Source: Oscillospiraceae bacterium
Lineage (GTDB): Bacteria; Bacillota; Clostridia; Oscillospirales; Oscillospiraceae
Assembly: GCA_017435525.1 (NCBI GenBank)
Contig: JAFSEW010000061.1
Location: forward strand, 1 to 62,666
Length of the DNA stretch: 62,666 bases
Direction of reading: 5' to 3'
Of the stretch, positions 1-62,666 are shown piece by piece. The position numbers and the translations under genes are program-made. The notes beneath the pieces were generated by a model, which was given only the letters and a program-made list of their open reading frames with translations, ran no database searches and was not told where the DNA came from. The first letter of the stretch is position 1. Every line of letters begins with the position of its first letter.

Positions 1-1312
1 CCGCAACCTTTTTACGGAGCAGTTCAATCGCATCGGGCTTATTCTCTTCGATGACGATGATACCCTTGGGAGCAGCCACGGTCTTCATAACAGCCTTCAG
101 ACCGAATACGATCTCATCGGCATACTCTAAGAGGACTCTGTGGTCAGCGGTCAGCATGGGCTCACACTCACAGGCATTGACCAGAACAGCCTCGATGGGC
201 TTGCCGGGATTGAGCTTGACATAGGTGGGGAATCCGGCGCCACCCATACCGACAATACCTGCATTTTTGACGATCTCGATGATCTCAGCAGGCGTCAGCT
301 CCTCCAGAGGCTTGTTGGGCTTGATGGACTCGTCCGGAGTGTCCTTACCGTCATTTTCGATGACGATGGCAGTGCAGGTACCGCGGGTTGCGTGGGGCAG
401 ATCCTGAATGGCAATAACCTTACCACTGACGGAAGAATGGACAGGCGCGGAAATGAAGCCGGCAGCCTCACCGATCTTCTGACCCATCTTCACATAGTCG
501 CCCACATTGACAATGGGGTTAGCAGGGGCACCCAGGTGCATGGACAGGGGGATCACCACAGTCTCAGGCACAGGGAACTTCACCAGAGCCTTGGCTTGCG
601 TAGGCTCCTTACCCTCCACGGGATGGATACCGCCGTACCAGCCCTCCTGGCGCTTTGCCCGGATCGCCTGCACATATTCATTGATTACCTTGAAATTGAC
701 CTTGGAGTAGTCCCGCAGCTGGACGCTCTGGGCTGCAAACTCTTCCAGACGACCCTGCTTTTCCAGACGCTCCTGGATTTTCTGCCAGGCACAGTCCTTA
801 TCGGGGCTGACTTCGCACTTGCCGTCCTTGGCGCCGCCGCACTGACCGTTCAGCAGGCTCTTGGAGCAGTCCACCACGGGGCAGATGCCGCCGGTCATAC
901 CCAGGTAGCACTGGGCACAGGCGTCACAAGCCTTCTTGGTCAGGGCCATACCATGATGGCCAGTGTAGCAAATAGAGTCGCAAGCCGCATACACGGGCTT
1001 ATCCAGCATAGCTGCCACAGTCTGCACACCCAGACCGCAGGACAGCACCACCACATTTTCCGTGCCCTCAGGCAGCTGCAGTGCCTTGCCGGTATGGTTC
1101 TGATTGCACAGGAAATCTGCCTTCATGACGCCGGTCACATGCTTGTCCAGGCCGTCGGCCAGGGCCACCAGCTTGTCGCATTCCGGCTCTTCCATCGTCT
1201 CAAAGGCTTTAAAGCACTTGTTGCAGGCAACTACAAAGATATTTTCCTTGTCTTCCAGCAGAGCTGCCAGCTCTTCCCAAGGCTTCAGCGCATATTTGGT
1301 GTAGTTTTCCAA
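1..1312 (-). CDS. MetV-RnfC fusion protein, partial (C-terminal end off the window)
   Basis: 437 codons are visible before the left edge. Residues ~25-190 match the methylenetetrahydrofolate reductase C-terminal (MetV) family: a cysteine-rich domain with C30-x2-C33, CDSIC (111-115), CDACAQC (129-135), GICPVVDC (142-149) and NGQCGG (155-160). Residues ~245-437 match RnfC: a barrel-sandwich domain, then GIVGMGGAGFPT (352-363), NACECEPMLTAD (379-390) and IEENKP. In acetogens MetV partners MetF, and RnfC2 supplies an NADH/flavin module to the MetFV reductase, so this protein probably passes NADH electrons towards methylene-THF reduction; that role is inferred. The start is TTG at 1312, with SD GGAAGG seven bases upstream and an in-frame stop just before it; no in-frame ATG occurs until residue 40. 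The rest of RnfC, with its FeS motifs, lies outside, as would any metF partner. Confidence 0.85.
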   Translation of the reverse strand, partial: MENYTKYALKPWEELAALLEDKENIFVVACNKCFKAFETMEEPECDKLVALADGLDKHVTGVMKADFLCNQNHTGKALQLPEGTENVVVLSCGLGVQTVAAMLDKPVYAACDSICYTGHHGMALTKKACDACAQCYLGMTGGICPVVDCSKSLLNGQCGGAKDGKCEVSPDKDCAWQKIQERLEKQGRLEEFAAQSVQLRDYSKVNFKVINEYVQAIRAKRQEGWYGGIHPVEGKEPTQAKALVKFPVPETVVIPLSMHLGAPANPIVNVGDYVKMGQKIGEAAGFISAPVHSSVSGKVIAIQDLPHATRGTCTAIVIENDGKDTPDESIKPNKPLEELTPAEIIEIVKNAGIVGMGGAGFPTYVKLNPGKPIEAVLVNACECEPMLTADHRVLLEYADEIVFGLKAVMKTVAAPKGIIVIEENKPDAIELLRKKVA

Positions 1313-1368
1313 CTCGTCACCTTCCTTATAAATTCCTTAACACCCTACACAGGGTATAGTTCGGTCAG

Positions 1369-1397
1369 ATTGTAGCACAGTTTTTCGGATTTTTCCA
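1369..1397 (-). promoter_or_regulatory. Probable sigma-A promoter of the MetV-RnfC gene
   Basis: On the minus strand TGGAAA (1397-1392) and TACAAT (1374-1369) are 17 bp apart. The -10 is good and the -35 weak. A perfect 5-bp inverted repeat with a 4-base spacer (ACCCT-ACAC-AGGGT, 1342-1355) lies in the leader and could be a small hairpin or an operator. Confidence 0.5.
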
Positions 1398-1446
1398 CTG
1401 TTTTTTTGATTTTCTCAGAATTATCGATTCTTTTTCCCAAGTCCTC

Positions 1447-1474
1447 TTGCATCCTATGGGTTTCATGTTAAAAT
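1447..1474 (+). promoter_or_regulatory. Probable promoter of the ceramidase-like gene
   Basis: TTGCAT (1447-1452) and TAAAAT (1469-1474) are 16 bp apart, followed by SD AGGAGGGG and the ATG at 1504. An overlapping GATAAT could serve as an alternative -10. Confidence 0.45.
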
Positions 1475-1503
1475 GATAATACGCTAACCGCAGGAGGGGT
1501 ATT

Positions 1504-3021
1504 ATGAGCAGAATGAAAATCGGCTGGGCCAGTCGGGATGTATCTACCCAAAAGAGCGTAAATATGTCCGGGCAATTTCACATGCGGATCATCCGTGGGA
1601 TTCTGGACCCCATTACCGTCACCGCCCTGGTGGTGGAAAACAGCGGCGATATCGCCGTGCTTCTGTCCGGGGATATGATCGACTGCCGGGCCCATATTCT
1701 GGATGAACTGCGGACCCGGGTGCATCAGGTGTATCCCCAGATCCCCCCTGAGAAAATTTTAATCAACGCCACCCACACCCATACCGCGGCCACCCATGTG
1801 GGCGGTGTCGGCTCCATTTCCTTCACTAAGGGCGAATCCTTCAATCACGATGGCGTGGAAATCGCCTCCTCCGATGAATACCGGAATTTCCTGGTGGATC
1901 AGATGGTGGATGCCGTGTGCGAGGCTTATGAAAGTCGTGCCGAGGGCGGCATTTCCTACGGCTACGGCTTTGCCGTGGTGGCTTTCAGCCGCAGAGTGGT
2001 GTATTTCGACGATCTTTCCCAGCGCCCCGGTGCTGCCCGTGATTCCACCCACGGCGTGGACGGCCATGTGCGAATGTACGGCGACACCAGCGACCCCATG
2101 TTCAGCCACTATGAAGCCGGTGCCGACCCCTTTGTAAATCTGCTGTTTACCTTCGACCGGGACAATCAGCTCACCGGCGCCGTGATCAATATCCCCTGCC
2201 CCAGCCAGAACTCTGAGGACGAATATCTGGTGTCGGCAGACTACTGGCACGACATCCGCACCGCCATCCGGGAAAAATACGGCAATATCTTCATTCTGCC
2301 CCAGTGCGCCGCGGCGGGTGACCTGTCCCCCCGGCAGCTGCACTACAAAGATGCCCAGGCCCGGCGCTACCGGCTGAAATACGGCGATATCGAAACCCAG
2401 GCAGATAACAAAACCGAGATCATGAACCGCATGGAGATCGCCCAGCGGGTGGCCGCCTGCTTCGACGATGTATACAGCTGGGCCAGCAAGGAGATCGTCA
2501 CCGATCCGGTTGTGGCTCACACGGTGCAAACGGTGGAGCTTCCCCGGCGGCTGGTGACGGAAGAGGAATATGCCGATGCCCTGCAAGGTCTGGAACAGGA
2601 GCAGGATGCCGCCTTTACCTATGACGGCACCCCCCTGGAAAACCTGCACCACAACTCCATCATCATGTCCAAACGTGGCCGTTACAGACGCATTATCGCC
2701 CGGTATGAAAACCAGGATGTCTCTCCCCTGCCCATGGAGCTGCATGTAATCCGCATCGGCGACATTGCCTTTGCCACCAACCGTTTTGAGCTGTTTATGG
2801 ATTATCAGCACCGGATTCAGGCCAGAAGTCCCTTTTTGCAGACCTTTATTGTGCAGCTGGCTGCCCAGCCGGAACTGGACAACGGCTCGTACCTGCCTAC
2901 AGAGCGTGGTCTCTGGGGCAAGGGCTTCGGTGCCAGCGTCTACGACAATCAAGTAACCCCGGAAGCCGGACAGATTATTGTGGAAGAAACCGTCAAATCC
3001 CTGTATAATCTCTGCAAATAA
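1504..3021 (+). CDS. Neutral/alkaline ceramidase-family hydrolase
   Basis: 505 residues related to the neutral/alkaline non-lysosomal ceramidase N-terminal domain family. Evidence is the early VLLSGDMIDC segment (~52-61) and the metal-binding NATHTHTAA motif (~88-96), where the paired histidines are expected zinc ligands. Family members hydrolyse N-acyl bonds in sphingolipids, but many bacterial relatives have unknown substrates. No signal peptide or membrane segment is seen, so a cytosolic hydrolase acting on an imported amide or ester is as likely as a true ceramidase. It starts at ATG 1504 behind a strong SD, is transcribed alone, and ends at a hairpin terminator. The metal-dependent hydrolase family is fairly sure; the substrate is not. 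Confidence 0.7.
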   Translation: MSRMKIGWASRDVSTQKSVNMSGQFHMRIIRGILDPITVTALVVENSGDIAVLLSGDMIDCRAHILDELRTRVHQVYPQIPPEKILINATHTHTAATHVGGVGSISFTKGESFNHDGVEIASSDEYRNFLVDQMVDAVCEAYESRAEGGISYGYGFAVVAFSRRVVYFDDLSQRPGAARDSTHGVDGHVRMYGDTSDPMFSHYEAGADPFVNLLFTFDRDNQLTGAVINIPCPSQNSEDEYLVSADYWHDIRTAIREKYGNIFILPQCAAAGDLSPRQLHYKDAQARRYRLKYGDIETQADNKTEIMNRMEIAQRVAACFDDVYSWASKEIVTDPVVAHTVQTVELPRRLVTEEEYADALQGLEQEQDAAFTYDGTPLENLHHNSIIMSKRGRYRRIIARYENQDVSPLPMELHVIRIGDIAFATNRFELFMDYQHRIQARSPFLQTFIVQLAAQPELDNGSYLPTERGLWGKGFGASVYDNQVTPEAGQIIVEETVKSLYNLCK

Positions 3022-3027
3022 CGCACA

Positions 3028-3058
3028 AAGAGCGTGCTGCGAATGGCAGCACGCTCTT
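3028..3058. terminator. Bidirectional rho-independent terminator
   Basis: A perfect 13-bp stem (3028-3040 / 3046-3058) with a 5-base loop lies between the convergent ceramidase-like and DUF523 genes. T-rich flanks on both strands suit termination in both directions. Confidence 0.8.
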
Positions 3059-3061
3059 CAT

Positions 3062-3490
3062 TTATGCTTTGTACGGCAGATCCTCCGCATCGATAACCCG
3101 GTAGCCTGCGTCTTTCAGGGCCTGGGCGAAGATGCCGGAGCCGGAGATCCGGGTTCCTGTAAAGGTTCCGTCATAGATCTGATTCACGCCGCAGGTGGGG
3201 CTGCGGGATTGGAGCACCGCGCAGTCGATGCCCAAGGTTTTGATTTCCACCATTGCTCTGGCTACCGCATCCCGCAGCGGCGTATCCACAACCTTGCCGT
3301 CCCGGGCGGTGACCACGCCGTTCACAATCTCCACCGGGGTTCTGGGGCAGCCAAGTCCTGCCAGCATTTCCGGGCAAACCGGGACCACCTCATGCCCTTC
3401 CAGGAATTTGATAACAGTGGGATTATAGTTGTTGCCGCCGTTATACTTACAGTTTTCCCCCAGCAGGCAGGCGCTGACCAGAATCTTCAT
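3062..3490 (-). CDS. DUF523 / TudS-like protein (FeS-dependent desulfidase family)
   Basis: 142 residues, the normal length for DUF523. Visible motifs are SACLLGENCKY (7-17), PVCPEMLAGLGCPRTP (37-52) and SRSPTCGV (95-102). In the characterised relative TudS (thiouracil desulfidase), three conserved cysteines hold a [4Fe-4S] cluster whose free iron removes sulfur; C8, C39 and C100 are the likely equivalents. The ATG overlaps the end of the MATE gene by 4 bp, so the two are translationally coupled, suggesting a shared role such as detoxifying and exporting a thiolated base or similar compound. The pairing function is inference. Confidence 0.8.
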   Translation of the reverse strand: MKILVSACLLGENCKYNGGNNYNPTVIKFLEGHEVVPVCPEMLAGLGCPRTPVEIVNGVVTARDGKVVDTPLRDAVARAMVEIKTLGIDCAVLQSRSPTCGVNQIYDGTFTGTRISGSGIFAQALKDAGYRVIDAEDLPYKA

Positions 3491-4866
3491 CCTTTTACCT
3501 CCTCTGCCCTGTTACCATAGGGCGCAGCCTGATGCCGCTTCAGTGCGGGGAAATAGAAGAACAGCTGGGTGATAATGCACAGGCTCCAGCCCACAGGCCA
3601 CACCAGATACAGGAATGTCAAAGTGGGGCACAGGGGGAAGATCAGATACACCCACACAAACCGCAGCACACACATATACAGGAATGTGCAGATGGTAGGA
3701 GGAATGGGCTTACCCATACCACGCAGGGCGCCCCCCATGATCTCATTGATGCCGCAGATGAAATAGGTACTGGAAATAATAACCATTTTCTGCCGGGCGT
3801 AGGCGATGACCGTAGGATCATTGGACATAACGGAAGCCAGCTGCCGGGAGAAAATCGCCGACAGTGCTCCAAAGAACGCACCCAGGCACACCGTGATGAT
3901 TACGCCCCGGAGCACCGACTGGCTGGCCCGCTTCACATTGCCCCGGCCGATGTTCTGGCTCACATAAGGCGTTACCGCCAGTGCCGTGGCACAGCTGATC
4001 TGATAGAGAATGCCGTCGTAGTTGTTAGCAATAGAAATACCGGTGGTGGCTTCCGGGCCGAAGGAATTCACCGTAGCCACGATGATCACATTGGCCATGG
4101 AATACATCACCTGCTGCAAACCGGCGGGAATGCCGATGCGCAAAATGGTGAGCATCTCCGCTTTGTGGAAGCGAACTTTCCGGGGCTGCAGATGTACCAT
4201 ACCCTGGTTATGCACCAACGCATGAACACCCAGCACTGCAGATGTGCCCCAGGAGAGAATGGTAGCCCAGGCAACACCGGCCACACCCAGTCGGAACCAG
4301 GCTGTGAAAACAAAGGTGAAAACGACTTTTACCACGCCGCCAGCGGTGAGAAATACCATGGGCCGCCGGGAATCGCCAGTGGCACGGAGAATGGAGGCGC
4401 AGAAATTATAGAGCATCAGGATCGGTACACCGGCAAAATAGAGCCGGAAGTAAAGCACAGCCTGATCAAAGAGTCTTTCAGGGCAATTGACCCAGGTGAG
4501 GAAGGTCTCCGCTCCCAAAAGGCCAATCACTGTCAGCAGAATACCGGAGAGCAGCGAGAATGCAATGGCTGAATCCACCGCCCAGTTGACGCTGGTCTGA
4601 TCCCGTCTGCCGATATTTCTGGCAATGACAACATTGGCGCCGGAGGAAACACCAATCACAAGGCCGGTGATCATGGAAATCAACGAACCGCAGGAACCAA
4701 CGGCGCCAATGGCGATACCGCCGCCGGTGTCGTAGGCCTTCAGGATGGTCATGTCGATGATGTTAAACAGCGACTGCGTAACATTCATAATCATGATGGG
4801 AATCGCAATGGCAAGTAGGCCCGGAATAATCGGACCGGAAAGCATGTCCACGTCTCTTCGTTTCAT
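3487..4866 (-). CDS. MATE-family multidrug/metabolite exporter
   Basis: 459 residues with about twelve hydrophobic helices in two halves, the usual length for MATE (MOP superfamily) antiporters. The N-terminal MLSGPIIPGLLAIAIPIMIM and the repeated glycine-rich helices fit DinF/NorM-like members. They export cationic drugs or metabolites with sodium or proton coupling. It is the first gene of a two-gene operon with the TudS-like protein. Its promoter carries a perfect 15-bp palindrome downstream of the -10, which suggests repression by a regulator encoded elsewhere. The substrate cannot be read from sequence. Confidence 0.85.
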   Translation of the reverse strand: MKRRDVDMLSGPIIPGLLAIAIPIMIMNVTQSLFNIIDMTILKAYDTGGGIAIGAVGSCGSLISMITGLVIGVSSGANVVIARNIGRRDQTSVNWAVDSAIAFSLLSGILLTVIGLLGAETFLTWVNCPERLFDQAVLYFRLYFAGVPILMLYNFCASILRATGDSRRPMVFLTAGGVVKVVFTFVFTAWFRLGVAGVAWATILSWGTSAVLGVHALVHNQGMVHLQPRKVRFHKAEMLTILRIGIPAGLQQVMYSMANVIIVATVNSFGPEATTGISIANNYDGILYQISCATALAVTPYVSQNIGRGNVKRASQSVLRGVIITVCLGAFFGALSAIFSRQLASVMSNDPTVIAYARQKMVIISSTYFICGINEIMGGALRGMGKPIPPTICTFLYMCVLRFVWVYLIFPLCPTLTFLYLVWPVGWSLCIITQLFFYFPALKRHQAAPYGNRAEEVKG

Positions 4867-4887
4867 AATTTATGGCCTCTTTTCAAC

Positions 4888-4902
4888 TGGAAGCAGCTTC
4901 CA
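4888..4902. promoter_or_regulatory. Palindromic operator candidate for the MATE-TudS operon
   Basis: TGGAAGC-A-GCTTCCA is a perfect 15-bp palindrome just downstream of the predicted transcription start and upstream of the MATE ATG. Position and symmetry fit a repressor site. No cognate regulator is in the window. Confidence 0.5.
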
Positions 4903-4914
4903 TATTGTACCTAT

Positions 4915-4943
4915 CTTATAGCACTCCCGGTGCAGAAAAGCAA
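4915..4943 (-). promoter_or_regulatory. Promoter of the MATE-TudS operon
   Basis: Minus strand TTGCTT (4943-4938) and TATAAG (4920-4915), 17-bp spacer. Confidence 0.6.
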
Positions 4944-4977
4944 CCTCTTTTTCTATAAATTTATACCGAAAAGCAAA

Positions 4978-5006
4978 AAGCCGTGAACGCAGCGCGTTCA
5001 CGGCTT
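4978..5006 (-). terminator. Terminator of the dockerin-cohesin-sortase operon
   Basis: A perfect 13-bp stem (4978-4990 / 4994-5006) with a 3-base loop, followed on the minus strand by a run of T. It lies directly after the sortase stop codon. Confidence 0.85.
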
Positions 5007-5011
5007 CTGTA

Positions 5012-5860
5012 TTAGGTTTCGTCCTCAGTGATCTCTCTGGCGATTACAACAAAGCGTCCATAATCCTGATAATGGTCGCAGGTAACCAGGGTAATCAGGT
5101 TATCATCCATTTCCAGTTCGAAGTCCAGATCGTAGTAAGACTTTTCCTTGTAAGCCTGCTCAGCTCTCTTCAGATCAGCCTCATCAATAGCATCCACAAA
5201 CTGGTAGAACTTGAAAACCATCTCATAACTGAAATACACGCGGTCACGGAAAGCTGCAATAACCTCATACTGGCGCTTCTCATACAGGGTGTTAAACTCA
5301 ACAATGGGATGTTCCTTCCAGAATTCCTCTTTCTCGTAATCCAGCAAACCGGCAAACATGGTGCCGTTGTTCATGTTGTGGGCGTAGATGATCAGGTTCT
5401 GGCTCTCAGGATCCATACTGCAGATGCCATCGATAAAGGGCAGACCGTAGGCATTACGCTTACCTTCAAAATTCATATGGATGTACTTCTCGGGATCATC
5501 CGGGGTATACATCACAGGATAGTCGATCTTGGTGTCTTCGATTTTAATCCAACCAACAAGATCAGGATTTTGCGCATAGAGGGAAGCCATATCTTCCATC
5601 ATCACAAGAGGAATCTCCTCAGTGGTTTCCGGAGGAATCGTCTCAGTCTCAGCAGGAGCGGTAGTTGTAGGTGCCTGGGTGGAAGGGGCAGTAGAGGGAG
5701 TGATATCAGGAATCTCAAAGTAGGGCTTTAAAATCAGCATGGCAGCAAGCACCAGGAACAGGACACCTGCAACAAAAATGAGGGTCCATTCCAGGTTGGT
5801 GAGCTTACGCTTTTTGCCGCTCTTGGGAGTTTCCTGACGCTTTTTGGGTTTGTTTTCCAT
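5012..5860 (-). CDS. srtB: Class B sortase
   Basis: 282 residues: a basic N-terminus, one membrane helix (~25-44), a Thr/Pro/Glu-rich stalk (52-84), then the sortase barrel. Catalytic residues are H161 in YAHNM, C261 in TLVTCDHYQDYGRF and R269. The DYPVMY and MNFEGKRNAYG segments are typical of SrtB. The enzyme cleaves a sorting signal at the membrane and links the protein to peptidoglycan or to another surface protein. It is last in an operon after a dockerin protein and a cohesin protein, and the cohesin protein ends in a fitting sorting signal, so that is its likely substrate. The SipW-locus subunit with PPQTGD at 60401-61306 may be another. SD AGGAG precedes the ATG. Confidence 0.92.
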   Translation of the reverse strand: MENKPKKRQETPKSGKKRKLTNLEWTLIFVAGVLFLVLAAMLILKPYFEIPDITPSTAPSTQAPTTTAPAETETIPPETTEEIPLVMMEDMASLYAQNPDLVGWIKIEDTKIDYPVMYTPDDPEKYIHMNFEGKRNAYGLPFIDGICSMDPESQNLIIYAHNMNNGTMFAGLLDYEKEEFWKEHPIVEFNTLYEKRQYEVIAAFRDRVYFSYEMVFKFYQFVDAIDEADLKRAEQAYKEKSYYDLDFELEMDDNLITLVTCDHYQDYGRFVVIAREITEDET

Positions 5861-5879
5861 AATAGGTCTCCTGAATCAT

Positions 5880-5909
5880 GATAAGCGGTGGCCGAAGCCA
5901 CCGCTTATC
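5880..5909 (-). other. Intercistronic UUCG hairpin between the cohesin and sortase genes
   Basis: A perfect 13-bp stem (5880-5892 / 5897-5909) closes a UUCG tetraloop on the transcribed strand, with no following U-run. This fits an mRNA stabiliser or partial attenuator that keeps sortase output below that of the upstream structural genes, rather than a full terminator. Confidence 0.65.
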
Positions 5910-5926
5910 TCTGGAAAGTGCTTAAA

Positions 5927-6778
5927 TTACAGAGCGAACTTGCGCTTCAGCATGTAGCCAGCCAGGGTGATCATAGCGATCACAGCAACGGCAGAACCAA
6001 CAACAACGGGAGTGATGTCGCCGGTCAGAGGAATCTTGTCCAGACCCTCGACAGTGTAACCACAAACCTCACACTTGTGAGTCTTGATGGTAACCAGGAA
6101 GCCGTCGATCTCTTCGGTCTTCTCCAGCTCCTTCAGCTCGACCATCTTGTGGCCTTCGTTCTCAACGGCGTCGCAACGGACGCAGGCACGCTGGTGGTAG
6201 TTGGGGTTGCCGATGTCAACCCAGTCGCCGAAAGCGTGGCCCAGGGGCTTAGCACCCTGACGGGTCTCGGTCTCGCCGCAGGTAGCACAGGTGCGCTGAT
6301 CGACACCGTACTCATCACAATCGGGAGCCTTGATCTCAACCCACTCGCCCCACTCGTGGACATGCTCGGGAGCCTTCACAACATTAACAACCAGCTCGAA
6401 GTCAACACCGACCAGAGCTTCGTTGTAAGCGTCCAGCAGAGCAGCGGTAACATCGTAGTTGCCTTCGCCCTTAACATTGAAGGTAGCGTTGAACAGAACG
6501 CCGTCGCCTTCGATGTTAGCACCGTTCTTAACGAACAGAACCAGGCCTTCAGCATTGTTGACGTCCAGCATGCCACCAGCGGACAGAGCGCCCTCGGTAA
6601 CAGCAGCCAGCTCCAGAGCGGCAGCGTCGAAGCCCAGCTTGATCTGATAAGCAGCGAAGCCGGGGTTACCCTTAGCGGAAACAGTGATTTCAACGGTCTC
6701 ACCCTCAGCTGCGAAAGCGGAGGTAGCCAGAGCCAGCAGCATTACAGCAACCAGCAGGAAAGAAATAATTTTTTTCAT
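5927..6778 (-). CDS. Surface-anchored cohesin-domain protein
   Basis: 283 residues. A signal peptide (~1-24, ATSAFAAE) precedes a single cohesin-type beta-sandwich (~27-135; FAAYQIKLGFDAAALEL, then GEGNYDVTAALLDAYNE). Residues ~140-245 hold CxxC repeats (CATCGETET, CVRCDA, CEVCGY) with GH motifs, common as spacers in Clostridia surface proteins and probably metal-binding. The C-terminus has IPLTGD (249-254), a hydrophobic helix (~257-276) and KRK, a sorting-signal arrangement. The neighbouring sortase gene and the dockerin gene 28 bp upstream suggest that this protein displays dockerin-bearing partners on the wall. SD AAGGAG precedes the ATG. Cohesin specificity is not readable. Confidence 0.85.
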   Translation of the reverse strand: MKKIISFLLVAVMLLALATSAFAAEGETVEITVSAKGNPGFAAYQIKLGFDAAALELAAVTEGALSAGGMLDVNNAEGLVLFVKNGANIEGDGVLFNATFNVKGEGNYDVTAALLDAYNEALVGVDFELVVNVVKAPEHVHEWGEWVEIKAPDCDEYGVDQRTCATCGETETRQGAKPLGHAFGDWVDIGNPNYHQRACVRCDAVENEGHKMVELKELEKTEEIDGFLVTIKTHKCEVCGYTVEGLDKIPLTGDITPVVVGSAVAVIAMITLAGYMLKRKFAL

Positions 6779-6806
6779 AGTGTTTTCTCCTTATTTGGAA
6801 AGAGGA

Positions 6807-8339
6807 TTAGACATCCAGAGGCAGGCTTGCGTGCTTGTGGTTAACATACTGCATCAGGATCAGCAGGTCGCGCAGAGTGATAGCATCGTCAGCATCCAGG
6901 TAGCAAGCGGGCTCGTTGATATCTTCGATGGACCACTTGTTGTTCAGGTACTGCATCAGCATCAGAACGTCGCGCAGGTCGACATCGCCGTCGCCGTCAA
7001 CGTCGCCGTACAGGATGCTGCTCAGGCGCAGGCAATCCATGATGCGGTCCTTGATTTCGGTGTGGCCGGCAGCGTTGGGCTCCAGGCCGCCGTTGTAAAC
7101 AGTGTTGATCAGGTCGAACAGAGCCAGATCAGCGCTACCCTTGACGGTGGTAACATTGTTGCCCATGTTGGCAAAGATGCCATTGCAGGTCAGCATTGCG
7201 TAGGTCAGGTTGTAGATGTCGGTGGTCTCAACCAGGGCCTCAACGAAGATGCCCATGGGGATGGAGACGCCGCCAACATTCAGGGAAACGCCCTTCAGGG
7301 GGTTATACATACCAACAATAACAACGACAGCGTCCTCGTTCATGTTGGAAATGTCGTTCAGCAGCAGGGGCATATTGAAAGCGTAAGCAGCGCAGCTGTA
7401 AGCATAGCTCTCGATAGCCAGGGTCAGGATCAGAGCGTAGTCCATGCCAGTGTAGGCATCCTTGCCCAGACCCATCTGAGTGAACTCGTCCTTCAGCTCA
7501 GCAACGATCTTGCCAATAGCCTCAGCACCGGCCTCGGTAACGTAGGGAACCCAGTCGCCCACGTCGTGCTCACCGGCCAGAACCTTGTCCAGGGTGAACT
7601 CAACGAAGTTGTTGCTGTTGAAGCCAACAGTGATCAGGTCAGCAGCCTTGACAACGGCAGCGTTCTCAGCGATCACATCGTAAGCGTCCTCAACCATCAT
7701 GTCTTCGTCAGCCAGGTTGGTGACGTTCTTGATCTCCAGCTCAGCAGCCAGCTTGTCAACATAGCTGGTCTCGTCCTTCTCAGCAGCAGCGGTGTCGTCG
7801 CCGATAGCCACGTAAGAAGTCTTGTTGGAGACATACAGGTCAGCAGAAGTAGCTCTCTTGTAAGCCAGCTTGAAGAAGGTGATCAGGTTCTCGATCTCGA
7901 TCATCAGCTGATCGTACAGAGCCAGCAGTTCGGGATCGTCCTTAACTGCGTTGTACAGTTCAGCGGTAGCCTCGTAAGCCTCTTCCAGAGTAGCCTCGAC
8001 TTCCTCGAAGTCGACGGTGGAAGCGACCTTGGCCAGCTTGTTGACAGTTCTGTCCAGGACATCGGCGATCTCAGCCTTGGTGTCCAGCTTTGCCTTCAGA
8101 GCAGCAGCGGCGTCCAGAACGGGATCAACCTGTGCGGCAGCGAAGTCGTAGGAATTCTGCAGAGCCTTGGGAACGTACTCCATGATGACAGCAGCCAGCT
8201 CCTCGATGAGTTCTTCAACTCTCTCAGTGGGGCACTCAGCTTCTGCTGCCAGGGCAGTGCCACACATACCGAACACCAGGCAGCCTACCAGCAGCAGGGC
8301 CAGGACGGAACGCATGGACTTTGCGAGCATTCTTTTCAT
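6807..8339 (-). CDS. Secreted dockerin protein with degenerate SGNH-hydrolase fold
   Basis: 510 residues. A signal peptide (~1-32) and an acidic helical region (~40-165) precede a segment with SGNH/GDSL hydrolase layout: block I YVAIGDD (176-182), block III ITVGFNSNNF (236-245) and block V GGLEPNAAGH (417-426). Compared with family GDS, GxND and DxxHPN, the serine is D182, the aspartate G417 and the histidine E420, so all three triad positions are replaced. The C-terminus (~445-510) is a type I dockerin. Its first calcium loop is complete (DVDGDGDVDLRD, 446-457); the second (482-491) is two residues short. It likely docks to the cohesin protein encoded next, acting as a binding or structural pseudoenzyme. 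SD AGGAGG precedes the ATG. Confidence 0.8.
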   Translation of the reverse strand: MKRMLAKSMRSVLALLLVGCLVFGMCGTALAAEAECPTERVEELIEELAAVIMEYVPKALQNSYDFAAAQVDPVLDAAAALKAKLDTKAEIADVLDRTVNKLAKVASTVDFEEVEATLEEAYEATAELYNAVKDDPELLALYDQLMIEIENLITFFKLAYKRATSADLYVSNKTSYVAIGDDTAAAEKDETSYVDKLAAELEIKNVTNLADEDMMVEDAYDVIAENAAVVKAADLITVGFNSNNFVEFTLDKVLAGEHDVGDWVPYVTEAGAEAIGKIVAELKDEFTQMGLGKDAYTGMDYALILTLAIESYAYSCAAYAFNMPLLLNDISNMNEDAVVVIVGMYNPLKGVSLNVGGVSIPMGIFVEALVETTDIYNLTYAMLTCNGIFANMGNNVTTVKGSADLALFDLINTVYNGGLEPNAAGHTEIKDRIMDCLRLSSILYGDVDGDGDVDLRDVLMLMQYLNNKWSIEDINEPACYLDADDAITLRDLLILMQYVNHKHASLPLDV

Positions 8340-8408
8340 AAATTACCTCCTATGATTTTAGGGAAGGCCGGGTTGCTGCAACCGGTTTTCCCATGTTTTA
8401 TTACATCA

Positions 8409-8501
8409 CACTGTGCAATCTCACAGTGAGAATGCCAAAGTAAGTACGGTTTCCCTGCAGGTCGCTTTGGTTAAGCAAGGCGGATCGCCATCCGCCTTGC
8501 T
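8409..8501 (-). promoter_or_regulatory. Structured 5' leader of the dockerin operon
   Basis: The 554-bp gap 8340-8893 holds no convincing gene. The transcript predicted from 8606-8634 would have a ~260-nt leader with a perfect 7-bp hairpin (8409-8415 / 8422-8428) and a perfect 12-bp hairpin with a 4-base loop (8474-8485 / 8490-8501). A possible CCAAAG/CTTTGG pairing lies between them and a GGTTGC/GCAACC hairpin lies nearer the start codon. I do not recognise a known riboswitch class. The 12-bp hairpin lacks a U-run, so simple termination is unlikely. Confidence 0.45.
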
Positions 8502-8605
8502 CCCAATGCAGCAACAGCAGGTAATTAAGAAACCTGATTGTGTGTAAATTGAGCCTTACGGCGCAGCCACAGGAAAAACCCCATAACTGCCACAACTATA
8601 CAACA

Positions 8606-8634
8606 GTTATACCACTCCCGTCCCGAAAAAGCAA
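8606..8634 (-). promoter_or_regulatory. Proximal promoter of the dockerin-cohesin-sortase operon
   Basis: Minus strand TTGCTT (8634-8629) and TATAAC (8611-8606), 17-bp spacer. Confidence 0.6.
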
Positions 8635-8773
8635 GCCTAAAACGGAATTCTTTTCAGGTTTTTCTCCGGCGCAAGCTGCGGAACCTGCCGCATTCTGCTT
8701 CCGGCTCCAGGGAGACGGCTACTTTATACACATATTTGCATAATCATCCCAATCACACATTGTGTACGCAGGC

Positions 8774-8802
8774 ATTATAGCGCAACATACAGAGAAAATC
8801 AA
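8774..8802 (-). promoter_or_regulatory. Distal promoter upstream of the dockerin operon
   Basis: Minus strand TTGATT (8802-8797) and TATAAT (8779-8774), 17-bp spacer. It lies about 170 bp upstream of the proximal promoter and would extend the leader. Confidence 0.55.
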
Positions 8803-8893
8803 GGCCTTTTGACAGATTTCGCAGAAAATTTCTTTACCAAAACTTATCCGCCGGTAGCAGTCTGTTCCGGTTTCGCACAATCGCCCCTGTTCT

Positions 8894-10138
8894 TTATTCC
8901 TCTGCCAGAAAATCCTCCGCGATCTGGGTATACAGCGCCGCGCCATAGGGCAGCGCCTCCGGATCAACGGTAAAGTGGGGGTTATGAATGGGATAGGTGA
9001 AGCCCTTTTCGGCGTTAGCGATTCCCAGGCCATAGTAGCAGCCCGGTGCCTTCTGGCAGTAATAGCCGAAGTCCTCCGATCCCATAGTGGGTGTCTTCAT
9101 GGGAAACACATGTTCCTTGCCCAGGAGCGTTTGGGCCGTGCTGCGTACCAATTGGGTCATGGCTTCATCGTTGATGGTGGCGGCGTAGCCGTCTACCAGG
9201 TCGATTTCCGCTTCCACGCCCATGGCTGCGGCGGTACCGGAAACGATCTGCCGGAAATCTGCCTTGACCTGAGCCCGGGTCTCGGGGGTCAGGGTGCGGA
9301 TCGTGCCGCTGAGGGTCACAGTCTCCGGGATCACATTGCCGGTAGTGCCGCCGTGGATGGTGCCCACTGTCACCACCACGGAGTCCGTGGGGCTGGTGCG
9401 GCGGCTGCTGATAGTCTGCAGCGCCAGCACAGTCTGGCAGGCTGCCACGATGCTGTCGGTGCCGTTTTGCGGTTTGGCACCGTGGGTGCCCTTGCCCCGG
9501 AAGGTCACGGTAAAGGGATTGCTGGAGGCAGTGGCGGAGCCGGAACGCAGCATGATGGCACCGGCGGGGTATTCCGCGGTGCAGTGGCTGAAGAACACGG
9601 CATCCACATGGGGATTTTCCATGCATCCGTCGGCGATCATGCGCTCCGCGCCGCCGATACCTTCCTCAGCAGGCTGGAAAAGCAGCTTCACATTGCCCCG
9701 CATGGTGGCTGCCCGGGCGCAAAGCATTTTGGCTGCGCCCAGCAGCACAGTCACATGGGCATCATGGCCGCAAGCGTGCATCACTCCGGGATTTTGGGAG
9801 CTGTAGGGAAGATTCGTCTGTTCCGTTATGGGCAGGGCATCCATGTCCGCCCGGAATGCAACGGTCTTGCCCGGCTTTCCGCCCCGGATGAGGCCCACCA
9901 CACCGGTATCGGCAATAGGGGCGGCTTCCACGCCCATTTTCTCCAATTCTTCCAGGATCAGCGCCTGGGTTTTAAATTCCTTCATCCCCAGTTCCGGATT
10001 CCGATGAAGCCGGAAGAAAATCTCCTGCAGCCAGGGATTCAGCCCCTGGGCTTCCTGCAGCAGCACATTTTCCGCAGCTGCTCCGGGGAATACGCCGCCG
10101 GTTCCATCGCCGCAGCCGGGAATTACAGCTTTCATCAT
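8894..10138 (-). CDS. M20D-family amidohydrolase (N-acyl amino acid/hippurate hydrolase type)
   Basis: 414 residues, normal for peptidase family M20D. Metal-site motifs are FRADMDALPI (94-103), HACGHDAH (about 120-127), FQPAEEG and GSEDFGYY, with the dimerisation domain between. The family hydrolyses N-acyl amino acids or amino acid conjugates using two metal ions in the cytoplasm. The ~35-residue N-terminal extension before LNPWLQEIFF is longer than usual, but the first ATG has a good SD (AAGGAG, 6-base spacing), so it is kept. It is monocistronic with its own promoter. A distant paralogue lies at 41214-42404. The exact substrate is unknown. Confidence 0.85.
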   Translation of the reverse strand: MMKAVIPGCGDGTGGVFPGAAAENVLLQEAQGLNPWLQEIFFRLHRNPELGMKEFKTQALILEELEKMGVEAAPIADTGVVGLIRGGKPGKTVAFRADMDALPITEQTNLPYSSQNPGVMHACGHDAHVTVLLGAAKMLCARAATMRGNVKLLFQPAEEGIGGAERMIADGCMENPHVDAVFFSHCTAEYPAGAIMLRSGSATASSNPFTVTFRGKGTHGAKPQNGTDSIVAACQTVLALQTISSRRTSPTDSVVVTVGTIHGGTTGNVIPETVTLSGTIRTLTPETRAQVKADFRQIVSGTAAAMGVEAEIDLVDGYAATINDEAMTQLVRSTAQTLLGKEHVFPMKTPTMGSEDFGYYCQKAPGCYYGLGIANAEKGFTYPIHNPHFTVDPEALPYGAALYTQIAEDFLAEE

Positions 10139-10173
10139 TGCACGCTCCTTTTGCTATCCGTTAAGTTTAGGAA

Positions 10174-10202
10174 ATCGTACCACAGTCTATTTTATAAATC
10201 AA
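10174..10202 (-). promoter_or_regulatory. Promoter of the M20D gene
   Basis: Minus strand TTGATT (10202-10197) and TACGAT (10179-10174), 17-bp spacer. Confidence 0.55.
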
Positions 10203-10275
10203 TTATAATAACTGTATATCAGAGCTTATTTCGTTGCCGTGAAAGCTTGCCGGAATGCGCAGCCGTGTCGGAAAA

Positions 10276-10305
10276 AACGCCGCCAGATTTTTCATCGGCG
10301 GCGTT
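10276..10305 (-). terminator. Terminator at the end of the capsule operon
   Basis: A 9-bp GC-rich stem (10276-10284 / 10297-10305) with a 12-base loop is followed on the minus strand by a T-run. It lies directly after the stop of the nucleotidyltransferase-family gene. Confidence 0.85.
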
Positions 10306-10318
10306 TTGCGCACTTTTT

Positions 10319-11530
10319 TCAGGATTTCTCCGTTTCAAAAAGCTCCAGCATATTGAAAAATTCCTGCTTTTCCTTTGCATCCTGGGCAACTTTTATCACA
10401 GACTGCTTCTGCCGCAGCCCCAGCAAGGAACGAACCCAGTAACGCACAGGCAAATACACCCAAAAGATGGGAAGCAGCCATTTCCGGGTCCTGGTAACGG
10501 GAAAACGGTAGTTGGCAATTCTTGTCAGATTGGCAAACACTGTCCCAAGATAGGACTGCTTTTTCTCCGGCGTACTTCCCTTTGCCAGTGCGCGGCCGAT
10601 TTTTCCGGAATCCGCTGCGCCCATATTGCCGCAGGACAAAACATCCTCCAGAAATGCCTGGGTCTGGAACGCGTCCACATTTTCGCACCAGAGGGCATAC
10701 TTCTTCGGCAGGCCCAGATAGCGGACGCAGGTACCGGTGGCAATCTGCGCGTAACGCAGCAGGCCGCAGCGCTCCAGCACCGGCACCGTATTCTGCGCAA
10801 AGCTTTCGGTGTCCGTGTTTGCCAGATACATGGCCCAGTCGCACAGCTGCCGCAGGCCGATACCGCCTTCGGTCATGTGCCGAACCATATGCAGCAACAG
10901 CATCAGCGCATGATGATGCTGCGAAAGGACGGGAAAGGCATGTGTATGCACCTGCCCACAGTCTGTGTGATCCAGGAAGCGCGCCGTTTCCTTCTGCACA
11001 GCGTTTCCGCCCCGGCACTCCGGCAGGGTGGTCACATCATAGTGAATCTCCACATAGGCACCGGCTCTGTCAAAGCCGATGTGAAAATTATGGTCGGATT
11101 CATGCAGTCTGTAGCCATTGCGCTGCAGGATCTGCTGAACCTGCTCCACCTGTGCATGGGGAACCAGGATGTCCACATCCCCCAGCACCCGCAGCTCCGG
11201 CTGGGGATAATGTCTTGCCACGCTGCTGCCTTTCAGAATAGCCGCAGGAATCCCGGCCGCATCCAGCCAGCTAAGCACTTCATCCTGGGCGGCCAACAGC
11301 CGCTCATTCCGGACTACACCGGCCAGGGTCAGCCGGTTCCATGTTTGCCGGATTTCCTCTGGCAGCGCAGCCTTCAGCGCCACGGCACCGTCATAAGCCA
11401 GGGAAATCACACCCTGCTGCTTTGCCATGGTGTCTATTAAATTCCAGTCCACCTCCGCAGACAGAGAAGAACCGTCCTCCCACAGCGCCTGCCGCAACAA
11501 TTTTAAAAGCGTTTTTTGTTCAAGGGTCAT
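10319..11530 (-). CDS. Nucleotidyltransferase-family protein (NTP_transf_5 type)
   Basis: 403 residues of the uncharacterised nucleotidyltransferase family often found in polysaccharide and peptide-modification clusters. Motifs are AAILKGSSVARHYP (~96-109), RVLGDVDILVP (~114-124) and, further on, YVEIHYDV (~158-165), giving the GD-x-D plus downstream acidic pattern of a minimal nucleotidyltransferase active site. The C-terminal half is helical and has no recognised function. It is the last gene before a terminator, on the same strand as the capsule genes and downstream of the decayed flippase. Its GC-rich composition resembles the chromosome rather than the AT-rich capsule interior, so it may be an older resident. 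The transferred nucleotide and the target are unknown. Confidence 0.65.
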   Translation of the reverse strand: MTLEQKTLLKLLRQALWEDGSSLSAEVDWNLIDTMAKQQGVISLAYDGAVALKAALPEEIRQTWNRLTLAGVVRNERLLAAQDEVLSWLDAAGIPAAILKGSSVARHYPQPELRVLGDVDILVPHAQVEQVQQILQRNGYRLHESDHNFHIGFDRAGAYVEIHYDVTTLPECRGGNAVQKETARFLDHTDCGQVHTHAFPVLSQHHHALMLLLHMVRHMTEGGIGLRQLCDWAMYLANTDTESFAQNTVPVLERCGLLRYAQIATGTCVRYLGLPKKYALWCENVDAFQTQAFLEDVLSCGNMGAADSGKIGRALAKGSTPEKKQSYLGTVFANLTRIANYRFPVTRTRKWLLPIFWVYLPVRYWVRSLLGLRQKQSVIKVAQDAKEKQEFFNMLELFETEKS

Positions 11531-11647
11531 AACTACTCCATCCTGTCAAACATATATCCTGCCTAACGTTTCTCTTTTGCCCTGTTCTCTACGGTGAAAA
11601 AGGCTAGGCTCTATGTTTGAAATACTCTTTGCTAAAAACGATTCGTA

Positions 11648-12080
11648 TTATTTCTTGGCATATATATAAATCAGCTTTCTAACCCTATCATAATAGCAAA
11701 TAGCATTTATTGCAACCGTAACAACTGTTATGTAGCCAAATACCACGATTGCAACCACTATCCATTCGGCATAGCTGGAAACAGCCATCAGATACTTAGA
11801 AGGGCCCGCACAGCAGCAAAGCGGCGCAAAAATCCCCAAAACAGATAAGATACTTGCCATTATCCGCTTTACAAACCCCATAATACTTTGCCCCCAAGAG
11901 CTTTCCACTGGCATAGGTTGCATAGCAAACTGTACGATAACCCATTGCCACAACTGTTCCAATCACCACACTGACAGTATCGCAGGCCATTACGAGTATG
12001 CAAGACAATCCAACATTTAGCAAAGCTTCCGTAATTGCCATACTTTTCGTCTGCTTGAAATGGCCAGCTTGGCAACAATG
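11648..12080 (-). pseudogene. Remnant of a second Wzx-type flippase (N-terminally deleted and frameshifted)
   Basis: Two overlapping minus-strand frames together read like the last ~145 residues of a polysaccharide flippase. Frame one contains AGHFKQTKSMAITEALLNVG and VVIGTVVAMGYRTVCYATYA, which are MOP-flippase hallmarks. The other contains FVKRIMASILSVLG and two more membrane helices, ending KLIYIYAKK. Removing one G from the five-G run near 11890 joins them as SGKLLGQSIMGFVKRI. No N-terminal two-thirds is present: the neighbouring intact flippase gene ends at 12139. This is therefore a decayed duplicate or a replaced flippase, not two small genes. Confidence 0.75.
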
Positions 12081-12138
12081 CGCTTTTGCTCTGCCAGCGA
12101 TGGAAGAGGAAACACCTTGATTCTCCATAGTGTATCTC

Positions 12139-13656
12139 TTATTGGGATTCCTGCCCGCCAACCATATTCTTGCAGTCATTAATCATTTGTAAGCATTTCA
12201 AAAGTCTCGGGAAATTAATGCAGAACAATGGTATCACATATGCAGCATAGCACAGTCCCATGGTAATCATGTTGGGTAACCGAGCCAACAGCAAAGCAGA
12301 CCGAAGGCCGCATACGATCATAGCCATCCCCAGTGTCTCCAGCACAAAGGCACCCAGGAATTTCCTGTTAAACATTTCAAGAATATTCGTCCTGATCTCT
12401 CTTGCGCCAAGGGAAAGAATCACGATTCCCTGTATCAGCGTGACGCTCAATGTCGCAATTGCTGGACCGATCTCTCCCAACGTCAAAAACAATCCAATAT
12501 TCAACACGATATTGGCGCAAAAAGTTCCAATAGATGCAAACAAAATTGTTTTTGTTTTTCCTGCTGCGCTTAGAAGCAATGTTATCGTAAGAACGCTGAT
12601 TACATCAACCAATATATATATCACAAACACCGGTATGCCAAATCCGACTGATACATACTTCTCACTATATAAGAATTCCATGAGTTCAGGCGCAACGCAA
12701 ACTGCACCAATTGCCAGAATGGTAGTTGCTATACAGGATAACTCCAGAAATGCTTTATACAGCTGCTGCGTTACATCATACTTTCTTTCAGCAATATACC
12801 GGGTGATGTACGGCAAAAGCACAGTACAGAAAGAGGACATAACAATGTCAAAGGGCAAGATCTTGGATGCGTTGGCATACACAGCCAATGTTTCCGTATC
12901 CGTGAAAAAAGATATTACGAACTTATCTGCATCTCTGTTCAAAGACTTGATCACCGTAAACATAGCCATGGGAACGCAATAAGCCAGTATTTCTTTTATC
13001 AGTCGCTTATCGAATTTGAAAATGTTTATTCTATACTCTTTTTTCCGTAAAACGCCAAAGAAATAAACCACTTGAAATGCATCTGTCAGCAGTTGACACA
13101 GCAAGATCACAGCAATGTTATCAAAAACATAGCACGCCAACACCATAGCTATCAATTTGGCCACAGAAACAAGTAAGTTTCTGACCGCAATGGTTCTCGC
13201 CTTTCCAATTGCAAGAAACATAATTTGCAGAAGGGATATAGAATTCTGCAAAACAGGTAATGTCGCAGCAAAAATCATCAGCGACTGCAAATCTTCATTC
13301 TCAAAATACCGAGAAATTGGTACTGTGCACACCAAAAGAACTATAGATACAAGAATTCCTACCAAATAGTGTAAAAAGAAAATAGTGGAAACATAGGCGT
13401 TCCGCTTTTCCTCGTCTTTTTCCTTGCAGAAGAAAAAATTAACACCGTCCATCATGCCAAGCATGGTAATGCTGCTGGTGGTAGTAGTCACAAGTAATAT
13501 CTGAGAATATGTGCCATATTCCAGCAAAGAAAAATGTTCGGAAAGCACTCTTGTAATCAGCAGACCAAGGACAAGCGTTACCATCCTGACAAACATCAGA
13601 AAAAAAGAATCTCCCGATGCGCCGGAAATTAAAGAATGAATTTTATTCCTTTTCAA
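12139..13656 (-). CDS. Wzx-like polysaccharide flippase
   Basis: 505 residues, about fourteen membrane helices, MOP-superfamily oligosaccharide flippase type (GDSFFLMFVRMVTLVLGLLI at the start). It should flip the undecaprenyl-linked repeat unit across the membrane before Wzy polymerisation. It overlaps the start of the acyltransferase gene region (13643-13656). Its composition is AT-rich like the other capsule genes. A decayed relative lies immediately downstream, so this is probably the working flippase of the present locus. Confidence 0.85.
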   Translation of the reverse strand: MKRNKIHSLISGASGDSFFLMFVRMVTLVLGLLITRVLSEHFSLLEYGTYSQILLVTTTTSSITMLGMMDGVNFFFCKEKDEEKRNAYVSTIFFLHYLVGILVSIVLLVCTVPISRYFENEDLQSLMIFAATLPVLQNSISLLQIMFLAIGKARTIAVRNLLVSVAKLIAMVLACYVFDNIAVILLCQLLTDAFQVVYFFGVLRKKEYRINIFKFDKRLIKEILAYCVPMAMFTVIKSLNRDADKFVISFFTDTETLAVYANASKILPFDIVMSSFCTVLLPYITRYIAERKYDVTQQLYKAFLELSCIATTILAIGAVCVAPELMEFLYSEKYVSVGFGIPVFVIYILVDVISVLTITLLLSAAGKTKTILFASIGTFCANIVLNIGLFLTLGEIGPAIATLSVTLIQGIVILSLGAREIRTNILEMFNRKFLGAFVLETLGMAMIVCGLRSALLLARLPNMITMGLCYAAYVIPLFCINFPRLLKCLQMINDCKNMVGGQESQ

Positions 13657-14227
13657 GTTGCTTCACCACTTTGGCCGGATTTCCGGCTACTATCGAGTAA
13701 GGCGGCACATCTTTTGTGACAACAGATCGCGTCGCAACAATAGATCCTTTGCCAATTGTTACACCCTTAAGGATCGTCGAAAATTGGCCAATCCAAACAT
13801 TATCCTCAATAATCACCGGAGAGCTTTTTGCATGATGCCATGCCCAGTTATCATTTGTAAATCCGTTGAGACTCATATATTCTCTGGCCTTAGGAGAAGT
13901 CGGGTGATTATTATTGTCGTAGACTCGGACATCGTTGGATATAATGACACATCTTCCAATTTTTATACTCGTTTCAGCGCCAATAAACGAGTGCGGGCCA
14001 AGATAAAAATGGTCGCCAATTTCAATGCTTCCATTTTCCGTAACGCATATACTGCCCAGCACCATTGAATCATCCCCAACAAGAATCCTTTGAGGATTGT
14101 TCGAAAAATTAGTACATCTACCAGCAACGCCAAATTTCATATTTTTGCCTATTGTTGCATTCTTTTCGTAAGACCTAGCGCTTTTAAGTTTTCTATACCA
14201 ATCTACAAATATCATGTTGCCCCCCAT
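13643..14227 (-). CDS. Left-handed beta-helix O-acyltransferase
   Basis: 194 residues with hexapeptide repeats (VGDDSMVLGSI, IGDHFYLGPHSFIG, IGKGSIVATRSVV) and the family end motif AGNPAKVVKQL. This is the CatB/WbbJ-like acetyltransferase type, with the loop YDNNNHPTSP carrying the catalytic-type histidine. It probably O-acetylates a capsule sugar using acetyl-CoA. Two starts compete: ATG 14227, with no SD, and ATG 14215, preceded by GGGGGG; the second (MIFVDW) is slightly more likely. It overlaps the flippase gene by 14 bp. Confidence 0.8.
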   Translation of the reverse strand: MGGNMIFVDWYRKLKSARSYEKNATIGKNMKFGVAGRCTNFSNNPQRILVGDDSMVLGSICVTENGSIEIGDHFYLGPHSFIGAETSIKIGRCVIISNDVRVYDNNNHPTSPKAREYMSLNGFTNDNWAWHHAKSSPVIIEDNVWIGQFSTILKGVTIGKGSIVATRSVVTKDVPPYSIVAGNPAKVVKQLEKE

Positions 14228-14285
14228 TTTAATATTGCAAAATATGTTGCGCTATTGGGATTATATCGGTTGGCTCATTCCATTT

Positions 14286-16097
14286 TTACCACATTTTCTT
14301 CACAAATGTTTTGATCGCACGTAATCTTTGTCTTATCGTCTGCATATACAGTACTCTCTTACTTTTTACAGATACCTCCGACAATCCACATTGATTAAAA
14401 ATAACAACCAAATCATTAGCTAGTTCGTAGTAGACCTTTTTTACAAAATGATTGAGGGTATCAAAGAAGTCAGCATCACTTCTTATATATTTATCATATG
14501 GCAACAAGGTTACATTTTCCTTGCCTGCCGCCCATATTCTTATTGCCCGATTCATCATGCTGTGTTCAACATGCCGATTAACATATGATTCCTTTTGTTT
14601 TTGCTTCTTAAATTCTTTTTCACTCCCCAGCAGTAAAACGAGCTTCACTTCTTTTCCAATATATTTCCATATTATATCAAGATTATTTATTGTGTGTGTC
14701 CAGTCTGAATTTTCAATAAATTCGTACTTTTCAGCAAAATCAGCCAGCATTTTCCCTGTAAATTTTGCACCTAGTGTTGCAACCTCACCGCAAATATATT
14801 TTTCTACATTCCCAGGTTCTACAAGGCTATAATACTTTTCGCAAAGGGCTATTTCTTTCCCACTCTTTCTCTGCCTATATATCCCAAGATTTCCATCTGT
14901 TAGCATCGATAAAACAACAACATCAAACTTTTCATGTGTTAAAGCCGTATTCAACATTTGTTGGTCAAAAAACGGCAAGTCATTTGCAATATCTCTTTTC
15001 TCTTGTTCTGATGCCAATAAAGCTGTGACAATCTGCGCAGTATGATTGTGTCCCTCTATCAGCACGCCATGGTCATTTGTATACGAAAATTCAGTTGCTA
15101 TATTACCGCACGAATTTAAGAAGGTATGCATTGCGGACATATCGCAGGGACCCTTCAGCAAAATTCTTGTATGTCCAACAGTTTTCGTCTTGCGATTTAT
15201 CATAATACGATTATTTATCCACGGAGGAATAAAATCCGCAGACAACTCAGAAGCCACATCTCCAACCACATCGATTTTAGGACAATTCAAGTATTGATAG
15301 ACATACTGTTCCACTTGCATGCCTAATATCCTGCAAGAAAAAACATAGTGTATCGCTGTGCCGTGTTGTACTGCATAAAAACCTACAATACCATAATCAC
15401 CGAATTTGTCTTTGACGGATACATAACCGCAATCTACATTATCCGTATTTAGTAGCTTTATAAGTTCTTCTTTTGTTTGTCTGTTTTTTGTGTAATTCAG
15501 CTGGTTACTACGCATAATCAGTTCGTGCAAACGGTCGATTTGCTTTTCACAATCCGTAGAGATTTTAACACAAATATTACACGACATCAAAAACGCATCA
15601 CTAGATTCATATTCGTTTTTTGACGCTTCCTTTTGCTCAAGTAGTTGATACTGTTTCAAGCGTTTATGATCCAAATCCTTACTCTCAGCTCTTTCTGCCG
15701 CTATATATAAAGGTTCAAGTTCGTCAGGGTGCGCTGTCATGAGACCTGGGCAAAAATACTTTGCTTCTTCAAGATTCTGAATATTATCATCCACAAAAAG
15801 CACATTTACATATCTTAGATTCATCATATCTATAATAGATTTGACTCTATTGCCTTTTGACGACCAGTCAACCATTGGAAACACAAAGTAGTCCCACAAA
15901 CCACTTTCTGTCAACTGATTATGCACAACTGCAAAATCATTCTTGGAACATATTGAGTTAACAATACCTATATCCGTCAGTTTTGTAACAAGACGAACAT
16001 TTTCATCAATGTAAGTAATCTCACCTTCACTAATCGTTCCTCTCCAGAATGTATCATCCAAATCCCATATAACAAGTTTAATGTTCTTTAATTCCAT
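14286..16097 (-). CDS. FkbH-like HAD-IIIC family protein
   Basis: About 603 residues. An N-terminal HAD phosphatase-like domain has the nucleophile motif DLDDT (D12 from the ATG at 16097) and FVDDN. An acyltransferase-like region follows (NQLNYTKNRQT, DKFGDYGIVGFYAV), then a long C-terminal region with no confident assignment, possibly SGNH-like. FkbH proteins in polyketide clusters load glyceryl units from 1,3-bisphosphoglycerate onto a carrier. In surface polysaccharide loci they are thought to help make acyl decorations, but no acyl carrier protein is visible here. The ORF can extend to a GTG at 16109; ATG 16097 is preferred by family alignment. Exact role uncertain. Confidence 0.75.
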   Translation of the reverse strand: MELKNIKLVIWDLDDTFWRGTISEGEITYIDENVRLVTKLTDIGIVNSICSKNDFAVVHNQLTESGLWDYFVFPMVDWSSKGNRVKSIIDMMNLRYVNVLFVDDNIQNLEEAKYFCPGLMTAHPDELEPLYIAAERAESKDLDHKRLKQYQLLEQKEASKNEYESSDAFLMSCNICVKISTDCEKQIDRLHELIMRSNQLNYTKNRQTKEELIKLLNTDNVDCGYVSVKDKFGDYGIVGFYAVQHGTAIHYVFSCRILGMQVEQYVYQYLNCPKIDVVGDVASELSADFIPPWINNRIMINRKTKTVGHTRILLKGPCDMSAMHTFLNSCGNIATEFSYTNDHGVLIEGHNHTAQIVTALLASEQEKRDIANDLPFFDQQMLNTALTHEKFDVVVLSMLTDGNLGIYRQRKSGKEIALCEKYYSLVEPGNVEKYICGEVATLGAKFTGKMLADFAEKYEFIENSDWTHTINNLDIIWKYIGKEVKLVLLLGSEKEFKKQKQKESYVNRHVEHSMMNRAIRIWAAGKENVTLLPYDKYIRSDADFFDTLNHFVKKVYYELANDLVVIFNQCGLSEVSVKSKRVLYMQTIRQRLRAIKTFVKKMW

Positions 16098-16196
16098 AGC
16101 CACCACCACTCTCTATAGTTAGTGTTTCTAGAAGTTTTTCTTGCTAACCCTTCACCACCATAATTGTTGCGTCCTAACATGCTTAATCAATTTTCC

Positions 16197-17510
16197 CTAC
16201 GAAGGATTCTTGTTAATCTTGAATTGGTTGTATTCCTTTGCCAATATCACAATCATTGCAAAATAAAACCAAAGACTATCATAAGTCAAAATGCCAATTG
16301 CAAGCATGCGTATAAGCAATATAACAAGCGGTAGCCATACCCTATGTTTATAGGATTTGATTCCCATTGAGGTTCTCAGCAATACCAGGAACATCACAGA
16401 ACCAACAATACCTAAACTAAAAGCACACTCCAGGACAGTGTTATGCGTACCTTTATGAACGCTTGTAAGAATCGTATTCAGGCCATTTCCCACAAAAAGG
16501 ACTTTACCGTTGCTAAAAATTTCCTTTATGTACGACAGCCAGATATCTGTACGGCCTGTTGTAATATCTGCCAAGGATGTTGAAGTACTTCCGGATAACC
16601 TCAGCATATATGCGCTGATTGAATCATACGCAAAGTAGCATAGCACCAGTGCCGATATCAGCGCGATGAATAAAAATTTAACAACCCTACCGACACCTTG
16701 TTTCAGGGAAACAAAAAACCAGAAAATCAGCAGGAGTACCCAGGCGATCAAGAAAGACTTACTTACAGACATCAGGCCAAATATGGAAAGGCACGCTATA
16801 AACACAATGTGTGAAAGCTTAATCTTTCTACTGTTACATATAATTACCACGATAGCCGCCAGAGCCATGGTAATATCCAAGGTATGGTAATTCGCGTTTC
16901 CCTGCAAACCTGAAAAGCGCACAATACGCTCATTCTCTACCTTTGCAAGCATTGCGTCTGTAATAAAAGCATTTATAATGGGCAGTGATGATCTTAAGAG
17001 TGCCAAAATCGATGCCAGGCAGATTCCTGCCGAAAAAAACATTGCTGCCGACTCGGCATCAATTTCTTCGTATCTGAGGTAGTACAGCATCAGAAAACCT
17101 GCCATCATTGTAGCAATCGTTGTAAGCTGTCCAATTCCTGAAAACACCAGGTTATATGTACAGAAGAATATTAACCCCACAAGCAACCAGCCATGAACTT
17201 TCTGATTTGCAACAACAAATTTTGCAACCACCAAAAAGTATAGTATGGTGAAGAAACTCATGCTGTTTATATCCGGCTTCAAAATTGGTGCCAATGGGAG
17301 CAGAAACAGCAAAAACAAGACGCAGCATTTGGTGCTGCTGATAAAGAAGGTCACCAAGCTTATACCGGCGAAAATATAAAAGAAGCTATTATGCAAAGCG
17401 CGGCCGACTATCAACGCGGAAAACAGTGCACACACCCATCCAATATATTGCGCGGTGTCGCCTATTCGCACGATAGTATTCGGTTTTGCCTTTATCATAA
17501 TTGCCGCCAT
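16197..17510 (-). CDS. Wzy-like O-antigen/capsule polymerase (O-antigen ligase family)
   Basis: 437 residues, about eleven membrane helices, and the Wzy_C signature: a large outside loop with GRTDIWLSYIKEI, then VGNGLN and HNTVLECAFSLGIVG. This protein should join repeat units on the outer face of the membrane. The ATG overlaps the last base of the epimerase stop codon (TAATG) and is preceded by AAGGAG, so it is translationally coupled. An 86-bp gap without visible features separates it from the HAD gene downstream. Confidence 0.85.
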   Translation of the reverse strand: MAAIMIKAKPNTIVRIGDTAQYIGWVCALFSALIVGRALHNSFFYIFAGISLVTFFISSTKCCVLFLLFLLPLAPILKPDINSMSFFTILYFLVVAKFVVANQKVHGWLLVGLIFFCTYNLVFSGIGQLTTIATMMAGFLMLYYLRYEEIDAESAAMFFSAGICLASILALLRSSLPIINAFITDAMLAKVENERIVRFSGLQGNANYHTLDITMALAAIVVIICNSRKIKLSHIVFIACLSIFGLMSVSKSFLIAWVLLLIFWFFVSLKQGVGRVVKFLFIALISALVLCYFAYDSISAYMLRLSGSTSTSLADITTGRTDIWLSYIKEIFSNGKVLFVGNGLNTILTSVHKGTHNTVLECAFSLGIVGSVMFLVLLRTSMGIKSYKHRVWLPLVILLIRMLAIGILTYDSLWFYFAMIVILAKEYNQFKINKNPS

Positions 17511-18484
17511 TACAGGTTCTCCTTATACCATGCTATTGCTTCTTTCAATCCGGACACGAAATCGTATTCCGGATCATAGCCAAATAAGTTTCTTGCTTTT
17601 GAAATATCTGCATTGCTATGCTTAATATCGCCTTTTCTGTCAGGTCCAAAATTGGGTTGTATATTTTTACCCAAGGCTTCCGTCAGAGAATAATAAATAT
17701 CGATTAGATATTCTCTTCCGCCATAGGCAATGTTGAACACCTGTCCGGCCACTTCGCTGGATGCCAGGCATGCTTTCAAGTTTGCTTCAATGACATTCTC
17801 AATATAGGTGAAGTCACGGCTCTGCTTGCCGTCACCGTTTATTGTAGGACGCTCGTCATTCAGAAGCATTTTAATAAACTTGGGGATTACCGCTGCATAT
17901 GCGCCGTTCGGATCCTGTCTGCGACCAAACACATTAAAATACCTAAGTCCATAGGTATCAAGCCCATAATGCATCGCATATTGCTTCGCCCATTCTTCAT
18001 CGCATCGCTTAGTCAGCGCGTAAGGTGACAACAAGTTGCCCTCTATACCCTCTGTCTTAGGGAGGTTGGGCTCATCGCCGTATACAGAAGAGCTTGAAGC
18101 ATAGACAAATTTTTTAACCCCATTCTGCCGGGATGCCTCCATCATATTTAAGGTACCCTGTATATTGTTCGCGCAATAAAACAAAGGCATCTCAATAGAT
18201 CTGGGTACACTTCCCCAGGCTGCCTGGTTCAGGACGAAGTCAACGCCCTCTGTGGCTTTCAGACAAGTGTCAAAGTCTTTGATATCGCCCTTAATAAACT
18301 CATAATTAGGATTATTCAGGAACATATCCACATTTGCCTGTTTTCCGGTTGAAAGATCGTCCAGGCATCTTACCCGATATCCCATATTCAGGATAGCCTC
18401 GCACAGATTGGAGCCAATAAAGCCAGCTCCTCCTGTAACCAGAAATTTTGATTGTTCAGGAAAAACTAAATTTTTATACCCCAT
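17510..18484 (-). CDS. UDP-GlcNAc/UDP-Glc 4-epimerase family protein (WbpP/TviC type)
   Basis: About 324 residues of the extended short-chain dehydrogenase family. The NAD-binding GGAGFIG lies near the start, catalytic SSSVYGD and YALTK in the middle, and NQAAWGSVPRSIEMP is characteristic of WbpP/TviC-type UDP-N-acetylhexosamine epimerases. ATG 18484 with SD GGAG (9-base spacing) is preferred over an upstream TTG at 18499. It follows the dehydrogenase gene by 2 bp. As in the Vi-antigen locus, the pair probably converts UDP-GlcNAc into UDP-GalNAcA, but a UDP-glucose/galacturonate route cannot be excluded. Confidence 0.85.
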   Translation of the reverse strand: MGYKNLVFPEQSKFLVTGGAGFIGSNLCEAILNMGYRVRCLDDLSTGKQANVDMFLNNPNYEFIKGDIKDFDTCLKATEGVDFVLNQAAWGSVPRSIEMPLFYCANNIQGTLNMMEASRQNGVKKFVYASSSSVYGDEPNLPKTEGIEGNLLSPYALTKRCDEEWAKQYAMHYGLDTYGLRYFNVFGRRQDPNGAYAAVIPKFIKMLLNDERPTINGDGKQSRDFTYIENVIEANLKACLASSEVAGQVFNIAYGGREYLIDIYYSLTEALGKNIQPNFGPDRKGDIKHSNADISKARNLFGYDPEYDFVSGLKEAIAWYKENL

Positions 18485-18486
18485 AA

Positions 18487-19800
18487 TCAGAGTCTCCAAT
18501 ACAAATAGCCGTTCTGTTCATACACTTCCCTGCTGAGAAGTCCCTTAATATCCAGAAGTACCTTTTTGCCTTCTCCAAAGAATCGGCTAATCTGATCCAT
18601 AGTAAAGGTCGAAAATTCCTTATGCGCCACTGCAAAGACGACAGCATCCATGTCTTTGATATCTGCAATATCCATAAATTCTATCCCATACAGATGTTTT
18701 GCTTCATCTGCGTCAGCAATGGGGTCGGCAACTACAGGCTCAATCCCATATTCCCTGAGCTCCTTGATAATATCAAAGACCTTACTGTTGCGGGTATCGG
18801 GGCAATTCTCTTTGAATGTAAAGCCCAAAATTGCTACCTTCGCGTTTCTTGTAGCCTTATCCGCCTTTATTAAGTTTTTTACAACATTTTCCGCAACATA
18901 TTTACCCATATCATCATTGATGCGCCGTCCAGCCAAAATAACCTGACTGTGATAGCCAAGCATTTCCGCCTTATATGTCAGATAATAGGGGTCCACGCCT
19001 ATACAATGTCCCCCCACAAGACCAGGATAGAACTTGAGGAAATTCCATTTTGTACCGGCTGCCTCCAGAACAGATTTTGTATCAATGCCAATTTTGTTAA
19101 AAATAATCGACAGTTCATTCATAAACGCAATATTGATATCTCGCTGGCTATTTTCAATGACTTTTGCAGCCTCGGCAACCTTGATACTGGAGGCTCTGTA
19201 TACGCCTGCCTCCACAACCAGCTCATAAATCTTTGCAATAACCTCAAGCGATTCCGCGTCCATACCGGAAACAATCTTGACAATCGTCTCCAGTCTGTGC
19301 ACCTTATCACCGGGATTGATTCTCTCAGGAGAGTATCCTACTTTGAAATCCACACCGCATTTGAGGCCAGATTCTTTTTCCAGAATAGGAATGCAGACAT
19401 CCTCAGTGACACCAGGGTAGACCGTGGATTCGTAAACAACAATACTCCCCTTGGTCAGATTACGGCCAAGAATACGGCTGGCACCTTCCACAGGCGTAAG
19501 GTCAGGTGTATGGTCATCATGCACGGGCGTAGGCACTGCCACAATATGAAATTTTGCACGGCGGAGTGCTGTTTCATCCGATGTGAACTCCACATTGCAC
19601 ATCTTAATTGCTTCGTCGCCAACTTCATTGGTGGGATCCATACCAGATCGATAAAGCTCGATTTTCTTTTCATTCAAATCGTAGCCAATAACTCCGGCTT
19701 TCTTTGAAAAGGCCACAGCAATGGGCATGCCAACATAGCCCAGACCTACAAGCGCTATTTTTTCTTCACCCTGTACTATTTTCTCATAAAGCTTATTCAT
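18487..19800 (-). CDS. Nucleotide sugar dehydrogenase (WbpO/TviB type)
   Basis: 437 residues of the UDP-sugar 6-dehydrogenase family. It shows NAD-binding GLGYVGMPIA near residue 20, the catalytic-lysine region, and VGGHCIGVDPYYLTYKAEM, typical of UDP-N-acetylhexosamine dehydrogenases (WbpO/TviB/WecC) rather than UDP-glucose dehydrogenase. It oxidises the C6 hydroxyl to a carboxylate with two NAD, providing an acidic sugar. Next to the WbpP/TviC-like epimerase it predicts an N-acetylaminouronic acid in the capsule. It overlaps the acyltransferase gene by 8 bp. Confidence 0.87.
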   Translation of the reverse strand: MNKLYEKIVQGEEKIALVGLGYVGMPIAVAFSKKAGVIGYDLNEKKIELYRSGMDPTNEVGDEAIKMCNVEFTSDETALRRAKFHIVAVPTPVHDDHTPDLTPVEGASRILGRNLTKGSIVVYESTVYPGVTEDVCIPILEKESGLKCGVDFKVGYSPERINPGDKVHRLETIVKIVSGMDAESLEVIAKIYELVVEAGVYRASSIKVAEAAKVIENSQRDINIAFMNELSIIFNKIGIDTKSVLEAAGTKWNFLKFYPGLVGGHCIGVDPYYLTYKAEMLGYHSQVILAGRRINDDMGKYVAENVVKNLIKADKATRNAKVAILGFTFKENCPDTRNSKVFDIIKELREYGIEPVVADPIADADEAKHLYGIEFMDIADIKDMDAVVFAVAHKEFSTFTMDQISRFFGEGKKVLLDIKGLLSREVYEQNGYLYWRL

Positions 19801-20386
19801 AGCTTATTCCTTCGCTCTTAATTATTTCTGTTGCCTTAATGATATGCTTTGTCGAATCGTTTCCGCTGATCACTTTCGCCGGAATTCCGCCCACAGTCAC
19901 TGCCGGCGGTACATCTTTTGTTACTACAGCGTTGGCACCAATCACGGAGTCATCTCCAATTATAACATCCCCGATTATCTTTGACCCCGGGCCTATATAT
20001 ACATTGCTGCCAATCGTCGCGGCTTTCGATTCTCCTCCGTTTGCACCAATATTCACACCCGCATGAATCCGGCAATTTTTTCCTATTGTGCAACCGGAAG
20101 ATATAACTATCGTTCCATAGTGTACGATTGCCAGTCCAGGACCGATATTACTATACGGAATGGAAAAACCAAGCCGCAAGGATAACTGATGGTATTTCAC
20201 ACGGTAATAGCTTCTTTGAATCATTCCCAGTAATCCTTGAGACTTGCTAAAATAGTCCAATTTCCTCATTGCTATTTGGAATTTCCATATCTCATCTCCG
20301 AAAAAGCTCGGTCTCAAGGATTTCTTTCCAAGCGCAATTCTGTCACACAAAAGATAATAGTTTAATTCATTTTTTGTGGCTATCAC
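19793..20386 (-). CDS. Serine O-acetyltransferase-like hexapeptide acyltransferase
   Basis: 197 residues related to CysE. A helical N-terminus is followed by the left-handed beta-helix with IGPGLAIVHYGTIVI (catalytic-type histidine), HAGVNIG, IGPGSKIIGDVIIGDDSVIG and VGGIPAKVI. In a capsule operon it most likely acetylates a sugar rather than serine. It starts with GTG at 20386 behind a strong SD (AGGAGG, 7-base spacing) and overlaps the upstream glycosyltransferase gene by 20 bp. Confidence 0.8.
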   Translation of the reverse strand: MIATKNELNYYLLCDRIALGKKSLRPSFFGDEIWKFQIAMRKLDYFSKSQGLLGMIQRSYYRVKYHQLSLRLGFSIPYSNIGPGLAIVHYGTIVISSGCTIGKNCRIHAGVNIGANGGESKAATIGSNVYIGPGSKIIGDVIIGDDSVIGANAVVTKDVPPAVTVGGIPAKVISGNDSTKHIIKATEIIKSEGISYE

Positions 20387-21551
20387 GCCTGTTCCTCCTC
20401 TCTAAAAGCTCTTCGAAAATGCTATCCAGTTTTTCACTAACAGCTTCCCTTGAGAACTCACATGCCCGCTCAATAGACAGCTTAGCATAATGCTGCATTT
20501 TCTCGTCGCTGGAGAGTAAATCTTTCATTGCAGCAGCAAGCTGTGCCAGTGCATGCCTGTTGTCGGCTTCTGTAATTCTCGGTGTAAGAATGCCGTACTC
20601 ACATTCCTGATATATATCTGTAACTGAATTGTAGTTTTGATCTCTCCGGAGAATCTCTGCAGGGCCGGAATAGCAGTTGTCTGCAATCACCGGCAGACCT
20701 AACGCCATGGCTTCCGCCAGTACATTGGGGAAGCCTTCGCTCAAAGAAGAAAGCACAAAGCATCTGCATCTGCTCATATATTTGTACGGATTCTTTTGGA
20801 ACCCTGTGAAATACACATGGCCACCGACATCGCATTTCTCGATAGCTTCCAAATACTTTGCCTTATATTCACCATCGCCGATCAGGACAAGGCCAAGTTC
20901 CTGATTTTTCTCCCTCGCTTGTGAAAAAGAATCTATAAGATATTCAAAACCTTTTTCCTTACAAAAACGGCCAACTGCCACGATCGTTTTCTCGTGCTGA
21001 TTTAAAAACGCCAAGAATTCTGCATCTACTGTCTCGAGAGCCTGTTCCCGAATTTCTGCAATATCGATGTAGTTGTACAGAGAAAACACCTTATCCCTGT
21101 CTTCCGGATACTTCAGCAAATAAAACTGTTTCGTGTATTCGGAATTGCAAATCATTGCCGCAGATTTGTTAAGCGCTTTTTTATATTCATAAGATTTTTC
21201 AAACATTCTGCCAAAATCTCTTGCAGAGATTATCTTACCCGTATTATATGGATATCGGGTTTGCCGATTTCCTATCGCTGTAAACATATACAGGATATCG
21301 ATTTGTTCTTGTTTTATTAACTTTCTAAGCTTAACATCTCTTAGGAAAGTGTTTAACACCTTACCTAAAAAAGTTTTTTTCGGGGGCAACTGAAAATCAA
21401 TCAATCTACCTGCGAATGAATATTTTATTTGCGTTCCATCGTACAGCGCAAGCAACACATTATGCTCGTCTGCCAACACCTTTGATATATTGGCCGCGCT
21501 TCTTTCCGTGCCGCCCAAACACAGAGACTCCTTTAGAATACAAATATTCAT
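20367..21551 (-). CDS. GT4-family glycosyltransferase
   Basis: 394 residues with GT-B fold. The N-terminal ESLCLGGTERSA donor-domain loop and the C-terminal IVAVGRFCKEKGFEYLID and SLSEGFPNVLAEAMALGLP segments carry the E-x7-E retaining-transferase signature. It should add one sugar to the lipid-linked repeat unit on the cytosolic side. Linkage and sugar are not predictable. It sits 12 bp after the GT2 gene. Confidence 0.87.
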   Translation of the reverse strand: MNICILKESLCLGGTERSAANISKVLADEHNVLLALYDGTQIKYSFAGRLIDFQLPPKKTFLGKVLNTFLRDVKLRKLIKQEQIDILYMFTAIGNRQTRYPYNTGKIISARDFGRMFEKSYEYKKALNKSAAMICNSEYTKQFYLLKYPEDRDKVFSLYNYIDIAEIREQALETVDAEFLAFLNQHEKTIVAVGRFCKEKGFEYLIDSFSQAREKNQELGLVLIGDGEYKAKYLEAIEKCDVGGHVYFTGFQKNPYKYMSRCRCFVLSSLSEGFPNVLAEAMALGLPVIADNCYSGPAEILRRDQNYNSVTDIYQECEYGILTPRITEADNRHALAQLAAAMKDLLSSDEKMQHYAKLSIERACEFSREAVSEKLDSIFEELLERRNRRDSHKK

Positions 21552-21563
21552 ACTGACACCACA

Positions 21564-22355
21564 TTATTTCTTCTTGAATTCTTCAAATCCATGTTTCATA
21601 AGTTTGCAAATTTGAGAAAAACCGTATTCTTCAGATGCATTTCTCATTCTATACGCAAAGTAGTATACTAACATGCTTTTCATTTTAGGAAAAGCATTTG
21701 CGATTAGGATTCCTTTATCTATAAAATACTTATCCGTATAGCCCCGAAACCAGGAGGATTCTTCTTGCTTCACTTTGGCAATTATGCTAGGACAATAATA
21801 TGTCTTCAGGCCTTTACGAAAGGCGTCGCGAATAAACAGAGAATCCTCTCCGGAACCGTATTTCGCTCCGCCGCCGTATAATACAGAAAACGACAGGCAT
21901 GCCTTATCCACTGCACTCTTCCGCATTGCAACACGCGCTGTGCCATACCGCATACAGTTCCAGATATGAATTCTTCGAAACTTTGTATATTCTTTTCTTC
22001 CCTGAGTAAACCTGTTCAAATACTCAAGGTTAAAGATAATAAGATCAGCATCAGGGCGCTGTGCAAATGCGTCGATAACAAGCCTTTCATAGCCATCAAC
22101 ATATATCATATCCTGGTCTGAAAACAGCAAATACTGACCGCTGGCATGCATAAGCGCTTTATTTCTGTTTCTTCCAACGCCTCTGTCTGCAGTTGAAATA
22201 AGCTTTACCCGATTACCGTCCGGTTGCGTATACTCCTTGTAGAAATACGCATCACATTGATTCGCTAAAATCGCATCCGTTTGCAAGTTCATTTCTCTAT
22301 AGAGCGAATCATCTTCCTGATGCATGCATGCAACTAGTACTTCTACGCAGCTCAT
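21564..22355 (-). CDS. GT2-family glycosyltransferase
   Basis: 263 residues of GT-A type, with LISTADRGVGRNRNKALMHA, the DxD-type DQDMIYVDGYE and a GSGEDSLFIRDAFRKG acceptor-side motif. It starts at ATG 22355 with AGGAGG spaced 6. It is an inverting transferase for one linkage of the repeat unit; donor unknown. Confidence 0.82.
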   Translation of the reverse strand: MSCVEVLVACMHQEDDSLYREMNLQTDAILANQCDAYFYKEYTQPDGNRVKLISTADRGVGRNRNKALMHASGQYLLFSDQDMIYVDGYERLVIDAFAQRPDADLIIFNLEYLNRFTQGRKEYTKFRRIHIWNCMRYGTARVAMRKSAVDKACLSFSVLYGGGAKYGSGEDSLFIRDAFRKGLKTYYCPSIIAKVKQEESSWFRGYTDKYFIDKGILIANAFPKMKSMLVYYFAYRMRNASEEYGFSQICKLMKHGFEEFKKK

Positions 22356-22382
22356 TTGTTCCTCCTAAAATTACCAGCAGAA

Positions 22383-23243
22383 TTACAGATACATTGTATA
22401 GTCCCGATTCACATCCCATACCGTTGCATGAGACTGATACAGTGCCTTTGTTTCTTCGCTGGGCATCTCCATATATCTATCGCCATATCTAATTTGCAGA
22501 TACTGCTCCACCCCCGAAGGGACTGCCAATTGGCACATCTCAAAATTAACGAATCTTTGTCCTTTAAAAAGTTCAGCCGGATAGAAAGAATTTGCAAACT
22601 TTGCTCTGCCAAACAGGTGTGCCATAGTATCTGTCTTTTTTCTATTATGCCTGCGTACCAAGTACAGCAAAAACTTCTTAAATGGCCCCCATACAGTGAC
22701 TTTCGATATCCATAGTTGGATTTCTTTCTTTATACCCACAGCCGTGTAATTAGTTTTTGAGCATGCTTTTGCTTTCAACATTCCAGCAGCGTAGTATTGT
22801 ATTTTTTTACCAAGCATACTTTTTGCGGCATAATTCAAGCACATAACATCCACAAAAATGCCACCGTGATAATTTTCTTTTTTTACATCGACCGGTGACA
22901 AGCATGTTGTTCCGTTCATCCTTACTTTCGAGAAAAAATAAGGAAGTTCCGCAGTATCTTCACATTGAAAATAGAATCTTTCGGTATCCAAATACTGCTG
23001 ACAACACGCTTTAAACTTTGTGTAGTTAGCATAATCCATAAAAATATCAAGATCATCATCCCAAGGGATAAATCCACCATGGCGCATCGCGCCCAGCGCA
23101 GAGCCTCCCATCAAATAGTATGTAATGCCATGTTGACGGCAGAAAGTATCGATATACATCATAATTTCCAAGATTTTTTCCTGTAATTTCAGTATGCCGT
23201 ATGTGTCCTTCAGGTCATCCCGCATATACTTGAGATCATTCAT
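22383..23243 (-). CDS. LicD-family phosphotransferase
   Basis: 286 residues with the LicD hallmark GSALGAMRHGGFIPWDDDLD (47-66), the nucleotidyltransferase-fold active site. LicD proteins move a phospho-alcohol (phosphocholine, or others such as ribitol- or glycerol-phosphate) from a CDP donor onto a sugar. The neighbouring gene encodes a small cytidylyltransferase that could make that CDP donor, so the capsule probably carries a phosphodiester substituent. No choline kinase or transporter is nearby, so the alcohol could be something other than choline. Confidence 0.87.
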   Translation of the reverse strand: MNDLKYMRDDLKDTYGILKLQEKILEIMMYIDTFCRQHGITYYLMGGSALGAMRHGGFIPWDDDLDIFMDYANYTKFKACCQQYLDTERFYFQCEDTAELPYFFSKVRMNGTTCLSPVDVKKENYHGGIFVDVMCLNYAAKSMLGKKIQYYAAGMLKAKACSKTNYTAVGIKKEIQLWISKVTVWGPFKKFLLYLVRRHNRKKTDTMAHLFGRAKFANSFYPAELFKGQRFVNFEMCQLAVPSGVEQYLQIRYGDRYMEMPSEETKALYQSHATVWDVNRDYTMYL

Positions 23244-23259
23244 GTTGCAGTCCCTTTAT

Positions 23260-23688
23260 TCATTTTTCATTGATAAGCTTGTCTCTCAGAATTGTTGAGC
23301 TAATTCCATCTGTGTGGTTTAGATAAACAACAGCACAACCTACTTCGTCAAAAAGCCTCTCATATTCATCCCATTGCGGCGTGCCCTTCCAATCGCTGCC
23401 AACAAACACAGCACCCGCGCCCAGTTCTTTCACTATAGTCAGTTTGTTCATATTTTCCTGCGGGACAACTTTATCAACATACTTTATTGCTTCCACAATG
23501 GCACTTCGTTCATGGAACGGAATAATGGGGGCTTTATTTTTATATTTCTGCACCAATTCATCCGTAGAAACACCGACTATAAGATACTCGCACTGTTCCT
23601 TAGCCCTTTTCAAAATATTCAGGTGCCCAATGTGAAACATATCAAAAACACCGGTGGTGTAGCCAACTTTATACTTTTTTTCTGACAT
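23260..23688 (-). CDS. Cytidylyltransferase (TagD/CTP:phosphoalcohol type)
   Basis: 142 residues, with GVFDMFHIGHLNILKRAK (13-30, HxGH nucleotide-binding motif), VSTDELV and the C-terminal ISSTILR. Length and motifs fit glycerol-3-phosphate or similar phosphoalcohol cytidylyltransferases, which make CDP-alcohols. It lies 16 bp upstream of licD in the operon and presumably provides the LicD donor. Confidence 0.85.
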   Translation of the reverse strand: MSEKKYKVGYTTGVFDMFHIGHLNILKRAKEQCEYLIVGVSTDELVQKYKNKAPIIPFHERSAIVEAIKYVDKVVPQENMNKLTIVKELGAGAVFVGSDWKGTPQWDEYERLFDEVGCAVVYLNHTDGISSTILRDKLINEK

Positions 23689-23703
23689 AACATTCTCCAG
23701 ATA

Positions 23704-24288
23704 TTACTGTTTTTTCAGGTTGTTTCGATAAAAAGGCATCTTAATTAAGCCAACCACTGTACCTATGCCGTAGCTGACATGCACCACTAAAAACAGCGCA
23801 GGTATTAAGAATGTCCATTTGTTAGCGTGATTACTAATTATGGTGCACATTGTACCAGCAAGTACAAACAACGCATACGCTCCCCACATAACAGCAGCAA
23901 GATTCCACCAGGAGAATAATGCCAGCACTGTGGTTAGGACGATTCCAAAAACAAACCCCAATGGAACCAGATGGAACAAAGAAATGCAGCCTGGACAAAC
24001 ACCCAGCGTTAATCCAATCCAATAACCGTTTCCGTATTTTTGCTTCACCATTTTTCTAAAATCGCTTCGCGCATACTGATAGGAGACTATGTCAGGGTCG
24101 CAATACAACTTGTACCCCGCTTTGCGAATCCTATAATGCATTTCGTTATCTTCGGTCCTCAAAAGCTTGGGATTAAACTTGCCTGCTTTTTCAAACACTT
24201 CTCTCCTATATACCGCGTGGAACATGGTTTTAACATAGCAACACTTTGTATTTCTGCGGCCTTTACTAACATCGGCTAAATTTTTCAT
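23704..24288 (-). pseudogene. C-terminal remnant of an ExoA-like GT2 glycosyltransferase
   Basis: 194 residues corresponding only to the second half of ExoA-like GT2 enzymes: FHAVYRREVFEKAGKFNPKL, the acceptor-side TEDNEMHYRIRKAGYKLY, and three to four membrane helices. The nucleotide-binding half with the DxD motif (normally ~140 residues) is absent and is not present in another frame, because the intact GT4 gene ends at 24295. It still has a start codon with AAGG upstream, so a shortened protein may be made, but catalysis is unlikely. Confidence 0.7.
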
Positions 24289-24294
24289 TTCGCC

Positions 24295-25494
24295 TTACGA
24301 TGCATAATTCAAGTCAATCAGCGCTTTGGTAATATAGCCAGGCGTTAGCTTATTAAAATATTCCGCAATGGCTGCGTTACGCTTCTTCTGTCCCTCTGCC
24401 GTTATTTCAGATGCCGCAATCATGCATGCTTTCAGCGCACCTTCGCTACCATCTTCAGGCACATACATGAAGTTCCCGTACACTGCAGGAATACCATCCA
24501 GCATATAAGCAACCGTCGGATTGCCGCTGGCCAGATATTCGATATTTTTTGAAGGAAAGGAATACTTTGTATATTCCTCGTCATTTTCACGGGGATTGAC
24601 AAGCACAGAAGCAGCGGAAATCCAGCGACAGGCCTCTTCATGGGAGAGCTGCCCCATGACCATGATCCGGGAGTCTCGTTTTGCCATGTCGGCAATATAC
24701 CTATCGCAGTCGCCTTTACCGCACAAGACCAAGCGCAGTTTAGGATCCGGGATTGAGATAAATGCATCCACCAGCTTTTTTACTCCGAAGCGCAGATTGG
24801 TTTTGCCGGTATACACGCTATACTTTTCTTCCGCACCTCTTGCCTCTGCTTTCTTTTCCAAAGTATCCGGATCTACAATACCCTCCACTACCAGATAGGG
24901 CCGATTGCCCACATGCAGCTTGTCCTTCATTTGCTCCGTAAGGAGCATATAAGAATCCACATACTTATTCAGTTTCTCAAACCTGGCAATGTCAATTTTC
25001 TTCGCCACTTTATATGCCATGCTTATTTTGGCGCTCAAATTCATATATTGGGGCAAGTCTGGCACAACCAGGCAAATCCGGATGGAAGGATCTATCTTTT
25101 TTGCGTAAACCGCAGCTTCCAAAAAAGGCGTATGCGGAGAATATACAACGATCAGTTTCCGGGGATCTTTCTGACGAGCAAAAGCCTTGACTTTTTTCTT
25201 GAGCACTCTGGCACGGGAAAAATTTCTGACACCCCATATATTATTGAAGGAAACATACTGATAGCTGTTATTATGATACTTTTCTGCATCAAATTTCAGA
25301 ATTCGCGAGGCGTTGGGAAAGCTTCCTACTAAAGGAGCGGAAACGATTTCAATATCTGTGCCACACTTTTCAAAGCCGGAAATCATCTTTTCCTGGAACA
25401 CATTTGCTGAGTATTCCAGCGGCTTTTTTGCAGCGCGAATCAAATCCTGCTCCATTTCTTTTCCAAATACGCCGCACAAGAATAAAACTTTCAA
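24295..25494 (-). CDS. GT4-like glycosyltransferase
   Basis: 399 residues of GT-B type, divergent from the other GT4. Visible segments are VYSPHTPFLEAAVYAKK, YTGKTNLRFGVKKLVDAF, RLVLCGKGDCDRYIADMA and the C-terminal KYSFPSKNIEYLASGNPTVA, in place of the usual E-x7-E region. It is an intact capsule transferase; sugar unknown. AT-rich composition, same operon. Confidence 0.8.
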   Translation of the reverse strand: MKVLFLCGVFGKEMEQDLIRAAKKPLEYSANVFQEKMISGFEKCGTDIEIVSAPLVGSFPNASRILKFDAEKYHNNSYQYVSFNNIWGVRNFSRARVLKKKVKAFARQKDPRKLIVVYSPHTPFLEAAVYAKKIDPSIRICLVVPDLPQYMNLSAKISMAYKVAKKIDIARFEKLNKYVDSYMLLTEQMKDKLHVGNRPYLVVEGIVDPDTLEKKAEARGAEEKYSVYTGKTNLRFGVKKLVDAFISIPDPKLRLVLCGKGDCDRYIADMAKRDSRIMVMGQLSHEEACRWISAASVLVNPRENDEEYTKYSFPSKNIEYLASGNPTVAYMLDGIPAVYGNFMYVPEDGSEGALKACMIAASEITAEGQKKRNAAIAEYFNKLTPGYITKALIDLNYAS

Positions 25495-25540
25495 GTCTTT
25501 TTCTCCCTTTTAGAATTTTATTTCCTATACAGCCCATGTT

Positions 25541-26308
25541 TTATTTGCTTAACTTAATCTTCATATATTTAATCAAACCGTTCATAGCATAAAAAAACAT
25601 ATAGTAAGCCGCTTGTATATGGTGAATTCCAACAGCTTTATATGTATTCCAGTTCATTTTTGCAGATTTCAGTTTATTGCCTGTTTTTGATTGCTCGGAA
25701 AGGCGGTAAATCAGCAGCGGTTCATCAATACCGGATGCCATCTCTCCATCTCGCAAATAGCTGAGCCAGCACGCATAATCCTCGTGCATATCTTCTCCCG
25801 GTATTTGATAATTCTGATACAGGCTTTTTTTCACCAACACAGAAGAATTGGAGATTAGATTCTGCTTTAGGAGTTTACGGTATGACATATGCTCCGGAAC
25901 ATGTAATGTCCACGGAATCAATGAACCTCCCGCTGTCATAAAGGCTGATCCGGTATAAATCAGATGAGCGCCAGTCCGTTCTTGGCATGTGACCTGCTTT
26001 TCCAATTTATCTGGCGTCCATGCATCGTCACTGTCCAAAACTGCAACCCAATTGCCTTTTGCTTCCTGCAAAGCACGAAGGCGAGTTTGAAAAACACCCA
26101 TGTTTTTTTCATTTTTCAGTTTTATTATTCTGGAATCCTGGTATTGATTTATAACGGCAGCCGTTCTGTCTTTGGCACAATCATCAACAATAATCAGTTC
26201 CCAATTCTGATATTTCTGATTAAGCACAGATTCGATTGCCTGACCAATGGTTCTCTCCGCGTTATAGGCCGCCATGATAATACTAATCAATCCAAAATTC
26301 TGCATCAT
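25541..26308 (-). CDS. GT2-family glycosyltransferase
   Basis: About 255 residues. It has a classic GT-A N-terminus with SIIMAAYNAERTIGQAIESV, ELIIVDDCAKD and the DSDDAW metal-binding motif. A start at ATG 26308 is preferred because TTGGAG lies five to six bases upstream; the ORF could extend to 26326. As the first AT-rich gene after the initiating transferase, it may add the second sugar. Confidence 0.85.
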   Translation of the reverse strand: MMQNFGLISIIMAAYNAERTIGQAIESVLNQKYQNWELIIVDDCAKDRTAAVINQYQDSRIIKLKNEKNMGVFQTRLRALQEAKGNWVAVLDSDDAWTPDKLEKQVTCQERTGAHLIYTGSAFMTAGGSLIPWTLHVPEHMSYRKLLKQNLISNSSVLVKKSLYQNYQIPGEDMHEDYACWLSYLRDGEMASGIDEPLLIYRLSEQSKTGNKLKSAKMNWNTYKAVGIHHIQAAYYMFFYAMNGLIKYMKIKLSK

Positions 26309-26342
26309 TGTCACTCCAATTAACATAGATGATTTCCATGTA

Positions 26343-27728
26343 TTACTTCCCCGCGCCTACCAGGTCTTCTTCCTTTTCTTCTCTGGCGGCTGTGGTCTGG
26401 CCTTCGGCAATGCCGTCGGTGCTTTCGGGCATGAAGAGGATCTTGACGGTAGCCAACACAATTCGCAGATCTTCCAGAATCGTGGGGTTGGCGATATACA
26501 TCAGATCCATCTGCAGCTTGTCATAAGGGGAAGTGTTGTACTTGCCGTAGACCTGGGCATAGCCGGTCAGACCGGCTTTCACCTGCAGACGCAGCCGGAA
26601 TTCCGGCAGTTCCTTTTCATACTGCTGTGCAATTTCCGGGCGCTCCGGCCGGGGGCCCACCACACTCATGCTGCCCCCAAGAATATTCAGCAGCTGCGGC
26701 AGCTCGTCAATACGCACCTTGCGGATAATTCTGCCCACGGGCGTGATCCGATCGTCCTTATCACCGGTGGACAGCCGGGCAACGCCATCTTTTTCCGCGT
26801 CCACCCGCATGGAGCGGAATTTCAGCACATGGAAAATCTTTCCGCCCTTAGTCAGTCTTGCCTGTTTATAAAAAACCGGGCCGCCGTCTCCCAATTTGAT
26901 GGCAGCAGCAGTAACCAGCATAATCGGGCTTGCCACAATCAGTGCCACCGCGCTGACCAGAATATCAAAGCAACGCTTTAGACATGCATTTTCCAGATTG
27001 TCTACGGTTCTGTCCACCCGCAGCATAGGCAAGTGGAACATATGCAGCCGCTCAGCACCGCTGAGGATAATATCACCGATTCTGGGCAGCACATATACGG
27101 GAATCCCCTGTGCCACACAGTACTTCAAAATCACATTGCGCTCATGACTCTGTACGCCGCTGATGAACACGGTTTCCATACCCTCAAGCATACGCACATC
27201 CCTGATGCAGTCCGCTACGCTGACGGTCAGCCGGATATCGAACTTCTTTTCCAAGCCGTACTCATGCACCAGATTTTCAATATCATAGTGTTTATCAAAG
27301 ACAATTGCGGACTTTTTTGGGGGAAACTGGTGAAAATACCAGTTATGAGCCCACCAGGACCACCCGGTTGCCAGCAGCAGCTGCGCTGCCATAGCCGCCA
27401 TCCCCGGCAGAGGATTGGGCAGCTTCCGCATCAACAGCCAGATCACCACATACAGCACCCCATCCGTCAGAAACGCGGCCAGAACCTGGCTGTAAACCAT
27501 ATCCGTGATTCTTTTTGTTGAGATTCTGAAGGCATCGTAAATTCTGGCCAGCACGATATACACTGCCGCAAACAGAGCAATTACCAGCCAGTTTCCTTTT
27601 TTATAAAACGGCATATACAATGCGTTTGCATAGTATAGATACCAGCATGCCACAAACGGCAGCACCATCGCAGCCGCAGCCATCAGTTTTACAAGCCGCA
27701 AGCGCAACCTATAACTCTTCCGTTCCAT
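26343..27728 (-). CDS. Initiating polyprenyl-phosphate glycosylphosphotransferase (WbaP/CpsE-like)
   Basis: About 461 residues. Four N-terminal membrane helices and a middle soluble region precede a further helix (CFDILVSAVALIVASPIML) and the sugar-phosphate transferase catalytic domain, with GPVFYKQARLTKGG, FRSMRVDAE, RIDELPQLLNIL and SVVGPRPERPE. It transfers a sugar-1-phosphate to undecaprenyl phosphate and so starts capsule repeat synthesis. The ATG at 27728 with GAGG upstream is chosen; the ORF extends 26 codons further without support. It is the first gene of the operon, and is GC-rich like the chromosome while the next genes are AT-rich. Confidence 0.9.
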   Translation of the reverse strand: MERKSYRLRLRLVKLMAAAAMVLPFVACWYLYYANALYMPFYKKGNWLVIALFAAVYIVLARIYDAFRISTKRITDMVYSQVLAAFLTDGVLYVVIWLLMRKLPNPLPGMAAMAAQLLLATGWSWWAHNWYFHQFPPKKSAIVFDKHYDIENLVHEYGLEKKFDIRLTVSVADCIRDVRMLEGMETVFISGVQSHERNVILKYCVAQGIPVYVLPRIGDIILSGAERLHMFHLPMLRVDRTVDNLENACLKRCFDILVSAVALIVASPIMLVTAAAIKLGDGGPVFYKQARLTKGGKIFHVLKFRSMRVDAEKDGVARLSTGDKDDRITPVGRIIRKVRIDELPQLLNILGGSMSVVGPRPERPEIAQQYEKELPEFRLRLQVKAGLTGYAQVYGKYNTSPYDKLQMDLMYIANPTILEDLRIVLATVKILFMPESTDGIAEGQTTAAREEKEEDLVGAGK

Positions 27729-27821
27729 CTTTTCCTCTTTCCGGTTCGGCTGTGCCGGGAACCGTTTTTTATCGCAGTCCTGCGTCAAAGGCGCAGAAAA
27801 AACCATTCTCTACAGCGGCAT

Positions 27822-27850
27822 ATTATAGCATGAACCGATTGTTATTTCAA
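27822..27850 (-). promoter_or_regulatory. Promoter of the capsule operon
   Basis: Minus strand TTGAAA (27850-27845) and TATAAT (27827-27822), 17-bp spacer. Near-consensus. No other strong promoter was noticed inside the ~17 kb of tightly packed genes below it. Confidence 0.75.
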
Positions 27851-27966
27851 CTTATAATTCTGTTTATTTCCGGATATTCCGCTCTTTTCCCCCTGTATTT
27901 ACACATTTTTACCAAAAATTAGCTGCTTTCCCAGATTTTACGGGGATCGCACATTGGGGGATGCAA

Positions 27967-27989
27967 AAGTCGTAGTTGGATGCTATAAT
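27967..27989 (+). promoter_or_regulatory. Probable promoter of the fucosidase operon
   Basis: A perfect TATAAT (27984-27989) lies 32 bp before the ATG at 28022; its -35 match is weak. SD GGGAGGA precedes the start. The rest of the 293-bp divergent gap holds only the capsule promoter. Confidence 0.5.
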
Positions 27990-28021
27990 AGCGAAAAGAC
28001 AGCACGCAGGGAGGAATCAAT

Positions 28022-29329
28022 ATGTACTGTTTTGATGAAATTGCCTACCGTAAGCGCGTGGATTGGTTCTGCAAAGCCCGGTTCGGCATGTTTATTCACT
28101 GGGGCCTTTACAGTATCCCCGGCCGGGGTGAATGGGTACGCAGCGACGAAGAAATGCCGGAAGAAGCGTATCTGCCCTATTTTGAAAACTTTGATCCCAA
28201 GGCGTTCAATCCTACCGCCTGGGCAAAGGCGGCAAAGGCCGCAGGCATGGGCTATGTGGTGCTGACTGCCAAGCATCACGACGGTTTCTGTCTCTTCGAC
28301 AGCGCCCTGACGGATTTTAAATCCACCAACACCCCTTTCGGCAGGGATGCCGTGGCGGAATTTCTGGAAGCAGTGCGCGGGGAAGGTCTGAAGGCAGGCC
28401 TGTATTTCTCTCTCATCGACTGGCACCATCCGGACTATCCCCACTATGGAGACAAGTTCCACCCCATGCGCAACAATCCTGCATTTGAGAATTCTCATCG
28501 CGATTTTGACCGCTATCTGGATTTTCTCCACGGCCAGATCCGGGAAATCTGCACCAACTACGGCAAGCTGGATCTATTATGGTTCGACTTTGCCTATGAC
28601 CATCTCCGGGGCGAAGCCTGGCGGGGCACAGAGCTGATGGATATGGTGCGTTCCCTGCAGCCGGATGTACTCATCGACAACCGCATTGAAGTCAGCGGCG
28701 AGGGGTTCGGCTCTCTGTATCAGTGTGCGCCCACGCCCTATCACGGCGATTTTGTCACCCCGGAAAAAATGATCCCGCCCCAGGGCATCCGGGATGTGCG
28801 TGGAAACCCCATGGTATGGGAATCCTGCATCACCATGAACAACAACTGGGGCTACTGCCCGGCAGATCACAATTTCAAGCCCGCACCCCTGCTGATCAAG
28901 AAGCTGGTGGAGTGCGTGTCCAAGGGCGGCAACATGATTTTAAATGTAGGTCCCGACGGCGACGGCAAAATCCCGGCGGAGTCCCTGGAAATTCTGGCCG
29001 GAATCGGCGCGTGGATGGATAAAAACAGCGAAAGCATCCGTAGCTGCGGCCCGGCAGCGCTGGAAAAGCCGGAATTCGGCCGGATCACCCAAAACGGAAA
29101 CCGTCTCTATTTCCACATTTTTGAGAACACCCTGGGACCGCTGCCGCTGATGGGGTTACAAAAAGAGCAGGTGGCATCCCTGCGGCTGCTGGATAACGGC
29201 AGGCCCGTCCCCATTTCCACCAGCTGGGTCCACAGTGATTATCCTGAGATTCTCTTTGCGGACCTGGGGCCCAACCCTGTGCTGCCGGACCCGGTGGACA
29301 CGGTTCTGGAAGTTTGTTTGAAAGGATGA
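28022..29329 (+). CDS. GH29 alpha-L-fucosidase
   Basis: 435 residues. RFGMFIHWGLYSIPGRGEW (20-38), LTAKHHDGFCLFDS (81-94) and LDLLWFDFAYD (183-193, nucleophile D189) are GH29 motifs, followed by a C-terminal beta-sandwich. There is no signal peptide, so it acts in the cytoplasm on imported fucosylated oligosaccharides such as mucin or milk-glycan fragments. It heads an operon with a transglutaminase-like protein 6 bp downstream. The acid/base residue is not obvious by eye, as usual for GH29. Confidence 0.9.
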   Translation: MYCFDEIAYRKRVDWFCKARFGMFIHWGLYSIPGRGEWVRSDEEMPEEAYLPYFENFDPKAFNPTAWAKAAKAAGMGYVVLTAKHHDGFCLFDSALTDFKSTNTPFGRDAVAEFLEAVRGEGLKAGLYFSLIDWHHPDYPHYGDKFHPMRNNPAFENSHRDFDRYLDFLHGQIREICTNYGKLDLLWFDFAYDHLRGEAWRGTELMDMVRSLQPDVLIDNRIEVSGEGFGSLYQCAPTPYHGDFVTPEKMIPPQGIRDVRGNPMVWESCITMNNNWGYCPADHNFKPAPLLIKKLVECVSKGGNMILNVGPDGDGKIPAESLEILAGIGAWMDKNSESIRSCGPAALEKPEFGRITQNGNRLYFHIFENTLGPLPLMGLQKEQVASLRLLDNGRPVPISTSWVHSDYPEILFADLGPNPVLPDPVDTVLEVCLKG

Positions 29330-29335
29330 GCGTCC

Positions 29336-31756
29336 ATGGAATTTCCCATGACAGCCCAATATAAAGCCGCCGTCTTGCGGCAGTACCGGGAAGCTATCGC
29401 CGGTTATCCTGTGATCCGGCAGGAAGTGGAAGCATTTTTGGAAGGCCGGGACGACAGCGTTTCTCTGGGCGTGCAATATCTCTACGGCCACATGGCAGCC
29501 CAGGATGTGCTGTCCATCCCCGTGGAGATCCTTGCCGGATATGTGGAGGCCACTTTGGAAGCCCTGGGGACAATCCCTTACTGCAAGACAATTCCGGCTG
29601 AGATTTTCTTTCCCTATGTGCTGTACCACCGGGTCAATTCTGAATATACCGATGGCAGCCGGGGTTTTTTGCTCCGGGAACTGCTGCCCCATGTCCAGGG
29701 TAAGTCCATGGCCCAGGCCGCCCTGTCCGTCAACTATTGGTGCTATGCCCACGCTACCTACACCCCCGCCGATGACCGCACCCTGGGCCCTCTGGCTGTG
29801 CTGCGGCGCACATGGGGACGCTGCGGTGAGGAAAGTGTTCTGACCGTAGCCGCACTGCGCAGCGTGGGCATTCCCGCCCGGCAGTGCTATTGCCCCCGTT
29901 GGTCCCATTGTGATGACAATCACGCCTGGGTGGAGGTGTGGATCGACGGAAGCTGGCACTATCTGGGTGCCTGTGAGCCGGAACCCGTGCTGGACCGGGG
30001 CTGGTTCACCGCCGCGGCTTCCCGGGCCATGCTGGTGGATACCAAATGCTGGGCAGGCAGCACCCTCTATGAAACCGTCAACTGTACCGGCCGCTACACC
30101 GGCACCCGGATTCTTACCGTACAGGTCACCGCCGACGGCCGGGGCGTACCCGATGCCCTGGTGCAGTTCCAGATCGTCAATTATAGCCAGCTGTATACGC
30201 TCTGGGAAGCCCGCACCGACGGGGATGGTCTTGCCCGGTTTGAAACCGGCGCCGGAGATCTGCTGGTCTGCGCCCGGCATGGGCAACGCGTTGCACTGAA
30301 GAAGGTGGATCTGCGTCAGCAGACTTCCGTTGTGCTGGAATTGCAGCCGGCGTTCCCGGAATTTTTTGCAGCCGATCTGGTGCCGCCGGAGGACTGCAGC
30401 GGCGCTGTGCCCCATGATACTTCTTCCCGCCACAACGCGCTTCTTGCCCGGTGTGAAGCACATCTGGCTGCCCGCCGCACTTCTTTTGCGGCAAATACAG
30501 GCTTTTTCTTCCACGCCGGTCTGAATTTCCCGGAAATCGAAGCATTCCTGGCAGACAGCCGGTATTCCCAAACCTGTAAGGAAGAACTTCTGGATACCCT
30601 GCGCCCCAAAGATTTCGCGGATATTACCCACGAAACATTGGCAGATGCCCTGGACGCTGCTGTCCCTGCAAGAGAACACTATCCCGCCGAAATCTTCCGC
30701 AAGTATATTCTCTGCCCCCGGATTGCCGACGAAATGCTTCTGCCGGAGCGGCAGAAGATGCGCGCCCTCTTCCCTGCCGGATTTGGCAGCCCTCAGGAAA
30801 TTCTCGCCTGGATGCACGGGTATATGCAGATCCTGCCAGACCTTGGAATCCGCAGCTACTACCCCAGCGCCTATGGCTGCCTGCGGTGCCGCCAGGTTCC
30901 CGCCTTTGCCTTTGATGCGGTGTTCGCCGCTTTGTGCCGTGCTTTCTGTTTTCCGGCACGGCTGGAGCCCCATACCCAACAAGCCCAATGGATGGATGCC
31001 CAGGGCGTTTGGCACAGCATCCGGCCCCAGGAAGCGCCGGTACAGCTGACCCTGGAGCTTCCTGCCGGCAGGCAGCTGCATTATTTTGAGCACATAACCC
31101 TGGGAATTTGGAACGGCAATGATTTTACTACCCTGCAGTATCCGGAGCTGATACTGGATGGCAGCCATACCTTCCATTTGCAGCCGGGGCTTTACCGCAT
31201 CGCCGTCACCACCCGGCAGATCGACGGCACCGCCAGCACTGCCCTTTATCACCTGAATCTTTCCCATGACAGGCATCTTGCCATTAAGCCCCCGGAAGAT
31301 CAGACCCCCCAGCGGCTGCAGCAGATTCCGCTTTCCCTGCCGGATGGCCCCCTCAGCGCATTGCTGCAGCAGGACTCCGGAAACAATCTGCTGCTGATCT
31401 TTGCCGATCCCGGCAGCGAGCCTACGGAGCATCTGCTGCGGGAAATGCAGGAATGTGCCGCAGGTTTCCGGGCTTTGGGCTGCCGCATCCTTCTGCTGAC
31501 GCAACGAGAAGCTGCCAAGGCGCATCCTACGGTGCAGCAGTTGCGCGCTGCGCTCCCGGGCATGGAAATCTCCTGCCGGTGGGACAGTGGGGCACTGGCA
31601 GCGCTGCACCGGCAAATGCACATGGGCGACCTGCGTCTGCCCTTTGCCATCTGCATGGATCGCCACGGCAACGGTGTCTACGCCGATGCCAACTACCGCA
31701 TCCGCATGGCCCAAACCCTGCTGGAAATCCAGAAGCTGCTGACAGACCGTACATAG
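29336..31756 (+). CDS. Transglutaminase-like domain protein
   Basis: 806 residues without signal peptide. After a helical N-terminus comes a transglutaminase/protease core: C163 in TWGRCGEESVL, H196 in CDDNHAWVEVW, and YLGACEPEP (209-217) where the triad acidic residue is expected, apparently Glu214. A beta-sandwich domain follows (~250-315, GVPDALVQFQI ... GDGLARFETG), then a longer region that repeats the helical theme, and a thioredoxin-like C-terminus (NNLLLIFADPGSEP). Related proteins accompany glycan-degradation genes in gut bacteria. Its substrate may be the peptide part of glycopeptides, given the fucosidase upstream; this is inference. Confidence 0.7.
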   Translation: MEFPMTAQYKAAVLRQYREAIAGYPVIRQEVEAFLEGRDDSVSLGVQYLYGHMAAQDVLSIPVEILAGYVEATLEALGTIPYCKTIPAEIFFPYVLYHRVNSEYTDGSRGFLLRELLPHVQGKSMAQAALSVNYWCYAHATYTPADDRTLGPLAVLRRTWGRCGEESVLTVAALRSVGIPARQCYCPRWSHCDDNHAWVEVWIDGSWHYLGACEPEPVLDRGWFTAAASRAMLVDTKCWAGSTLYETVNCTGRYTGTRILTVQVTADGRGVPDALVQFQIVNYSQLYTLWEARTDGDGLARFETGAGDLLVCARHGQRVALKKVDLRQQTSVVLELQPAFPEFFAADLVPPEDCSGAVPHDTSSRHNALLARCEAHLAARRTSFAANTGFFFHAGLNFPEIEAFLADSRYSQTCKEELLDTLRPKDFADITHETLADALDAAVPAREHYPAEIFRKYILCPRIADEMLLPERQKMRALFPAGFGSPQEILAWMHGYMQILPDLGIRSYYPSAYGCLRCRQVPAFAFDAVFAALCRAFCFPARLEPHTQQAQWMDAQGVWHSIRPQEAPVQLTLELPAGRQLHYFEHITLGIWNGNDFTTLQYPELILDGSHTFHLQPGLYRIAVTTRQIDGTASTALYHLNLSHDRHLAIKPPEDQTPQRLQQIPLSLPDGPLSALLQQDSGNNLLLIFADPGSEPTEHLLREMQECAAGFRALGCRILLLTQREAAKAHPTVQQLRAALPGMEISCRWDSGALAALHRQMHMGDLRLPFAICMDRHGNGVYADANYRIRMAQTLLEIQKLLTDRT

Positions 31757-31757
31757 C

Positions 31758-31791
31758 AAAAAGACAAGCAGGGCTCCCTGCTTGTCTTTTT
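31758..31791. terminator. Bidirectional terminator
   Basis: A 15-bp stem (31758-31772 / 31777-31791) with a 4-base loop and A/T-rich ends on both sides lies between the convergent transglutaminase-like and MBL genes. Confidence 0.88.
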
Positions 31792-31796
31792 TGTGT

Positions 31797-32579
31797 CTAT
31801 TTATTTACCATATCTGTGCAGATCATCTCACGCAAAGCGGTAATGACTCTGGGTGCCACACGGGGAAGCTGTCCGTCGTTGGCAAGCTCCGCTACCCGGT
31901 CATCCTCCAGAGTGGGATTTGCCTCCATGAGGCTGCGCAGCCGTTCCAGTGCGCCCACGCAGCTGTCCAGCCGGGCATTGATTTCATCCCCACCGCGGCT
32001 GATCATTCCCACAGGATGGTAGTCGTGGGCAGTGGCAATCACCGTCAGGGGCAGCGCCCGCAGTTTCCGCACCGCTGCGAAATGCTCTGCAGGAAACACC
32101 ACGGCCCCATACCAGGTACCGGAACCGTAAATGCCGTAGCTTTGCAGGCAGTCGCCGGTGATCAGGGTATTGGTGCGCAGATCCAGCAGCGCAGCGGAAT
32201 CCTTGGTATGTCCGGGAATGGCAACTACCCGCAGCACATCCAGAATGATTTCGCCGTCCGCAGGGGCTGCAGCGTTGGGATAGCTCTTGCACAGGTCATC
32301 GCTGCGGGTCAAAATGGCAGCGTCCGGCCACAAAGCCGCTGCTGATGCCAGTCCGCCGGCATGATCTTTGTGATTGTGGGAAATAAAAATATAGCTCGGC
32401 GTCAGCTGCAATTCCTGCAAGGCAGGCAGAATGTAGCTGTGCACATCCTCGTCGCAGGCAGCCGTATCAAACAAAACGGTGCCTTTTTCCGTCCGAATCA
32501 CATAAATCGCCACAAAAATATCTTTGTAGGGAACCTTGAAGTAAGTAATATCCCGGTTCAGCTTTTGCATCTCCACCAT
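31797..32579 (-). CDS. MBL-fold metallohydrolase
   Basis: About 260 residues of the metallo-beta-lactamase fold. The zinc motif is SHNHKDHAGG, with later ligands in IPGHTKDSA, ITGDCLQSYG and TAHDYHPVG. The fold acts on thioesters, lactones or phosphoesters; the specific substrate is unknown. The start at ATG 32579 (MVEMQKL) follows GGAGGTG; the ORF extends 24 codons upstream past the -10 region and is rejected there. It is monocistronic with its own promoter. Confidence 0.82.
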   Translation of the reverse strand: MVEMQKLNRDITYFKVPYKDIFVAIYVIRTEKGTVLFDTAACDEDVHSYILPALQELQLTPSYIFISHNHKDHAGGLASAAALWPDAAILTRSDDLCKSYPNAAAPADGEIILDVLRVVAIPGHTKDSAALLDLRTNTLITGDCLQSYGIYGSGTWYGAVVFPAEHFAAVRKLRALPLTVIATAHDYHPVGMISRGGDEINARLDSCVGALERLRSLMEANPTLEDDRVAELANDGQLPRVAPRVITALREMICTDMVNK

Positions 32580-32610
32580 GTTCCGCACCTCCGCATATTG
32601 GTTTGCTTCC

Positions 32611-32639
32611 ATTATACCCCAGAGTCCAGGAATGTGCAA
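32611..32639 (-). promoter_or_regulatory. Promoter of the MBL-fold gene
   Basis: Minus strand TTGCAC (32639-32634) and TATAAT (32616-32611), 17-bp spacer. Confidence 0.7.
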
Positions 32640-32652
32640 ACAGAAATGCAAA

Positions 32653-32682
32653 AAATGCCGCAGGCTTTCGCCTGCGGCATTT
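32653..32682 (-). terminator. Terminator of the sodium symporter gene
   Basis: A perfect 13-bp stem (32653-32665 / 32670-32682) with a 4-base loop, GAAA on the transcribed strand, followed by a T-run. It is immediately upstream of the MBL promoter. Confidence 0.88.
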
Positions 32683-32693
32683 GGCGTTTTTAC

Positions 32694-34034
32694 TTACTTC
32701 CAGTTGAAGCTGATCAGACCCATGATGTAAATAATGATCACAGCCACGGGAACCACATAGCAGAAAATGGGCTTCATCCAGTTCTTGACTTTCAGGCCCT
32801 TGCCGGCGTTGGCTTCTGCCAGGAAGTTCTCCCAGCCCCAGCCATAGCGCTTGTTGCAGCAGAAAATGACAAAGATCAAAGAGCCCAGAGGCAGCAGGTT
32901 GTTGGAGACGATGAAATCCCACAGATCCAGCCATGCGGAGCCTTCCGCGAAGGGCTGGAAGGGCCACAGGCTGTAGCCCAGCGCAGTGGTCATAGAGGTG
33001 GCAGCGATGATAATGCCGCAGACCAGGCAGCCCTTGGGTCGGTTCCAGCCGAACAGCTCACGGGCACAGGCCAGAATGTTTTCAAACACAGCCAGCACAG
33101 TGGACATGGACGCAAAGACCATGAACAGGAAGAAGACGCTGCCCCACACTTTGCCGCCGTTCATGTTGTTGAAGACGGTGGCCATGGTGTCAAACAGCAG
33201 GCCGGGGCCCTGGCCCACTTCCAGATCATAGGTAAAGCAGGCGGGGAAGATAATCAGGCCCGCAGTAACCGCCACGAATGTATCCAGGATGATAACATTG
33301 ACGGATTCGCCCATGAGGGAGCGGTTCTTATCCAGGTAGCTGCCGAAAATAGCCATGGAGCCGATACCCAGGCTCAGGGTGAAGAAAGCCTGGTTCATAG
33401 CGCCCACGATCACATTGGGGGTGATTTTGCCAAAGTCGGGCACCAGGTAGAAGGCCAGGCCTTCCTTGGCGCCGCTCATGGATGCACTGTTCACAGCCAG
33501 CACGATCATCAGGCCCAGCAGCGCCACCATCATATACTTGGTGACCCGCTCCAGGCCGCCCTGCAGGTTGAAGCACAGAATGGCAAAGCCGATGGCCACA
33601 ACAATCAGCATAAAGGATACATTCACACCGGGGTTGGAGATCATACTCACAAAGCCCAGGTCAGCGGTGCTGCCGGTGACAAAGCGGTAGAAGTAGTACA
33701 GAATCCAGCCGGCGACAACGGTGTAGAAGCTCATGAGGCAGATGTTGCCAAACAGCGCCAGATAGCCATGGATATGCCACTTCTGGCCGGGCTTCTGCAG
33801 CTTCTGATACATCTTAACGGGAGATGCCTGCGCAGCACGGCCCAGGGAGAACTCCATGGTCATAACCGGCAGACCCAGCAGAACCAGGCACAGCACATAA
33901 ATCAGCACAAAGCCGCCGCCGCCATACTGACCGGCCATCCAGGGGAATTTCCACACATTGCCGCAGCCGATGGCGCAGCCTGCACTGAGCAGGATGAATC
34001 CCAGGCGGGATCCCAAACGTTCGCGATTTTCCAT
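32694..34034 (-). CDS. Neurotransmitter:sodium symporter (NSS/SNF) family transporter
   Basis: 446 residues with eleven to twelve membrane helices. The N-terminal GFILLSAGCAIGCGNVWKFP is the unwound TM1 substrate/sodium site of LeuT-like proteins, and NQAFFTLSLGIGSMAIFGSY is TM6. Bacterial NSS members import amino acids or related amines with sodium. It is monocistronic, with a perfect-consensus promoter. Which amino acid is carried cannot be told. Confidence 0.9.
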   Translation of the reverse strand: MENRERLGSRLGFILLSAGCAIGCGNVWKFPWMAGQYGGGGFVLIYVLCLVLLGLPVMTMEFSLGRAAQASPVKMYQKLQKPGQKWHIHGYLALFGNICLMSFYTVVAGWILYYFYRFVTGSTADLGFVSMISNPGVNVSFMLIVVAIGFAILCFNLQGGLERVTKYMMVALLGLMIVLAVNSASMSGAKEGLAFYLVPDFGKITPNVIVGAMNQAFFTLSLGIGSMAIFGSYLDKNRSLMGESVNVIILDTFVAVTAGLIIFPACFTYDLEVGQGPGLLFDTMATVFNNMNGGKVWGSVFFLFMVFASMSTVLAVFENILACARELFGWNRPKGCLVCGIIIAATSMTTALGYSLWPFQPFAEGSAWLDLWDFIVSNNLLPLGSLIFVIFCCNKRYGWGWENFLAEANAGKGLKVKNWMKPIFCYVVPVAVIIIYIMGLISFNWK

Positions 34035-34074
34035 AATTTCATTTTCCTCTCTTACTCCATATCAGAGTAGTAGC

Positions 34075-34103
34075 ATTATAGCAGGTAAGCGCGCTCTTGT
34101 CAA
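34075..34103 (-). promoter_or_regulatory. Consensus promoter of the sodium symporter gene
   Basis: Minus strand TTGACA (34103-34098) and TATAAT (34080-34075), 17-bp spacer: a full sigma-A consensus. Confidence 0.85.
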
Positions 34104-34196
34104 AGGTAAAGTGTATTTACGCAAAAGAATCCTGTCCTTCCGCAAAAGACAGGAAACGCTTCGGGTTTGCCCCAGTTGCCATCCGTATATGCAAAG

Positions 34197-34230
34197 AGCC
34201 GCAAACGGAGATTTCGCTCCGTCTGCGGCT
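34197..34230 (-). terminator. Terminator of the ribose operon
   Basis: Stem 34197-34203 / 34224-34230 continued by 34205-34210 / 34217-34222, with one internal mismatch. It lies just after the rbsK stop. The U-tract is short. Confidence 0.7.
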
Positions 34231-34249
34231 GTTGGATATGGGATTGCAA

Positions 34250-35137
34250 CTATGCCTGCAGTGCCTCCAGGACTTCTGCGCGGTAAGGAATGGAGGGAAC
34301 TGCGCCCTCACGGGTCACCGCAATGGAGGATGCCTTGGCGCTCATACGCAGCACCTCTTCCATAGGAAGGCCGTCAGCCAGGCCTGCCAGGAAATAGCCG
34401 GTGAAGGTATCGCCGGCGGCAGTGGTGTCTACAGCCTTGACCTTAAAGATAGGCTGGAAAACCTGCTGCTTTTCGTCCACATACACGGCACCGTCCTTGC
34501 CCAGGGTCAGCATGATCCGGGCATGGGGGAACAGGGCGCGCAGCTTGGCAATGATTGCCTCGGTTTCCTTCTCACCGGTAAGCTGGAAGCCCTCCACTTC
34601 GTTGAGCAGGAAGATGCTGATCTTCTTCATATCCACCGCATCCAGCTTCTCGTTGAAGGGAGAAGGATTCAGGGCGATCTGCATCCCCTTTTCGTAAGCC
34701 TTATCCACGATGTAGGGCAGCAGATTGACCTCGTTCTGCAGCAGCAGAATATCGTCGCTGTCAAAGTGGCTCAGCACTTCGTCGATATATTCGGTGGTCA
34801 GCTTCTGGTTGGCACCGCCGTAGAGCAGAATGCTGTTCTGGGCGTTCTTGTCGATCTGGATGACGGTATGACCGGAAGGGCCATCCACGATCTTGATAAA
34901 CTCATCATGGACGCCGTACTCCTTGCAGGCATCCAGGAACATGGTTCCGTCCTGACCGATCATGCCGCCGTGGTAAACTTCCACACCGGCCTTTGCCAGG
35001 GCACAGGACTGGTTCATGCCCTTGCCGCCCAGGAAGGTATTCCGGGAACCGGTGGCCTCGGTTTCACCGGGCAGGATGATATGATCGACGGAATAGACAT
35101 AGTCAATATTCAAAGAACCGATATTCAAAACTCTCAT
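34250..35137 (-). CDS. rbsK: Ribokinase (PfkB family)
   Basis: About 295 residues. GGKGMNQSCALAKAG is the PfkB sugar-binding signature and DTTAAGDTFTGYFLAG the ATP/anion-hole signature with the catalytic aspartate. The family phosphorylates sugars; the rbsD, rbsA, rbsC and rbsB neighbours make ribose the likely substrate. ATG 35137 (MRVLNIGS) with AGGAG upstream is chosen; the longer ORF runs into the intercistronic hairpin. Last gene of the operon. Confidence 0.88.
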   Translation of the reverse strand: MRVLNIGSLNIDYVYSVDHIILPGETEATGSRNTFLGGKGMNQSCALAKAGVEVYHGGMIGQDGTMFLDACKEYGVHDEFIKIVDGPSGHTVIQIDKNAQNSILLYGGANQKLTTEYIDEVLSHFDSDDILLLQNEVNLLPYIVDKAYEKGMQIALNPSPFNEKLDAVDMKKISIFLLNEVEGFQLTGEKETEAIIAKLRALFPHARIMLTLGKDGAVYVDEKQQVFQPIFKVKAVDTTAAGDTFTGYFLAGLADGLPMEEVLRMSAKASSIAVTREGAVPSIPYRAEVLEALQA

Positions 35138-35153
35138 AAGATATCTCCTGTTA

Positions 35154-35175
35154 CCGGAGGGCAGATGCCCTCCGG
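35154..35175 (-). other. Intercistronic hairpin between rbsB and rbsK
   Basis: A perfect 9-bp GC-rich stem (35154-35162 / 35167-35175) with a 4-base loop and no clear U-run. Such hairpins often protect the 3' end of binding-protein mRNA and lower expression of the gene that follows. Confidence 0.6.
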
Positions 35176-35186
35176 ATTTGTGTGAT

Positions 35187-36962
35187 TTAGGCGTTGTCCT
35201 TGGTAACCAGGGTAACCTCAACAGGCAGGTTCTTCTGGATGGTTTCGCCGTTGATCAGCTTCACAGCGGCTTCCACGGCAGTGGCACCCAGCAGAGCGGG
35301 CTGCTGCTGCACGGTGGCAGCCATGCGGCCATCCTTAACGGCAGCGATGGCATCATCGGTAGCGTCAAAGCCAACCACCAGCACATTCTTGTTTGCGCCG
35401 GAGATCGCTTCCAGAGCGCCCAGTGCCATTTCGTCGTTGGCAGCGAACACGCCCTGAATGTCACCGTTAGCCTGGAGCATGTTTTCCATAACGGTCATAC
35501 CCTGGGCACGGTCGAAGTTGGCGGTCTGGCTGGCAACCACCTGCAGCTTACCGTCAGCAACGGAGTGGAAGCCTGCGGAGCGGTCGATAGCGGCGGAAGC
35601 GCCGGTAACGCCCTGCAGCTCAGCAACCACAGCGCCTTCGCCCAGCTGATCTACGATGAACTGGGTAGCCATGGCAGCACCGGCCACATTGTCGGAAGCG
35701 ATCTGGCAATCCACTTCGGTACCGTTGACAGCGCGGTCCACGGCGATGACACGGACACCGGCAGTCTTGGCAGCTTCCACAGCGCCGGTAACGGCATCGG
35801 AGTCCACGGGGTTGACGATCAGCACGCTGATGCCGGAAGCAACCAGAGTCTCAATGTCGGTGGTCTGCTTGGCAGCGTCATCACCGGCGTCGGTGACCTG
35901 GATCTTCACGCCCAGCTTGTCAGCCATCTCCTGCGCGCCCTCAACCAGGGTCACGAAGAAGGGGTTGTTCTGGGTGGAAACGGCCAGACCGATGGAGCCG
36001 TTGCCTACGATTTCCACAGGAGTGGAGCTGCTGCCTGCATTTTCCTTGGTGACCAGAGTCACTTCCACGGGAACATTCTTTTCAACGGCTTCGCCGTTGA
36101 TCAGCTTCACAGCGTTGTCCACGGCGGTGGCGCCCAGCAGAGCGGGCTGCTGCTGCACGGTAGCAGCCATACGGCCATCCATAACGGCGGCGATGGCATC
36201 ATCGGTAGCGTCAAAGCCAACCACCAGCACATTCTTGCTGGCACCGGAGATCGCTTCCAGAGCGCCCAGTGCCATTTCGTCGTTGGCAGCGAACACGCCC
36301 TGAATGTCGCCGTTAGCCTGGAGCATGTTTTCCATAACGGTCATACCCTGGGCACGGTCAAAGTTAGCAGTCTGGCTGGCAACCACGGTCAGCTTGCTGT
36401 CGGCAACGGAGTGGAAGCCTGCGGAGCGGTCGATAGCGGCGGAAGCGCCGGTAACACCCTGCAGCTCAGCAACCACAGCGCCTTCGCCCAGCTGATCTAC
36501 GATGAACTGGGTAGCCATGGCAGCACCGGCCACATTGTCGGAAGCGATCTGGCAATCCACCTCGGTACCGTTCACAGCGCGGTCCACGGCGATAACCCGG
36601 ACACCGGCAGTCTTGGCAGCTTCCACAGCGCCGGTAACGGCGTCGGAGTCCACGGGGTTTACGATCAGAACGCTGATGCCGGAAGCGACCAGAGTCTCGA
36701 TGTCGGTGGTCTGCTTGGCAGCGTCGTCACCGGCGTCGGTAACCTGGATCTTCACGCCCAGCTTGTCAGCCTGTGCCTTAGCACCGTCCACCAGGGTCAC
36801 GAAGAAGGGATTGTTCTGGGTAGAAACCGACAGACCGATAGAACCGTTGACCTTATTGCCAGCGGATGCGGTTTCACCGTCGATGACAATGCGGCAGGCG
36901 GCGAAGGAAAGGGTCAGGGTCAGGCACAGCAGCAGTGCCACAAATTTCTTGATATTTTTCAT
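35187..36962 (-). CDS. rbsB: Ribose-type ABC transporter binding lipoprotein with two tandem RbsB domains
   Basis: 591 residues from ATG 36962 (SD GGAGG, 11-base spacing), about twice the family length. A lipoprotein signal (MKNIKKF ... LSFAAC, lipidated Cys23) is followed by domain 1 (~39-309), a GSSSTPVEIVG linker and domain 2 (~321-591). Each domain is a complete RbsB/type I periplasmic binding fold starting NGSIGLxVSTQNNPFF and including FAANDEMALGALEA. Over 271 aligned residues I count 16 differences. The single lipid anchor therefore carries two binding modules for one RbsAC transporter. Ribose is the expected ligand, from the operon. Confidence 0.92.
   Translation of the reverse strand: MKNIKKFVALLLCLTLTLSFAACRIVIDGETASAGNKVNGSIGLSVSTQNNPFFVTLVDGAKAQADKLGVKIQVTDAGDDAAKQTTDIETLVASGISVLIVNPVDSDAVTGAVEAAKTAGVRVIAVDRAVNGTEVDCQIASDNVAGAAMATQFIVDQLGEGAVVAELQGVTGASAAIDRSAGFHSVADSKLTVVASQTANFDRAQGMTVMENMLQANGDIQGVFAANDEMALGALEAISGASKNVLVVGFDATDDAIAAVMDGRMAATVQQQPALLGATAVDNAVKLINGEAVEKNVPVEVTLVTKENAGSSSTPVEIVGNGSIGLAVSTQNNPFFVTLVEGAQEMADKLGVKIQVTDAGDDAAKQTTDIETLVASGISVLIVNPVDSDAVTGAVEAAKTAGVRVIAVDRAVNGTEVDCQIASDNVAGAAMATQFIVDQLGEGAVVAELQGVTGASAAIDRSAGFHSVADGKLQVVASQTANFDRAQGMTVMENMLQANGDIQGVFAANDEMALGALEAISGANKNVLVVGFDATDDAIAAVKDGRMAATVQQQPALLGATAVEAAVKLINGETIQKNLPVEVTLVTKDNA
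35190..36002 (-). repeat. RbsB tandem unit, copy 2 (C-terminal domain)
   Basis: 813 bp, about 94% identical in protein to copy 1; the DNA differs at scattered, often synonymous, positions. Repeat period is 846 bp including the linker. Confidence 0.92.
36036..36848 (-). repeat. RbsB tandem unit, copy 1 (N-terminal domain)
   Basis: 813 bp partner of the copy at 35190-36002. Confidence 0.92.
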
Positions 36963-36980
36963 AGTCTTCAGAGCCTCCAC

Positions 36981-37952
36981 TTAGCGCTTTCTGTCGGACA
37001 GCACGGCCACCAGAATGACCACAGCCTTGATGACCTGCTGGTAGTAGCTGGAAACGTCCATGATGTTCAAACCGTTGTTCAGCACGGCGATGATCAGAAC
37101 GCCGGCGATGGTGCCGGTGATCTTGCCGCGGCCGCCGGACATGGAGGTGCCGCCCAGAGCGGTTGCGGCGATGGCATCCAGCTCGTAGCCGTCACCGAAG
37201 GTGGGCTGTGCGGAGTTCAGACGGGAGCACATCAGCAGGCCGGCCAGAGCAGCCAGGAAGCCGGAAATGCCGTAGCAGGCCATCTTGATCTTGGCGGTGT
37301 CAACACCAACCAGCTTGGCGCACTTGGCGTTGGAGCCGGTGGCATAGATGCGGCGGCCGAAGGTGGTCTTGGTGAGGATGAACCACACAGCCAGGAAAGC
37401 AACCAGCAGGATCAGAGCGGGGATGGGCAGCTTGATGGTTTCGAACAGCAGCACATTGCCCTTGCCCAGTGCCTTGAAGAAGAAGCTGCCGCTGGCGGCG
37501 CTTTCGGCCAGGCGGGAGATGGGCTTGCCGTCGGTGATGATGTAAGCCAGGCCGCGGTAAGCGGTCATGGTAATCAGGGTAGCGATGAAGGCCTGCAGGC
37601 GGCACTTTGCCACCAGGAAGCCGGAGAGCAGACCCAGAGCGGTGCCTGCAACCAGAGCGATCAGCACGGCCAGAGCAGCGTTCATGCCGCTCATAACCAG
37701 TTCAGCGCAGATAATGGCTGCCAGTGCGAACACGGAGCCTACGGACAGGTCGATGCCGTCGGACAGGATGACCAGGGTCATGCCGAAGGCGATCAGGCCG
37801 TTGAATGCTGCCTGACGCAGCAGGTTCAGCAGGTTGGAGCTGGTGGCGAAGCCATCGGCGAAAATCACCATGGCAGCGACCAGCAGCACAAGTGCAATAA
37901 ATACAGCGTATTCGCTAATTTTAGCGCCTAGTTTCTTTGTATCGAGTTTCAT
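36981..37952 (-). CDS. rbsC: Ribose-type ABC transporter permease
   Basis: 323 residues, eight to ten membrane helices of the BPD_transp_2 family, with GMTLVILSDGIDLSVGSVFA and the coupling-helix region ALGGTSMSGGRGKI. It forms the membrane channel with RbsA. The start overlaps rbsA by 4 bp and is preceded by GGAGG; the stop abuts the rbsB leader. Confidence 0.92.
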   Translation of the reverse strand: MKLDTKKLGAKISEYAVFIALVLLVAAMVIFADGFATSSNLLNLLRQAAFNGLIAFGMTLVILSDGIDLSVGSVFALAAIICAELVMSGMNAALAVLIALVAGTALGLLSGFLVAKCRLQAFIATLITMTAYRGLAYIITDGKPISRLAESAASGSFFFKALGKGNVLLFETIKLPIPALILLVAFLAVWFILTKTTFGRRIYATGSNAKCAKLVGVDTAKIKMACYGISGFLAALAGLLMCSRLNSAQPTFGDGYELDAIAATALGGTSMSGGRGKITGTIAGVLIIAVLNNGLNIMDVSSYYQQVIKAVVILVAVLSDRKR

Positions 37953-39436
37953 ACCAAAGTTCCTCCTGTAGCTAATGTCATAACTTTTGCCTGATCTGCA
38001 GTCTTACCGTCAATAATGCCGGTGACATGTCCCTCGTGGACGACCATGATCCGGTCGCTCATGCCCAGCACTTCGGGCAGCTCGGAGGACACCATGATAA
38101 TGGCCACGCCCTTGGCGGCCAGATCGTTGATCACGCTGTAGATTTCCTTCTTGGCGCCGATATCCACGCCTCTGGTGGGCTCGTCCAGGATCAGGATCTT
38201 GGGATCGGTGTAGATCCACTTGGCCAGAACCACCTTCTGCTGGTTACCGCCGGACAGGTTGTTGCACTCATGGTCGGGGCCGAAGCACTTGACCCGGAAC
38301 TCCTCGATGCCCTTCTTCACCAGCGCGGCAGCCTTGCTCTTGGACAGGACATTCCGCTTGGAGACCTTATTCAGGTTGCACAGCTCGATATTTTCGGCAA
38401 TACTCTTTTCCAGCAGCAGGCCCTCGGTCTTGCGGTCCTCGGTGATGAAACCGATGCCGGCCTCAATGGCCTGCTTGGGATTCTTGATATGTACTTCCGC
38501 GCCGTCGATAAACACCTTGCCGGACACAATGGGCATGCTGCCGAAGATGGCGTGCATGATCTCGGTACGGCCGGCACCCATCAGGCCGGAAACGCCCAGA
38601 ACCTCACCGGCTCTGACGGAGAAATTCACATCCCGGAACATCTTTTCATGGGTCAGGCCTTCCACCCGGAGCACTTCATGGCCGATCTTTGCATCCCGCT
38701 GGGGATAGCGCTCACCGATCTCGCGGCCGATCATCATCTGCACAACACCGTCCATGGTGATGTCTCTGATGTTCTCGGTGCCCACATACTGGCCGTCCCG
38801 GAGGATGGTGATGCGGTCACACAGCTGGAAGATTTCTTCCATTCTGTGGGAGATATACACAATGGAGACACCCTTGGCCTTCAGGGACTCGATAACCTCG
38901 AACAGGACCTTGGTTTCGCTTTCGGTCAGGGCGGCGGTGGGCTCGTCCATAATCAGCACCTTGGCATCCACCATCAGTGCCTTGCAGATTTCCACCATCT
39001 GCTGCTGACCCACGGACAGATCGGACATGACTGCGTTCACAGGGATGTTAACGCCCATCTTGTCCATCACTTCCTGAGCCTTCTGGCGCATAGCCTTCTT
39101 GTCGCACACGCCCAGACCCTTGGTGATTTCCTTGCCCATGAAGAGGTTTTCCTCAACGGTCAGATCAAACAGCACATTCAGCTCCTGATAGATGAACACA
39201 ATGCCTGCTTTTTCCGCCTCCTGAGGGCTCTTGTAGACGACTTCCTGCCCGTCTACCACCACAGTACCTGCATCCCGTGTATACACACCGGTGAGGATTT
39301 TCATCAGGGTGGATTTGCCTGCACCGTTTTCACCCATCAGTGCATGGATTTCTCCATCCCGAAGCTCAAATCCGGCATTTTTCAAGACCTGGTTGGTGCC
39401 GAAGGCCTTGTCGATGCCACGCATTTCGATTTGCAT
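37949..39436 (-). CDS. rbsA: Ribose-type ABC transporter ATP-binding protein (two NBDs)
   Basis: 495 residues with two ATP-binding cassettes. The first has a complete Walker A (GENGAGKST), signature (LSVGQQQMVEICKAL) and Walker B (VLIMDEPTAALTE). The second has VSGLMGAGRTEIMHA in place of Walker A, but signature LSGGNQQKVVLAKW and LILDEPTRGVD. This is the usual RbsA/MglA asymmetry. It energises sugar import with RbsC and the double-domain RbsB. 27 bp separate it from rbsD. Confidence 0.93.
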   Translation of the reverse strand: MQIEMRGIDKAFGTNQVLKNAGFELRDGEIHALMGENGAGKSTLMKILTGVYTRDAGTVVVDGQEVVYKSPQEAEKAGIVFIYQELNVLFDLTVEENLFMGKEITKGLGVCDKKAMRQKAQEVMDKMGVNIPVNAVMSDLSVGQQQMVEICKALMVDAKVLIMDEPTAALTESETKVLFEVIESLKAKGVSIVYISHRMEEIFQLCDRITILRDGQYVGTENIRDITMDGVVQMMIGREIGERYPQRDAKIGHEVLRVEGLTHEKMFRDVNFSVRAGEVLGVSGLMGAGRTEIMHAIFGSMPIVSGKVFIDGAEVHIKNPKQAIEAGIGFITEDRKTEGLLLEKSIAENIELCNLNKVSKRNVLSKSKAAALVKKGIEEFRVKCFGPDHECNNLSGGNQQKVVLAKWIYTDPKILILDEPTRGVDIGAKKEIYSVINDLAAKGVAIIMVSSELPEVLGMSDRIMVVHEGHVTGIIDGKTADQAKVMTLATGGTLV

Positions 39437-39463
39437 AACTCCGCTTGCTCCTCCTGTTCTTAT

Positions 39464-39868
39464 TTATGCAAAAATACAACCTGCCTGCAAAATAATATTT
39501 GCATAGGGGGTCGTTTCTCCGGTACGAATGACTGCCTTGCAGTCGTGGGTCTGTGCCTTCAGCTCTTTATGGGAAACATATTCCACCTGGATGGGCTGCC
39601 CTTCAAACAGCTTCTCAATCTGAGAAAGGACGGCGGGGTTCTGGGTTTTGATTTCCTCTGCCAGGACGATTTTCTCAATCTTCATATCCGCAGCCACGAT
39701 TTCCAGGGTGCGCATAAAAGTGGGTTCGCCAAAGCACAGCGCCAGGTCGATGCGTTCTACCGCATCGGGGATGGGAAGACCGCAGTCACCGATGCAGATG
39801 GTGTCGGTGTGGCCCAGATAGGACAGTACGCGGGAAATGTCGCTGTTCAGGATGCCTGCTCTTTTCAT
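39464..39868 (-). CDS. rbsD: D-ribose pyranase
   Basis: 134 residues, full family length, with MKRAGILNSDISRVLSYLGHTD (His20 region catalytic in RbsD), GDCGLPIP and the C-terminal RTGETTPYANIILQAG. It interconverts the pyranose and furanose forms so ribokinase can use the sugar, and is the best evidence that this operon is for ribose. It overlaps rbsR by 4 bp. Confidence 0.93.
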   Translation of the reverse strand: MKRAGILNSDISRVLSYLGHTDTICIGDCGLPIPDAVERIDLALCFGEPTFMRTLEIVAADMKIEKIVLAEEIKTQNPAVLSQIEKLFEGQPIQVEYVSHKELKAQTHDCKAVIRTGETTPYANIILQAGCIFA

Positions 39869-40860
39869 GGATGTTCTCCCTTCAATTTTGTGGTTTGTCT
39901 TGCAACCAGCGTGACCGGGAATACAAATTTGCCCCCCGTCATGCCGGTGAGTTCATTATTTACAATCAGATCCACGGCTTTTTCGGCCATTTCCCGAATC
40001 GGCTGGCTAATGGTAGTCAGCTCCGGGGACAGGAGCGTTGCGAAGGAAATGTCGTCAAAGCCCACCAGCTGGATCTTTTCCGGAACGGGGATTCCCCGTC
40101 TGTGGAGCACCTTATAGGTAGAAATTGCAACAATATCGTTGCAGGCAATAATGCCGTCCACCTCCGGAAAGCGTTCCAGCAGTTCTTCTGTCATGGCAAG
40201 GCCCCGGTTGAAATCATAGTCGCATTCCACAACCTGTTCCGCAAGCCCCTGCTCCAGGCAGAAATCCCGATAGCCCTGATAGCGGCTGCGGGCGCTGTAG
40301 CGGTACTGAGGGCCCTTGATGCAGACGATATTTTTGCAGCCGCAGGCCAGAAGATGCTCCATCGCGATCCGGCCGCCCCAATAGTAGTCACAAAAAATGC
40401 AGGCTTCCACATCTGTGCCATAAAGCATGGCATCCAACGCCACAACCGGAACCGGGCAATGATTAATCAGCTCCCGAACCTGCTCACTGCAGGAGGTTAT
40501 GATAATGGCATCGGCATTCATGCTCACAAGCATCTGGATCGCAGCTTTTTCTTTCTCCGGGTCATAGCCGGTATTACACAGAAATGGCCGAAAGCCATTG
40601 GCTGTTGCCTGCGCTTCCACCTGGGCCGCCAGCTCTATAAAATAGGGATTTTGTATGGATGGAACAATCAGGCCAATCATCTTGGCGGATTTGCGGAAAA
40701 GGGTTCTGGCAATCTCATTGGGAACAAAGCCGGTTTCTTCAATTGCCCGCAGCACACGCGCTTTCTTTTCCGGATCGACTTTGGCCGTTCCGTTCATGAC
40801 ACGGGATACGGTGGCCGGAGAGACCCCTGCCAGAGCAGCTACATCCTTAATGCTCGCCAT
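39865..40860 (-). CDS. rbsR: LacI-family repressor of the ribose operon
   Basis: About 331 residues. The LacI helix-turn-helix IKDVAALAGVSPATVSRVMNG starts the protein and is followed by a hinge and a type I binding-protein-like effector domain (MIGLIVPSIQNPYF, GFDDISFATLLSPELTTI). It is first in the operon and probably autoregulates through the TGAAAC-CC-GTTTCA site upstream. The start at ATG 40860 (MASIKD) is favoured by GGGGGG spaced 5; an adjacent ATG at 40863 is equally possible. Confidence 0.88.
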   Translation of the reverse strand: MASIKDVAALAGVSPATVSRVMNGTAKVDPEKKARVLRAIEETGFVPNEIARTLFRKSAKMIGLIVPSIQNPYFIELAAQVEAQATANGFRPFLCNTGYDPEKEKAAIQMLVSMNADAIIITSCSEQVRELINHCPVPVVALDAMLYGTDVEACIFCDYYWGGRIAMEHLLACGCKNIVCIKGPQYRYSARSRYQGYRDFCLEQGLAEQVVECDYDFNRGLAMTEELLERFPEVDGIIACNDIVAISTYKVLHRRGIPVPEKIQLVGFDDISFATLLSPELTTISQPIREMAEKAVDLIVNNELTGMTGGKFVFPVTLVARQTTKLKGEHP

Positions 40861-40899
40861 CATATCCCCCCATTTAAAAGCTAATATTTTTTTATCTTT

Positions 40900-40913
40900 T
40901 GAAACCCGTTTCA
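40900..40913. promoter_or_regulatory. RbsR operator candidate
   Basis: TGAAAC-CC-GTTTCA is a perfect 14-bp palindrome of the LacI-family type (compare the general TGAAAC..GTTTCA half-site form). It lies at the predicted transcription start, between the -10 and the rbsR start codon. Confidence 0.7.
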
Positions 40914-40922
40914 TCTATAAAT

Positions 40923-40951
40923 AGAATACCTTTTTCAAATAATCCTGTCAA
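40923..40951 (-). promoter_or_regulatory. Promoter of the rbs operon
   Basis: Minus strand TTGACA (40951-40946) and TATTCT (40928-40923), 17-bp spacer. The 353-bp gap 40861-41213 otherwise holds only the operator and the divergent promoter at 41150. Confidence 0.75.
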
Positions 40952-41149
40952 TATTGGTTTTGTTTTTCTCTGTTTTGTATAATTTGCCAATCCCTTTGTT
41001 GTGCACTTTGCCCCCTGCTCTGTCCGGCATTCTTCTTCCGGTTTTGTCCCGGCTGCCTGCAGTTCCCTTTTCCCGGGGGAATTGGTGCTGTATGCCGGCC
41101 CGGCAAGTATTTTTGGGCGCTGTGCAGCACAAATTCCGGCACGCAGCTA

Positions 41150-41178
41150 TTGACATTGCCGGGAATCTACTGAATAAT
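41150..41178 (+). promoter_or_regulatory. Promoter of the second M20D gene
   Basis: TTGACA (41150-41155) and AATAAT (41173-41178), 17-bp spacer, followed by SD GAGGTG and ATG 41214. Confidence 0.65.
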
Positions 41179-41213
41179 GATAGGCGGTGAATACACTTTA
41201 GAGGTGAGGCATT

Positions 41214-42404
41214 ATGGAACTGAAAAATCGGATCAACGGGGTTTGGGATACTGTAGTCGGACATCGCCGATGGCTTCACGCGCACCCGGAGCTTTCCGGG
41301 CAGGAACAGGACACCGCTGCTTACATCGCATCGGCCCTGGAGGACATTGGCCTTTCCCCCACCCGAAATGTAGGCGGCCACGGTGTAGTGGCAATGATCC
41401 ACGGCAAGCCCGGCGGAAGCTGCGTAGGTCTGCGGGCAGATTTTGATGCGCTGTCCATTCCGGAAAAGACCGGTCTCCCCTTCTCTTCGGAGAATCCCGG
41501 TGTCTGCCATGCTTGCGGCCACGATGTGCACACTGCCATGCTTTTGGGTGCCGCCGCGGTGTTAAACGGCATGAAAGATACCTTTACCGGCTCTGTGAAG
41601 CTGATTTTTCAGCCCTCGGAGGAGAATGCCACCGATAGCGGTGCCAAGAAAATGATCGCGGAAGGGGTTTTGGAGAATCCCCATGTGGATGCCGTCTTTG
41701 CCCAGCATGTAAGCCCTTCCTATCCCACAGGTTCCATTGCTTTGAACAAAGGCGCCATGTCCGCTTCCTCCGACCGGTTCTTTATTACCATCGGCGGCAA
41801 GAGCAGCCACGGCTCCGCACCGGAAACCGGCGTGGACGCGGTTGTGATCGGCGCGCAGGTGATCAACGCCCTGCAGTCCATTGTTTCACGGGCCGTAAGC
41901 CCGCTGGATAATGTGGTGCTGACCATCGGCAAGGTCACCGCAGGTTCCAGATACAACATCATTGCCGAGGAATGTGTCATGGAAGGTACCTGCCGAACCC
42001 TGAATCCTCAGGTGCAGGAGCAGTTGCCCGCCCGTATGGAATCCATCATTCAGGGCATCGCCCAGGGCATGGGAGGCACCTACCAATTCGAATATGTCAA
42101 AGGTTTCATTCCCACCATGAACGCCCCGGCAGAATGCGCGCTGGTGCAGCGCACGGCCCAGGCCCTGCTGGGAGATAGCTGTGTGATCGTGCCGGAGAAA
42201 ACCGCCATGATCGGTGAGGATTTCTCCTTCTTCGCCCATGAAGTCCCCAGTACCCTCTACTGGCTGGGTGCACGGGAGCCCGGTGCCCCCTTCTATCCCC
42301 TGCACAGCGATCATTTTGCCCCGGATGAAGCGGCCATGAAGACCGGTATGGAGGTTATGATTTCCTCCGCCCTGGCATATCTGGCCAATCCCCTTGACCA
42401 CTGA
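41214..42404 (+). CDS. M20D-family amidohydrolase (second paralogue)
   Basis: 396 residues with WLHAHPELSGQEQDT, RADFDALSI, CHACGHDVHTAM, FQPSEENATDSGAKKM and MIGEDFSFF, the metal-site and catalytic glutamate motifs of M20D. It is predicted to hydrolyse N-acyl amino acids or related amides in the cytoplasm. It differs clearly from the copy at 8894-10138 (for example QPSEE for QPAEE, and no N-terminal extension), so it is not a recent duplicate. Monocistronic, with a strong terminator. Confidence 0.87.
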   Translation: MELKNRINGVWDTVVGHRRWLHAHPELSGQEQDTAAYIASALEDIGLSPTRNVGGHGVVAMIHGKPGGSCVGLRADFDALSIPEKTGLPFSSENPGVCHACGHDVHTAMLLGAAAVLNGMKDTFTGSVKLIFQPSEENATDSGAKKMIAEGVLENPHVDAVFAQHVSPSYPTGSIALNKGAMSASSDRFFITIGGKSSHGSAPETGVDAVVIGAQVINALQSIVSRAVSPLDNVVLTIGKVTAGSRYNIIAEECVMEGTCRTLNPQVQEQLPARMESIIQGIAQGMGGTYQFEYVKGFIPTMNAPAECALVQRTAQALLGDSCVIVPEKTAMIGEDFSFFAHEVPSTLYWLGAREPGAPFYPLHSDHFAPDEAAMKTGMEVMISSALAYLANPLDH

Positions 42405-42427
42405 TTTTCCTGAATCATAAAGAAAAG

Positions 42428-42467
42428 AAGAAGTCATCCCGCTTATGCAGGATGACTTCTTTTTTTG
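42428..42467 (+). terminator. Terminator of the second M20D gene
   Basis: A stem of at least 11 bp (42429-42439 / 42450-42460) with a 10-base loop, followed by seven more T. Confidence 0.92.
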
Positions 42468-42540
42468 ACTCTCAGAATTCCTCCCGCGATCAAGCACCTT
42501 ACGCCTTTTGGGGAAATATACTGAATTCAGGAGGTGCGCT

Positions 42541-43344
42541 ATGAATCATCTTACTGTACTGGCGCTGATAGCCACCCTGGGAACATGGTTGGTAACCGCG
42601 CTGGGTGCGGCTACGGTCGTCTTTTTTGCCACACCGAACCCCAAGGTGCTGAACATCATGCTGGGATTTGCCTCCGGTGTTATGATCGCAGCCAGTTTCT
42701 GGTCTTTGCTGCAGCCGGCCATTGCCCGGGCGGAGGTCACATCCAAGCTCCCCGCATACTTCGTGGCCACAGCCGGATTTTTATCCGGCGCCCTGTTTAT
42801 GTGGGCATCCGATCAAATCGTTTCCCTGGCCCGCAGAAACGCCGCCACCGCCGAAGGAAACTCCGGCACGCGGCTGCACCGCATTATGATGCTGATTCTT
42901 TCCATCACCCTTCACAATATCCCGGAAGGACTGGCGGTGGGCGTTGCCTTCGGTGCCTTGCGAAGCGGCGGTTACGACGCGGAAGATCTGATGGGCGCCA
43001 TCTCGGTGGCGGTTGGTATTGGCTTGCAGAATTTCCCGGAGGGCGCAGCGGTCTCACTGCCCTTAAGAAGAGAAGGATATTCCCGGAAAAAGAGCTTTCT
43101 GTTCGGTCAGGCCTCCGGCATGGTAGAGCCCGTTTCCGGCGTTCTGGGTGCGATGCTGGTGGTGCATGTGGAAACCATTTTGCCCTATGCCCTGTCCTTT
43201 GCTGCCGGAGCCATGATCCTGGTAGCGGTGCATGAGCTGATTCCGGAATGTCAGAAGCATCAGCAAACGCAGCCTTATCTTGCCACAGCGGGGATTGTTC
43301 TTGGGTTTGCCGTTATGATGCTGCTGGATGTGATGCTGGGATAA
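42541..43344 (+). CDS. ZIP-family (GufA-type) divalent metal transporter
   Basis: 267 residues with about eight membrane helices. HNIPEGLAVGVAFG carries the TM4 metal site and GLQNFPEGAAVSLPLRREG the matching TM5 site, in the form seen in GufA-like members; GMVEPVSGVLGA follows. It probably moves zinc or iron(II) into the cytoplasm. The start is ATG 42541 behind AGGAGG; an 11-codon longer ORF is not supported. It converges with the AraC-type gene, the stops being 8 bp apart and no terminator visible. Confidence 0.88.
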   Translation: MNHLTVLALIATLGTWLVTALGAATVVFFATPNPKVLNIMLGFASGVMIAASFWSLLQPAIARAEVTSKLPAYFVATAGFLSGALFMWASDQIVSLARRNAATAEGNSGTRLHRIMMLILSITLHNIPEGLAVGVAFGALRSGGYDAEDLMGAISVAVGIGLQNFPEGAAVSLPLRREGYSRKKSFLFGQASGMVEPVSGVLGAMLVVHVETILPYALSFAAGAMILVAVHELIPECQKHQQTQPYLATAGIVLGFAVMMLLDVMLG

Positions 43345-43352
43345 CACACCGG

Positions 43353-44288
43353 TCATTCCGCCCCGTTTGCCAGAAGGCGGGCGGCGGTCTGTCCGATATG
43401 CTTCAAAGAGTGGATGGCTTCCTCCAGGGCGCAGATCCGGTAGCCCAGGATCGGCTCTTGTGCGAATATCTTCGAGTTTACTTCCGCGGAGCTCAGCGTA
43501 AATGCCCGGCGGAATTCTCTGGGGGGCAGGCCGGTGAATGCCTTGAAGGTTCTGCTGAAATGGCTGAGATTGGAAAAGCCGGTGACCTCGCAGGTAATGC
43601 CCACATCCTGACCGTAGAAGGCAAAGCAGATCACAGCATGGCGGATACGGATGAAGTTCAGATAATCTATGATACAAAATCCGGTATTTTTCCGGAACGC
43701 AGAGCAAAGATAATTCTTATTGTAGTTCAGCTGGCTGCCCAGTTCTTCCAGGCTGAAGGGGTAGGCATAATTCCGCTCAATATAGGCCAGCACAGAGCAG
43801 GTCAGATCCGAATACCCATCCGTGAGGACATGGCGGGAGCCCGGTTTTTCCTCCGCGTGCATGCGTTCCATGCCAAAGGTCAGCAGCAGGGCATACAGCA
43901 GGTCGGAAATCTTTTTCTGCTTCGCAGGATCCCGGCTGATCCAGTTTTCTTCCACATACAGCAGCTGCTTTCGCAGCGGCCCACTGTCCGTAAACCGTTC
44001 CGGGATTTCTGCCAGAAGCTGCTGCAGCTCGGGGTCCTGGATCAGCATCTTGAAATCCAGGCACACCGTCCCCTCCTCTTCAATGGGAAGGGACAGATGA
44101 TACACCATAGGCGGGATCAGGAAGCAAGATCCTCCGGGTGCCCGGAATTCCTGCCCGCCCACAATGAACCTGGCCTCTCCCGAAAGGATATAGTACAGCT
44201 GGTAGCAGGTATGGCAGTGTTCTTTGATCTGCCTTCCCAGCAGCATGTTGCCCTTTTTTCCCCACACAACTTTGATCCGTTGTTCCAT
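43353..44288 (-). CDS. AraC-family regulator with cupin sensor domain
   Basis: About 311 residues. The N-terminal cupin-like domain contains IKEHCHTCYQLYYILSGEA and the C-terminal double HTH contains YPFSLEELGSQLNYNKNYLC and GFSNLSHFSRTFKAFTGLPP. Such proteins usually activate a neighbouring catabolic operon when a small ligand binds the cupin. It is divergent from the six-gene acyl-CoA operon, its likely target. ATG 44288 with GAGG spaced 9 is preferred over GTG 44297. Confidence 0.85.
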   Translation of the reverse strand: MEQRIKVVWGKKGNMLLGRQIKEHCHTCYQLYYILSGEARFIVGGQEFRAPGGSCFLIPPMVYHLSLPIEEEGTVCLDFKMLIQDPELQQLLAEIPERFTDSGPLRKQLLYVEENWISRDPAKQKKISDLLYALLLTFGMERMHAEEKPGSRHVLTDGYSDLTCSVLAYIERNYAYPFSLEELGSQLNYNKNYLCSAFRKNTGFCIIDYLNFIRIRHAVICFAFYGQDVGITCEVTGFSNLSHFSRTFKAFTGLPPREFRRAFTLSSAEVNSKIFAQEPILGYRICALEEAIHSLKHIGQTAARLLANGAE

Positions 44289-44360
44289 GCGGCGCACCCT
44301 CTTTTGACAAATATTCAGATTACATTTCCAATTGAATCCGAAAAAACCTTGATAAACCCC

Positions 44361-44389
44361 ATTATATCTACGAACTTTCTGAAAATCAA
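44361..44389 (-). promoter_or_regulatory. Promoter of the AraC-type regulator
   Basis: Minus strand TTGATT (44389-44384) and TATAAT (44366-44361), 17-bp spacer. Confidence 0.65.
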
Positions 44390-44414
44390 CTTAAAATTCA
44401 ACAACTCTCAACTC

Positions 44415-44444
44415 TTGACCTTTTTTCAGCTTTGGTCTTACAAT
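44415..44444 (+). promoter_or_regulatory. Promoter of the acyl-CoA operon
   Basis: TTGACC (44415-44420) and TACAAT (44439-44444), 18-bp spacer, with GAGGG ahead of ATG 44492. The two divergent -35 elements are about 25 bp apart, leaving room for a shared AraC-type site. Confidence 0.6.
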
Positions 44445-44491
44445 ATCCATATAGCAAACAAAAAAACTACTGCTGAAATGAGGGAATCTCT

Positions 44492-45907
44492 ATGGTTGGT
44501 ATCGTATCCTATGGTACGCATATTCCGTACTATCGACTGACAAAAGCTGCCGCCGCCAAGCCCTTTGGCAAGCGGGCCGGTGCCGGTGAAAAGGCCGTTG
44601 CCTACTGCGATGAAGACAGCGTAACTATGGCTGTTGAGGCTTCTATGCAGGCTGTGGCAAACATTGACTGCAGCGCGGTCCGGGCGGTGTTCTTTGCCTC
44701 CGCTTCTTCTCCCTATGCGGAAAAAATCAGCGCCACCGAAGTTGCTGCCACGCTGGATCTGGGCATCTCTCTGCGCACCGCGGATTTCACCAGCTCCCTG
44801 CGCTCTGGCTCTGAGGCCATGCTCACCGCCTGCCAGAGTGTGCAAAATGGCGGCGTTGCCCTGGCTGCCATGGGTGAATGCCGCCTGGGTGCACCGGACG
44901 GAAAGTTTGAAACCGATCTGGGCGATGCCGCAGCCGCATTCGTCTTTGGCACAGAGAACCTGCTGGCCTCTGTGGACGCGTATGTCTGCATCAGCCGGGA
45001 CGCCATTGACCAGTGGCGCTCCGCAGATGATGCGCTGATGCGGGATTGGGATGTGCGCTACGCCGCAACCCAGCACTACAATCCTCTGGTCACCAAAGCC
45101 GTGAAAGAGCTGTTTGCCAAAGAGGGCACAACTGCCGCAGACTACCGCTGGCTCGTCCTCTACGGTCACGACGAAAAGAACCGCAGTGCCCTTGCCAGAA
45201 AACTGGGCTTCCAGCCCGAGCAGGTGGCACCCAGCTTCTATTCCATGATCGGCAATTCCGGCAATGCCGCCTGCGGTATCATGCTGGCCAATGTTCTGGA
45301 TCAGGCACAGGCCGGTGAGCGGATTCTGTTCGTCTCCTACGGTGACGGCTGCACCGCTATGAGCCTGACTGTGCAGCAGTCCGCCGCACCCGGAACCACC
45401 GTCCAGCAGAAGATCGACCACAAGAACAATGAGCTGCCCTACGGCAAGTATCTGAAGTGGAAGGGTCTGATCACCTGCGAGCCTCAGAAGCGCCCTGCCC
45501 AGGAGCGTTCCGCGCTGCCGGATTATCACCGCAACTACAAGAAGAATCACGCCCTCTACGGCAGCCGCTGCACCGCCTGCGGCACCCCGGTATTCCCGCC
45601 CCAGCGTGTCTGCGTCCATTGCCATGCCATCGATCAGATGGAGCCCTACCGTTTCCTGGGAAAGAAGGCCACCATCCGCACCTTTACCATGGACGGCGTC
45701 TCCCTTTCTCTGGATGCGCCCAACATTCTGGTGGTTGTGGAATTTGAAGGCGGCGGCAAGATGATGTCCTATCTGGTGGACTGCCGGAAGGAAGATGTGA
45801 AGGTGGGTATGGCTGTCCGCCCCACCTTCCGCAAGCTGTTCCAGGAGAACGGCGTACACACCTATTTCTGGAAAGTTGTTCCGGAAGAACAGGAGGAAAG
45901 CAAATGA
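44492..45907 (+). CDS. HMG-CoA synthase-like protein fused to a DUF35 zinc-ribbon/OB domain
   Basis: 471 residues. Residues 1-~330 follow the archaeal-type 3-hydroxy-3-methylglutaryl-CoA synthase (thiolase-fold) layout, starting VGIVSYGTHIPYYRL. The segment expected to hold the catalytic cysteine reads ADFTSSLRSGSEAM (97-110), with leucine or serine where archaeal enzymes have Cys. Residues ~345-470 are a DUF35 domain: zinc ribbon C360-x2-C363 / C374-x2-C377 plus OB fold. In archaea DUF35 bridges thiolase and HMG-CoA synthase so intermediates are channelled. The next gene, overlapping by 4 bp, is a thiolase, so a thiolase-DUF35-HMGCS-like complex is likely, with this subunit perhaps structural. 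Substrate unknown. Confidence 0.8.
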   Translation: MVGIVSYGTHIPYYRLTKAAAAKPFGKRAGAGEKAVAYCDEDSVTMAVEASMQAVANIDCSAVRAVFFASASSPYAEKISATEVAATLDLGISLRTADFTSSLRSGSEAMLTACQSVQNGGVALAAMGECRLGAPDGKFETDLGDAAAAFVFGTENLLASVDAYVCISRDAIDQWRSADDALMRDWDVRYAATQHYNPLVTKAVKELFAKEGTTAADYRWLVLYGHDEKNRSALARKLGFQPEQVAPSFYSMIGNSGNAACGIMLANVLDQAQAGERILFVSYGDGCTAMSLTVQQSAAPGTTVQQKIDHKNNELPYGKYLKWKGLITCEPQKRPAQERSALPDYHRNYKKNHALYGSRCTACGTPVFPPQRVCVHCHAIDQMEPYRFLGKKATIRTFTMDGVSLSLDAPNILVVVEFEGGGKMMSYLVDCRKEDVKVGMAVRPTFRKLFQENGVHTYFWKVVPEEQEESK

Positions 45908-47082
45908 GCGGCATTTACAATAAAGTCAGTATCATCGGCATGGGCTGCACCAAATTCGGTGAGCGGTTCGATGCCAGCCGTGAAGATCTGGTTCTGGAAG
46001 CAGTGCAGGAAGCCCTGGCCGATGCCGGTCTGGAACTGGGCGATATCGATGCCTTCTGGTTCGGCTCCAACTACGAGTCCAAGGGCACTACCCTGTCTTC
46101 CATTCTGAAGACGGACTTCAAGCCTGTCACCCGTATTGAAAACAACTGCTGCACCGGCTCCGACACTCTGCGCAACGCCGCCTATGCCGTTGCCTCCGGG
46201 GAATACAAAGTTGTTATGGCCATCGGCATGGAAAAGCTGAAGGATCACGGCTTCAGCGGAAACCCCAATCAGGTAACCTACCGGGACAACACCGATCCCG
46301 TGTTCGGCGGCCCCGCCAGCTTCTCCCTGCTGGTTCCCGCCTATGCCCAGAAATACGGCGTGTCCTTTGAGGATATGCGTGAAGCCATGGTGCACACCTC
46401 CTACAAGAACCATTTTAACGGTGCCAGAAACCCCAAGGCCCTTTATCAGAAGGAGCTGACCCTGGATCAGATCCGCAAGTCTCCCATGGTCTGTGAGCCC
46501 TATCTGACCATTATGGACTGCTCCGGTGTTTCCGATGGCTGCGCCTGCGCCATTCTGGTTGCCACGGAGGATGCCAAGAAGTACCGTCCCGACCCCATGT
46601 ATATCAAGGCCGCCGAGATCGTGGCAGGTTCCGGTGTAGGTCTGCTGGAAACCAGCTATGACTACACCACCATCCTGGAAACCGAAGTTGCCGCAAAGCG
46701 GGCCTTCGCCAAGGCCGGTATCACTGATCCTGCCGCGCAGCTGGATCTGGTAGAGCTGCATGACTGCTTCAGCATCACCGAGATCATTCTTTACGAAGCA
46801 CTGGGGCTCAGTAAGCGCGGTGAGGGCTGGAAGGATGCACTCAGCGGAAAATACACCCTGGAAGGCGCGCTTCCCGTCAACCCCGACGGCGGCCTGAAGG
46901 CCATGGGCCATCCTGTGGGCGCCAGCGGTATCCGTATGGTCTATGAATCCTGGCTGCAGTTCCACGGCAAGGCAGGCCGCAGACAGCTGGAGAACCCCCG
47001 GCTGGGCATGGCCCATTGTCTGGGCGGCAAGCCCTGGGACAATGTCAGCAGCGTGACCATCATCGGCAAGGATCTGGATTGA
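45904..47082 (+). CDS. Thiolase-family protein (SCP2-thiolase type)
   Basis: 392 residues. The nucleophile region IENNCCTGSDTLRNA points to C83, VELHDCFSITEI and AMGHPVGASGIRM give the catalytic histidines, and GMAHCLGGKP is the C-terminal loop. All expected thiolase residues are present, so unlike its upstream partner it should be active in cleaving a 3-ketoacyl-CoA or in the reverse condensation. The 4-bp ATGA overlap with the HMGCS-like/DUF35 gene implies a stoichiometric complex. Confidence 0.87.
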   Translation: MSGIYNKVSIIGMGCTKFGERFDASREDLVLEAVQEALADAGLELGDIDAFWFGSNYESKGTTLSSILKTDFKPVTRIENNCCTGSDTLRNAAYAVASGEYKVVMAIGMEKLKDHGFSGNPNQVTYRDNTDPVFGGPASFSLLVPAYAQKYGVSFEDMREAMVHTSYKNHFNGARNPKALYQKELTLDQIRKSPMVCEPYLTIMDCSGVSDGCACAILVATEDAKKYRPDPMYIKAAEIVAGSGVGLLETSYDYTTILETEVAAKRAFAKAGITDPAAQLDLVELHDCFSITEIILYEALGLSKRGEGWKDALSGKYTLEGALPVNPDGGLKAMGHPVGASGIRMVYESWLQFHGKAGRRQLENPRLGMAHCLGGKPWDNVSSVTIIGKDLD

Positions 47083-47095
47083 GGAGGGTGCCGCT

Positions 47096-48292
47096 ATGTC
47101 TGAAAAGAAAGGCCCCCTGGCGGGACTGAAAGTCCTGGATCTGACCCGGGTGCTCTCCGGCCCCTACGGCACCATGTGGCTGGCCACCATGGGCGCGGAC
47201 ATTATCAAGATTGAAAACCCCAAAGACCCCGACACCACCCGAAACTATGTTCCCGGCATCAACGGCAAGAGCGCCTATTTCCCCACTGTCAATCACAACA
47301 AGCGGGGCATCACGTTGAACCTGAAGTCCGAAGCCGGTAAGCAGATCTTCCGGGATCTGGCTAAGGACGCGGACATTGTGGTGGAGAATTTCCGTCCCGG
47401 CGTTATGGACAAGCTGGGTCTGGGCTATGCAGCCCTTTCCGAGATCAACCCCCGGATCATCTACGCCTCCATTTCCGGCTACGGAACCTACGGTCCCTAC
47501 AGCCAGCGCCCCGGCTACGATGTGACCGCCCAGGCCATGAGCGGCATTATGCATCTGACCGGTTTCCCGGATTCTCCTCCCACCAGAGTGGGCTCCTCCA
47601 TCGGCGATACCCTGGCAGGTGAGACCATTGTGGTTGCCATTCTGGCTGCTCTCTATAACCGCAGTCAGACCGGCCGGGGTCAAATGGTGGAAACCTCCCT
47701 GGTGGACTGTCTGATCTCTTTGAGCGCCCAGGACTATGTCCGGTATTTTGCCGCCGGGGATGTTCCCATGAGAATGGGCAACATTTACAAGACCTGGACT
47801 CCCTACGGCAACTACAAAGCCAAGGACGGCTATTTCAATGTGGGTGCCTCCACCCCCAAGACCTTCCCGTCCTTCTGCAGAGCCATCGGGCATCCTGAGC
47901 TGGTGGAAGATCCCCGGTTCGCCAAGGAGCCCACCCGCATTGAGAACCGGGAGGCGCTGGATGTATATATCAATGAATGGGCCTCCAATAGAACCGTCAA
48001 GGAGATCATCGACATTCTGGTGCGCAACGATGTGCCCTGCGCGCCGGTGAACTCCATCGTAGAACTGGTGGAAGATGAACACATTGCCGGAGCCCGGGAC
48101 ATGTTCCCCCTCCTGGATCAGAAAGATGTCGGCCGGTTCCATGTGACCAATATTCCTGTTCGTTTCCACGAATCCGGCCTGGCCCCCCTGACCTCCTCTC
48201 CCGATCTGGGTGAGCACAACGAAGAAATCCTCATGGGAATCGGCAGAACAAAAGAAGAGATCGAACAGTACCGTGCAGACGGTGTCATCTGA
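47096..48292 (+). CDS. Class III CoA-transferase (CaiB/BaiF family), first copy
   Basis: 398 residues of the family III CoA-transferases: LAGLKVLDLTRVLSGPYGTM at the start, VGSSIGDTLAGETIV with the expected nucleophile D171, and NPRIIYASISGYGTYGP. These enzymes move CoA between carboxylic acids without ATP. It lies 13 bp after the thiolase and has GAGGAGGG as SD. A second, clearly diverged copy closes the operon. The pair may form a heteromer, as in BbsEF, or serve entry and exit of the pathway. Confidence 0.88.
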   Translation: MSEKKGPLAGLKVLDLTRVLSGPYGTMWLATMGADIIKIENPKDPDTTRNYVPGINGKSAYFPTVNHNKRGITLNLKSEAGKQIFRDLAKDADIVVENFRPGVMDKLGLGYAALSEINPRIIYASISGYGTYGPYSQRPGYDVTAQAMSGIMHLTGFPDSPPTRVGSSIGDTLAGETIVVAILAALYNRSQTGRGQMVETSLVDCLISLSAQDYVRYFAAGDVPMRMGNIYKTWTPYGNYKAKDGYFNVGASTPKTFPSFCRAIGHPELVEDPRFAKEPTRIENREALDVYINEWASNRTVKEIIDILVRNDVPCAPVNSIVELVEDEHIAGARDMFPLLDQKDVGRFHVTNIPVRFHESGLAPLTSSPDLGEHNEEILMGIGRTKEEIEQYRADGVI

Positions 48293-48308
48293 AAAGGAGA
48301 AAACGATT

Positions 48309-49160
48309 ATGAAGAACATTATGGTATGTGGCTCCGGTGCCATGGGCAGCGGTATCGCACAGGTTTCCGCTGCAGCCGGTTATACAGTATATCTCTGGGA
48401 TCTGACCACGGAAATTGCCCAGAACAGCAAGAATAAGATTGCGGCCGGTCTGGACCGGCAGATTGCCCGGGGCAAGATGAACGAAGAAGCAAAGGAAGCG
48501 CTGCTGAACAATCTGATTCCCTGCTGTGATTTTGCCGTGGCTGCCGATGTGGATCTCATTATGGAAGCCGTTCCCGAAAACATTGAGATCAAGAAGAGCA
48601 CCTACGCCAAGCTGGAGCAGTACTGCCGTCCCGATGCCATCATCGGCACCAACACCTCCTACATCCCCATCAGCACTCTGGCTGCGGATCTGCAGCACCC
48701 CGAGCGTTTCCTGGGCATGCACTTCTTTAACCCTGTGTATGCCATGAAGCTGCTGGAAATTATCCGCGGCGAAAAAACCAGTGACGCTGCATACGAAGCT
48801 GTTCTGGCCTTTGCGCCCACCATCAACAAAACCCCTGTTACCTGTCAGAAGGAGATCCCCGGCTTTATCGTCAACCGCCTCAATAAGGCTGTTCAGGCAG
48901 AAGCCATGCGCCTGCTCCACGAAGGTGTCGCTTCCTGCGAGGATATTGACACCGCCGCAAAGCTTGGCCTCAACTATCCCAAGGGCCCCTTTGAGATGAT
49001 GGACGGCAATCTGGAGCTGACCTACACCTGTCTGAATCTGCTGGTGGAGCTCACCGGTGAAGAGCGGTTCCGTCCTATCCCTGAGCTGGAAGCCCTGATC
49101 GCGGAAGGAAACTTCGGCCGCCGTACCGGCAAGGGCTGGTATGACTACTCCGAACAGTAA
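48309..49160 (+). CDS. 3-hydroxyacyl-CoA dehydrogenase
   Basis: 284 residues. VCGSGAMGSGIAQVSAAAG is the NAD-binding loop, LGMHFFNPVYAMKLLEI holds the catalytic histidine, and FIVNRLNKAVQAEAMRL and GPFEMMDGNLELTYTCL form the dimer domain. Length equals 3-hydroxybutyryl-CoA dehydrogenase. It would oxidise a 3-hydroxyacyl-CoA to the 3-keto form cleaved by the thiolase. The start is ATG 48309 with AAGGAG upstream; an upstream in-frame ATG at 48210 lies inside the CoA-transferase gene. Confidence 0.9.
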   Translation: MKNIMVCGSGAMGSGIAQVSAAAGYTVYLWDLTTEIAQNSKNKIAAGLDRQIARGKMNEEAKEALLNNLIPCCDFAVAADVDLIMEAVPENIEIKKSTYAKLEQYCRPDAIIGTNTSYIPISTLAADLQHPERFLGMHFFNPVYAMKLLEIIRGEKTSDAAYEAVLAFAPTINKTPVTCQKEIPGFIVNRLNKAVQAEAMRLLHEGVASCEDIDTAAKLGLNYPKGPFEMMDGNLELTYTCLNLLVELTGEERFRPIPELEALIAEGNFGRRTGKGWYDYSEQ

Positions 49161-49189
49161 AACTGCCTTGCAGAAAGGGGAGCAACATC

Positions 49190-50434
49190 ATGCAGCAAAC
49201 CGTTTACCCTGATACACCGACCAGCGAAGGCATGAAAAATGCCCTGCTGCGGGCGCAGCAGCTGGCAAAGCTCCGCTGGACCCCGGTGAAGCCCCTGCCT
49301 GCCATCGTTTCCACGGGCATTCCCGATGTGAGTCCCTACCATATCTTTCTGCCCGCTTACAAACCGCAGGTGGGCGCCAATTACGCCGCCGTGGGCTTTA
49401 CCAACGAAAAATATGTAGGCACCAATGTTTCCATCGAAACCTTTATGACCGCCCTGGCAAATCCCAACAGCGTGCTCTACACCCGGACGCAGCATGGCAA
49501 AAGCAAGCTGGCTTCCGCCTATTACGGCACGGTCTGCTCGGAATTTGCAAGCTTTGTACTGGGTCTGCCCTTCCATATCGACTGCCCGCAGTTTCCCAAT
49601 ATGAAAGAGTTTCAGCATATTGATTCCGGCGTTCTGGAGGATCTGCAGCTTTGCGACTTGCTGAATGAAGCCAAGACCCACACCGCCGTGGTAACCGGCA
49701 TCGACCGGGACAGCAGTGGAAAGGTGGTGCGCATCACCGTTACGGAAAGCACACCGCCCCGGGTGCAGGTTACGGAATTTCTCCCTGAAGAGTTTATCCA
49801 CTGGTGGTTTGACCGGGGTTACCAGGTACTGCGCTACAAAAAGCTCCACACCGTTCCCTATACCCCCAATCCCTGGGTGCCTCTGGTGGGCGACCCGGAG
49901 CTGCCTGCCCCTGTGCCCAATCCCGTAATCCTGCCGGATTTCGGCGACAAGGCCAACTACCGGCTCCCGGAATGCGTTACCTTCTCTGTATTTGACGCAT
50001 CTTACACAGAAGTGGCTGTGACCCAAAACGGAAAAACTGTCGTTTCTATGCCGGTTTCTTCGGAGGGAACCGCAGTTTTCCAGCCGGATACCCCCGGCTG
50101 TTACGAAGCCTTTGCCATCGGTGATGGTCAAAAGAGCAAGATCGTGGAATTCTGCGTCACGGAAGCCGCTGTCACCACCGACCGAACCCAGTATACGCAG
50201 GGGGAAGCGGTGCATCTGACTTTCACCTGCGCCCTTGGAGATACGCTGGTTGGCTTTATGGTAAAAACCGCCGATCATGCCAAGTACCTGGGTGTTCTGC
50301 GTTCTGATGACGGCATCCTTGCCGACACCGTTACGCTGCCCGCAGGCGATTATTATATCATCGCCCATTACCGCAACCGTTATGGCGTATACAGCGCCAC
50401 CCCCTCGCCTGTTTTTCACATCACCGGCGAATAA
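49190..50434 (+). CDS. Unrecognised protein with papain-like (NlpC/P60-type) N-terminal domain and Ig-like C-terminus
   Basis: 414 residues, not assigned to a named family. YYGTVCSEFASFVLG (C116) followed by THTAVVTGIDRDSSG (H164) has the spacing and flavour of NlpC/P60-like cysteine hydrolases. A beta-rich region follows, and the C-terminal third (~255-414) reads like two Ig-like strands-and-loops domains (ECVTFSVFDASYTEVAV; AVTTDRTQYTQGEAVHLTF). There is no signal peptide or membrane helix. Its place between the dehydrogenase and the second CoA-transferase, 29 bp and 15 bp away, makes it part of the operon. It could release the pathway acid from an amide or ester, but that is inference. Confidence 0.55.
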   Translation: MQQTVYPDTPTSEGMKNALLRAQQLAKLRWTPVKPLPAIVSTGIPDVSPYHIFLPAYKPQVGANYAAVGFTNEKYVGTNVSIETFMTALANPNSVLYTRTQHGKSKLASAYYGTVCSEFASFVLGLPFHIDCPQFPNMKEFQHIDSGVLEDLQLCDLLNEAKTHTAVVTGIDRDSSGKVVRITVTESTPPRVQVTEFLPEEFIHWWFDRGYQVLRYKKLHTVPYTPNPWVPLVGDPELPAPVPNPVILPDFGDKANYRLPECVTFSVFDASYTEVAVTQNGKTVVSMPVSSEGTAVFQPDTPGCYEAFAIGDGQKSKIVEFCVTEAAVTTDRTQYTQGEAVHLTFTCALGDTLVGFMVKTADHAKYLGVLRSDDGILADTVTLPAGDYYIIAHYRNRYGVYSATPSPVFHITGE

Positions 50435-50449
50435 GAGAGGATGAACCCT

Positions 50450-51658
50450 ATGTCAGCCAATCAGCTTCCCCCGCTGCATGGCATCCGGATACTGGATCTG
50501 ACCCATGTGGTATCCGGCCCTTACGCCAGCCGCTATCTGGCCTTGCTGGGTGCAGAGGTTATCAAAATCGAAAATCCCAAAACCGGCGGCGATATGACCC
50601 GGCTTACCGGCCCCTTTGCAGAAGATTGCAGCGTTCGGTTCTGCTCTTTGAATCACAACAAGCGCAGCGTCAGGCTGGATCTCTCCAAGCCGGAGGGGAA
50701 AGAAATTTTCCTGCAGCTTGTCCGGGTATCCGATGCCGTGATCGATAATTTCAAGCCCGGCACCACAAAAAAATTGGGGATCGATTTTGAAGCACTGAAG
50801 CAGGTCAATCCCAAAATCATATGCGGCAGTCTTTCCGGCTTCGGCGCTACCGGCCCGTACCGGAATTTCCCCGCCTACGATATTATCGCCCAGGCCATGA
50901 GCGGCATTCTGCTGCTCAACGGCACAGAGGATATGCCCCCCATCAAGATCGGAACATCCATGGCAGATATCATCGCAGGATTGAATCTGGTGATCGGTGT
51001 GCTGGCAGGCCTGCATAAGGCAAAGCAGACCGGCTGCGGCTGTCAGGTAGAAACCGATCTGGTGGACGGTCTTGTGAGCGCGCTGATGATGGAGTATGTG
51101 GGCTGCCTCTACACCGGCACCGCACCCACGCGTATCGGCAATGAATATCGGGAGTGGTGTCCCTCCGGCACATACAAAGCCCAGGATGGATATTATGTAC
51201 TGGCCGTAGGCCGGGATCAGGAGTTCTACCGCCTGGCAGCCCATGTGCTGGGTAACCCCGCCCTTGCGGCAGATCCCCGCTGCGCTACCCACAGCACCCG
51301 CGTTCAGAATCGGGCGCTGATAAACGACGCGCTGAATGCCTGGTCCCAGGATAAGCCTGTGGCAGAGGTTTGCAGGCTTCTGCAGCAGGCGCAGATTCCC
51401 TGCGCCCCTGTGCTGGATGTTCCTCAGGTTGTGCAAGACCCCCATATCCGGGATCACCGGGATATGTTCCCCAGCTATGAGCAGCCCAAAGCAGGCAAAG
51501 TAACCGTTACCAATATCCCGGTAAAGGTCGCCGATATGCAGTCCGTCCCCCTGTCACCCGCCCCTGAGATGGGACAGCACACCCGACAGGTGCTGCAAAA
51601 ACTGCTGCAGCTGGATGATCAGACGCTATCACGCCTGGAGAAGGCCGGTGTAATCTAA
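50450..51658 (+). CDS. Class III CoA-transferase (CaiB/BaiF family), second copy
   Basis: 402 residues with LHGIRILDLTHVVSGPYASR, IGTSMADIIAGLNLV (expected nucleophile Asp, ~173) and NPKIICGSLSGFGATGP. It is the same family as 47096-48292 but clearly diverged, so not a recent duplication. ATG 50450 is preferred because GAGAGG lies 9 bases upstream; ATG 50441 directly abuts that SD. Last gene of the acyl-CoA operon. Confidence 0.88.
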   Translation: MSANQLPPLHGIRILDLTHVVSGPYASRYLALLGAEVIKIENPKTGGDMTRLTGPFAEDCSVRFCSLNHNKRSVRLDLSKPEGKEIFLQLVRVSDAVIDNFKPGTTKKLGIDFEALKQVNPKIICGSLSGFGATGPYRNFPAYDIIAQAMSGILLLNGTEDMPPIKIGTSMADIIAGLNLVIGVLAGLHKAKQTGCGCQVETDLVDGLVSALMMEYVGCLYTGTAPTRIGNEYREWCPSGTYKAQDGYYVLAVGRDQEFYRLAAHVLGNPALAADPRCATHSTRVQNRALINDALNAWSQDKPVAEVCRLLQQAQIPCAPVLDVPQVVQDPHIRDHRDMFPSYEQPKAGKVTVTNIPVKVADMQSVPLSPAPEMGQHTRQVLQKLLQLDDQTLSRLEKAGVI

Positions 51659-51802
51659 GGATCGTTTGATCGGGCGTGAAAACGCAATGCCGGTAGAATC
51701 TATCCACCGGACAGTTTCATACAAATGGTTTCCCGGCTTGTCCTTACAAAGAGAAAAGAAAAAAGGCTCTATGTCAATCATTGGGGTAGAGGCGCATAAA
51801 GC

Positions 51803-51850
51803 AAACACCCTCTCATGCTGGGCGTAGCCCCGCATGAGAGGGTGTTTTTT
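51803..51850. terminator. Strong bidirectional terminator
   Basis: A perfect 16-bp stem (51803-51818 / 51832-51847), with an inner GGGC/GCCC extension, is followed by T-runs on both strands. It separates the acyl-CoA operon from the convergent surface-fibre locus. The rest of 51659-51871 shows nothing else. Confidence 0.9.
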
Positions 51851-51871
51851 CTGTTCAGGGGATAAAGCGTG

Positions 51872-52399
51872 TCAGGGCGCACTTGTGATCTGACCCGCGG
51901 TAATGGCAACACGCCAGCTGCCCGTAACGGCCTCTTCCGGCTTGCTCTGGATGGCATCGGCAAAGACTTCCACAACCTGCAGGCAGCCATCTTCTTCAAC
52001 CAGGGTTATGCTGCCGCTGAGAAGATTAGGCGTGGCTGCATCGGGAGCAATGGGTTTCGAATAATAGTAGGTGTTGTCAGAGCCCACAACCCAACCGGCA
52101 GCTACGGTCACCGCCGGCATTTGGGAGGGCTTTGAAACGATATTTCCATTGCCGTCTACCCAGTAGGATACCAGCCGCAGCCGCAGATAGGCATCGATAT
52201 TGCCGGTGTTTTTTACGGCTATTTTGGTTTTTGTCTGTTCGTTGAAGATTTCCTCAACGGTACATGCCACATAAGCCGCTTCCAGCTGGTTGTTCACAGA
52301 CTGGGTCTGGCGATACATCAGCGCGAATGTGGTGCCGCAGAGCAGAACCAGCACAATGGACAGAATGAAAATCGCTGTTTTCAGGATTTTTCTTTCCAT
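51872..52399 (-). CDS. Small membrane/secreted TasA-like protein
   Basis: 175 residues. A membrane or signal helix (~6-27) is followed by a beta-sandwich-like region with AVKNTGNIDAYLRLRLVSYW (~61-80) and GCLQVVEVFADAIQ. The phrase NTGNIDAYLRLR is typical of TasA/camelysin-like and related SipW-dependent proteins, although the cleavage-site region FALMYRQTQS is not canonical. It lies 3 bp after the giant adhesin gene and is last in the locus, so it may be a minor fibre or capping subunit. Confidence 0.6.
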   Translation of the reverse strand: MERKILKTAIFILSIVLVLLCGTTFALMYRQTQSVNNQLEAAYVACTVEEIFNEQTKTKIAVKNTGNIDAYLRLRLVSYWVDGNGNIVSKPSQMPAVTVAAGWVVGSDNTYYYSKPIAPDAATPNLLSGSITLVEEDGCLQVVEVFADAIQSKPEEAVTGSWRVAITAGQITSAP

Positions 52400-52402
52400 A
52401 GA

Positions 52403-55400
52403 TCAGGCTCCTTTCCGGTTCACTACCAGCTGACTGTTGCCGTCCAACCAATGGTCGTCCGACACTTTATCGCTGAAAATGACTTTCTCGCCTACTTCAT
52501 CGACCTCTACGGTTTTGCTCTCATCCTGTTCGTCATACCGCCAGGACCAGAGGTTCTTCTGGGTCACGGTGTAGTTTCCGGGCAGCAGATTATGGATTGT
52601 GGTGCTGCTGTTTCCCACAACCGTCACTGTGATGATCTTGCCTTCGGAATCCTTTACCTCGTAGACAAACACCTGGTCTTCTTCCGCGTTGGTCTTTTCG
52701 ATAGTCAGGTCAAAGAGCTTGTACTGATTCGTCATGGTAATGCCCGTGGTCTGGTCCGCCGCAATGGTAACTTTGCGGTTGTTCCCCACCGCGGTGTAGA
52801 TCGCCGGGATATCCACTTCCGTTACCGTACATTCGCCTGCAGGCAGATTCTCAATGAGGATACTTTCCCCGTCCTTGAGCCAGGCAGTCAGCTGCACCTT
52901 GCCGGAGGATGTCTCTGTAACTGCAAGTTCGACAGGCGTCTGCTCCCCATTCTTGTCGTAATGGGTAGCGGGGAAATCACGGCTGCTGCCCTTTGGCGTG
53001 AACGCAATCTGGAACTGGAAGGTATCCGCCGGATTCTTCTGGATTCCGCTTGCAGCCTGGACGGTTTTGGTGATTTTCAGCTTGCCCCTATGCACAGGGT
53101 AGGTATTGACACATTCCAGGCGGGGCTCCGCGTCGGTGGTGATCACCACTTCCGCGCTGACAGAGCCATCATCGGGGTTGGCAACGGGGAACGAACTGGC
53201 GTAGCCTTCGCTGAAGGATTCTGCCACCACATAGCTGCCCACAGGCAGATCTTCGACGATCACATGCTCGTTATGCTTCAGTTGGAAGGTAAACCGGCCA
53301 TTCTCGTCCACCGTCACGCTTGCAAGGGTCGCGTGTTCTTTGACCGCATAGGTTTTTCCTGCGAAGAAATTCTCCGGCTTATCGGTGGGCATCTGGACGG
53401 TGAAGGTAAACTCGGCAGCTTCATCAATCTCAGCGCCGCTGTCGGGCACGATTTGGATCATCTTGCTCACATACAGATTACCGGTGGTACGCTTGACGGT
53501 ATTGACAAAGGTTACCAATGCCGGGCCTTCCACAGGCGCCACAGTTACCGTTGCGCTGTAGCCTGTTTTGCCGTTTGCCGTAGTGGTGTAAGTGCCGCCC
53601 AGCGCACTGCCGTCGTTTTCCGTAACGGTGTAGCTGCCGGCGGGTACATTGGCGATTTCAATGGTCACCTCAGGGTTTGCACTGCTCACTTCCACATCCT
53701 TGATTACGATAGAATGATCGTTGGCCGGGTATGCAACTTCGTTTCCGCCGTTGATGCTGACCATATATTCCTTACCGTCGCGATTCAGAGCATCGCTGGT
53801 AATGGTGAAGCTGAAGCGGTCCCCGGTCCAGGTATCGCCGGAGAATTCTTTTTCCACCTTTTTGACGATCTTCAGATTACCCACAGGATACTGGTTGGTG
53901 CAGATAACCTCTGTGGTCTCACCCTGGGTAACCTCAACGGCACCGGACGGGGAGAAGCTGCTTTCAAAGCCGGGCACCGGGGTCTCTGTGACCGTATACT
54001 GGTATTTGTTGGTGGAAGGGCCCTGGGGCAGGCCCTCGATCAGGGCGCTCTCGCCGTCCTTGAGGTAGAATTTCAGCTTACCCTCAGTGGCCGGAATCAC
54101 CTGCTTATTTCCGCCGATGGTCACAGAATAGCTTTCGGCGATCCCATCAGGAAGATGGAGGGTAAATTCAAAGACCTGGTCGGAGGGAACCGGTGCATTG
54201 CTGTTAATGATCTCAATGTCCTTGGTCACCCGCAGATTGCCGGTCACCGGCACATAATAGACCGTGATGATGTTTTTGCTGATACGGTCCGGATTGTTTT
54301 CCACCGCAATGGTACAGCCAGTGGCAGCATGGTAGGCATAGCCGTCAATGGTTTTCCGATCTGCTTCCGACGCAGTGATAGCATTGCCGTAATAATCCAT
54401 ATAGTCCGGGCCGGAAACGGGGTCTGCCAGAACCTTATTGGTGCCCAGTTCCAGATAACGGATCTCATAGGGATACAGGTTGCGCCGGTAGTAGAGTTTC
54501 AGCTCCAGTTCCTGACCCACAGAAGACAGGGTGCCTTCCAATTTTGTGCCGGGTACTGTGGCATCGTAGGTAAAGCCCTCGATAGTCACCGGGGATTCCG
54601 AATAAGACAGGACTTTGTTACCCTCAATCAGCACTTCGTTGGCATAGCTGTAGTCCCGGCTGGGTGTCCAGGTGGGCGCCGCACCTTCCGATGCGGGGAT
54701 ATCTTCCAGGTAGTGGTTGACCCGGAGGAACGCATGGGTGGTATTGGGCCGGTACCAGAAGATGATGGTGTTATCCGCGCCGGTTTCAACGCTTATGATC
54801 AGAGCCTTCTGGAAATCGTCAGGCCGGTATCCGGGTACCATCACATAGTTTTCCACCACTTCCGATTGCTTGGTGGATACGGTTTTGCTGGGACGGACGG
54901 ATACATTCACCTGGTTGCCGTTTCCATCCGTTTTATACACAGGATTTCCGTCGAGATCCAGCTGATAGTAATGTACCGTGTAGGGCACAGCCTCTTTCTG
55001 GACATATTCGAAGGTATAGACAGCTGCTCCGTCCTGTTCGATGTTCAGGGTGATACTGTGGCTCTTGGTCAGGGGGAAGTAGCCCTCGCGGTAGCCGAGA
55101 TAGAGTTCGCTGCCACCTTTGGCGTTAAAGGTCTTGGTGCTGCCTGCCAGGGCGCTGCCCACAGTGGGGCTGGCGATCTCGATTTCGTTTCCTTCTGCAT
55201 CCTTGGTCACATAGCGGATGGTGTAGTTCTTCAGAACATTGGAGCTCCACTTTGCGTAGAGATGCATGCCGTCCTTAACGGGCATATTGGCAAAGTCGAA
55301 AGCCTGTTCTTTGCCTTCACTGTCCCGGTAGAACCAGCCGATAAACTGATAGTCGCCGTTGGTGGGGTCCGCAGGCCGCTGGGCTTCCGGCACCAGCTCA

Positions 55401-58400
55401 CCATGAGGAATCCAGAATTCCACTTCGTACTCGCTGCCTTCATCGGCACGGTCTTCCGTCAGGAAAACGCGGACATGGTGAACCACAGGAGTCCAGTTTG
55501 CGTAAACCGTCAGGGCTTCACCCGGCATTGTGATGTTGTCCTGGTCCACTCTGGTTTCAGGCTCGAACTGGGCGGAAGTATACCAGCCTTCAAATTCGTA
55601 AGCACCGGGTTCCAGGGTATCGGGATAGTATTCCGGTTTGGCGATCAGGTCATTGGCACCCTCATAGGTGGTGCCGTTGACGGTAGTGCCTTCAAAATAC
55701 TTCTTCAGGGGCTCATTGTACGCAACCATGGAACCGGTTCCGTCGGTTAGATGGTCATTCCAGTTCCAGAAACTGAGGCGGTACTTCTTTGCATTGTAAA
55801 AGAAGTTTATCTCATAGGCTTCCTTATACAATGTCTCATCAAAATCAGTTAATTCTTCATAAGTATAGCCCGCCTTCTCATAACCCACCAGGGAAACCTG
55901 CGTCTGTTCCGCAACAGTAGAGTTGTCACAGGTATCGTAGCTGTCAGACAGATAATAGGTTTTTCCATTTCTGCTGATGGTGGTTTTTCCGGTCAGATCC
56001 TGACCGCCATAAGCTTCCAGGTAGATGTTGTACCGGTAAAGCTCCGGCACGCTCCAGCCGATGTTTGCACCGTTTTCCCAGAAGCAGAGGTAAGAAACAG
56101 TATCCTCATCGGTATATTTGGAGTGGAACAACAGATTCTCGTCAAGTCTTTCGTATATACCCTTAATCGTTTCATTACTATTGTCCTGGGAATACTTTAC
56201 ATGATGCTCACCGTTCCAGGCGCTCACGAAGGCTTCCGTTCCGCTCCAGCCATTGGCGTTATTCTTGTCTGTTCTGGTAGCAGAGTTGAATACCGCGCAG
56301 GGCCACATACCTGAAATATCATCACCATATCTTGCATTGAAGGAAATATAGTGATAGGTCACCGCTGTTCCATTGTGGGTGAACACTTCGGTTCCATGGG
56401 TGTAATTCTTTTTCTGGCCATTTTCATTCAGGGTAGGCAGCGAAGAAATCTGTCCCCATTGGTTGGCATAGTTCCAATACTCATTCTCCAGCAGGGTTTC
56501 ATCATCAGATGTATCGGGACCCCAGGAGCCAAAGTAATAGCTAGTACCGCCGACAATTTTAATGGTATCGTAGGTATCCGGATTCTTGTCCGCATCGTTT
56601 TCCGTGCCGCCGGTAGTGGCTGCGTAATAAAACCGCAAGGTATATTCCTTATAGCGGTAATACACATTGACGACCGAAGTGCCGTTACCGGCAATAACAA
56701 CATTTTGATCTGTTGTATAGCTTGCATCGTCTGTGGGGCCTATGTACTCCAGATAGGTCGTATCCTCATAACAGGTATCATCATGGGTATGTTCCCGGCA
56801 GGTTCTGTTGACATCCTTATGGGTCTTGCCAATGTTCAGCTTGTATTTTTCCACAGTCAGGTCGCCTGCTGCGCCGGTACCCAGCACATCACCTTCGATA
56901 ATCTGGTCAATCTCGGCCTCGGTTGCCGGAGTATTTCCGGCACCTATACCGTTTATGGTATAGTAGTTGCCGTTCAGATAAATCTTCGGCCACAGGGTTC
57001 CGTTACTTGCCCGGATGACATAAACATAACCAGCCTCAGGGTCATTACTGCCCTCAATCGCTTCAATGACTGCTCTGCCATCATCCTGCGGGTCGTTGTC
57101 GTCCACATCGAAGCAGGCTGTCGTATGGGCGTTACCACAGCTGTAGCACTCGTCCGTATGCCGGTGATCGGCTTCGTTGCCGCAGATGACGCTGCCCTTC
57201 AGATCATCTTTGCCGCTCACCGTGTCACCGGAAGTGCCCAGCTCAACACGGGAGCCAATCAGAGATCTGGTGCCGTCGTCATTGATGTACCAATAGGACA
57301 CCTTATAGGTGGTATTCACTGCTTTCCAAGTAGCGCGGAATGTGCCGCCGTTGACGGGCATAGTTTCGGGGATAGAAATAATATTACCGTTCGTGTCTGT
57401 CCATCCGGCAAATGCATAGCCGGCACGAATAGGCGTTGCTACCTCAATGGGCATGCCGTAGCGGGCGTAGATGGGTTCTACGCCGTAGCCGCCGTCCAGG
57501 TCAAAGGTCATCAGGTAGTAGTACCGGTCGAAGTACATTTCCACTTCGGTACTGCCGTCCGCAGCCACTTCGGGCATTTCGTGCAGCAGCGGATAGAAGC
57601 CTTCGTATTCCAGCTTCACGCCGTCAGGCTGCTCCTGCGTAAAGTCCGGCACCAGAGAGCCGGTCAACGCGTAGCGGGTAATGGTATCGGGCAGACGGGT
57701 GTAGCCGTCGTTTTCCACATTCTGCAGGTACACCACGATCTCGTAGGGCACCTCAGCAGGCAGATAGTACACCGTCAGTTCCACGTCCTCAGTCAGGGTT
57801 CTGGCAGCGAATTCATCCTGGCGCTCCGGTTCGCCCTCGGCATTGATGATATAGGGCAGATAACCCTCCACAGCAGGATACCGGATGGGATTCTGCACCA
57901 CGCCGGTAGCGCCGACAGTAATGGAGTCGGTACTGGCAGCAGTTTCGCCATTGCGGAACAGATAGTGAATGGTTACAAGGTAAGTCCTGGTGTCGCCCTC
58001 GCCGGGTTCGCCGTCTGCCAGGGTTGTGGCAGCGGTATAGGTAACCTGCACTTCAGGCAGCTGCTCAACTTCATTGGAAAGCTCTGCAACACCCTCAGTA
58101 GGCTCTGTGGTCTCCTCAGTAGGCTCCGTGGTTTCCTCGGTGGGCTCCGTAGTTACCTCGGTGGGCTCTGTGGGCTCCGTGGTTTCTTCGGTGGGCTCCG
58201 TGGTTTCCTCAGTGGGCTCCGTAGTTTCCTCGGTGGGCTCCGTGGTTTCCTCGGTGGGCTCCGTAGTTTCCTCGGTGGGCTCCGTAGTTACCTCGGTGGG
58301 CTCCGTAGTTACCTCGGTGGGCTCTGTGGGCTCCTCGGTGGGCTCCGCGGTTTCCTCGGTGGGCTCCGCGGGTTCCTCGGTGGGCTCGGTGGGGTCTTCC

Positions 58401-59176
58401 GCGTCAGGGGCGACGGGGATCACACGGGGCTCCAGGGTAATGGTCAGAGCCTCGCTGACAGATTTTGTATCCCCCGCGGTGGTAACGCAGCGCACCTGAG
58501 CCTGATAATTGCTATCCAGCAAAGATGCCACCATACCATAGGTCAGGGTCAGGTCCGGCTGGTCTTCGCCGTAGATATTGACCCACAGTTCTGTTTCCCG
58601 GTCAGCCAGAATCTGCCACTGATACGCCACTGCACCGGTCAAAGTCGTGGCAGCGGACAAGGTGGGCTTGTCAAACTGAGGCATGGTCAGCTGCTGGGCT
58701 TCCACACCGTCAACAAACACCTTGGTGGTATCCCCGACGCTTTCGTGGCCGCCGCAGTCAGGCTTGCCGCAAATATCGCAGCCATCCAGGAACGCCAGGG
58801 AATCGCCCATAGCTTCTTCGCCCACATAGTCCTGCAGAACCCAGGGCATTGCGGGCCAGTCTTCCTGAGCTTCCGGAATCACACCGCCGGCATAGAACTC
58901 AACCGCATACCACAGGCTCTGGGTTTCGGAATCCAGATACCAGTCAGTAATTTTGAAGATCGTTCCGGGCTCGAATTCTTCGTAGGCAAAGTACATGTCG
59001 TTACCTGTGGAGATATCTGTAAAGTTACCAACCTGCAGGCCATAGCCGTCCTCGGCAATCACCGCATATCTGCCCACATTGGCACCGTAGCTTCCGTCTT
59101 CTGCAGCTACTGCGCCGACGAACATCGTCATCAGCATACTAAGGCACAAGAACAGTGCCACGATTCTCTTTTTCAT
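52403..59176 (-). CDS. Giant secreted adhesin (2257 aa) with Thr/Glu/Pro stalk, InlB-type repeats and pilin isopeptide domains
   Basis: Signal peptide (~1-25, GAVAAE); N-terminal beta domain; Ig-like region (~150-250); PTE repeat stalk (~260-360); MucBP-like and InlB/Flg_new-type repeats (FDLDGGYG ~555; later FEGWYTS and FIGWFYRD); a histidine/cysteine-rich CYSCGNAHTTACF segment; a long unassigned middle; then five C-terminal beta-sandwich repeats starting near residues 1642, 1765, 1895, 2030 and 2158. Four start GNLRVTK or GKLKITK-like and the last FDLTIEK; most end in TNQY-like motifs, as in pilin isopeptide-linkage domains with Lys, Glu and Asn. No sorting signal or membrane anchor ends the protein (QLVVNRKGA). 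It is probably a host- or mucus-binding fibre tip held by the TasA-like proteins around it. Confidence 0.85.
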   Translation of the reverse strand: MKKRIVALFLCLSMLMTMFVGAVAAEDGSYGANVGRYAVIAEDGYGLQVGNFTDISTGNDMYFAYEEFEPGTIFKITDWYLDSETQSLWYAVEFYAGGVIPEAQEDWPAMPWVLQDYVGEEAMGDSLAFLDGCDICGKPDCGGHESVGDTTKVFVDGVEAQQLTMPQFDKPTLSAATTLTGAVAYQWQILADRETELWVNIYGEDQPDLTLTYGMVASLLDSNYQAQVRCVTTAGDTKSVSEALTITLEPRVIPVAPDAEDPTEPTEEPAEPTEETAEPTEEPTEPTEVTTEPTEVTTEPTEETTEPTEETTEPTEETTEPTEETTEPTEETTEPTEPTEVTTEPTEETTEPTEETTEPTEGVAELSNEVEQLPEVQVTYTAATTLADGEPGEGDTRTYLVTIHYLFRNGETAASTDSITVGATGVVQNPIRYPAVEGYLPYIINAEGEPERQDEFAARTLTEDVELTVYYLPAEVPYEIVVYLQNVENDGYTRLPDTITRYALTGSLVPDFTQEQPDGVKLEYEGFYPLLHEMPEVAADGSTEVEMYFDRYYYLMTFDLDGGYGVEPIYARYGMPIEVATPIRAGYAFAGWTDTNGNIISIPETMPVNGGTFRATWKAVNTTYKVSYWYINDDGTRSLIGSRVELGTSGDTVSGKDDLKGSVICGNEADHRHTDECYSCGNAHTTACFDVDDNDPQDDGRAVIEAIEGSNDPEAGYVYVIRASNGTLWPKIYLNGNYYTINGIGAGNTPATEAEIDQIIEGDVLGTGAAGDLTVEKYKLNIGKTHKDVNRTCREHTHDDTCYEDTTYLEYIGPTDDASYTTDQNVVIAGNGTSVVNVYYRYKEYTLRFYYAATTGGTENDADKNPDTYDTIKIVGGTSYYFGSWGPDTSDDETLLENEYWNYANQWGQISSLPTLNENGQKKNYTHGTEVFTHNGTAVTYHYISFNARYGDDISGMWPCAVFNSATRTDKNNANGWSGTEAFVSAWNGEHHVKYSQDNSNETIKGIYERLDENLLFHSKYTDEDTVSYLCFWENGANIGWSVPELYRYNIYLEAYGGQDLTGKTTISRNGKTYYLSDSYDTCDNSTVAEQTQVSLVGYEKAGYTYEELTDFDETLYKEAYEINFFYNAKKYRLSFWNWNDHLTDGTGSMVAYNEPLKKYFEGTTVNGTTYEGANDLIAKPEYYPDTLEPGAYEFEGWYTSAQFEPETRVDQDNITMPGEALTVYANWTPVVHHVRVFLTEDRADEGSEYEVEFWIPHGELVPEAQRPADPTNGDYQFIGWFYRDSEGKEQAFDFANMPVKDGMHLYAKWSSNVLKNYTIRYVTKDAEGNEIEIASPTVGSALAGSTKTFNAKGGSELYLGYREGYFPLTKSHSITLNIEQDGAAVYTFEYVQKEAVPYTVHYYQLDLDGNPVYKTDGNGNQVNVSVRPSKTVSTKQSEVVENYVMVPGYRPDDFQKALIISVETGADNTIIFWYRPNTTHAFLRVNHYLEDIPASEGAAPTWTPSRDYSYANEVLIEGNKVLSYSESPVTIEGFTYDATVPGTKLEGTLSSVGQELELKLYYRRNLYPYEIRYLELGTNKVLADPVSGPDYMDYYGNAITASEADRKTIDGYAYHAATGCTIAVENNPDRISKNIITVYYVPVTGNLRVTKDIEIINSNAPVPSDQVFEFTLHLPDGIAESYSVTIGGNKQVIPATEGKLKFYLKDGESALIEGLPQGPSTNKYQYTVTETPVPGFESSFSPSGAVEVTQGETTEVICTNQYPVGNLKIVKKVEKEFSGDTWTGDRFSFTITSDALNRDGKEYMVSINGGNEVAYPANDHSIVIKDVEVSSANPEVTIEIANVPAGSYTVTENDGSALGGTYTTTANGKTGYSATVTVAPVEGPALVTFVNTVKRTTGNLYVSKMIQIVPDSGAEIDEAAEFTFTVQMPTDKPENFFAGKTYAVKEHATLASVTVDENGRFTFQLKHNEHVIVEDLPVGSYVVAESFSEGYASSFPVANPDDGSVSAEVVITTDAEPRLECVNTYPVHRGKLKITKTVQAASGIQKNPADTFQFQIAFTPKGSSRDFPATHYDKNGEQTPVELAVTETSSGKVQLTAWLKDGESILIENLPAGECTVTEVDIPAIYTAVGNNRKVTIAADQTTGITMTNQYKLFDLTIEKTNAEEDQVFVYEVKDSEGKIITVTVVGNSSTTIHNLLPGNYTVTQKNLWSWRYDEQDESKTVEVDEVGEKVIFSDKVSDDHWLDGNSQLVVNRKGA
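58095..58396 (-). repeat. PTE tandem repeat in the adhesin stalk
   Basis: About 17 Pro-Thr-Glu units, mainly a 7-residue (21-bp) unit TTEPTEE/V with a few shorter steps. The DNA is nearly identical between units, so copy number could change by slippage or recombination. Confidence 0.9.
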
Positions 59177-59210
59177 ATTCCTGTGCCTCCTTTTCTTTCA
59201 TATTTTTTCC

Positions 59211-59834
59211 TTATTTCAGCTTATCCCAGGCCGTTTCCGGGGTCAGGGAGCCGTCGTTCTGGATCACACTGGCCTGGAAGGAAATATTCAGCTTATCCAG
59301 GCTCTGGATATTACTTTCCTTAATATCCTTGCTCACATGAATCACGCCGTCCCGGATAATATCCACATCCGTAAGGGCTGTATTGGTATCCAGCACTCTG
59401 TAATATACATACTGCGTTCCCGGCAGGTAGTTCCAGCCATCCGCCATGCTCCAGTTCAGCTGGGTATCTTTCATAAAGTTTTGATTATCCGGTGTATCCC
59501 AGCCGGGGGCGGATACCTCCACAAACACGATGGTGTCCACCTCACTGGCCTCGAAGCTGAGGGTCACTTTCTTGCTCAGATCCACACCGGGGATGATTTT
59601 GGCAGTTTTCGTGCCGTCGGATTCCACGAAGTCACCGGTTTCCGTCAGGGTCAGATCCCCGAAGGTGGCCACTCTGGCGCTGTCGCTGCCGGTTGCGGAT
59701 GTGATATACCGGGCGAAGAGGCCGCCCATCATGGAAGTGGTGATCAGCACCAGGCAGAACAGCACACCGGCCAGCCACATCATGCCTTCGCCAAATCCCA
59801 TGGAGGATTTTCTTTTACGCGATTCTTTTGACAC
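59211..59834 (-). CDS. SipW-dependent TasA-like surface protein
   Basis: 207 residues. The N-terminal helix ends GGLFARYITSATGSDSARVA, the SipW-type cleavage region found in TasA/camelysin relatives. It is followed by a TasA-like beta-sandwich (FGDLTLTETGDF, VTLSFEASEVDTIVFVEVSA, WNYLPGTQYVYYRVL, LDKLNISFQASVIQ). It lies 22 bp after the SipW gene and 34 bp before the adhesin gene. Probable fibre subunit or adapter that carries the adhesin. Confidence 0.75.
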   Translation of the reverse strand: MSKESRKRKSSMGFGEGMMWLAGVLFCLVLITTSMMGGLFARYITSATGSDSARVATFGDLTLTETGDFVESDGTKTAKIIPGVDLSKKVTLSFEASEVDTIVFVEVSAPGWDTPDNQNFMKDTQLNWSMADGWNYLPGTQYVYYRVLDTNTALTDVDIIRDGVIHVSKDIKESNIQSLDKLNISFQASVIQNDGSLTPETAWDKLK

Positions 59835-59856
59835 TGAAAATCCTCCTTCCTGTCAT

Positions 59857-60408
59857 TTACTCCTGCTCAGCTTTCAGCCGACGGATCTCGGCTTTGATTT
59901 GCTCCAGCTCGTCCTCGTCTTTTTTCTTTTCCTTGCGCAGCGTCAGCTCTGACAGCAGCAGCGCGCCGCCCACCAGAATCACCGTGGCCACGGGGCTTTT
60001 CAGCAGCCGGGCAATACGGCCTGCGCCGGGAATCCAATGCACCACCTTGCCCTTGATCATTTCCTTGCGGATGGGGGCATCGGGGGCATTGTTGGCATCC
60101 CCCTGGGTAATGACGGTATCCGGCTCCACCGCGATGATGCGATGCACCACCACCATGCTGCCGCTCTGATAGGCCACAATATCATTTTCCTTATAGTCTT
60201 CCTGCTCCGTTACGATGATCAGATCATCGATATGGATGGTAGGCTCCATGCTGCCGCTGAGCACCACAGCCACACCGCAGCCGAAGGGCATGGGCAGGGA
60301 ATTTCCCATGAGGCTTTTGGCATTCCAGCTATAGAGGTTCACGCCCACCACAGCGCCGGCAATCACCAGCAGCACAATGCGCATAACGGCTTTCCATTTT
60401 TTAAGCAT
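59857..60408 (-). CDS. sipW: SipW-type (ER-type) signal peptidase I
   Basis: 183 residues. A membrane helix (~8-25), catalytic S53 in VVLSGSMEPTIHI and H89 in SMVVVHRI replace the Ser-Lys dyad of ordinary signal peptidases, so this is the SipW/ER type. A second helix (~138-152) and a charged coiled tail (LRKEKKKDEDELEQIKAEIR) follow. It should process the TasA-like proteins encoded on both sides. It overlaps the anchored-subunit gene by 8 bp. Confidence 0.9.
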   Translation of the reverse strand: MLKKWKAVMRIVLLVIAGAVVGVNLYSWNAKSLMGNSLPMPFGCGVAVVLSGSMEPTIHIDDLIIVTEQEDYKENDIVAYQSGSMVVVHRIIAVEPDTVITQGDANNAPDAPIRKEMIKGKVVHWIPGAGRIARLLKSPVATVILVGGALLLSELTLRKEKKKDEDELEQIKAEIRRLKAEQE

Positions 60409-61306
60409 GCTTCTTCTCCCGTTCTTTCCACGCCATTGCCAGAAGCAGCAGCAGGCCTGCCAGCGACAGGAACATCAGCACACCGTAGAGCAGAATGTGG
60501 CTCTCGTCGCCGGTCTGGGGCGGGTAGCCGCCGGGGTCATCGTCGCTATAATAGGAGGCACCGGTGCGGATGGCAACCGTCAGGGTAATGTCGTTCTCCA
60601 CCGCCAGATTGCCCAGCATGGTGTCGTAAGCGTCGTCCAGTTCAAAGGGCCATTCCCAGTTCAGGGTATAGGGCTGCAGATACCCGGCATCGATGGTGCC
60701 GCTTTCGCGCACCTCTTTCAGCCGCAGCACATCCACCATTTCCTCTTCACTGCCCAGCAGATAGTAGCCCTCGTAATCGGAAACGGAAGCGTAGATGGGG
60801 ATGGGATACTCCCCGTGGGAGAACCAGGCTTCCATTTCCATAGTGTATTTCAGGGGCACATTGCCGGTATTTTCCAGGGTGAAGCGGTAGGAGCTGCCGG
60901 TGCCGGGGGCCAGAACCTTGACACCGTCCCGGCTGCGGACGGTAGTCTCGCCGGAGTCATTGTCATAGGTAATACTGAAGATCTGCACATCCGTTTCGCC
61001 GCTCCACACGGTGTTTTCGTCATAGGTCTGGAAGCCGGGCATGGCGGTGAGCAGGGTGCCGTTGGGGAGCATATTGCGCAGGCTGTCATAGGTAACGCTG
61101 CCGTCTGCCTGCCGCTGGCCCACATGCACCCGGGTAGTGCCTGTGCTTTTGGTCAGGGGAATGTAGTGCTGGGTATCGGGGGCGGTAAATGCCGCCAGGC
61201 GGCTTACCAGCATGGTGGTGGTCAGCACCACGCACAGGATCATGGCGATTACCGCTGCGTAGGTGCTGCGCTTATTCTGTTTCCGCAGGCTGGAATACTC
61301 GTTCAC
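60401..61306 (-). CDS. SipW-associated surface protein with sortase-type C-terminal anchor
   Basis: About 301 residues from a GTG start at 61306, chosen because AAGGAGGAG lies just upstream; the longer ORF reads through the intergenic repeat. A membrane helix (~18-40) precedes a TasA-like beta region (SSYRFTLENTGNVPLKYTME, YTLNWEWPFELDDAYDTMLG, ITLTVAIRTG), sharing the NWEWPFE / TWEWPFS and DTxLG motifs with the 61597-62262 protein. The C-terminus reads YPPQTGDES, a hydrophobic helix and KEREKKH, a class B-type sorting signal. It probably anchors the fibre base to the wall, with the sortase at 5012-5860 a candidate enzyme. Confidence 0.78.
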   Translation of the reverse strand: MNEYSSLRKQNKRSTYAAVIAMILCVVLTTTMLVSRLAAFTAPDTQHYIPLTKSTGTTRVHVGQRQADGSVTYDSLRNMLPNGTLLTAMPGFQTYDENTVWSGETDVQIFSITYDNDSGETTVRSRDGVKVLAPGTGSSYRFTLENTGNVPLKYTMEMEAWFSHGEYPIPIYASVSDYEGYYLLGSEEEMVDVLRLKEVRESGTIDAGYLQPYTLNWEWPFELDDAYDTMLGNLAVENDITLTVAIRTGASYYSDDDPGGYPPQTGDESHILLYGVLMFLSLAGLLLLLAMAWKEREKKHA

Positions 61307-61369
61307 AGCGGCTCCTCCTTGCTTTTTGTATGGTTTCTGTCCTTGCAAAAGCGAAAACTGAGGGTTGGG

Positions 61370-61485
61370 CACCATTGTCATTTCGAGGCCGTTTACGCCC
61401 GTGGGAATCCGCGCTGTAAGGGGTATTACGGATTGCCACGCATCTTCGATGCTCGCAATGACACTCTGAAGGAAATGGCGTGGGT
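61370..61485. repeat. Degenerate intergenic palindromic repeat
   Basis: The element opens with TTGTCATTTCGAGG and GGAATCC-like sequence and closes with GGATTGCCACG and TCGCAATGACA, forming an imperfect inverted repeat. It resembles a family of dispersed intergenic elements in Clostridia genomes (recalled, not searched). It separates the TasA-like gene from the anchored-subunit gene. Confidence 0.6.
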
Positions 61486-61522
61486 GCGGCACTTCCCGCT
61501 TTTGCAAATACGGAAATAACCC

Positions 61523-61556
61523 GGGCACCCGACCCAGCCACGAAGGCCGGGTGCCC
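61523..61556 (-). terminator. Possible terminator or attenuator after the first TasA-like gene
   Basis: A 9-bp GC-rich stem (61523-61531 / 61548-61556) with a 16-base loop. The U-tract is poor, so read-through into the downstream fibre genes is plausible. Confidence 0.55.
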
Positions 61557-61596
61557 ATAGTTTGATTAGGTGCTAAAAGATCTTAAGTACTAAGAA

Positions 61597-62262
61597 TTAG
61601 TCGATCTGAGTTGCAGTGGTAGTAACGGTCAGCTGAACGGTTGCAGCATTGCCGACAGCAGCGGCATCGCCCAGAGCAGTGTCCTTCACATCGTTATCGG
61701 CGGAAGTGGAGAAGGGCCATTCCCAAGTAATAGCCAGGGAATCAGCAGCAACAGTAGACAGATCGGTGCCTGCGGGATAATCCTTGGAATATGCGGCAAT
61801 CGCATTGTTCACAGACAGCTCAAAGTCAGCAGCGCTGGTGTATGCACGGCCGTCAAAAGCGGTACCATTGACCTTGATCACCAGGGGGCAATAGTAGGTG
61901 CCATTGCCATCGACCCAGTTATCGCTGATGTCAAAAACACCAACATAGTTGATTCTGACAGCGACCTCAGGAGTACCGGACAGGGTCATGGAAGCCATCT
62001 CGCCATCAGTACCGGGAGCGACGACCTTATCGGTGGAAATTACGGAATTTGCTTCGGTAAAGACAGCATCATCAGTAGCATATTCCTTAGCAAAGGTATC
62101 ACCATTAGCAGTAATGGCAACGCCCCACTTAGCAACGCGGGCAGAATCGGTGCCCTCGCCCTTGGACACATACTTAGCGTAAGTGCCGCTGATGGCGCTG
62201 GTGGAGATCAGGACTGCAACCAGCAGGAAGCAAGCCAGTCTCATCATAACATTCTTCTTCAT
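61597..62262 (-). CDS. SipW-dependent TasA-like major fibre subunit candidate
   Basis: 221 residues. A long signal ends AISGTYAKYVSKGEGTDSAR, the SipW-type pattern, then VAKWGVAITANGDTF opens a TasA/camelysin-like beta-sandwich with VAVRINYVGVFDISDNW and SLAITWEWPFS. Calcium-rich loops are suggested by SADNDVKDTALGD. It is first in the locus, has a strong SD (AAGGAG) and is followed by a partial terminator, as expected for the most abundant subunit. TasA forms donor-strand-linked biofilm fibres in Bacillus; the same role here is inference. Confidence 0.8.
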   Translation of the reverse strand: MKKNVMMRLACFLLVAVLISTSAISGTYAKYVSKGEGTDSARVAKWGVAITANGDTFAKEYATDDAVFTEANSVISTDKVVAPGTDGEMASMTLSGTPEVAVRINYVGVFDISDNWVDGNGTYYCPLVIKVNGTAFDGRAYTSAADFELSVNNAIAAYSKDYPAGTDLSTVAADSLAITWEWPFSTSADNDVKDTALGDAAAVGNAATVQLTVTTTATQID

Positions 62263-62450
62263 TTTGTTTTCTCCTTTCAGGTAGAAATTCTTTACTCCCC
62301 GACGGGGATAGGTTTACCGGGCAATGATGCCCATTGTTTTTTGGGCTTCCGCCCGGTTATTTATCTCTCCCCGCCGTGGCTTTCGGAGAGGGGATAACAA
62401 ATTGGTTTGATTTCCGCAAAGGGAAATCCAGGCCCGCAGAAAACCTCTGT
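62263..62450 (-). promoter_or_regulatory. Leader region of the fibre locus
   Basis: The long 5' region upstream of the TasA-like gene contains GC-rich pairings: CTCTCC/GGAGAG near 62375-62395, and a CCGGGC...GCCCGG long-range pairing (~62317-62358) enclosing a GCCC/GGGC helix. No clear sigma-A promoter or known riboswitch was identified, but the folding potential suggests a regulated leader. Confidence 0.35.
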
Positions 62451-62666
62451 CATTCTGAGCGCAGCAAAGAGGAGCTGCGGGTCCTTCGACTCGCTGTGCT
62501 CGCTCAGGACGACGGAGATGGAATTGGCTTTCCCCATTTTTCTGTCATTCTGAGCAAGCCGAAGGCGCGTCGAAGAATCCGTAACCTTTTGGGGAAGTCG
62601 CGGGGATGCGGGTCCTTCGACTCGCTGCGCTCGCTCAGGACGACGGAGATGGAATTGGCTTTCCCC
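62451..62666. repeat. Tandem intergenic palindromic repeats at the window edge
   Basis: A 60-bp segment occurs twice with one mismatch (62476-62535 and 62607-62666), each containing the palindromic core TTCGACTCGCTGxGCTCGC. TCTGTCATTCTGAGC occurs at 62451 and 62541. These look like dispersed intergenic repeats; the array may continue outside the window. Confidence 0.8.

Follow-up and report, generated by a model that had tools for sequence, protein, structure and literature searches.

Organization of the locus

The window, the whole stretch of 62,666 nucleotides analysed here, carries six genes that form a single locus running from 62262 to 51872 (Table 1). A check of the open reading frames of the window confirmed all six on the minus strand, in the order 221-aa subunit, 301-aa PPQTGD protein, SipW-like peptidase, 207-aa subunit, 2257-aa adhesin and 175-aa subunit. 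This bears out an earlier reading made from the sequence only, which had placed small SipW-associated proteins, a signal peptidase and a giant adhesin together in one locus. A ribosome-site-like stretch precedes the start of each gene, more weakly for SipW, whose gene overlaps the preceding one by 8 bases. The small partner with PPQTGD and a membrane anchor named in the sequence-only reading is likewise present, with its start corrected from 61558; the likeliest start is a GTG at 61306, behind an AGGAGG-like site, giving a protein of 301 residues. The contig ends at position 62666, 404 bases upstream of the first gene, and the 5' side of the locus is therefore missing.

Table 1. Features of the locus and of its contig, with positions in the window
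Feature	Position	Strand	Remarks
SipW-dependent-type subunit, 221 aa	61597..62262	-	First gene at the contig side; 'AKYV..DSARVAKWG' subfamily, alignment A7
Sortase-signal protein, 301 aa	60401..61306	-	SipW-family-related domain followed by PPQTGD, a membrane segment and a basic tail; candidate root of the fibre
ER/archaeal-type signal peptidase I (SipW-like), 183 aa	59857..60408	-	TIGR02228
SipW-dependent-type subunit, 207 aa	59211..59834	-	'ARYI..DSARVATFG'; adjoins the adhesin on its upstream side
Adhesin, 2257 aa, without sorting signal	52403..59176	-	
Pro/Thr/Glu repeat stretch of adhesin	58094..58393	-	About residues 262-361
Best of three Listeria-Bacteroides B-repeats in adhesin	55499..55690	-	Residues 1163-1226
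Four CnaB/DUF7601 domains of adhesin	52715..54241	-	Residues 1646-2154; K, E, N isopeptide triad (by eye)
Terminal, proposed docking domain of adhesin	52406..52714	-	Residues 2155-2257; WSWRY and WLDG tail (alignments A2, A3, A6)
WLDG tail of adhesin	52439-52450	-	Residues 2243-2246
BsaA-type SipW-dependent subunit, 175 aa	51872..52399	-	Directly 3' of the adhesin; candidate adaptor to the terminal domain
Class B-like sortase	5012..5860	-	Same contig, ~54 kb from the locus, not a member; TIGR03064 131.5 bits, cut-off 153.75

The adhesin and its terminal domain

The adhesin begins with an ordinary signal peptide, as judged by eye, and profile searches of its body gave matches to DUF7601 in four stretches, to B-repeats (Flg_new) in three and to SpaA in one. 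Inspection by eye found the isopeptide triad of Lys, Glu and Asn intact in four of the five CnaB domains. The proposal of five pilin-type isopeptide domains thus stands for these four, but not for the fifth, terminal domain, which has lost the triad (E to Q, N to D). In alignment A6 (19 sequences) every member keeps the isopeptide Lys and almost all keep the Glu and Asn, with the window as an exception, and the Lys has been lost in three same-genus relatives (L036, L037 and L038). None of the adhesins in the 35 loci compared, the window included, has a C-terminal membrane segment, in agreement with the earlier statement that the protein carries no sorting signal.

Six same-genus adhesins end like that of the window. 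WSWRY or a close variant is found in all 35 loci, W-L in 33 and W-L-x-G in 25, with W-I-D-G in L103 and W-V in L090 as tail variants, and the tail W lies no more than 23 residues from the end of the adhesin in 29 of the 35. Compared as a sequence profile with the PDB, alignment A6 gave weak matches to the final domain of vWA proteins (7w6b, 7vcn and 7vcr; E 0.001-0.003, with 7w6b at 0.001). Each of the 35 loci encodes one adhesin, the heads being varied and the C-terminal end kept: among the eight adhesins scanned, five have vWA, two have B-repeats and one has neither, and the terminal domain is common to them.

When 147 genomes of the order were searched with a profile built from the last ~105 residues, 13 matches were strong and 20 weak. 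A SipW gene over the cut-off lies within 9 kb of 10 of the 13 strong matches; the other three have none on their contig, two of them (G100 and G153) being from genomes with SipW genes on other contigs and the third being in G140. The G140 match lies near a contig edge. No over-cut-off SipW was found on the same contig as any of the 20 weak matches, most of which are partial and fall on other CnaB domains. Among 299 genomes of the phylum the profile gave three further strong matches, from two genomes outside the order, and SipW lies within 9 kb of all three. As judged from these profile matches, the terminal domain marks one locus type.

Small subunits, anchored protein and processing enzymes

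The 175-aa protein matches the BsaA model TIGR04090 at E 6.6e-12 over residues 7-86, a stretch that includes the signal peptide, with a score of 45.7 that lies below the cut-off of 60. All 22 members of alignment A5 match the same model at E up to 0.01, as counted by E-value and not by the curated cut-off, and 12 of the 22 match the TasA/camelysin model PF12389 with E no higher than 0.05 and 1.1e-6 at best; the 175-aa protein of the window has no such match. Against solved structures, TasA included, profile A5 gave no match by sequence. The 207-aa protein matches the family profiles tasfam (3e-30) and A7 (2e-11), and genes like that of the 221-aa subunit also occur in L109 and L111. Comparison of profiles A5 and A7 gave 93.6%, but the aligned stretch starts inside the signal peptide. 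The label 'TasA-like', given to these proteins in the sequence-only reading, is therefore appropriate at the level of the family only; taken singly, the 207-aa and 221-aa proteins match no relevant Pfam or NCBIfam model.

The PPQTGD protein passes the sortase-B-target model TIGR03063 (19.6, cut-off 18.15). Comparison by hhalign of the anchor type found in the window (A9) with the family of the 221-aa subunit (A7) gave 98.2% (E 3e-14), and by this profile evidence the PPQTGD protein is related to the SipW-dependent subunits. Two anchor types occur among the loci: A9, seen in the window, in L109 with LPETGD and in L111 with a degenerate motif, and the commoner A8, which has a conserved VMPGD stretch. 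Profile comparison found no kinship of the A8 anchors to the subunits (2.5%) or to A9 (0.3%). A TasA-like identity for every anchor was consequently given up in the case of A8, whose members had been drawn in by an iterative HMM with which the profile comparison disagrees.

The SipW-type peptidase exceeds the TIGR02228 cut-off (72.7 against 51.85 bits) and scores 59.3 with the Bacillus SipW model NF046067, below its cut-off of 190. Within the window locus a sorting signal was found on the 301-aa protein only, and there is no class C sortase in the locus, which is cut at the contig end. The class B-like sortase elsewhere on the contig (Table 1) is a possible enzyme for the PPQTGD protein. On other contigs, the same genome has a class B sortase and two class C sortases, all over their cut-offs. 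The sortases found in the genome lie on C52, on C54 (two) and at C55:5036-5548, none of them in the locus.

Recurrence of the locus type

The 35 loci compared were all selected by the presence of the adhesin or of its terminal domain, leaving out the duplicates L075, L112, L039 and L040, locus L108, which has no adhesin, and the 3-kb loci L041-L070. In a six-frame count, the gene immediately downstream of the adhesin is of the BsaA type in 34 of the 35, with gaps of -249 to 22 bases. The exception, L090, has no BsaA-type gene downstream and a family gene upstream. A statement that L090 had lost its tail along with the BsaA-type gene was softened, since L090 has W-V and L103, with W-I-D-G, keeps the gene.

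A family gene is found no more than 900 bases upstream of the adhesin in 28 of the 35 loci. In 28 loci, a C-terminal membrane segment is present on a family protein encoded within 9 kb; among these anchors, 19 have a clear TG motif, four an xTGQ variant and five no motif. The anchored protein is absent from seven loci, three of which (L082, L087 and L107) have an A8-family match without a membrane segment. The L082 locus is cut by a contig end. L109 repeats the gene order of the window, with a second peptidase and a recombinase upstream. The sequence-only reading had proposed comparing locus order across the Oscillospirales, and this comparison found an unanchored adhesin, SipW-family subunits and a membrane-anchored protein co-occurring across the order. 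As far as the gene set goes, its fibre architecture is upheld: the set recurs within the order and in two genomes outside it, and the anchor in most cases carries a sortase motif.

Co-divergence of the genes

The upstream subunit (U), the terminal domain (T), the downstream BsaA-type protein (B) and the anchor (A), which stand in the order U, T, B, A, were compared by their pairwise distances among loci. The four-gene test used 18 non-redundant loci of 34, the others being near-duplicates or missing a required gene type; it excludes the window, and L090 was left out of all distance tests. In these 18 loci two gene pairs co-diverge most, T-B with r 0.76 and U-A with 0.70, the cross pairs U-T, U-B, T-A and B-A giving 0.34-0.40. 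All five bootstrap differences computed on the 18 loci exclude zero, and the leave-one-out ranges are disjoint, with T-B and U-A at 0.66 and above and the cross pairs at 0.48 and below. A three-gene test that includes the window (26 loci) gave 0.77 for T-B, 0.34 for T-U and 0.27 for B-U, and a test with the N-terminal part of the adhesin (24 loci) gave 0.84 for T-B and 0.24 for the N-terminal part with B.

The cross pairs also exceed shuffles (Mantel p 0.0008-0.0018), and all pairs do so, as shared history would give. Adjacency alone is insufficient as an explanation because the neighbours B and A correlate at 0.34 but the non-neighbours U and A at 0.70. Because T and B lie side by side, their correlation could be raised in part by joint transfer, and transfer of the 3' end of the adhesin together with B is possible. 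The pair test is also weakened by the rank correlations (T-B 0.47, U-A 0.72, cross pairs 0.11-0.29), by nearest-neighbour agreement (12 of 18 for T-B, 9 of 18 for U-A, 6-7 of 18 for the cross pairs) and by a further upstream gene, W, which over 17 loci has r 0.57 with T and 0.50 with B. Taken together, the distance comparison points to specific partners, T with B and U with A.

Discussion

In sortase pili with vWA tip adhesins, the adhesin ends in LPXTG. The locus described here resembles these systems in its single large adhesin, its CnaB stalk and the vWA head seen in five of the eight relatives scanned. It differs in that the adhesin ends in the WSWRY...W-L domain rather than LPXTG, and in that the locus is without a pilus sortase.

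Among SipW systems, the sipW-bsaABCRSD locus of C. perfringens likewise combines a SipW peptidase and a BsaA-family subunit with a sortase B gene nearby, which lies beside the SipW operon and is not needed for BsaA polymers; the excerpts of that account describe neither a giant adhesin with such a terminal domain nor a BsaA-family protein with a sorting signal (PMC7395162). The tapA-sipW-tasA system of B. subtilis shares SipW-dependent subunits, with donor-strand exchange as a likely model, whereas no adhesin gene or sortase signal is named in the excerpted reports; TapA starts the fibre there and was thought to help anchor it, and its conservation is lacking even within Bacillus (PMC9674648, PMC10151520). 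The TasA-CalY-CapP system of B. cereus also builds SipW-type matrix filaments with an accessory protein, but is described as sortase-independent and its accessory protein as chaperone-like, and no large adhesin is described in the excerpt (PMC13082335). SipW/BsaA fibres, TasA fibres and a sortase gene next to sipW are thus known. Searches of open-licence PMC text turned up no account of SipW loci that carry an adhesin of this sort or an anchored SipW-family subunit.

On balance, we think it probable that the locus encodes a SipW-dependent fibre, with the adhesin docked via its C-terminal domain and a root fixed by sortase, and this is our best reading of the sequence evidence. In this model, SipW would trim the small subunits, which would then polymerise, probably by strand exchange in analogy to TasA. 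The adhesin, exported by means of its ordinary signal peptide, would be attached to the neighbouring BsaA-type subunit (B) through its C-terminal CnaB-like domain, with WSWRY and a W-L-x-G-type tail, placing it at a presumed fibre tip where it could mediate adhesion. The shaft subunit U would in turn be rooted by the SipW-family subunit with the sortase signal, which would fix the other end of the fibre to the wall. A broader proposal, which we put forward tentatively and which may well not hold, is that the terminal domain serves as a docking module, independent of sortase, through which interchangeable adhesins are delivered to a BsaA-type adaptor where a strand-exchange fibre ends, with the SipW-family sortase-signal subunit as root. 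This would constitute a third way of making tip-adhesin pili in Gram-positive bacteria, with phase variation in several species.

The same genes might instead form a biofilm-matrix locus, producing free subunit polymers like those of BsaA, a co-secreted matrix adhesin and an independent PPQTGD surface protein. According to the excerpts on C. perfringens, BsaA polymers are found mainly outside the cell and assemble without srtB, BsaB or BsaC (PMC7395162), and the seven loci without an anchored protein fit such an arrangement. However, the presence of an anchored family protein in 28 of the 35 loci, the co-divergence of U and A although these are non-adjacent, and the constancy of one adhesin per locus, with a varied head and a kept end, make a matrix locus unlikely.

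It is rather improbable that the WSWRY...W-L domain retains the adhesin at the surface by itself, as a new kind of signal for attachment to wall or membrane without a fibre. Its C-terminal position, its conservation and its standing in place of a sorting signal would agree with this, but it has no membrane segment, and the BsaA-type gene that lies directly 3' of it in 34 of the 35 loci co-diverges with it. A sortase-assembled pilus, with a class C sortase acting from elsewhere in the genome, appears very improbable: the genome does have two class C sortases over the cut-off, and the CnaB domains and the PPQTGD protein would suit a pilus of this kind, yet these sortases are on other contigs and the only sorting signal in the window is that of the 301-aa protein.

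The anchoring of TasA-type fibres and the presence of dedicated adhesins are not settled in the literature excerpts. For the predicted, hair-like SipW-dependent fibre of this gut bacterium, the locus offers candidates for both ends, and its layout may indicate by what means such fibres carry adhesins and remain attached to the cell. The terminal domain would then allow fibre adhesins of uncultured gut bacteria to be recognized by sequence.

Recombinases and possible invertible segments in related loci

Sequence features upstream of the locus in some relatives suggest an invertible-promoter-like switch. In a six-frame search, 11 of 36 loci, counted irrespective of upstream reach, proved to have a tyrosine recombinase on the upstream side of the SipW genes, of a short type in L035, L074 with its duplicate L075, L084 and L109, and of a long type in L071, L072, L073, L078, L085 and L110; L088 has a cut-off piece of a recombinase. 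Perfect inverted repeats of 21-23 bases, 208-263 apart, lie between the short-type recombinase and SipW in L074/L075, L084, L109 and L035. In L071, L072, L073 and L085 the whole of the long-type recombinase gene lies between repeats of 14-24 bases; no flanking repeats were found in L110, and L078 has a 13-base repeat only, its scan having ended before SipW. L072 belongs to a cultured relative, Merdimmobilis hominis An559.

The core site ACATAATNNNNATTATGT occurs in 25 of the 147 genomes of the order, where the reversed control pattern gave no matches, and the genome of the window is without it. The idea of a switch special to SipW loci was rejected, as only two of these 25 genomes have the core site within 2 kb of an over-cut-off SipW. 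The segments of L074 and L075 share one orientation, and no flipped copy was seen. Promoter consensus is absent from the segments of L084 and L109, and that of L074 has two 9/12 matches. In L035, which belongs to the genus of the window, the segment carries a 12/12 promoter consensus directed away from SipW, as would be expected of an invertible promoter in its off state.

Repeat-flanked segments and a recurrent core site

The core site ACATAATNNNNATTATGT was found in 25 of the 147 Oscillospirales genomes searched, among them L116, L121 and L122, while a reversed version of the pattern, used as a control, gave no matches in the same 147. In 15 of the 25 site-bearing genomes it occurs as inverted pairs, with 157-519 bases between starts, and it looks like a widespread inversion system of the order. 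Five genomes (G058, G099, G115, G160, and G166) have copies no more than 150 bases from where a contig begins.

Perfect inverted repeats occur at related adhesin/SipW loci from other genomes, one of them (L035) from the window's genus. At L071, L073 and L085 the repeats flank an entire longer recombinase gene, so that the segment would invert together with its own recombinase gene. At L035, L074, L084 and L109 they bound a segment between a tyrosine recombinase and SipW; the fibre operons of these four loci may be phase-variable. The L035 segment contains a perfect sigma-70-type promoter oriented away from SipW; no promoter match was found in the segments of L084 and L109.

Features at the related loci and in the window
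Feature	Location	Remark
Perfect inverted repeats	L071:3890-5333	~1.4 kb apart; enclose whole longer recombinase gene
Perfect inverted repeats	L073:4058-5497	as L071
Perfect inverted repeats	L085:3902-5367	as L071
Perfect inverted repeats	L035:3472-3776	tyrosine recombinase–SipW interval
Perfect inverted repeats	L074:3140-3391	as L035
Perfect inverted repeats	L084:4138-4425	as L035
Perfect inverted repeats	L109:3099-3375	as L035
Class B-like sortase	window 5012-5860	below its model's cut-off; same contig as fibre locus
Thiolase, two CoA-transferase family III genes	window 45904-51658	adjoin fibre locus

Sortases and neighbouring genes

Sortases scoring above the cut-off, two of class C and one of class B, are encoded on other contigs of the same genome. 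The thiolase interval also holds, by eye, a 3-hydroxyacyl-CoA dehydrogenase-like gene; its genes probably constitute an acyl-CoA pathway unrelated to the fibre locus. Upstream of the first fibre gene, at the contig end (62420-62666), two near-identical stretches of ~60 bases can be seen by eye. Near the fibre locus of L078 (12438-14166), short ORFs carry repeated FQSTLPVRGAT and ISIHAPREGSD, which, judged by eye, are perhaps a translated CRISPR-type repeat array.
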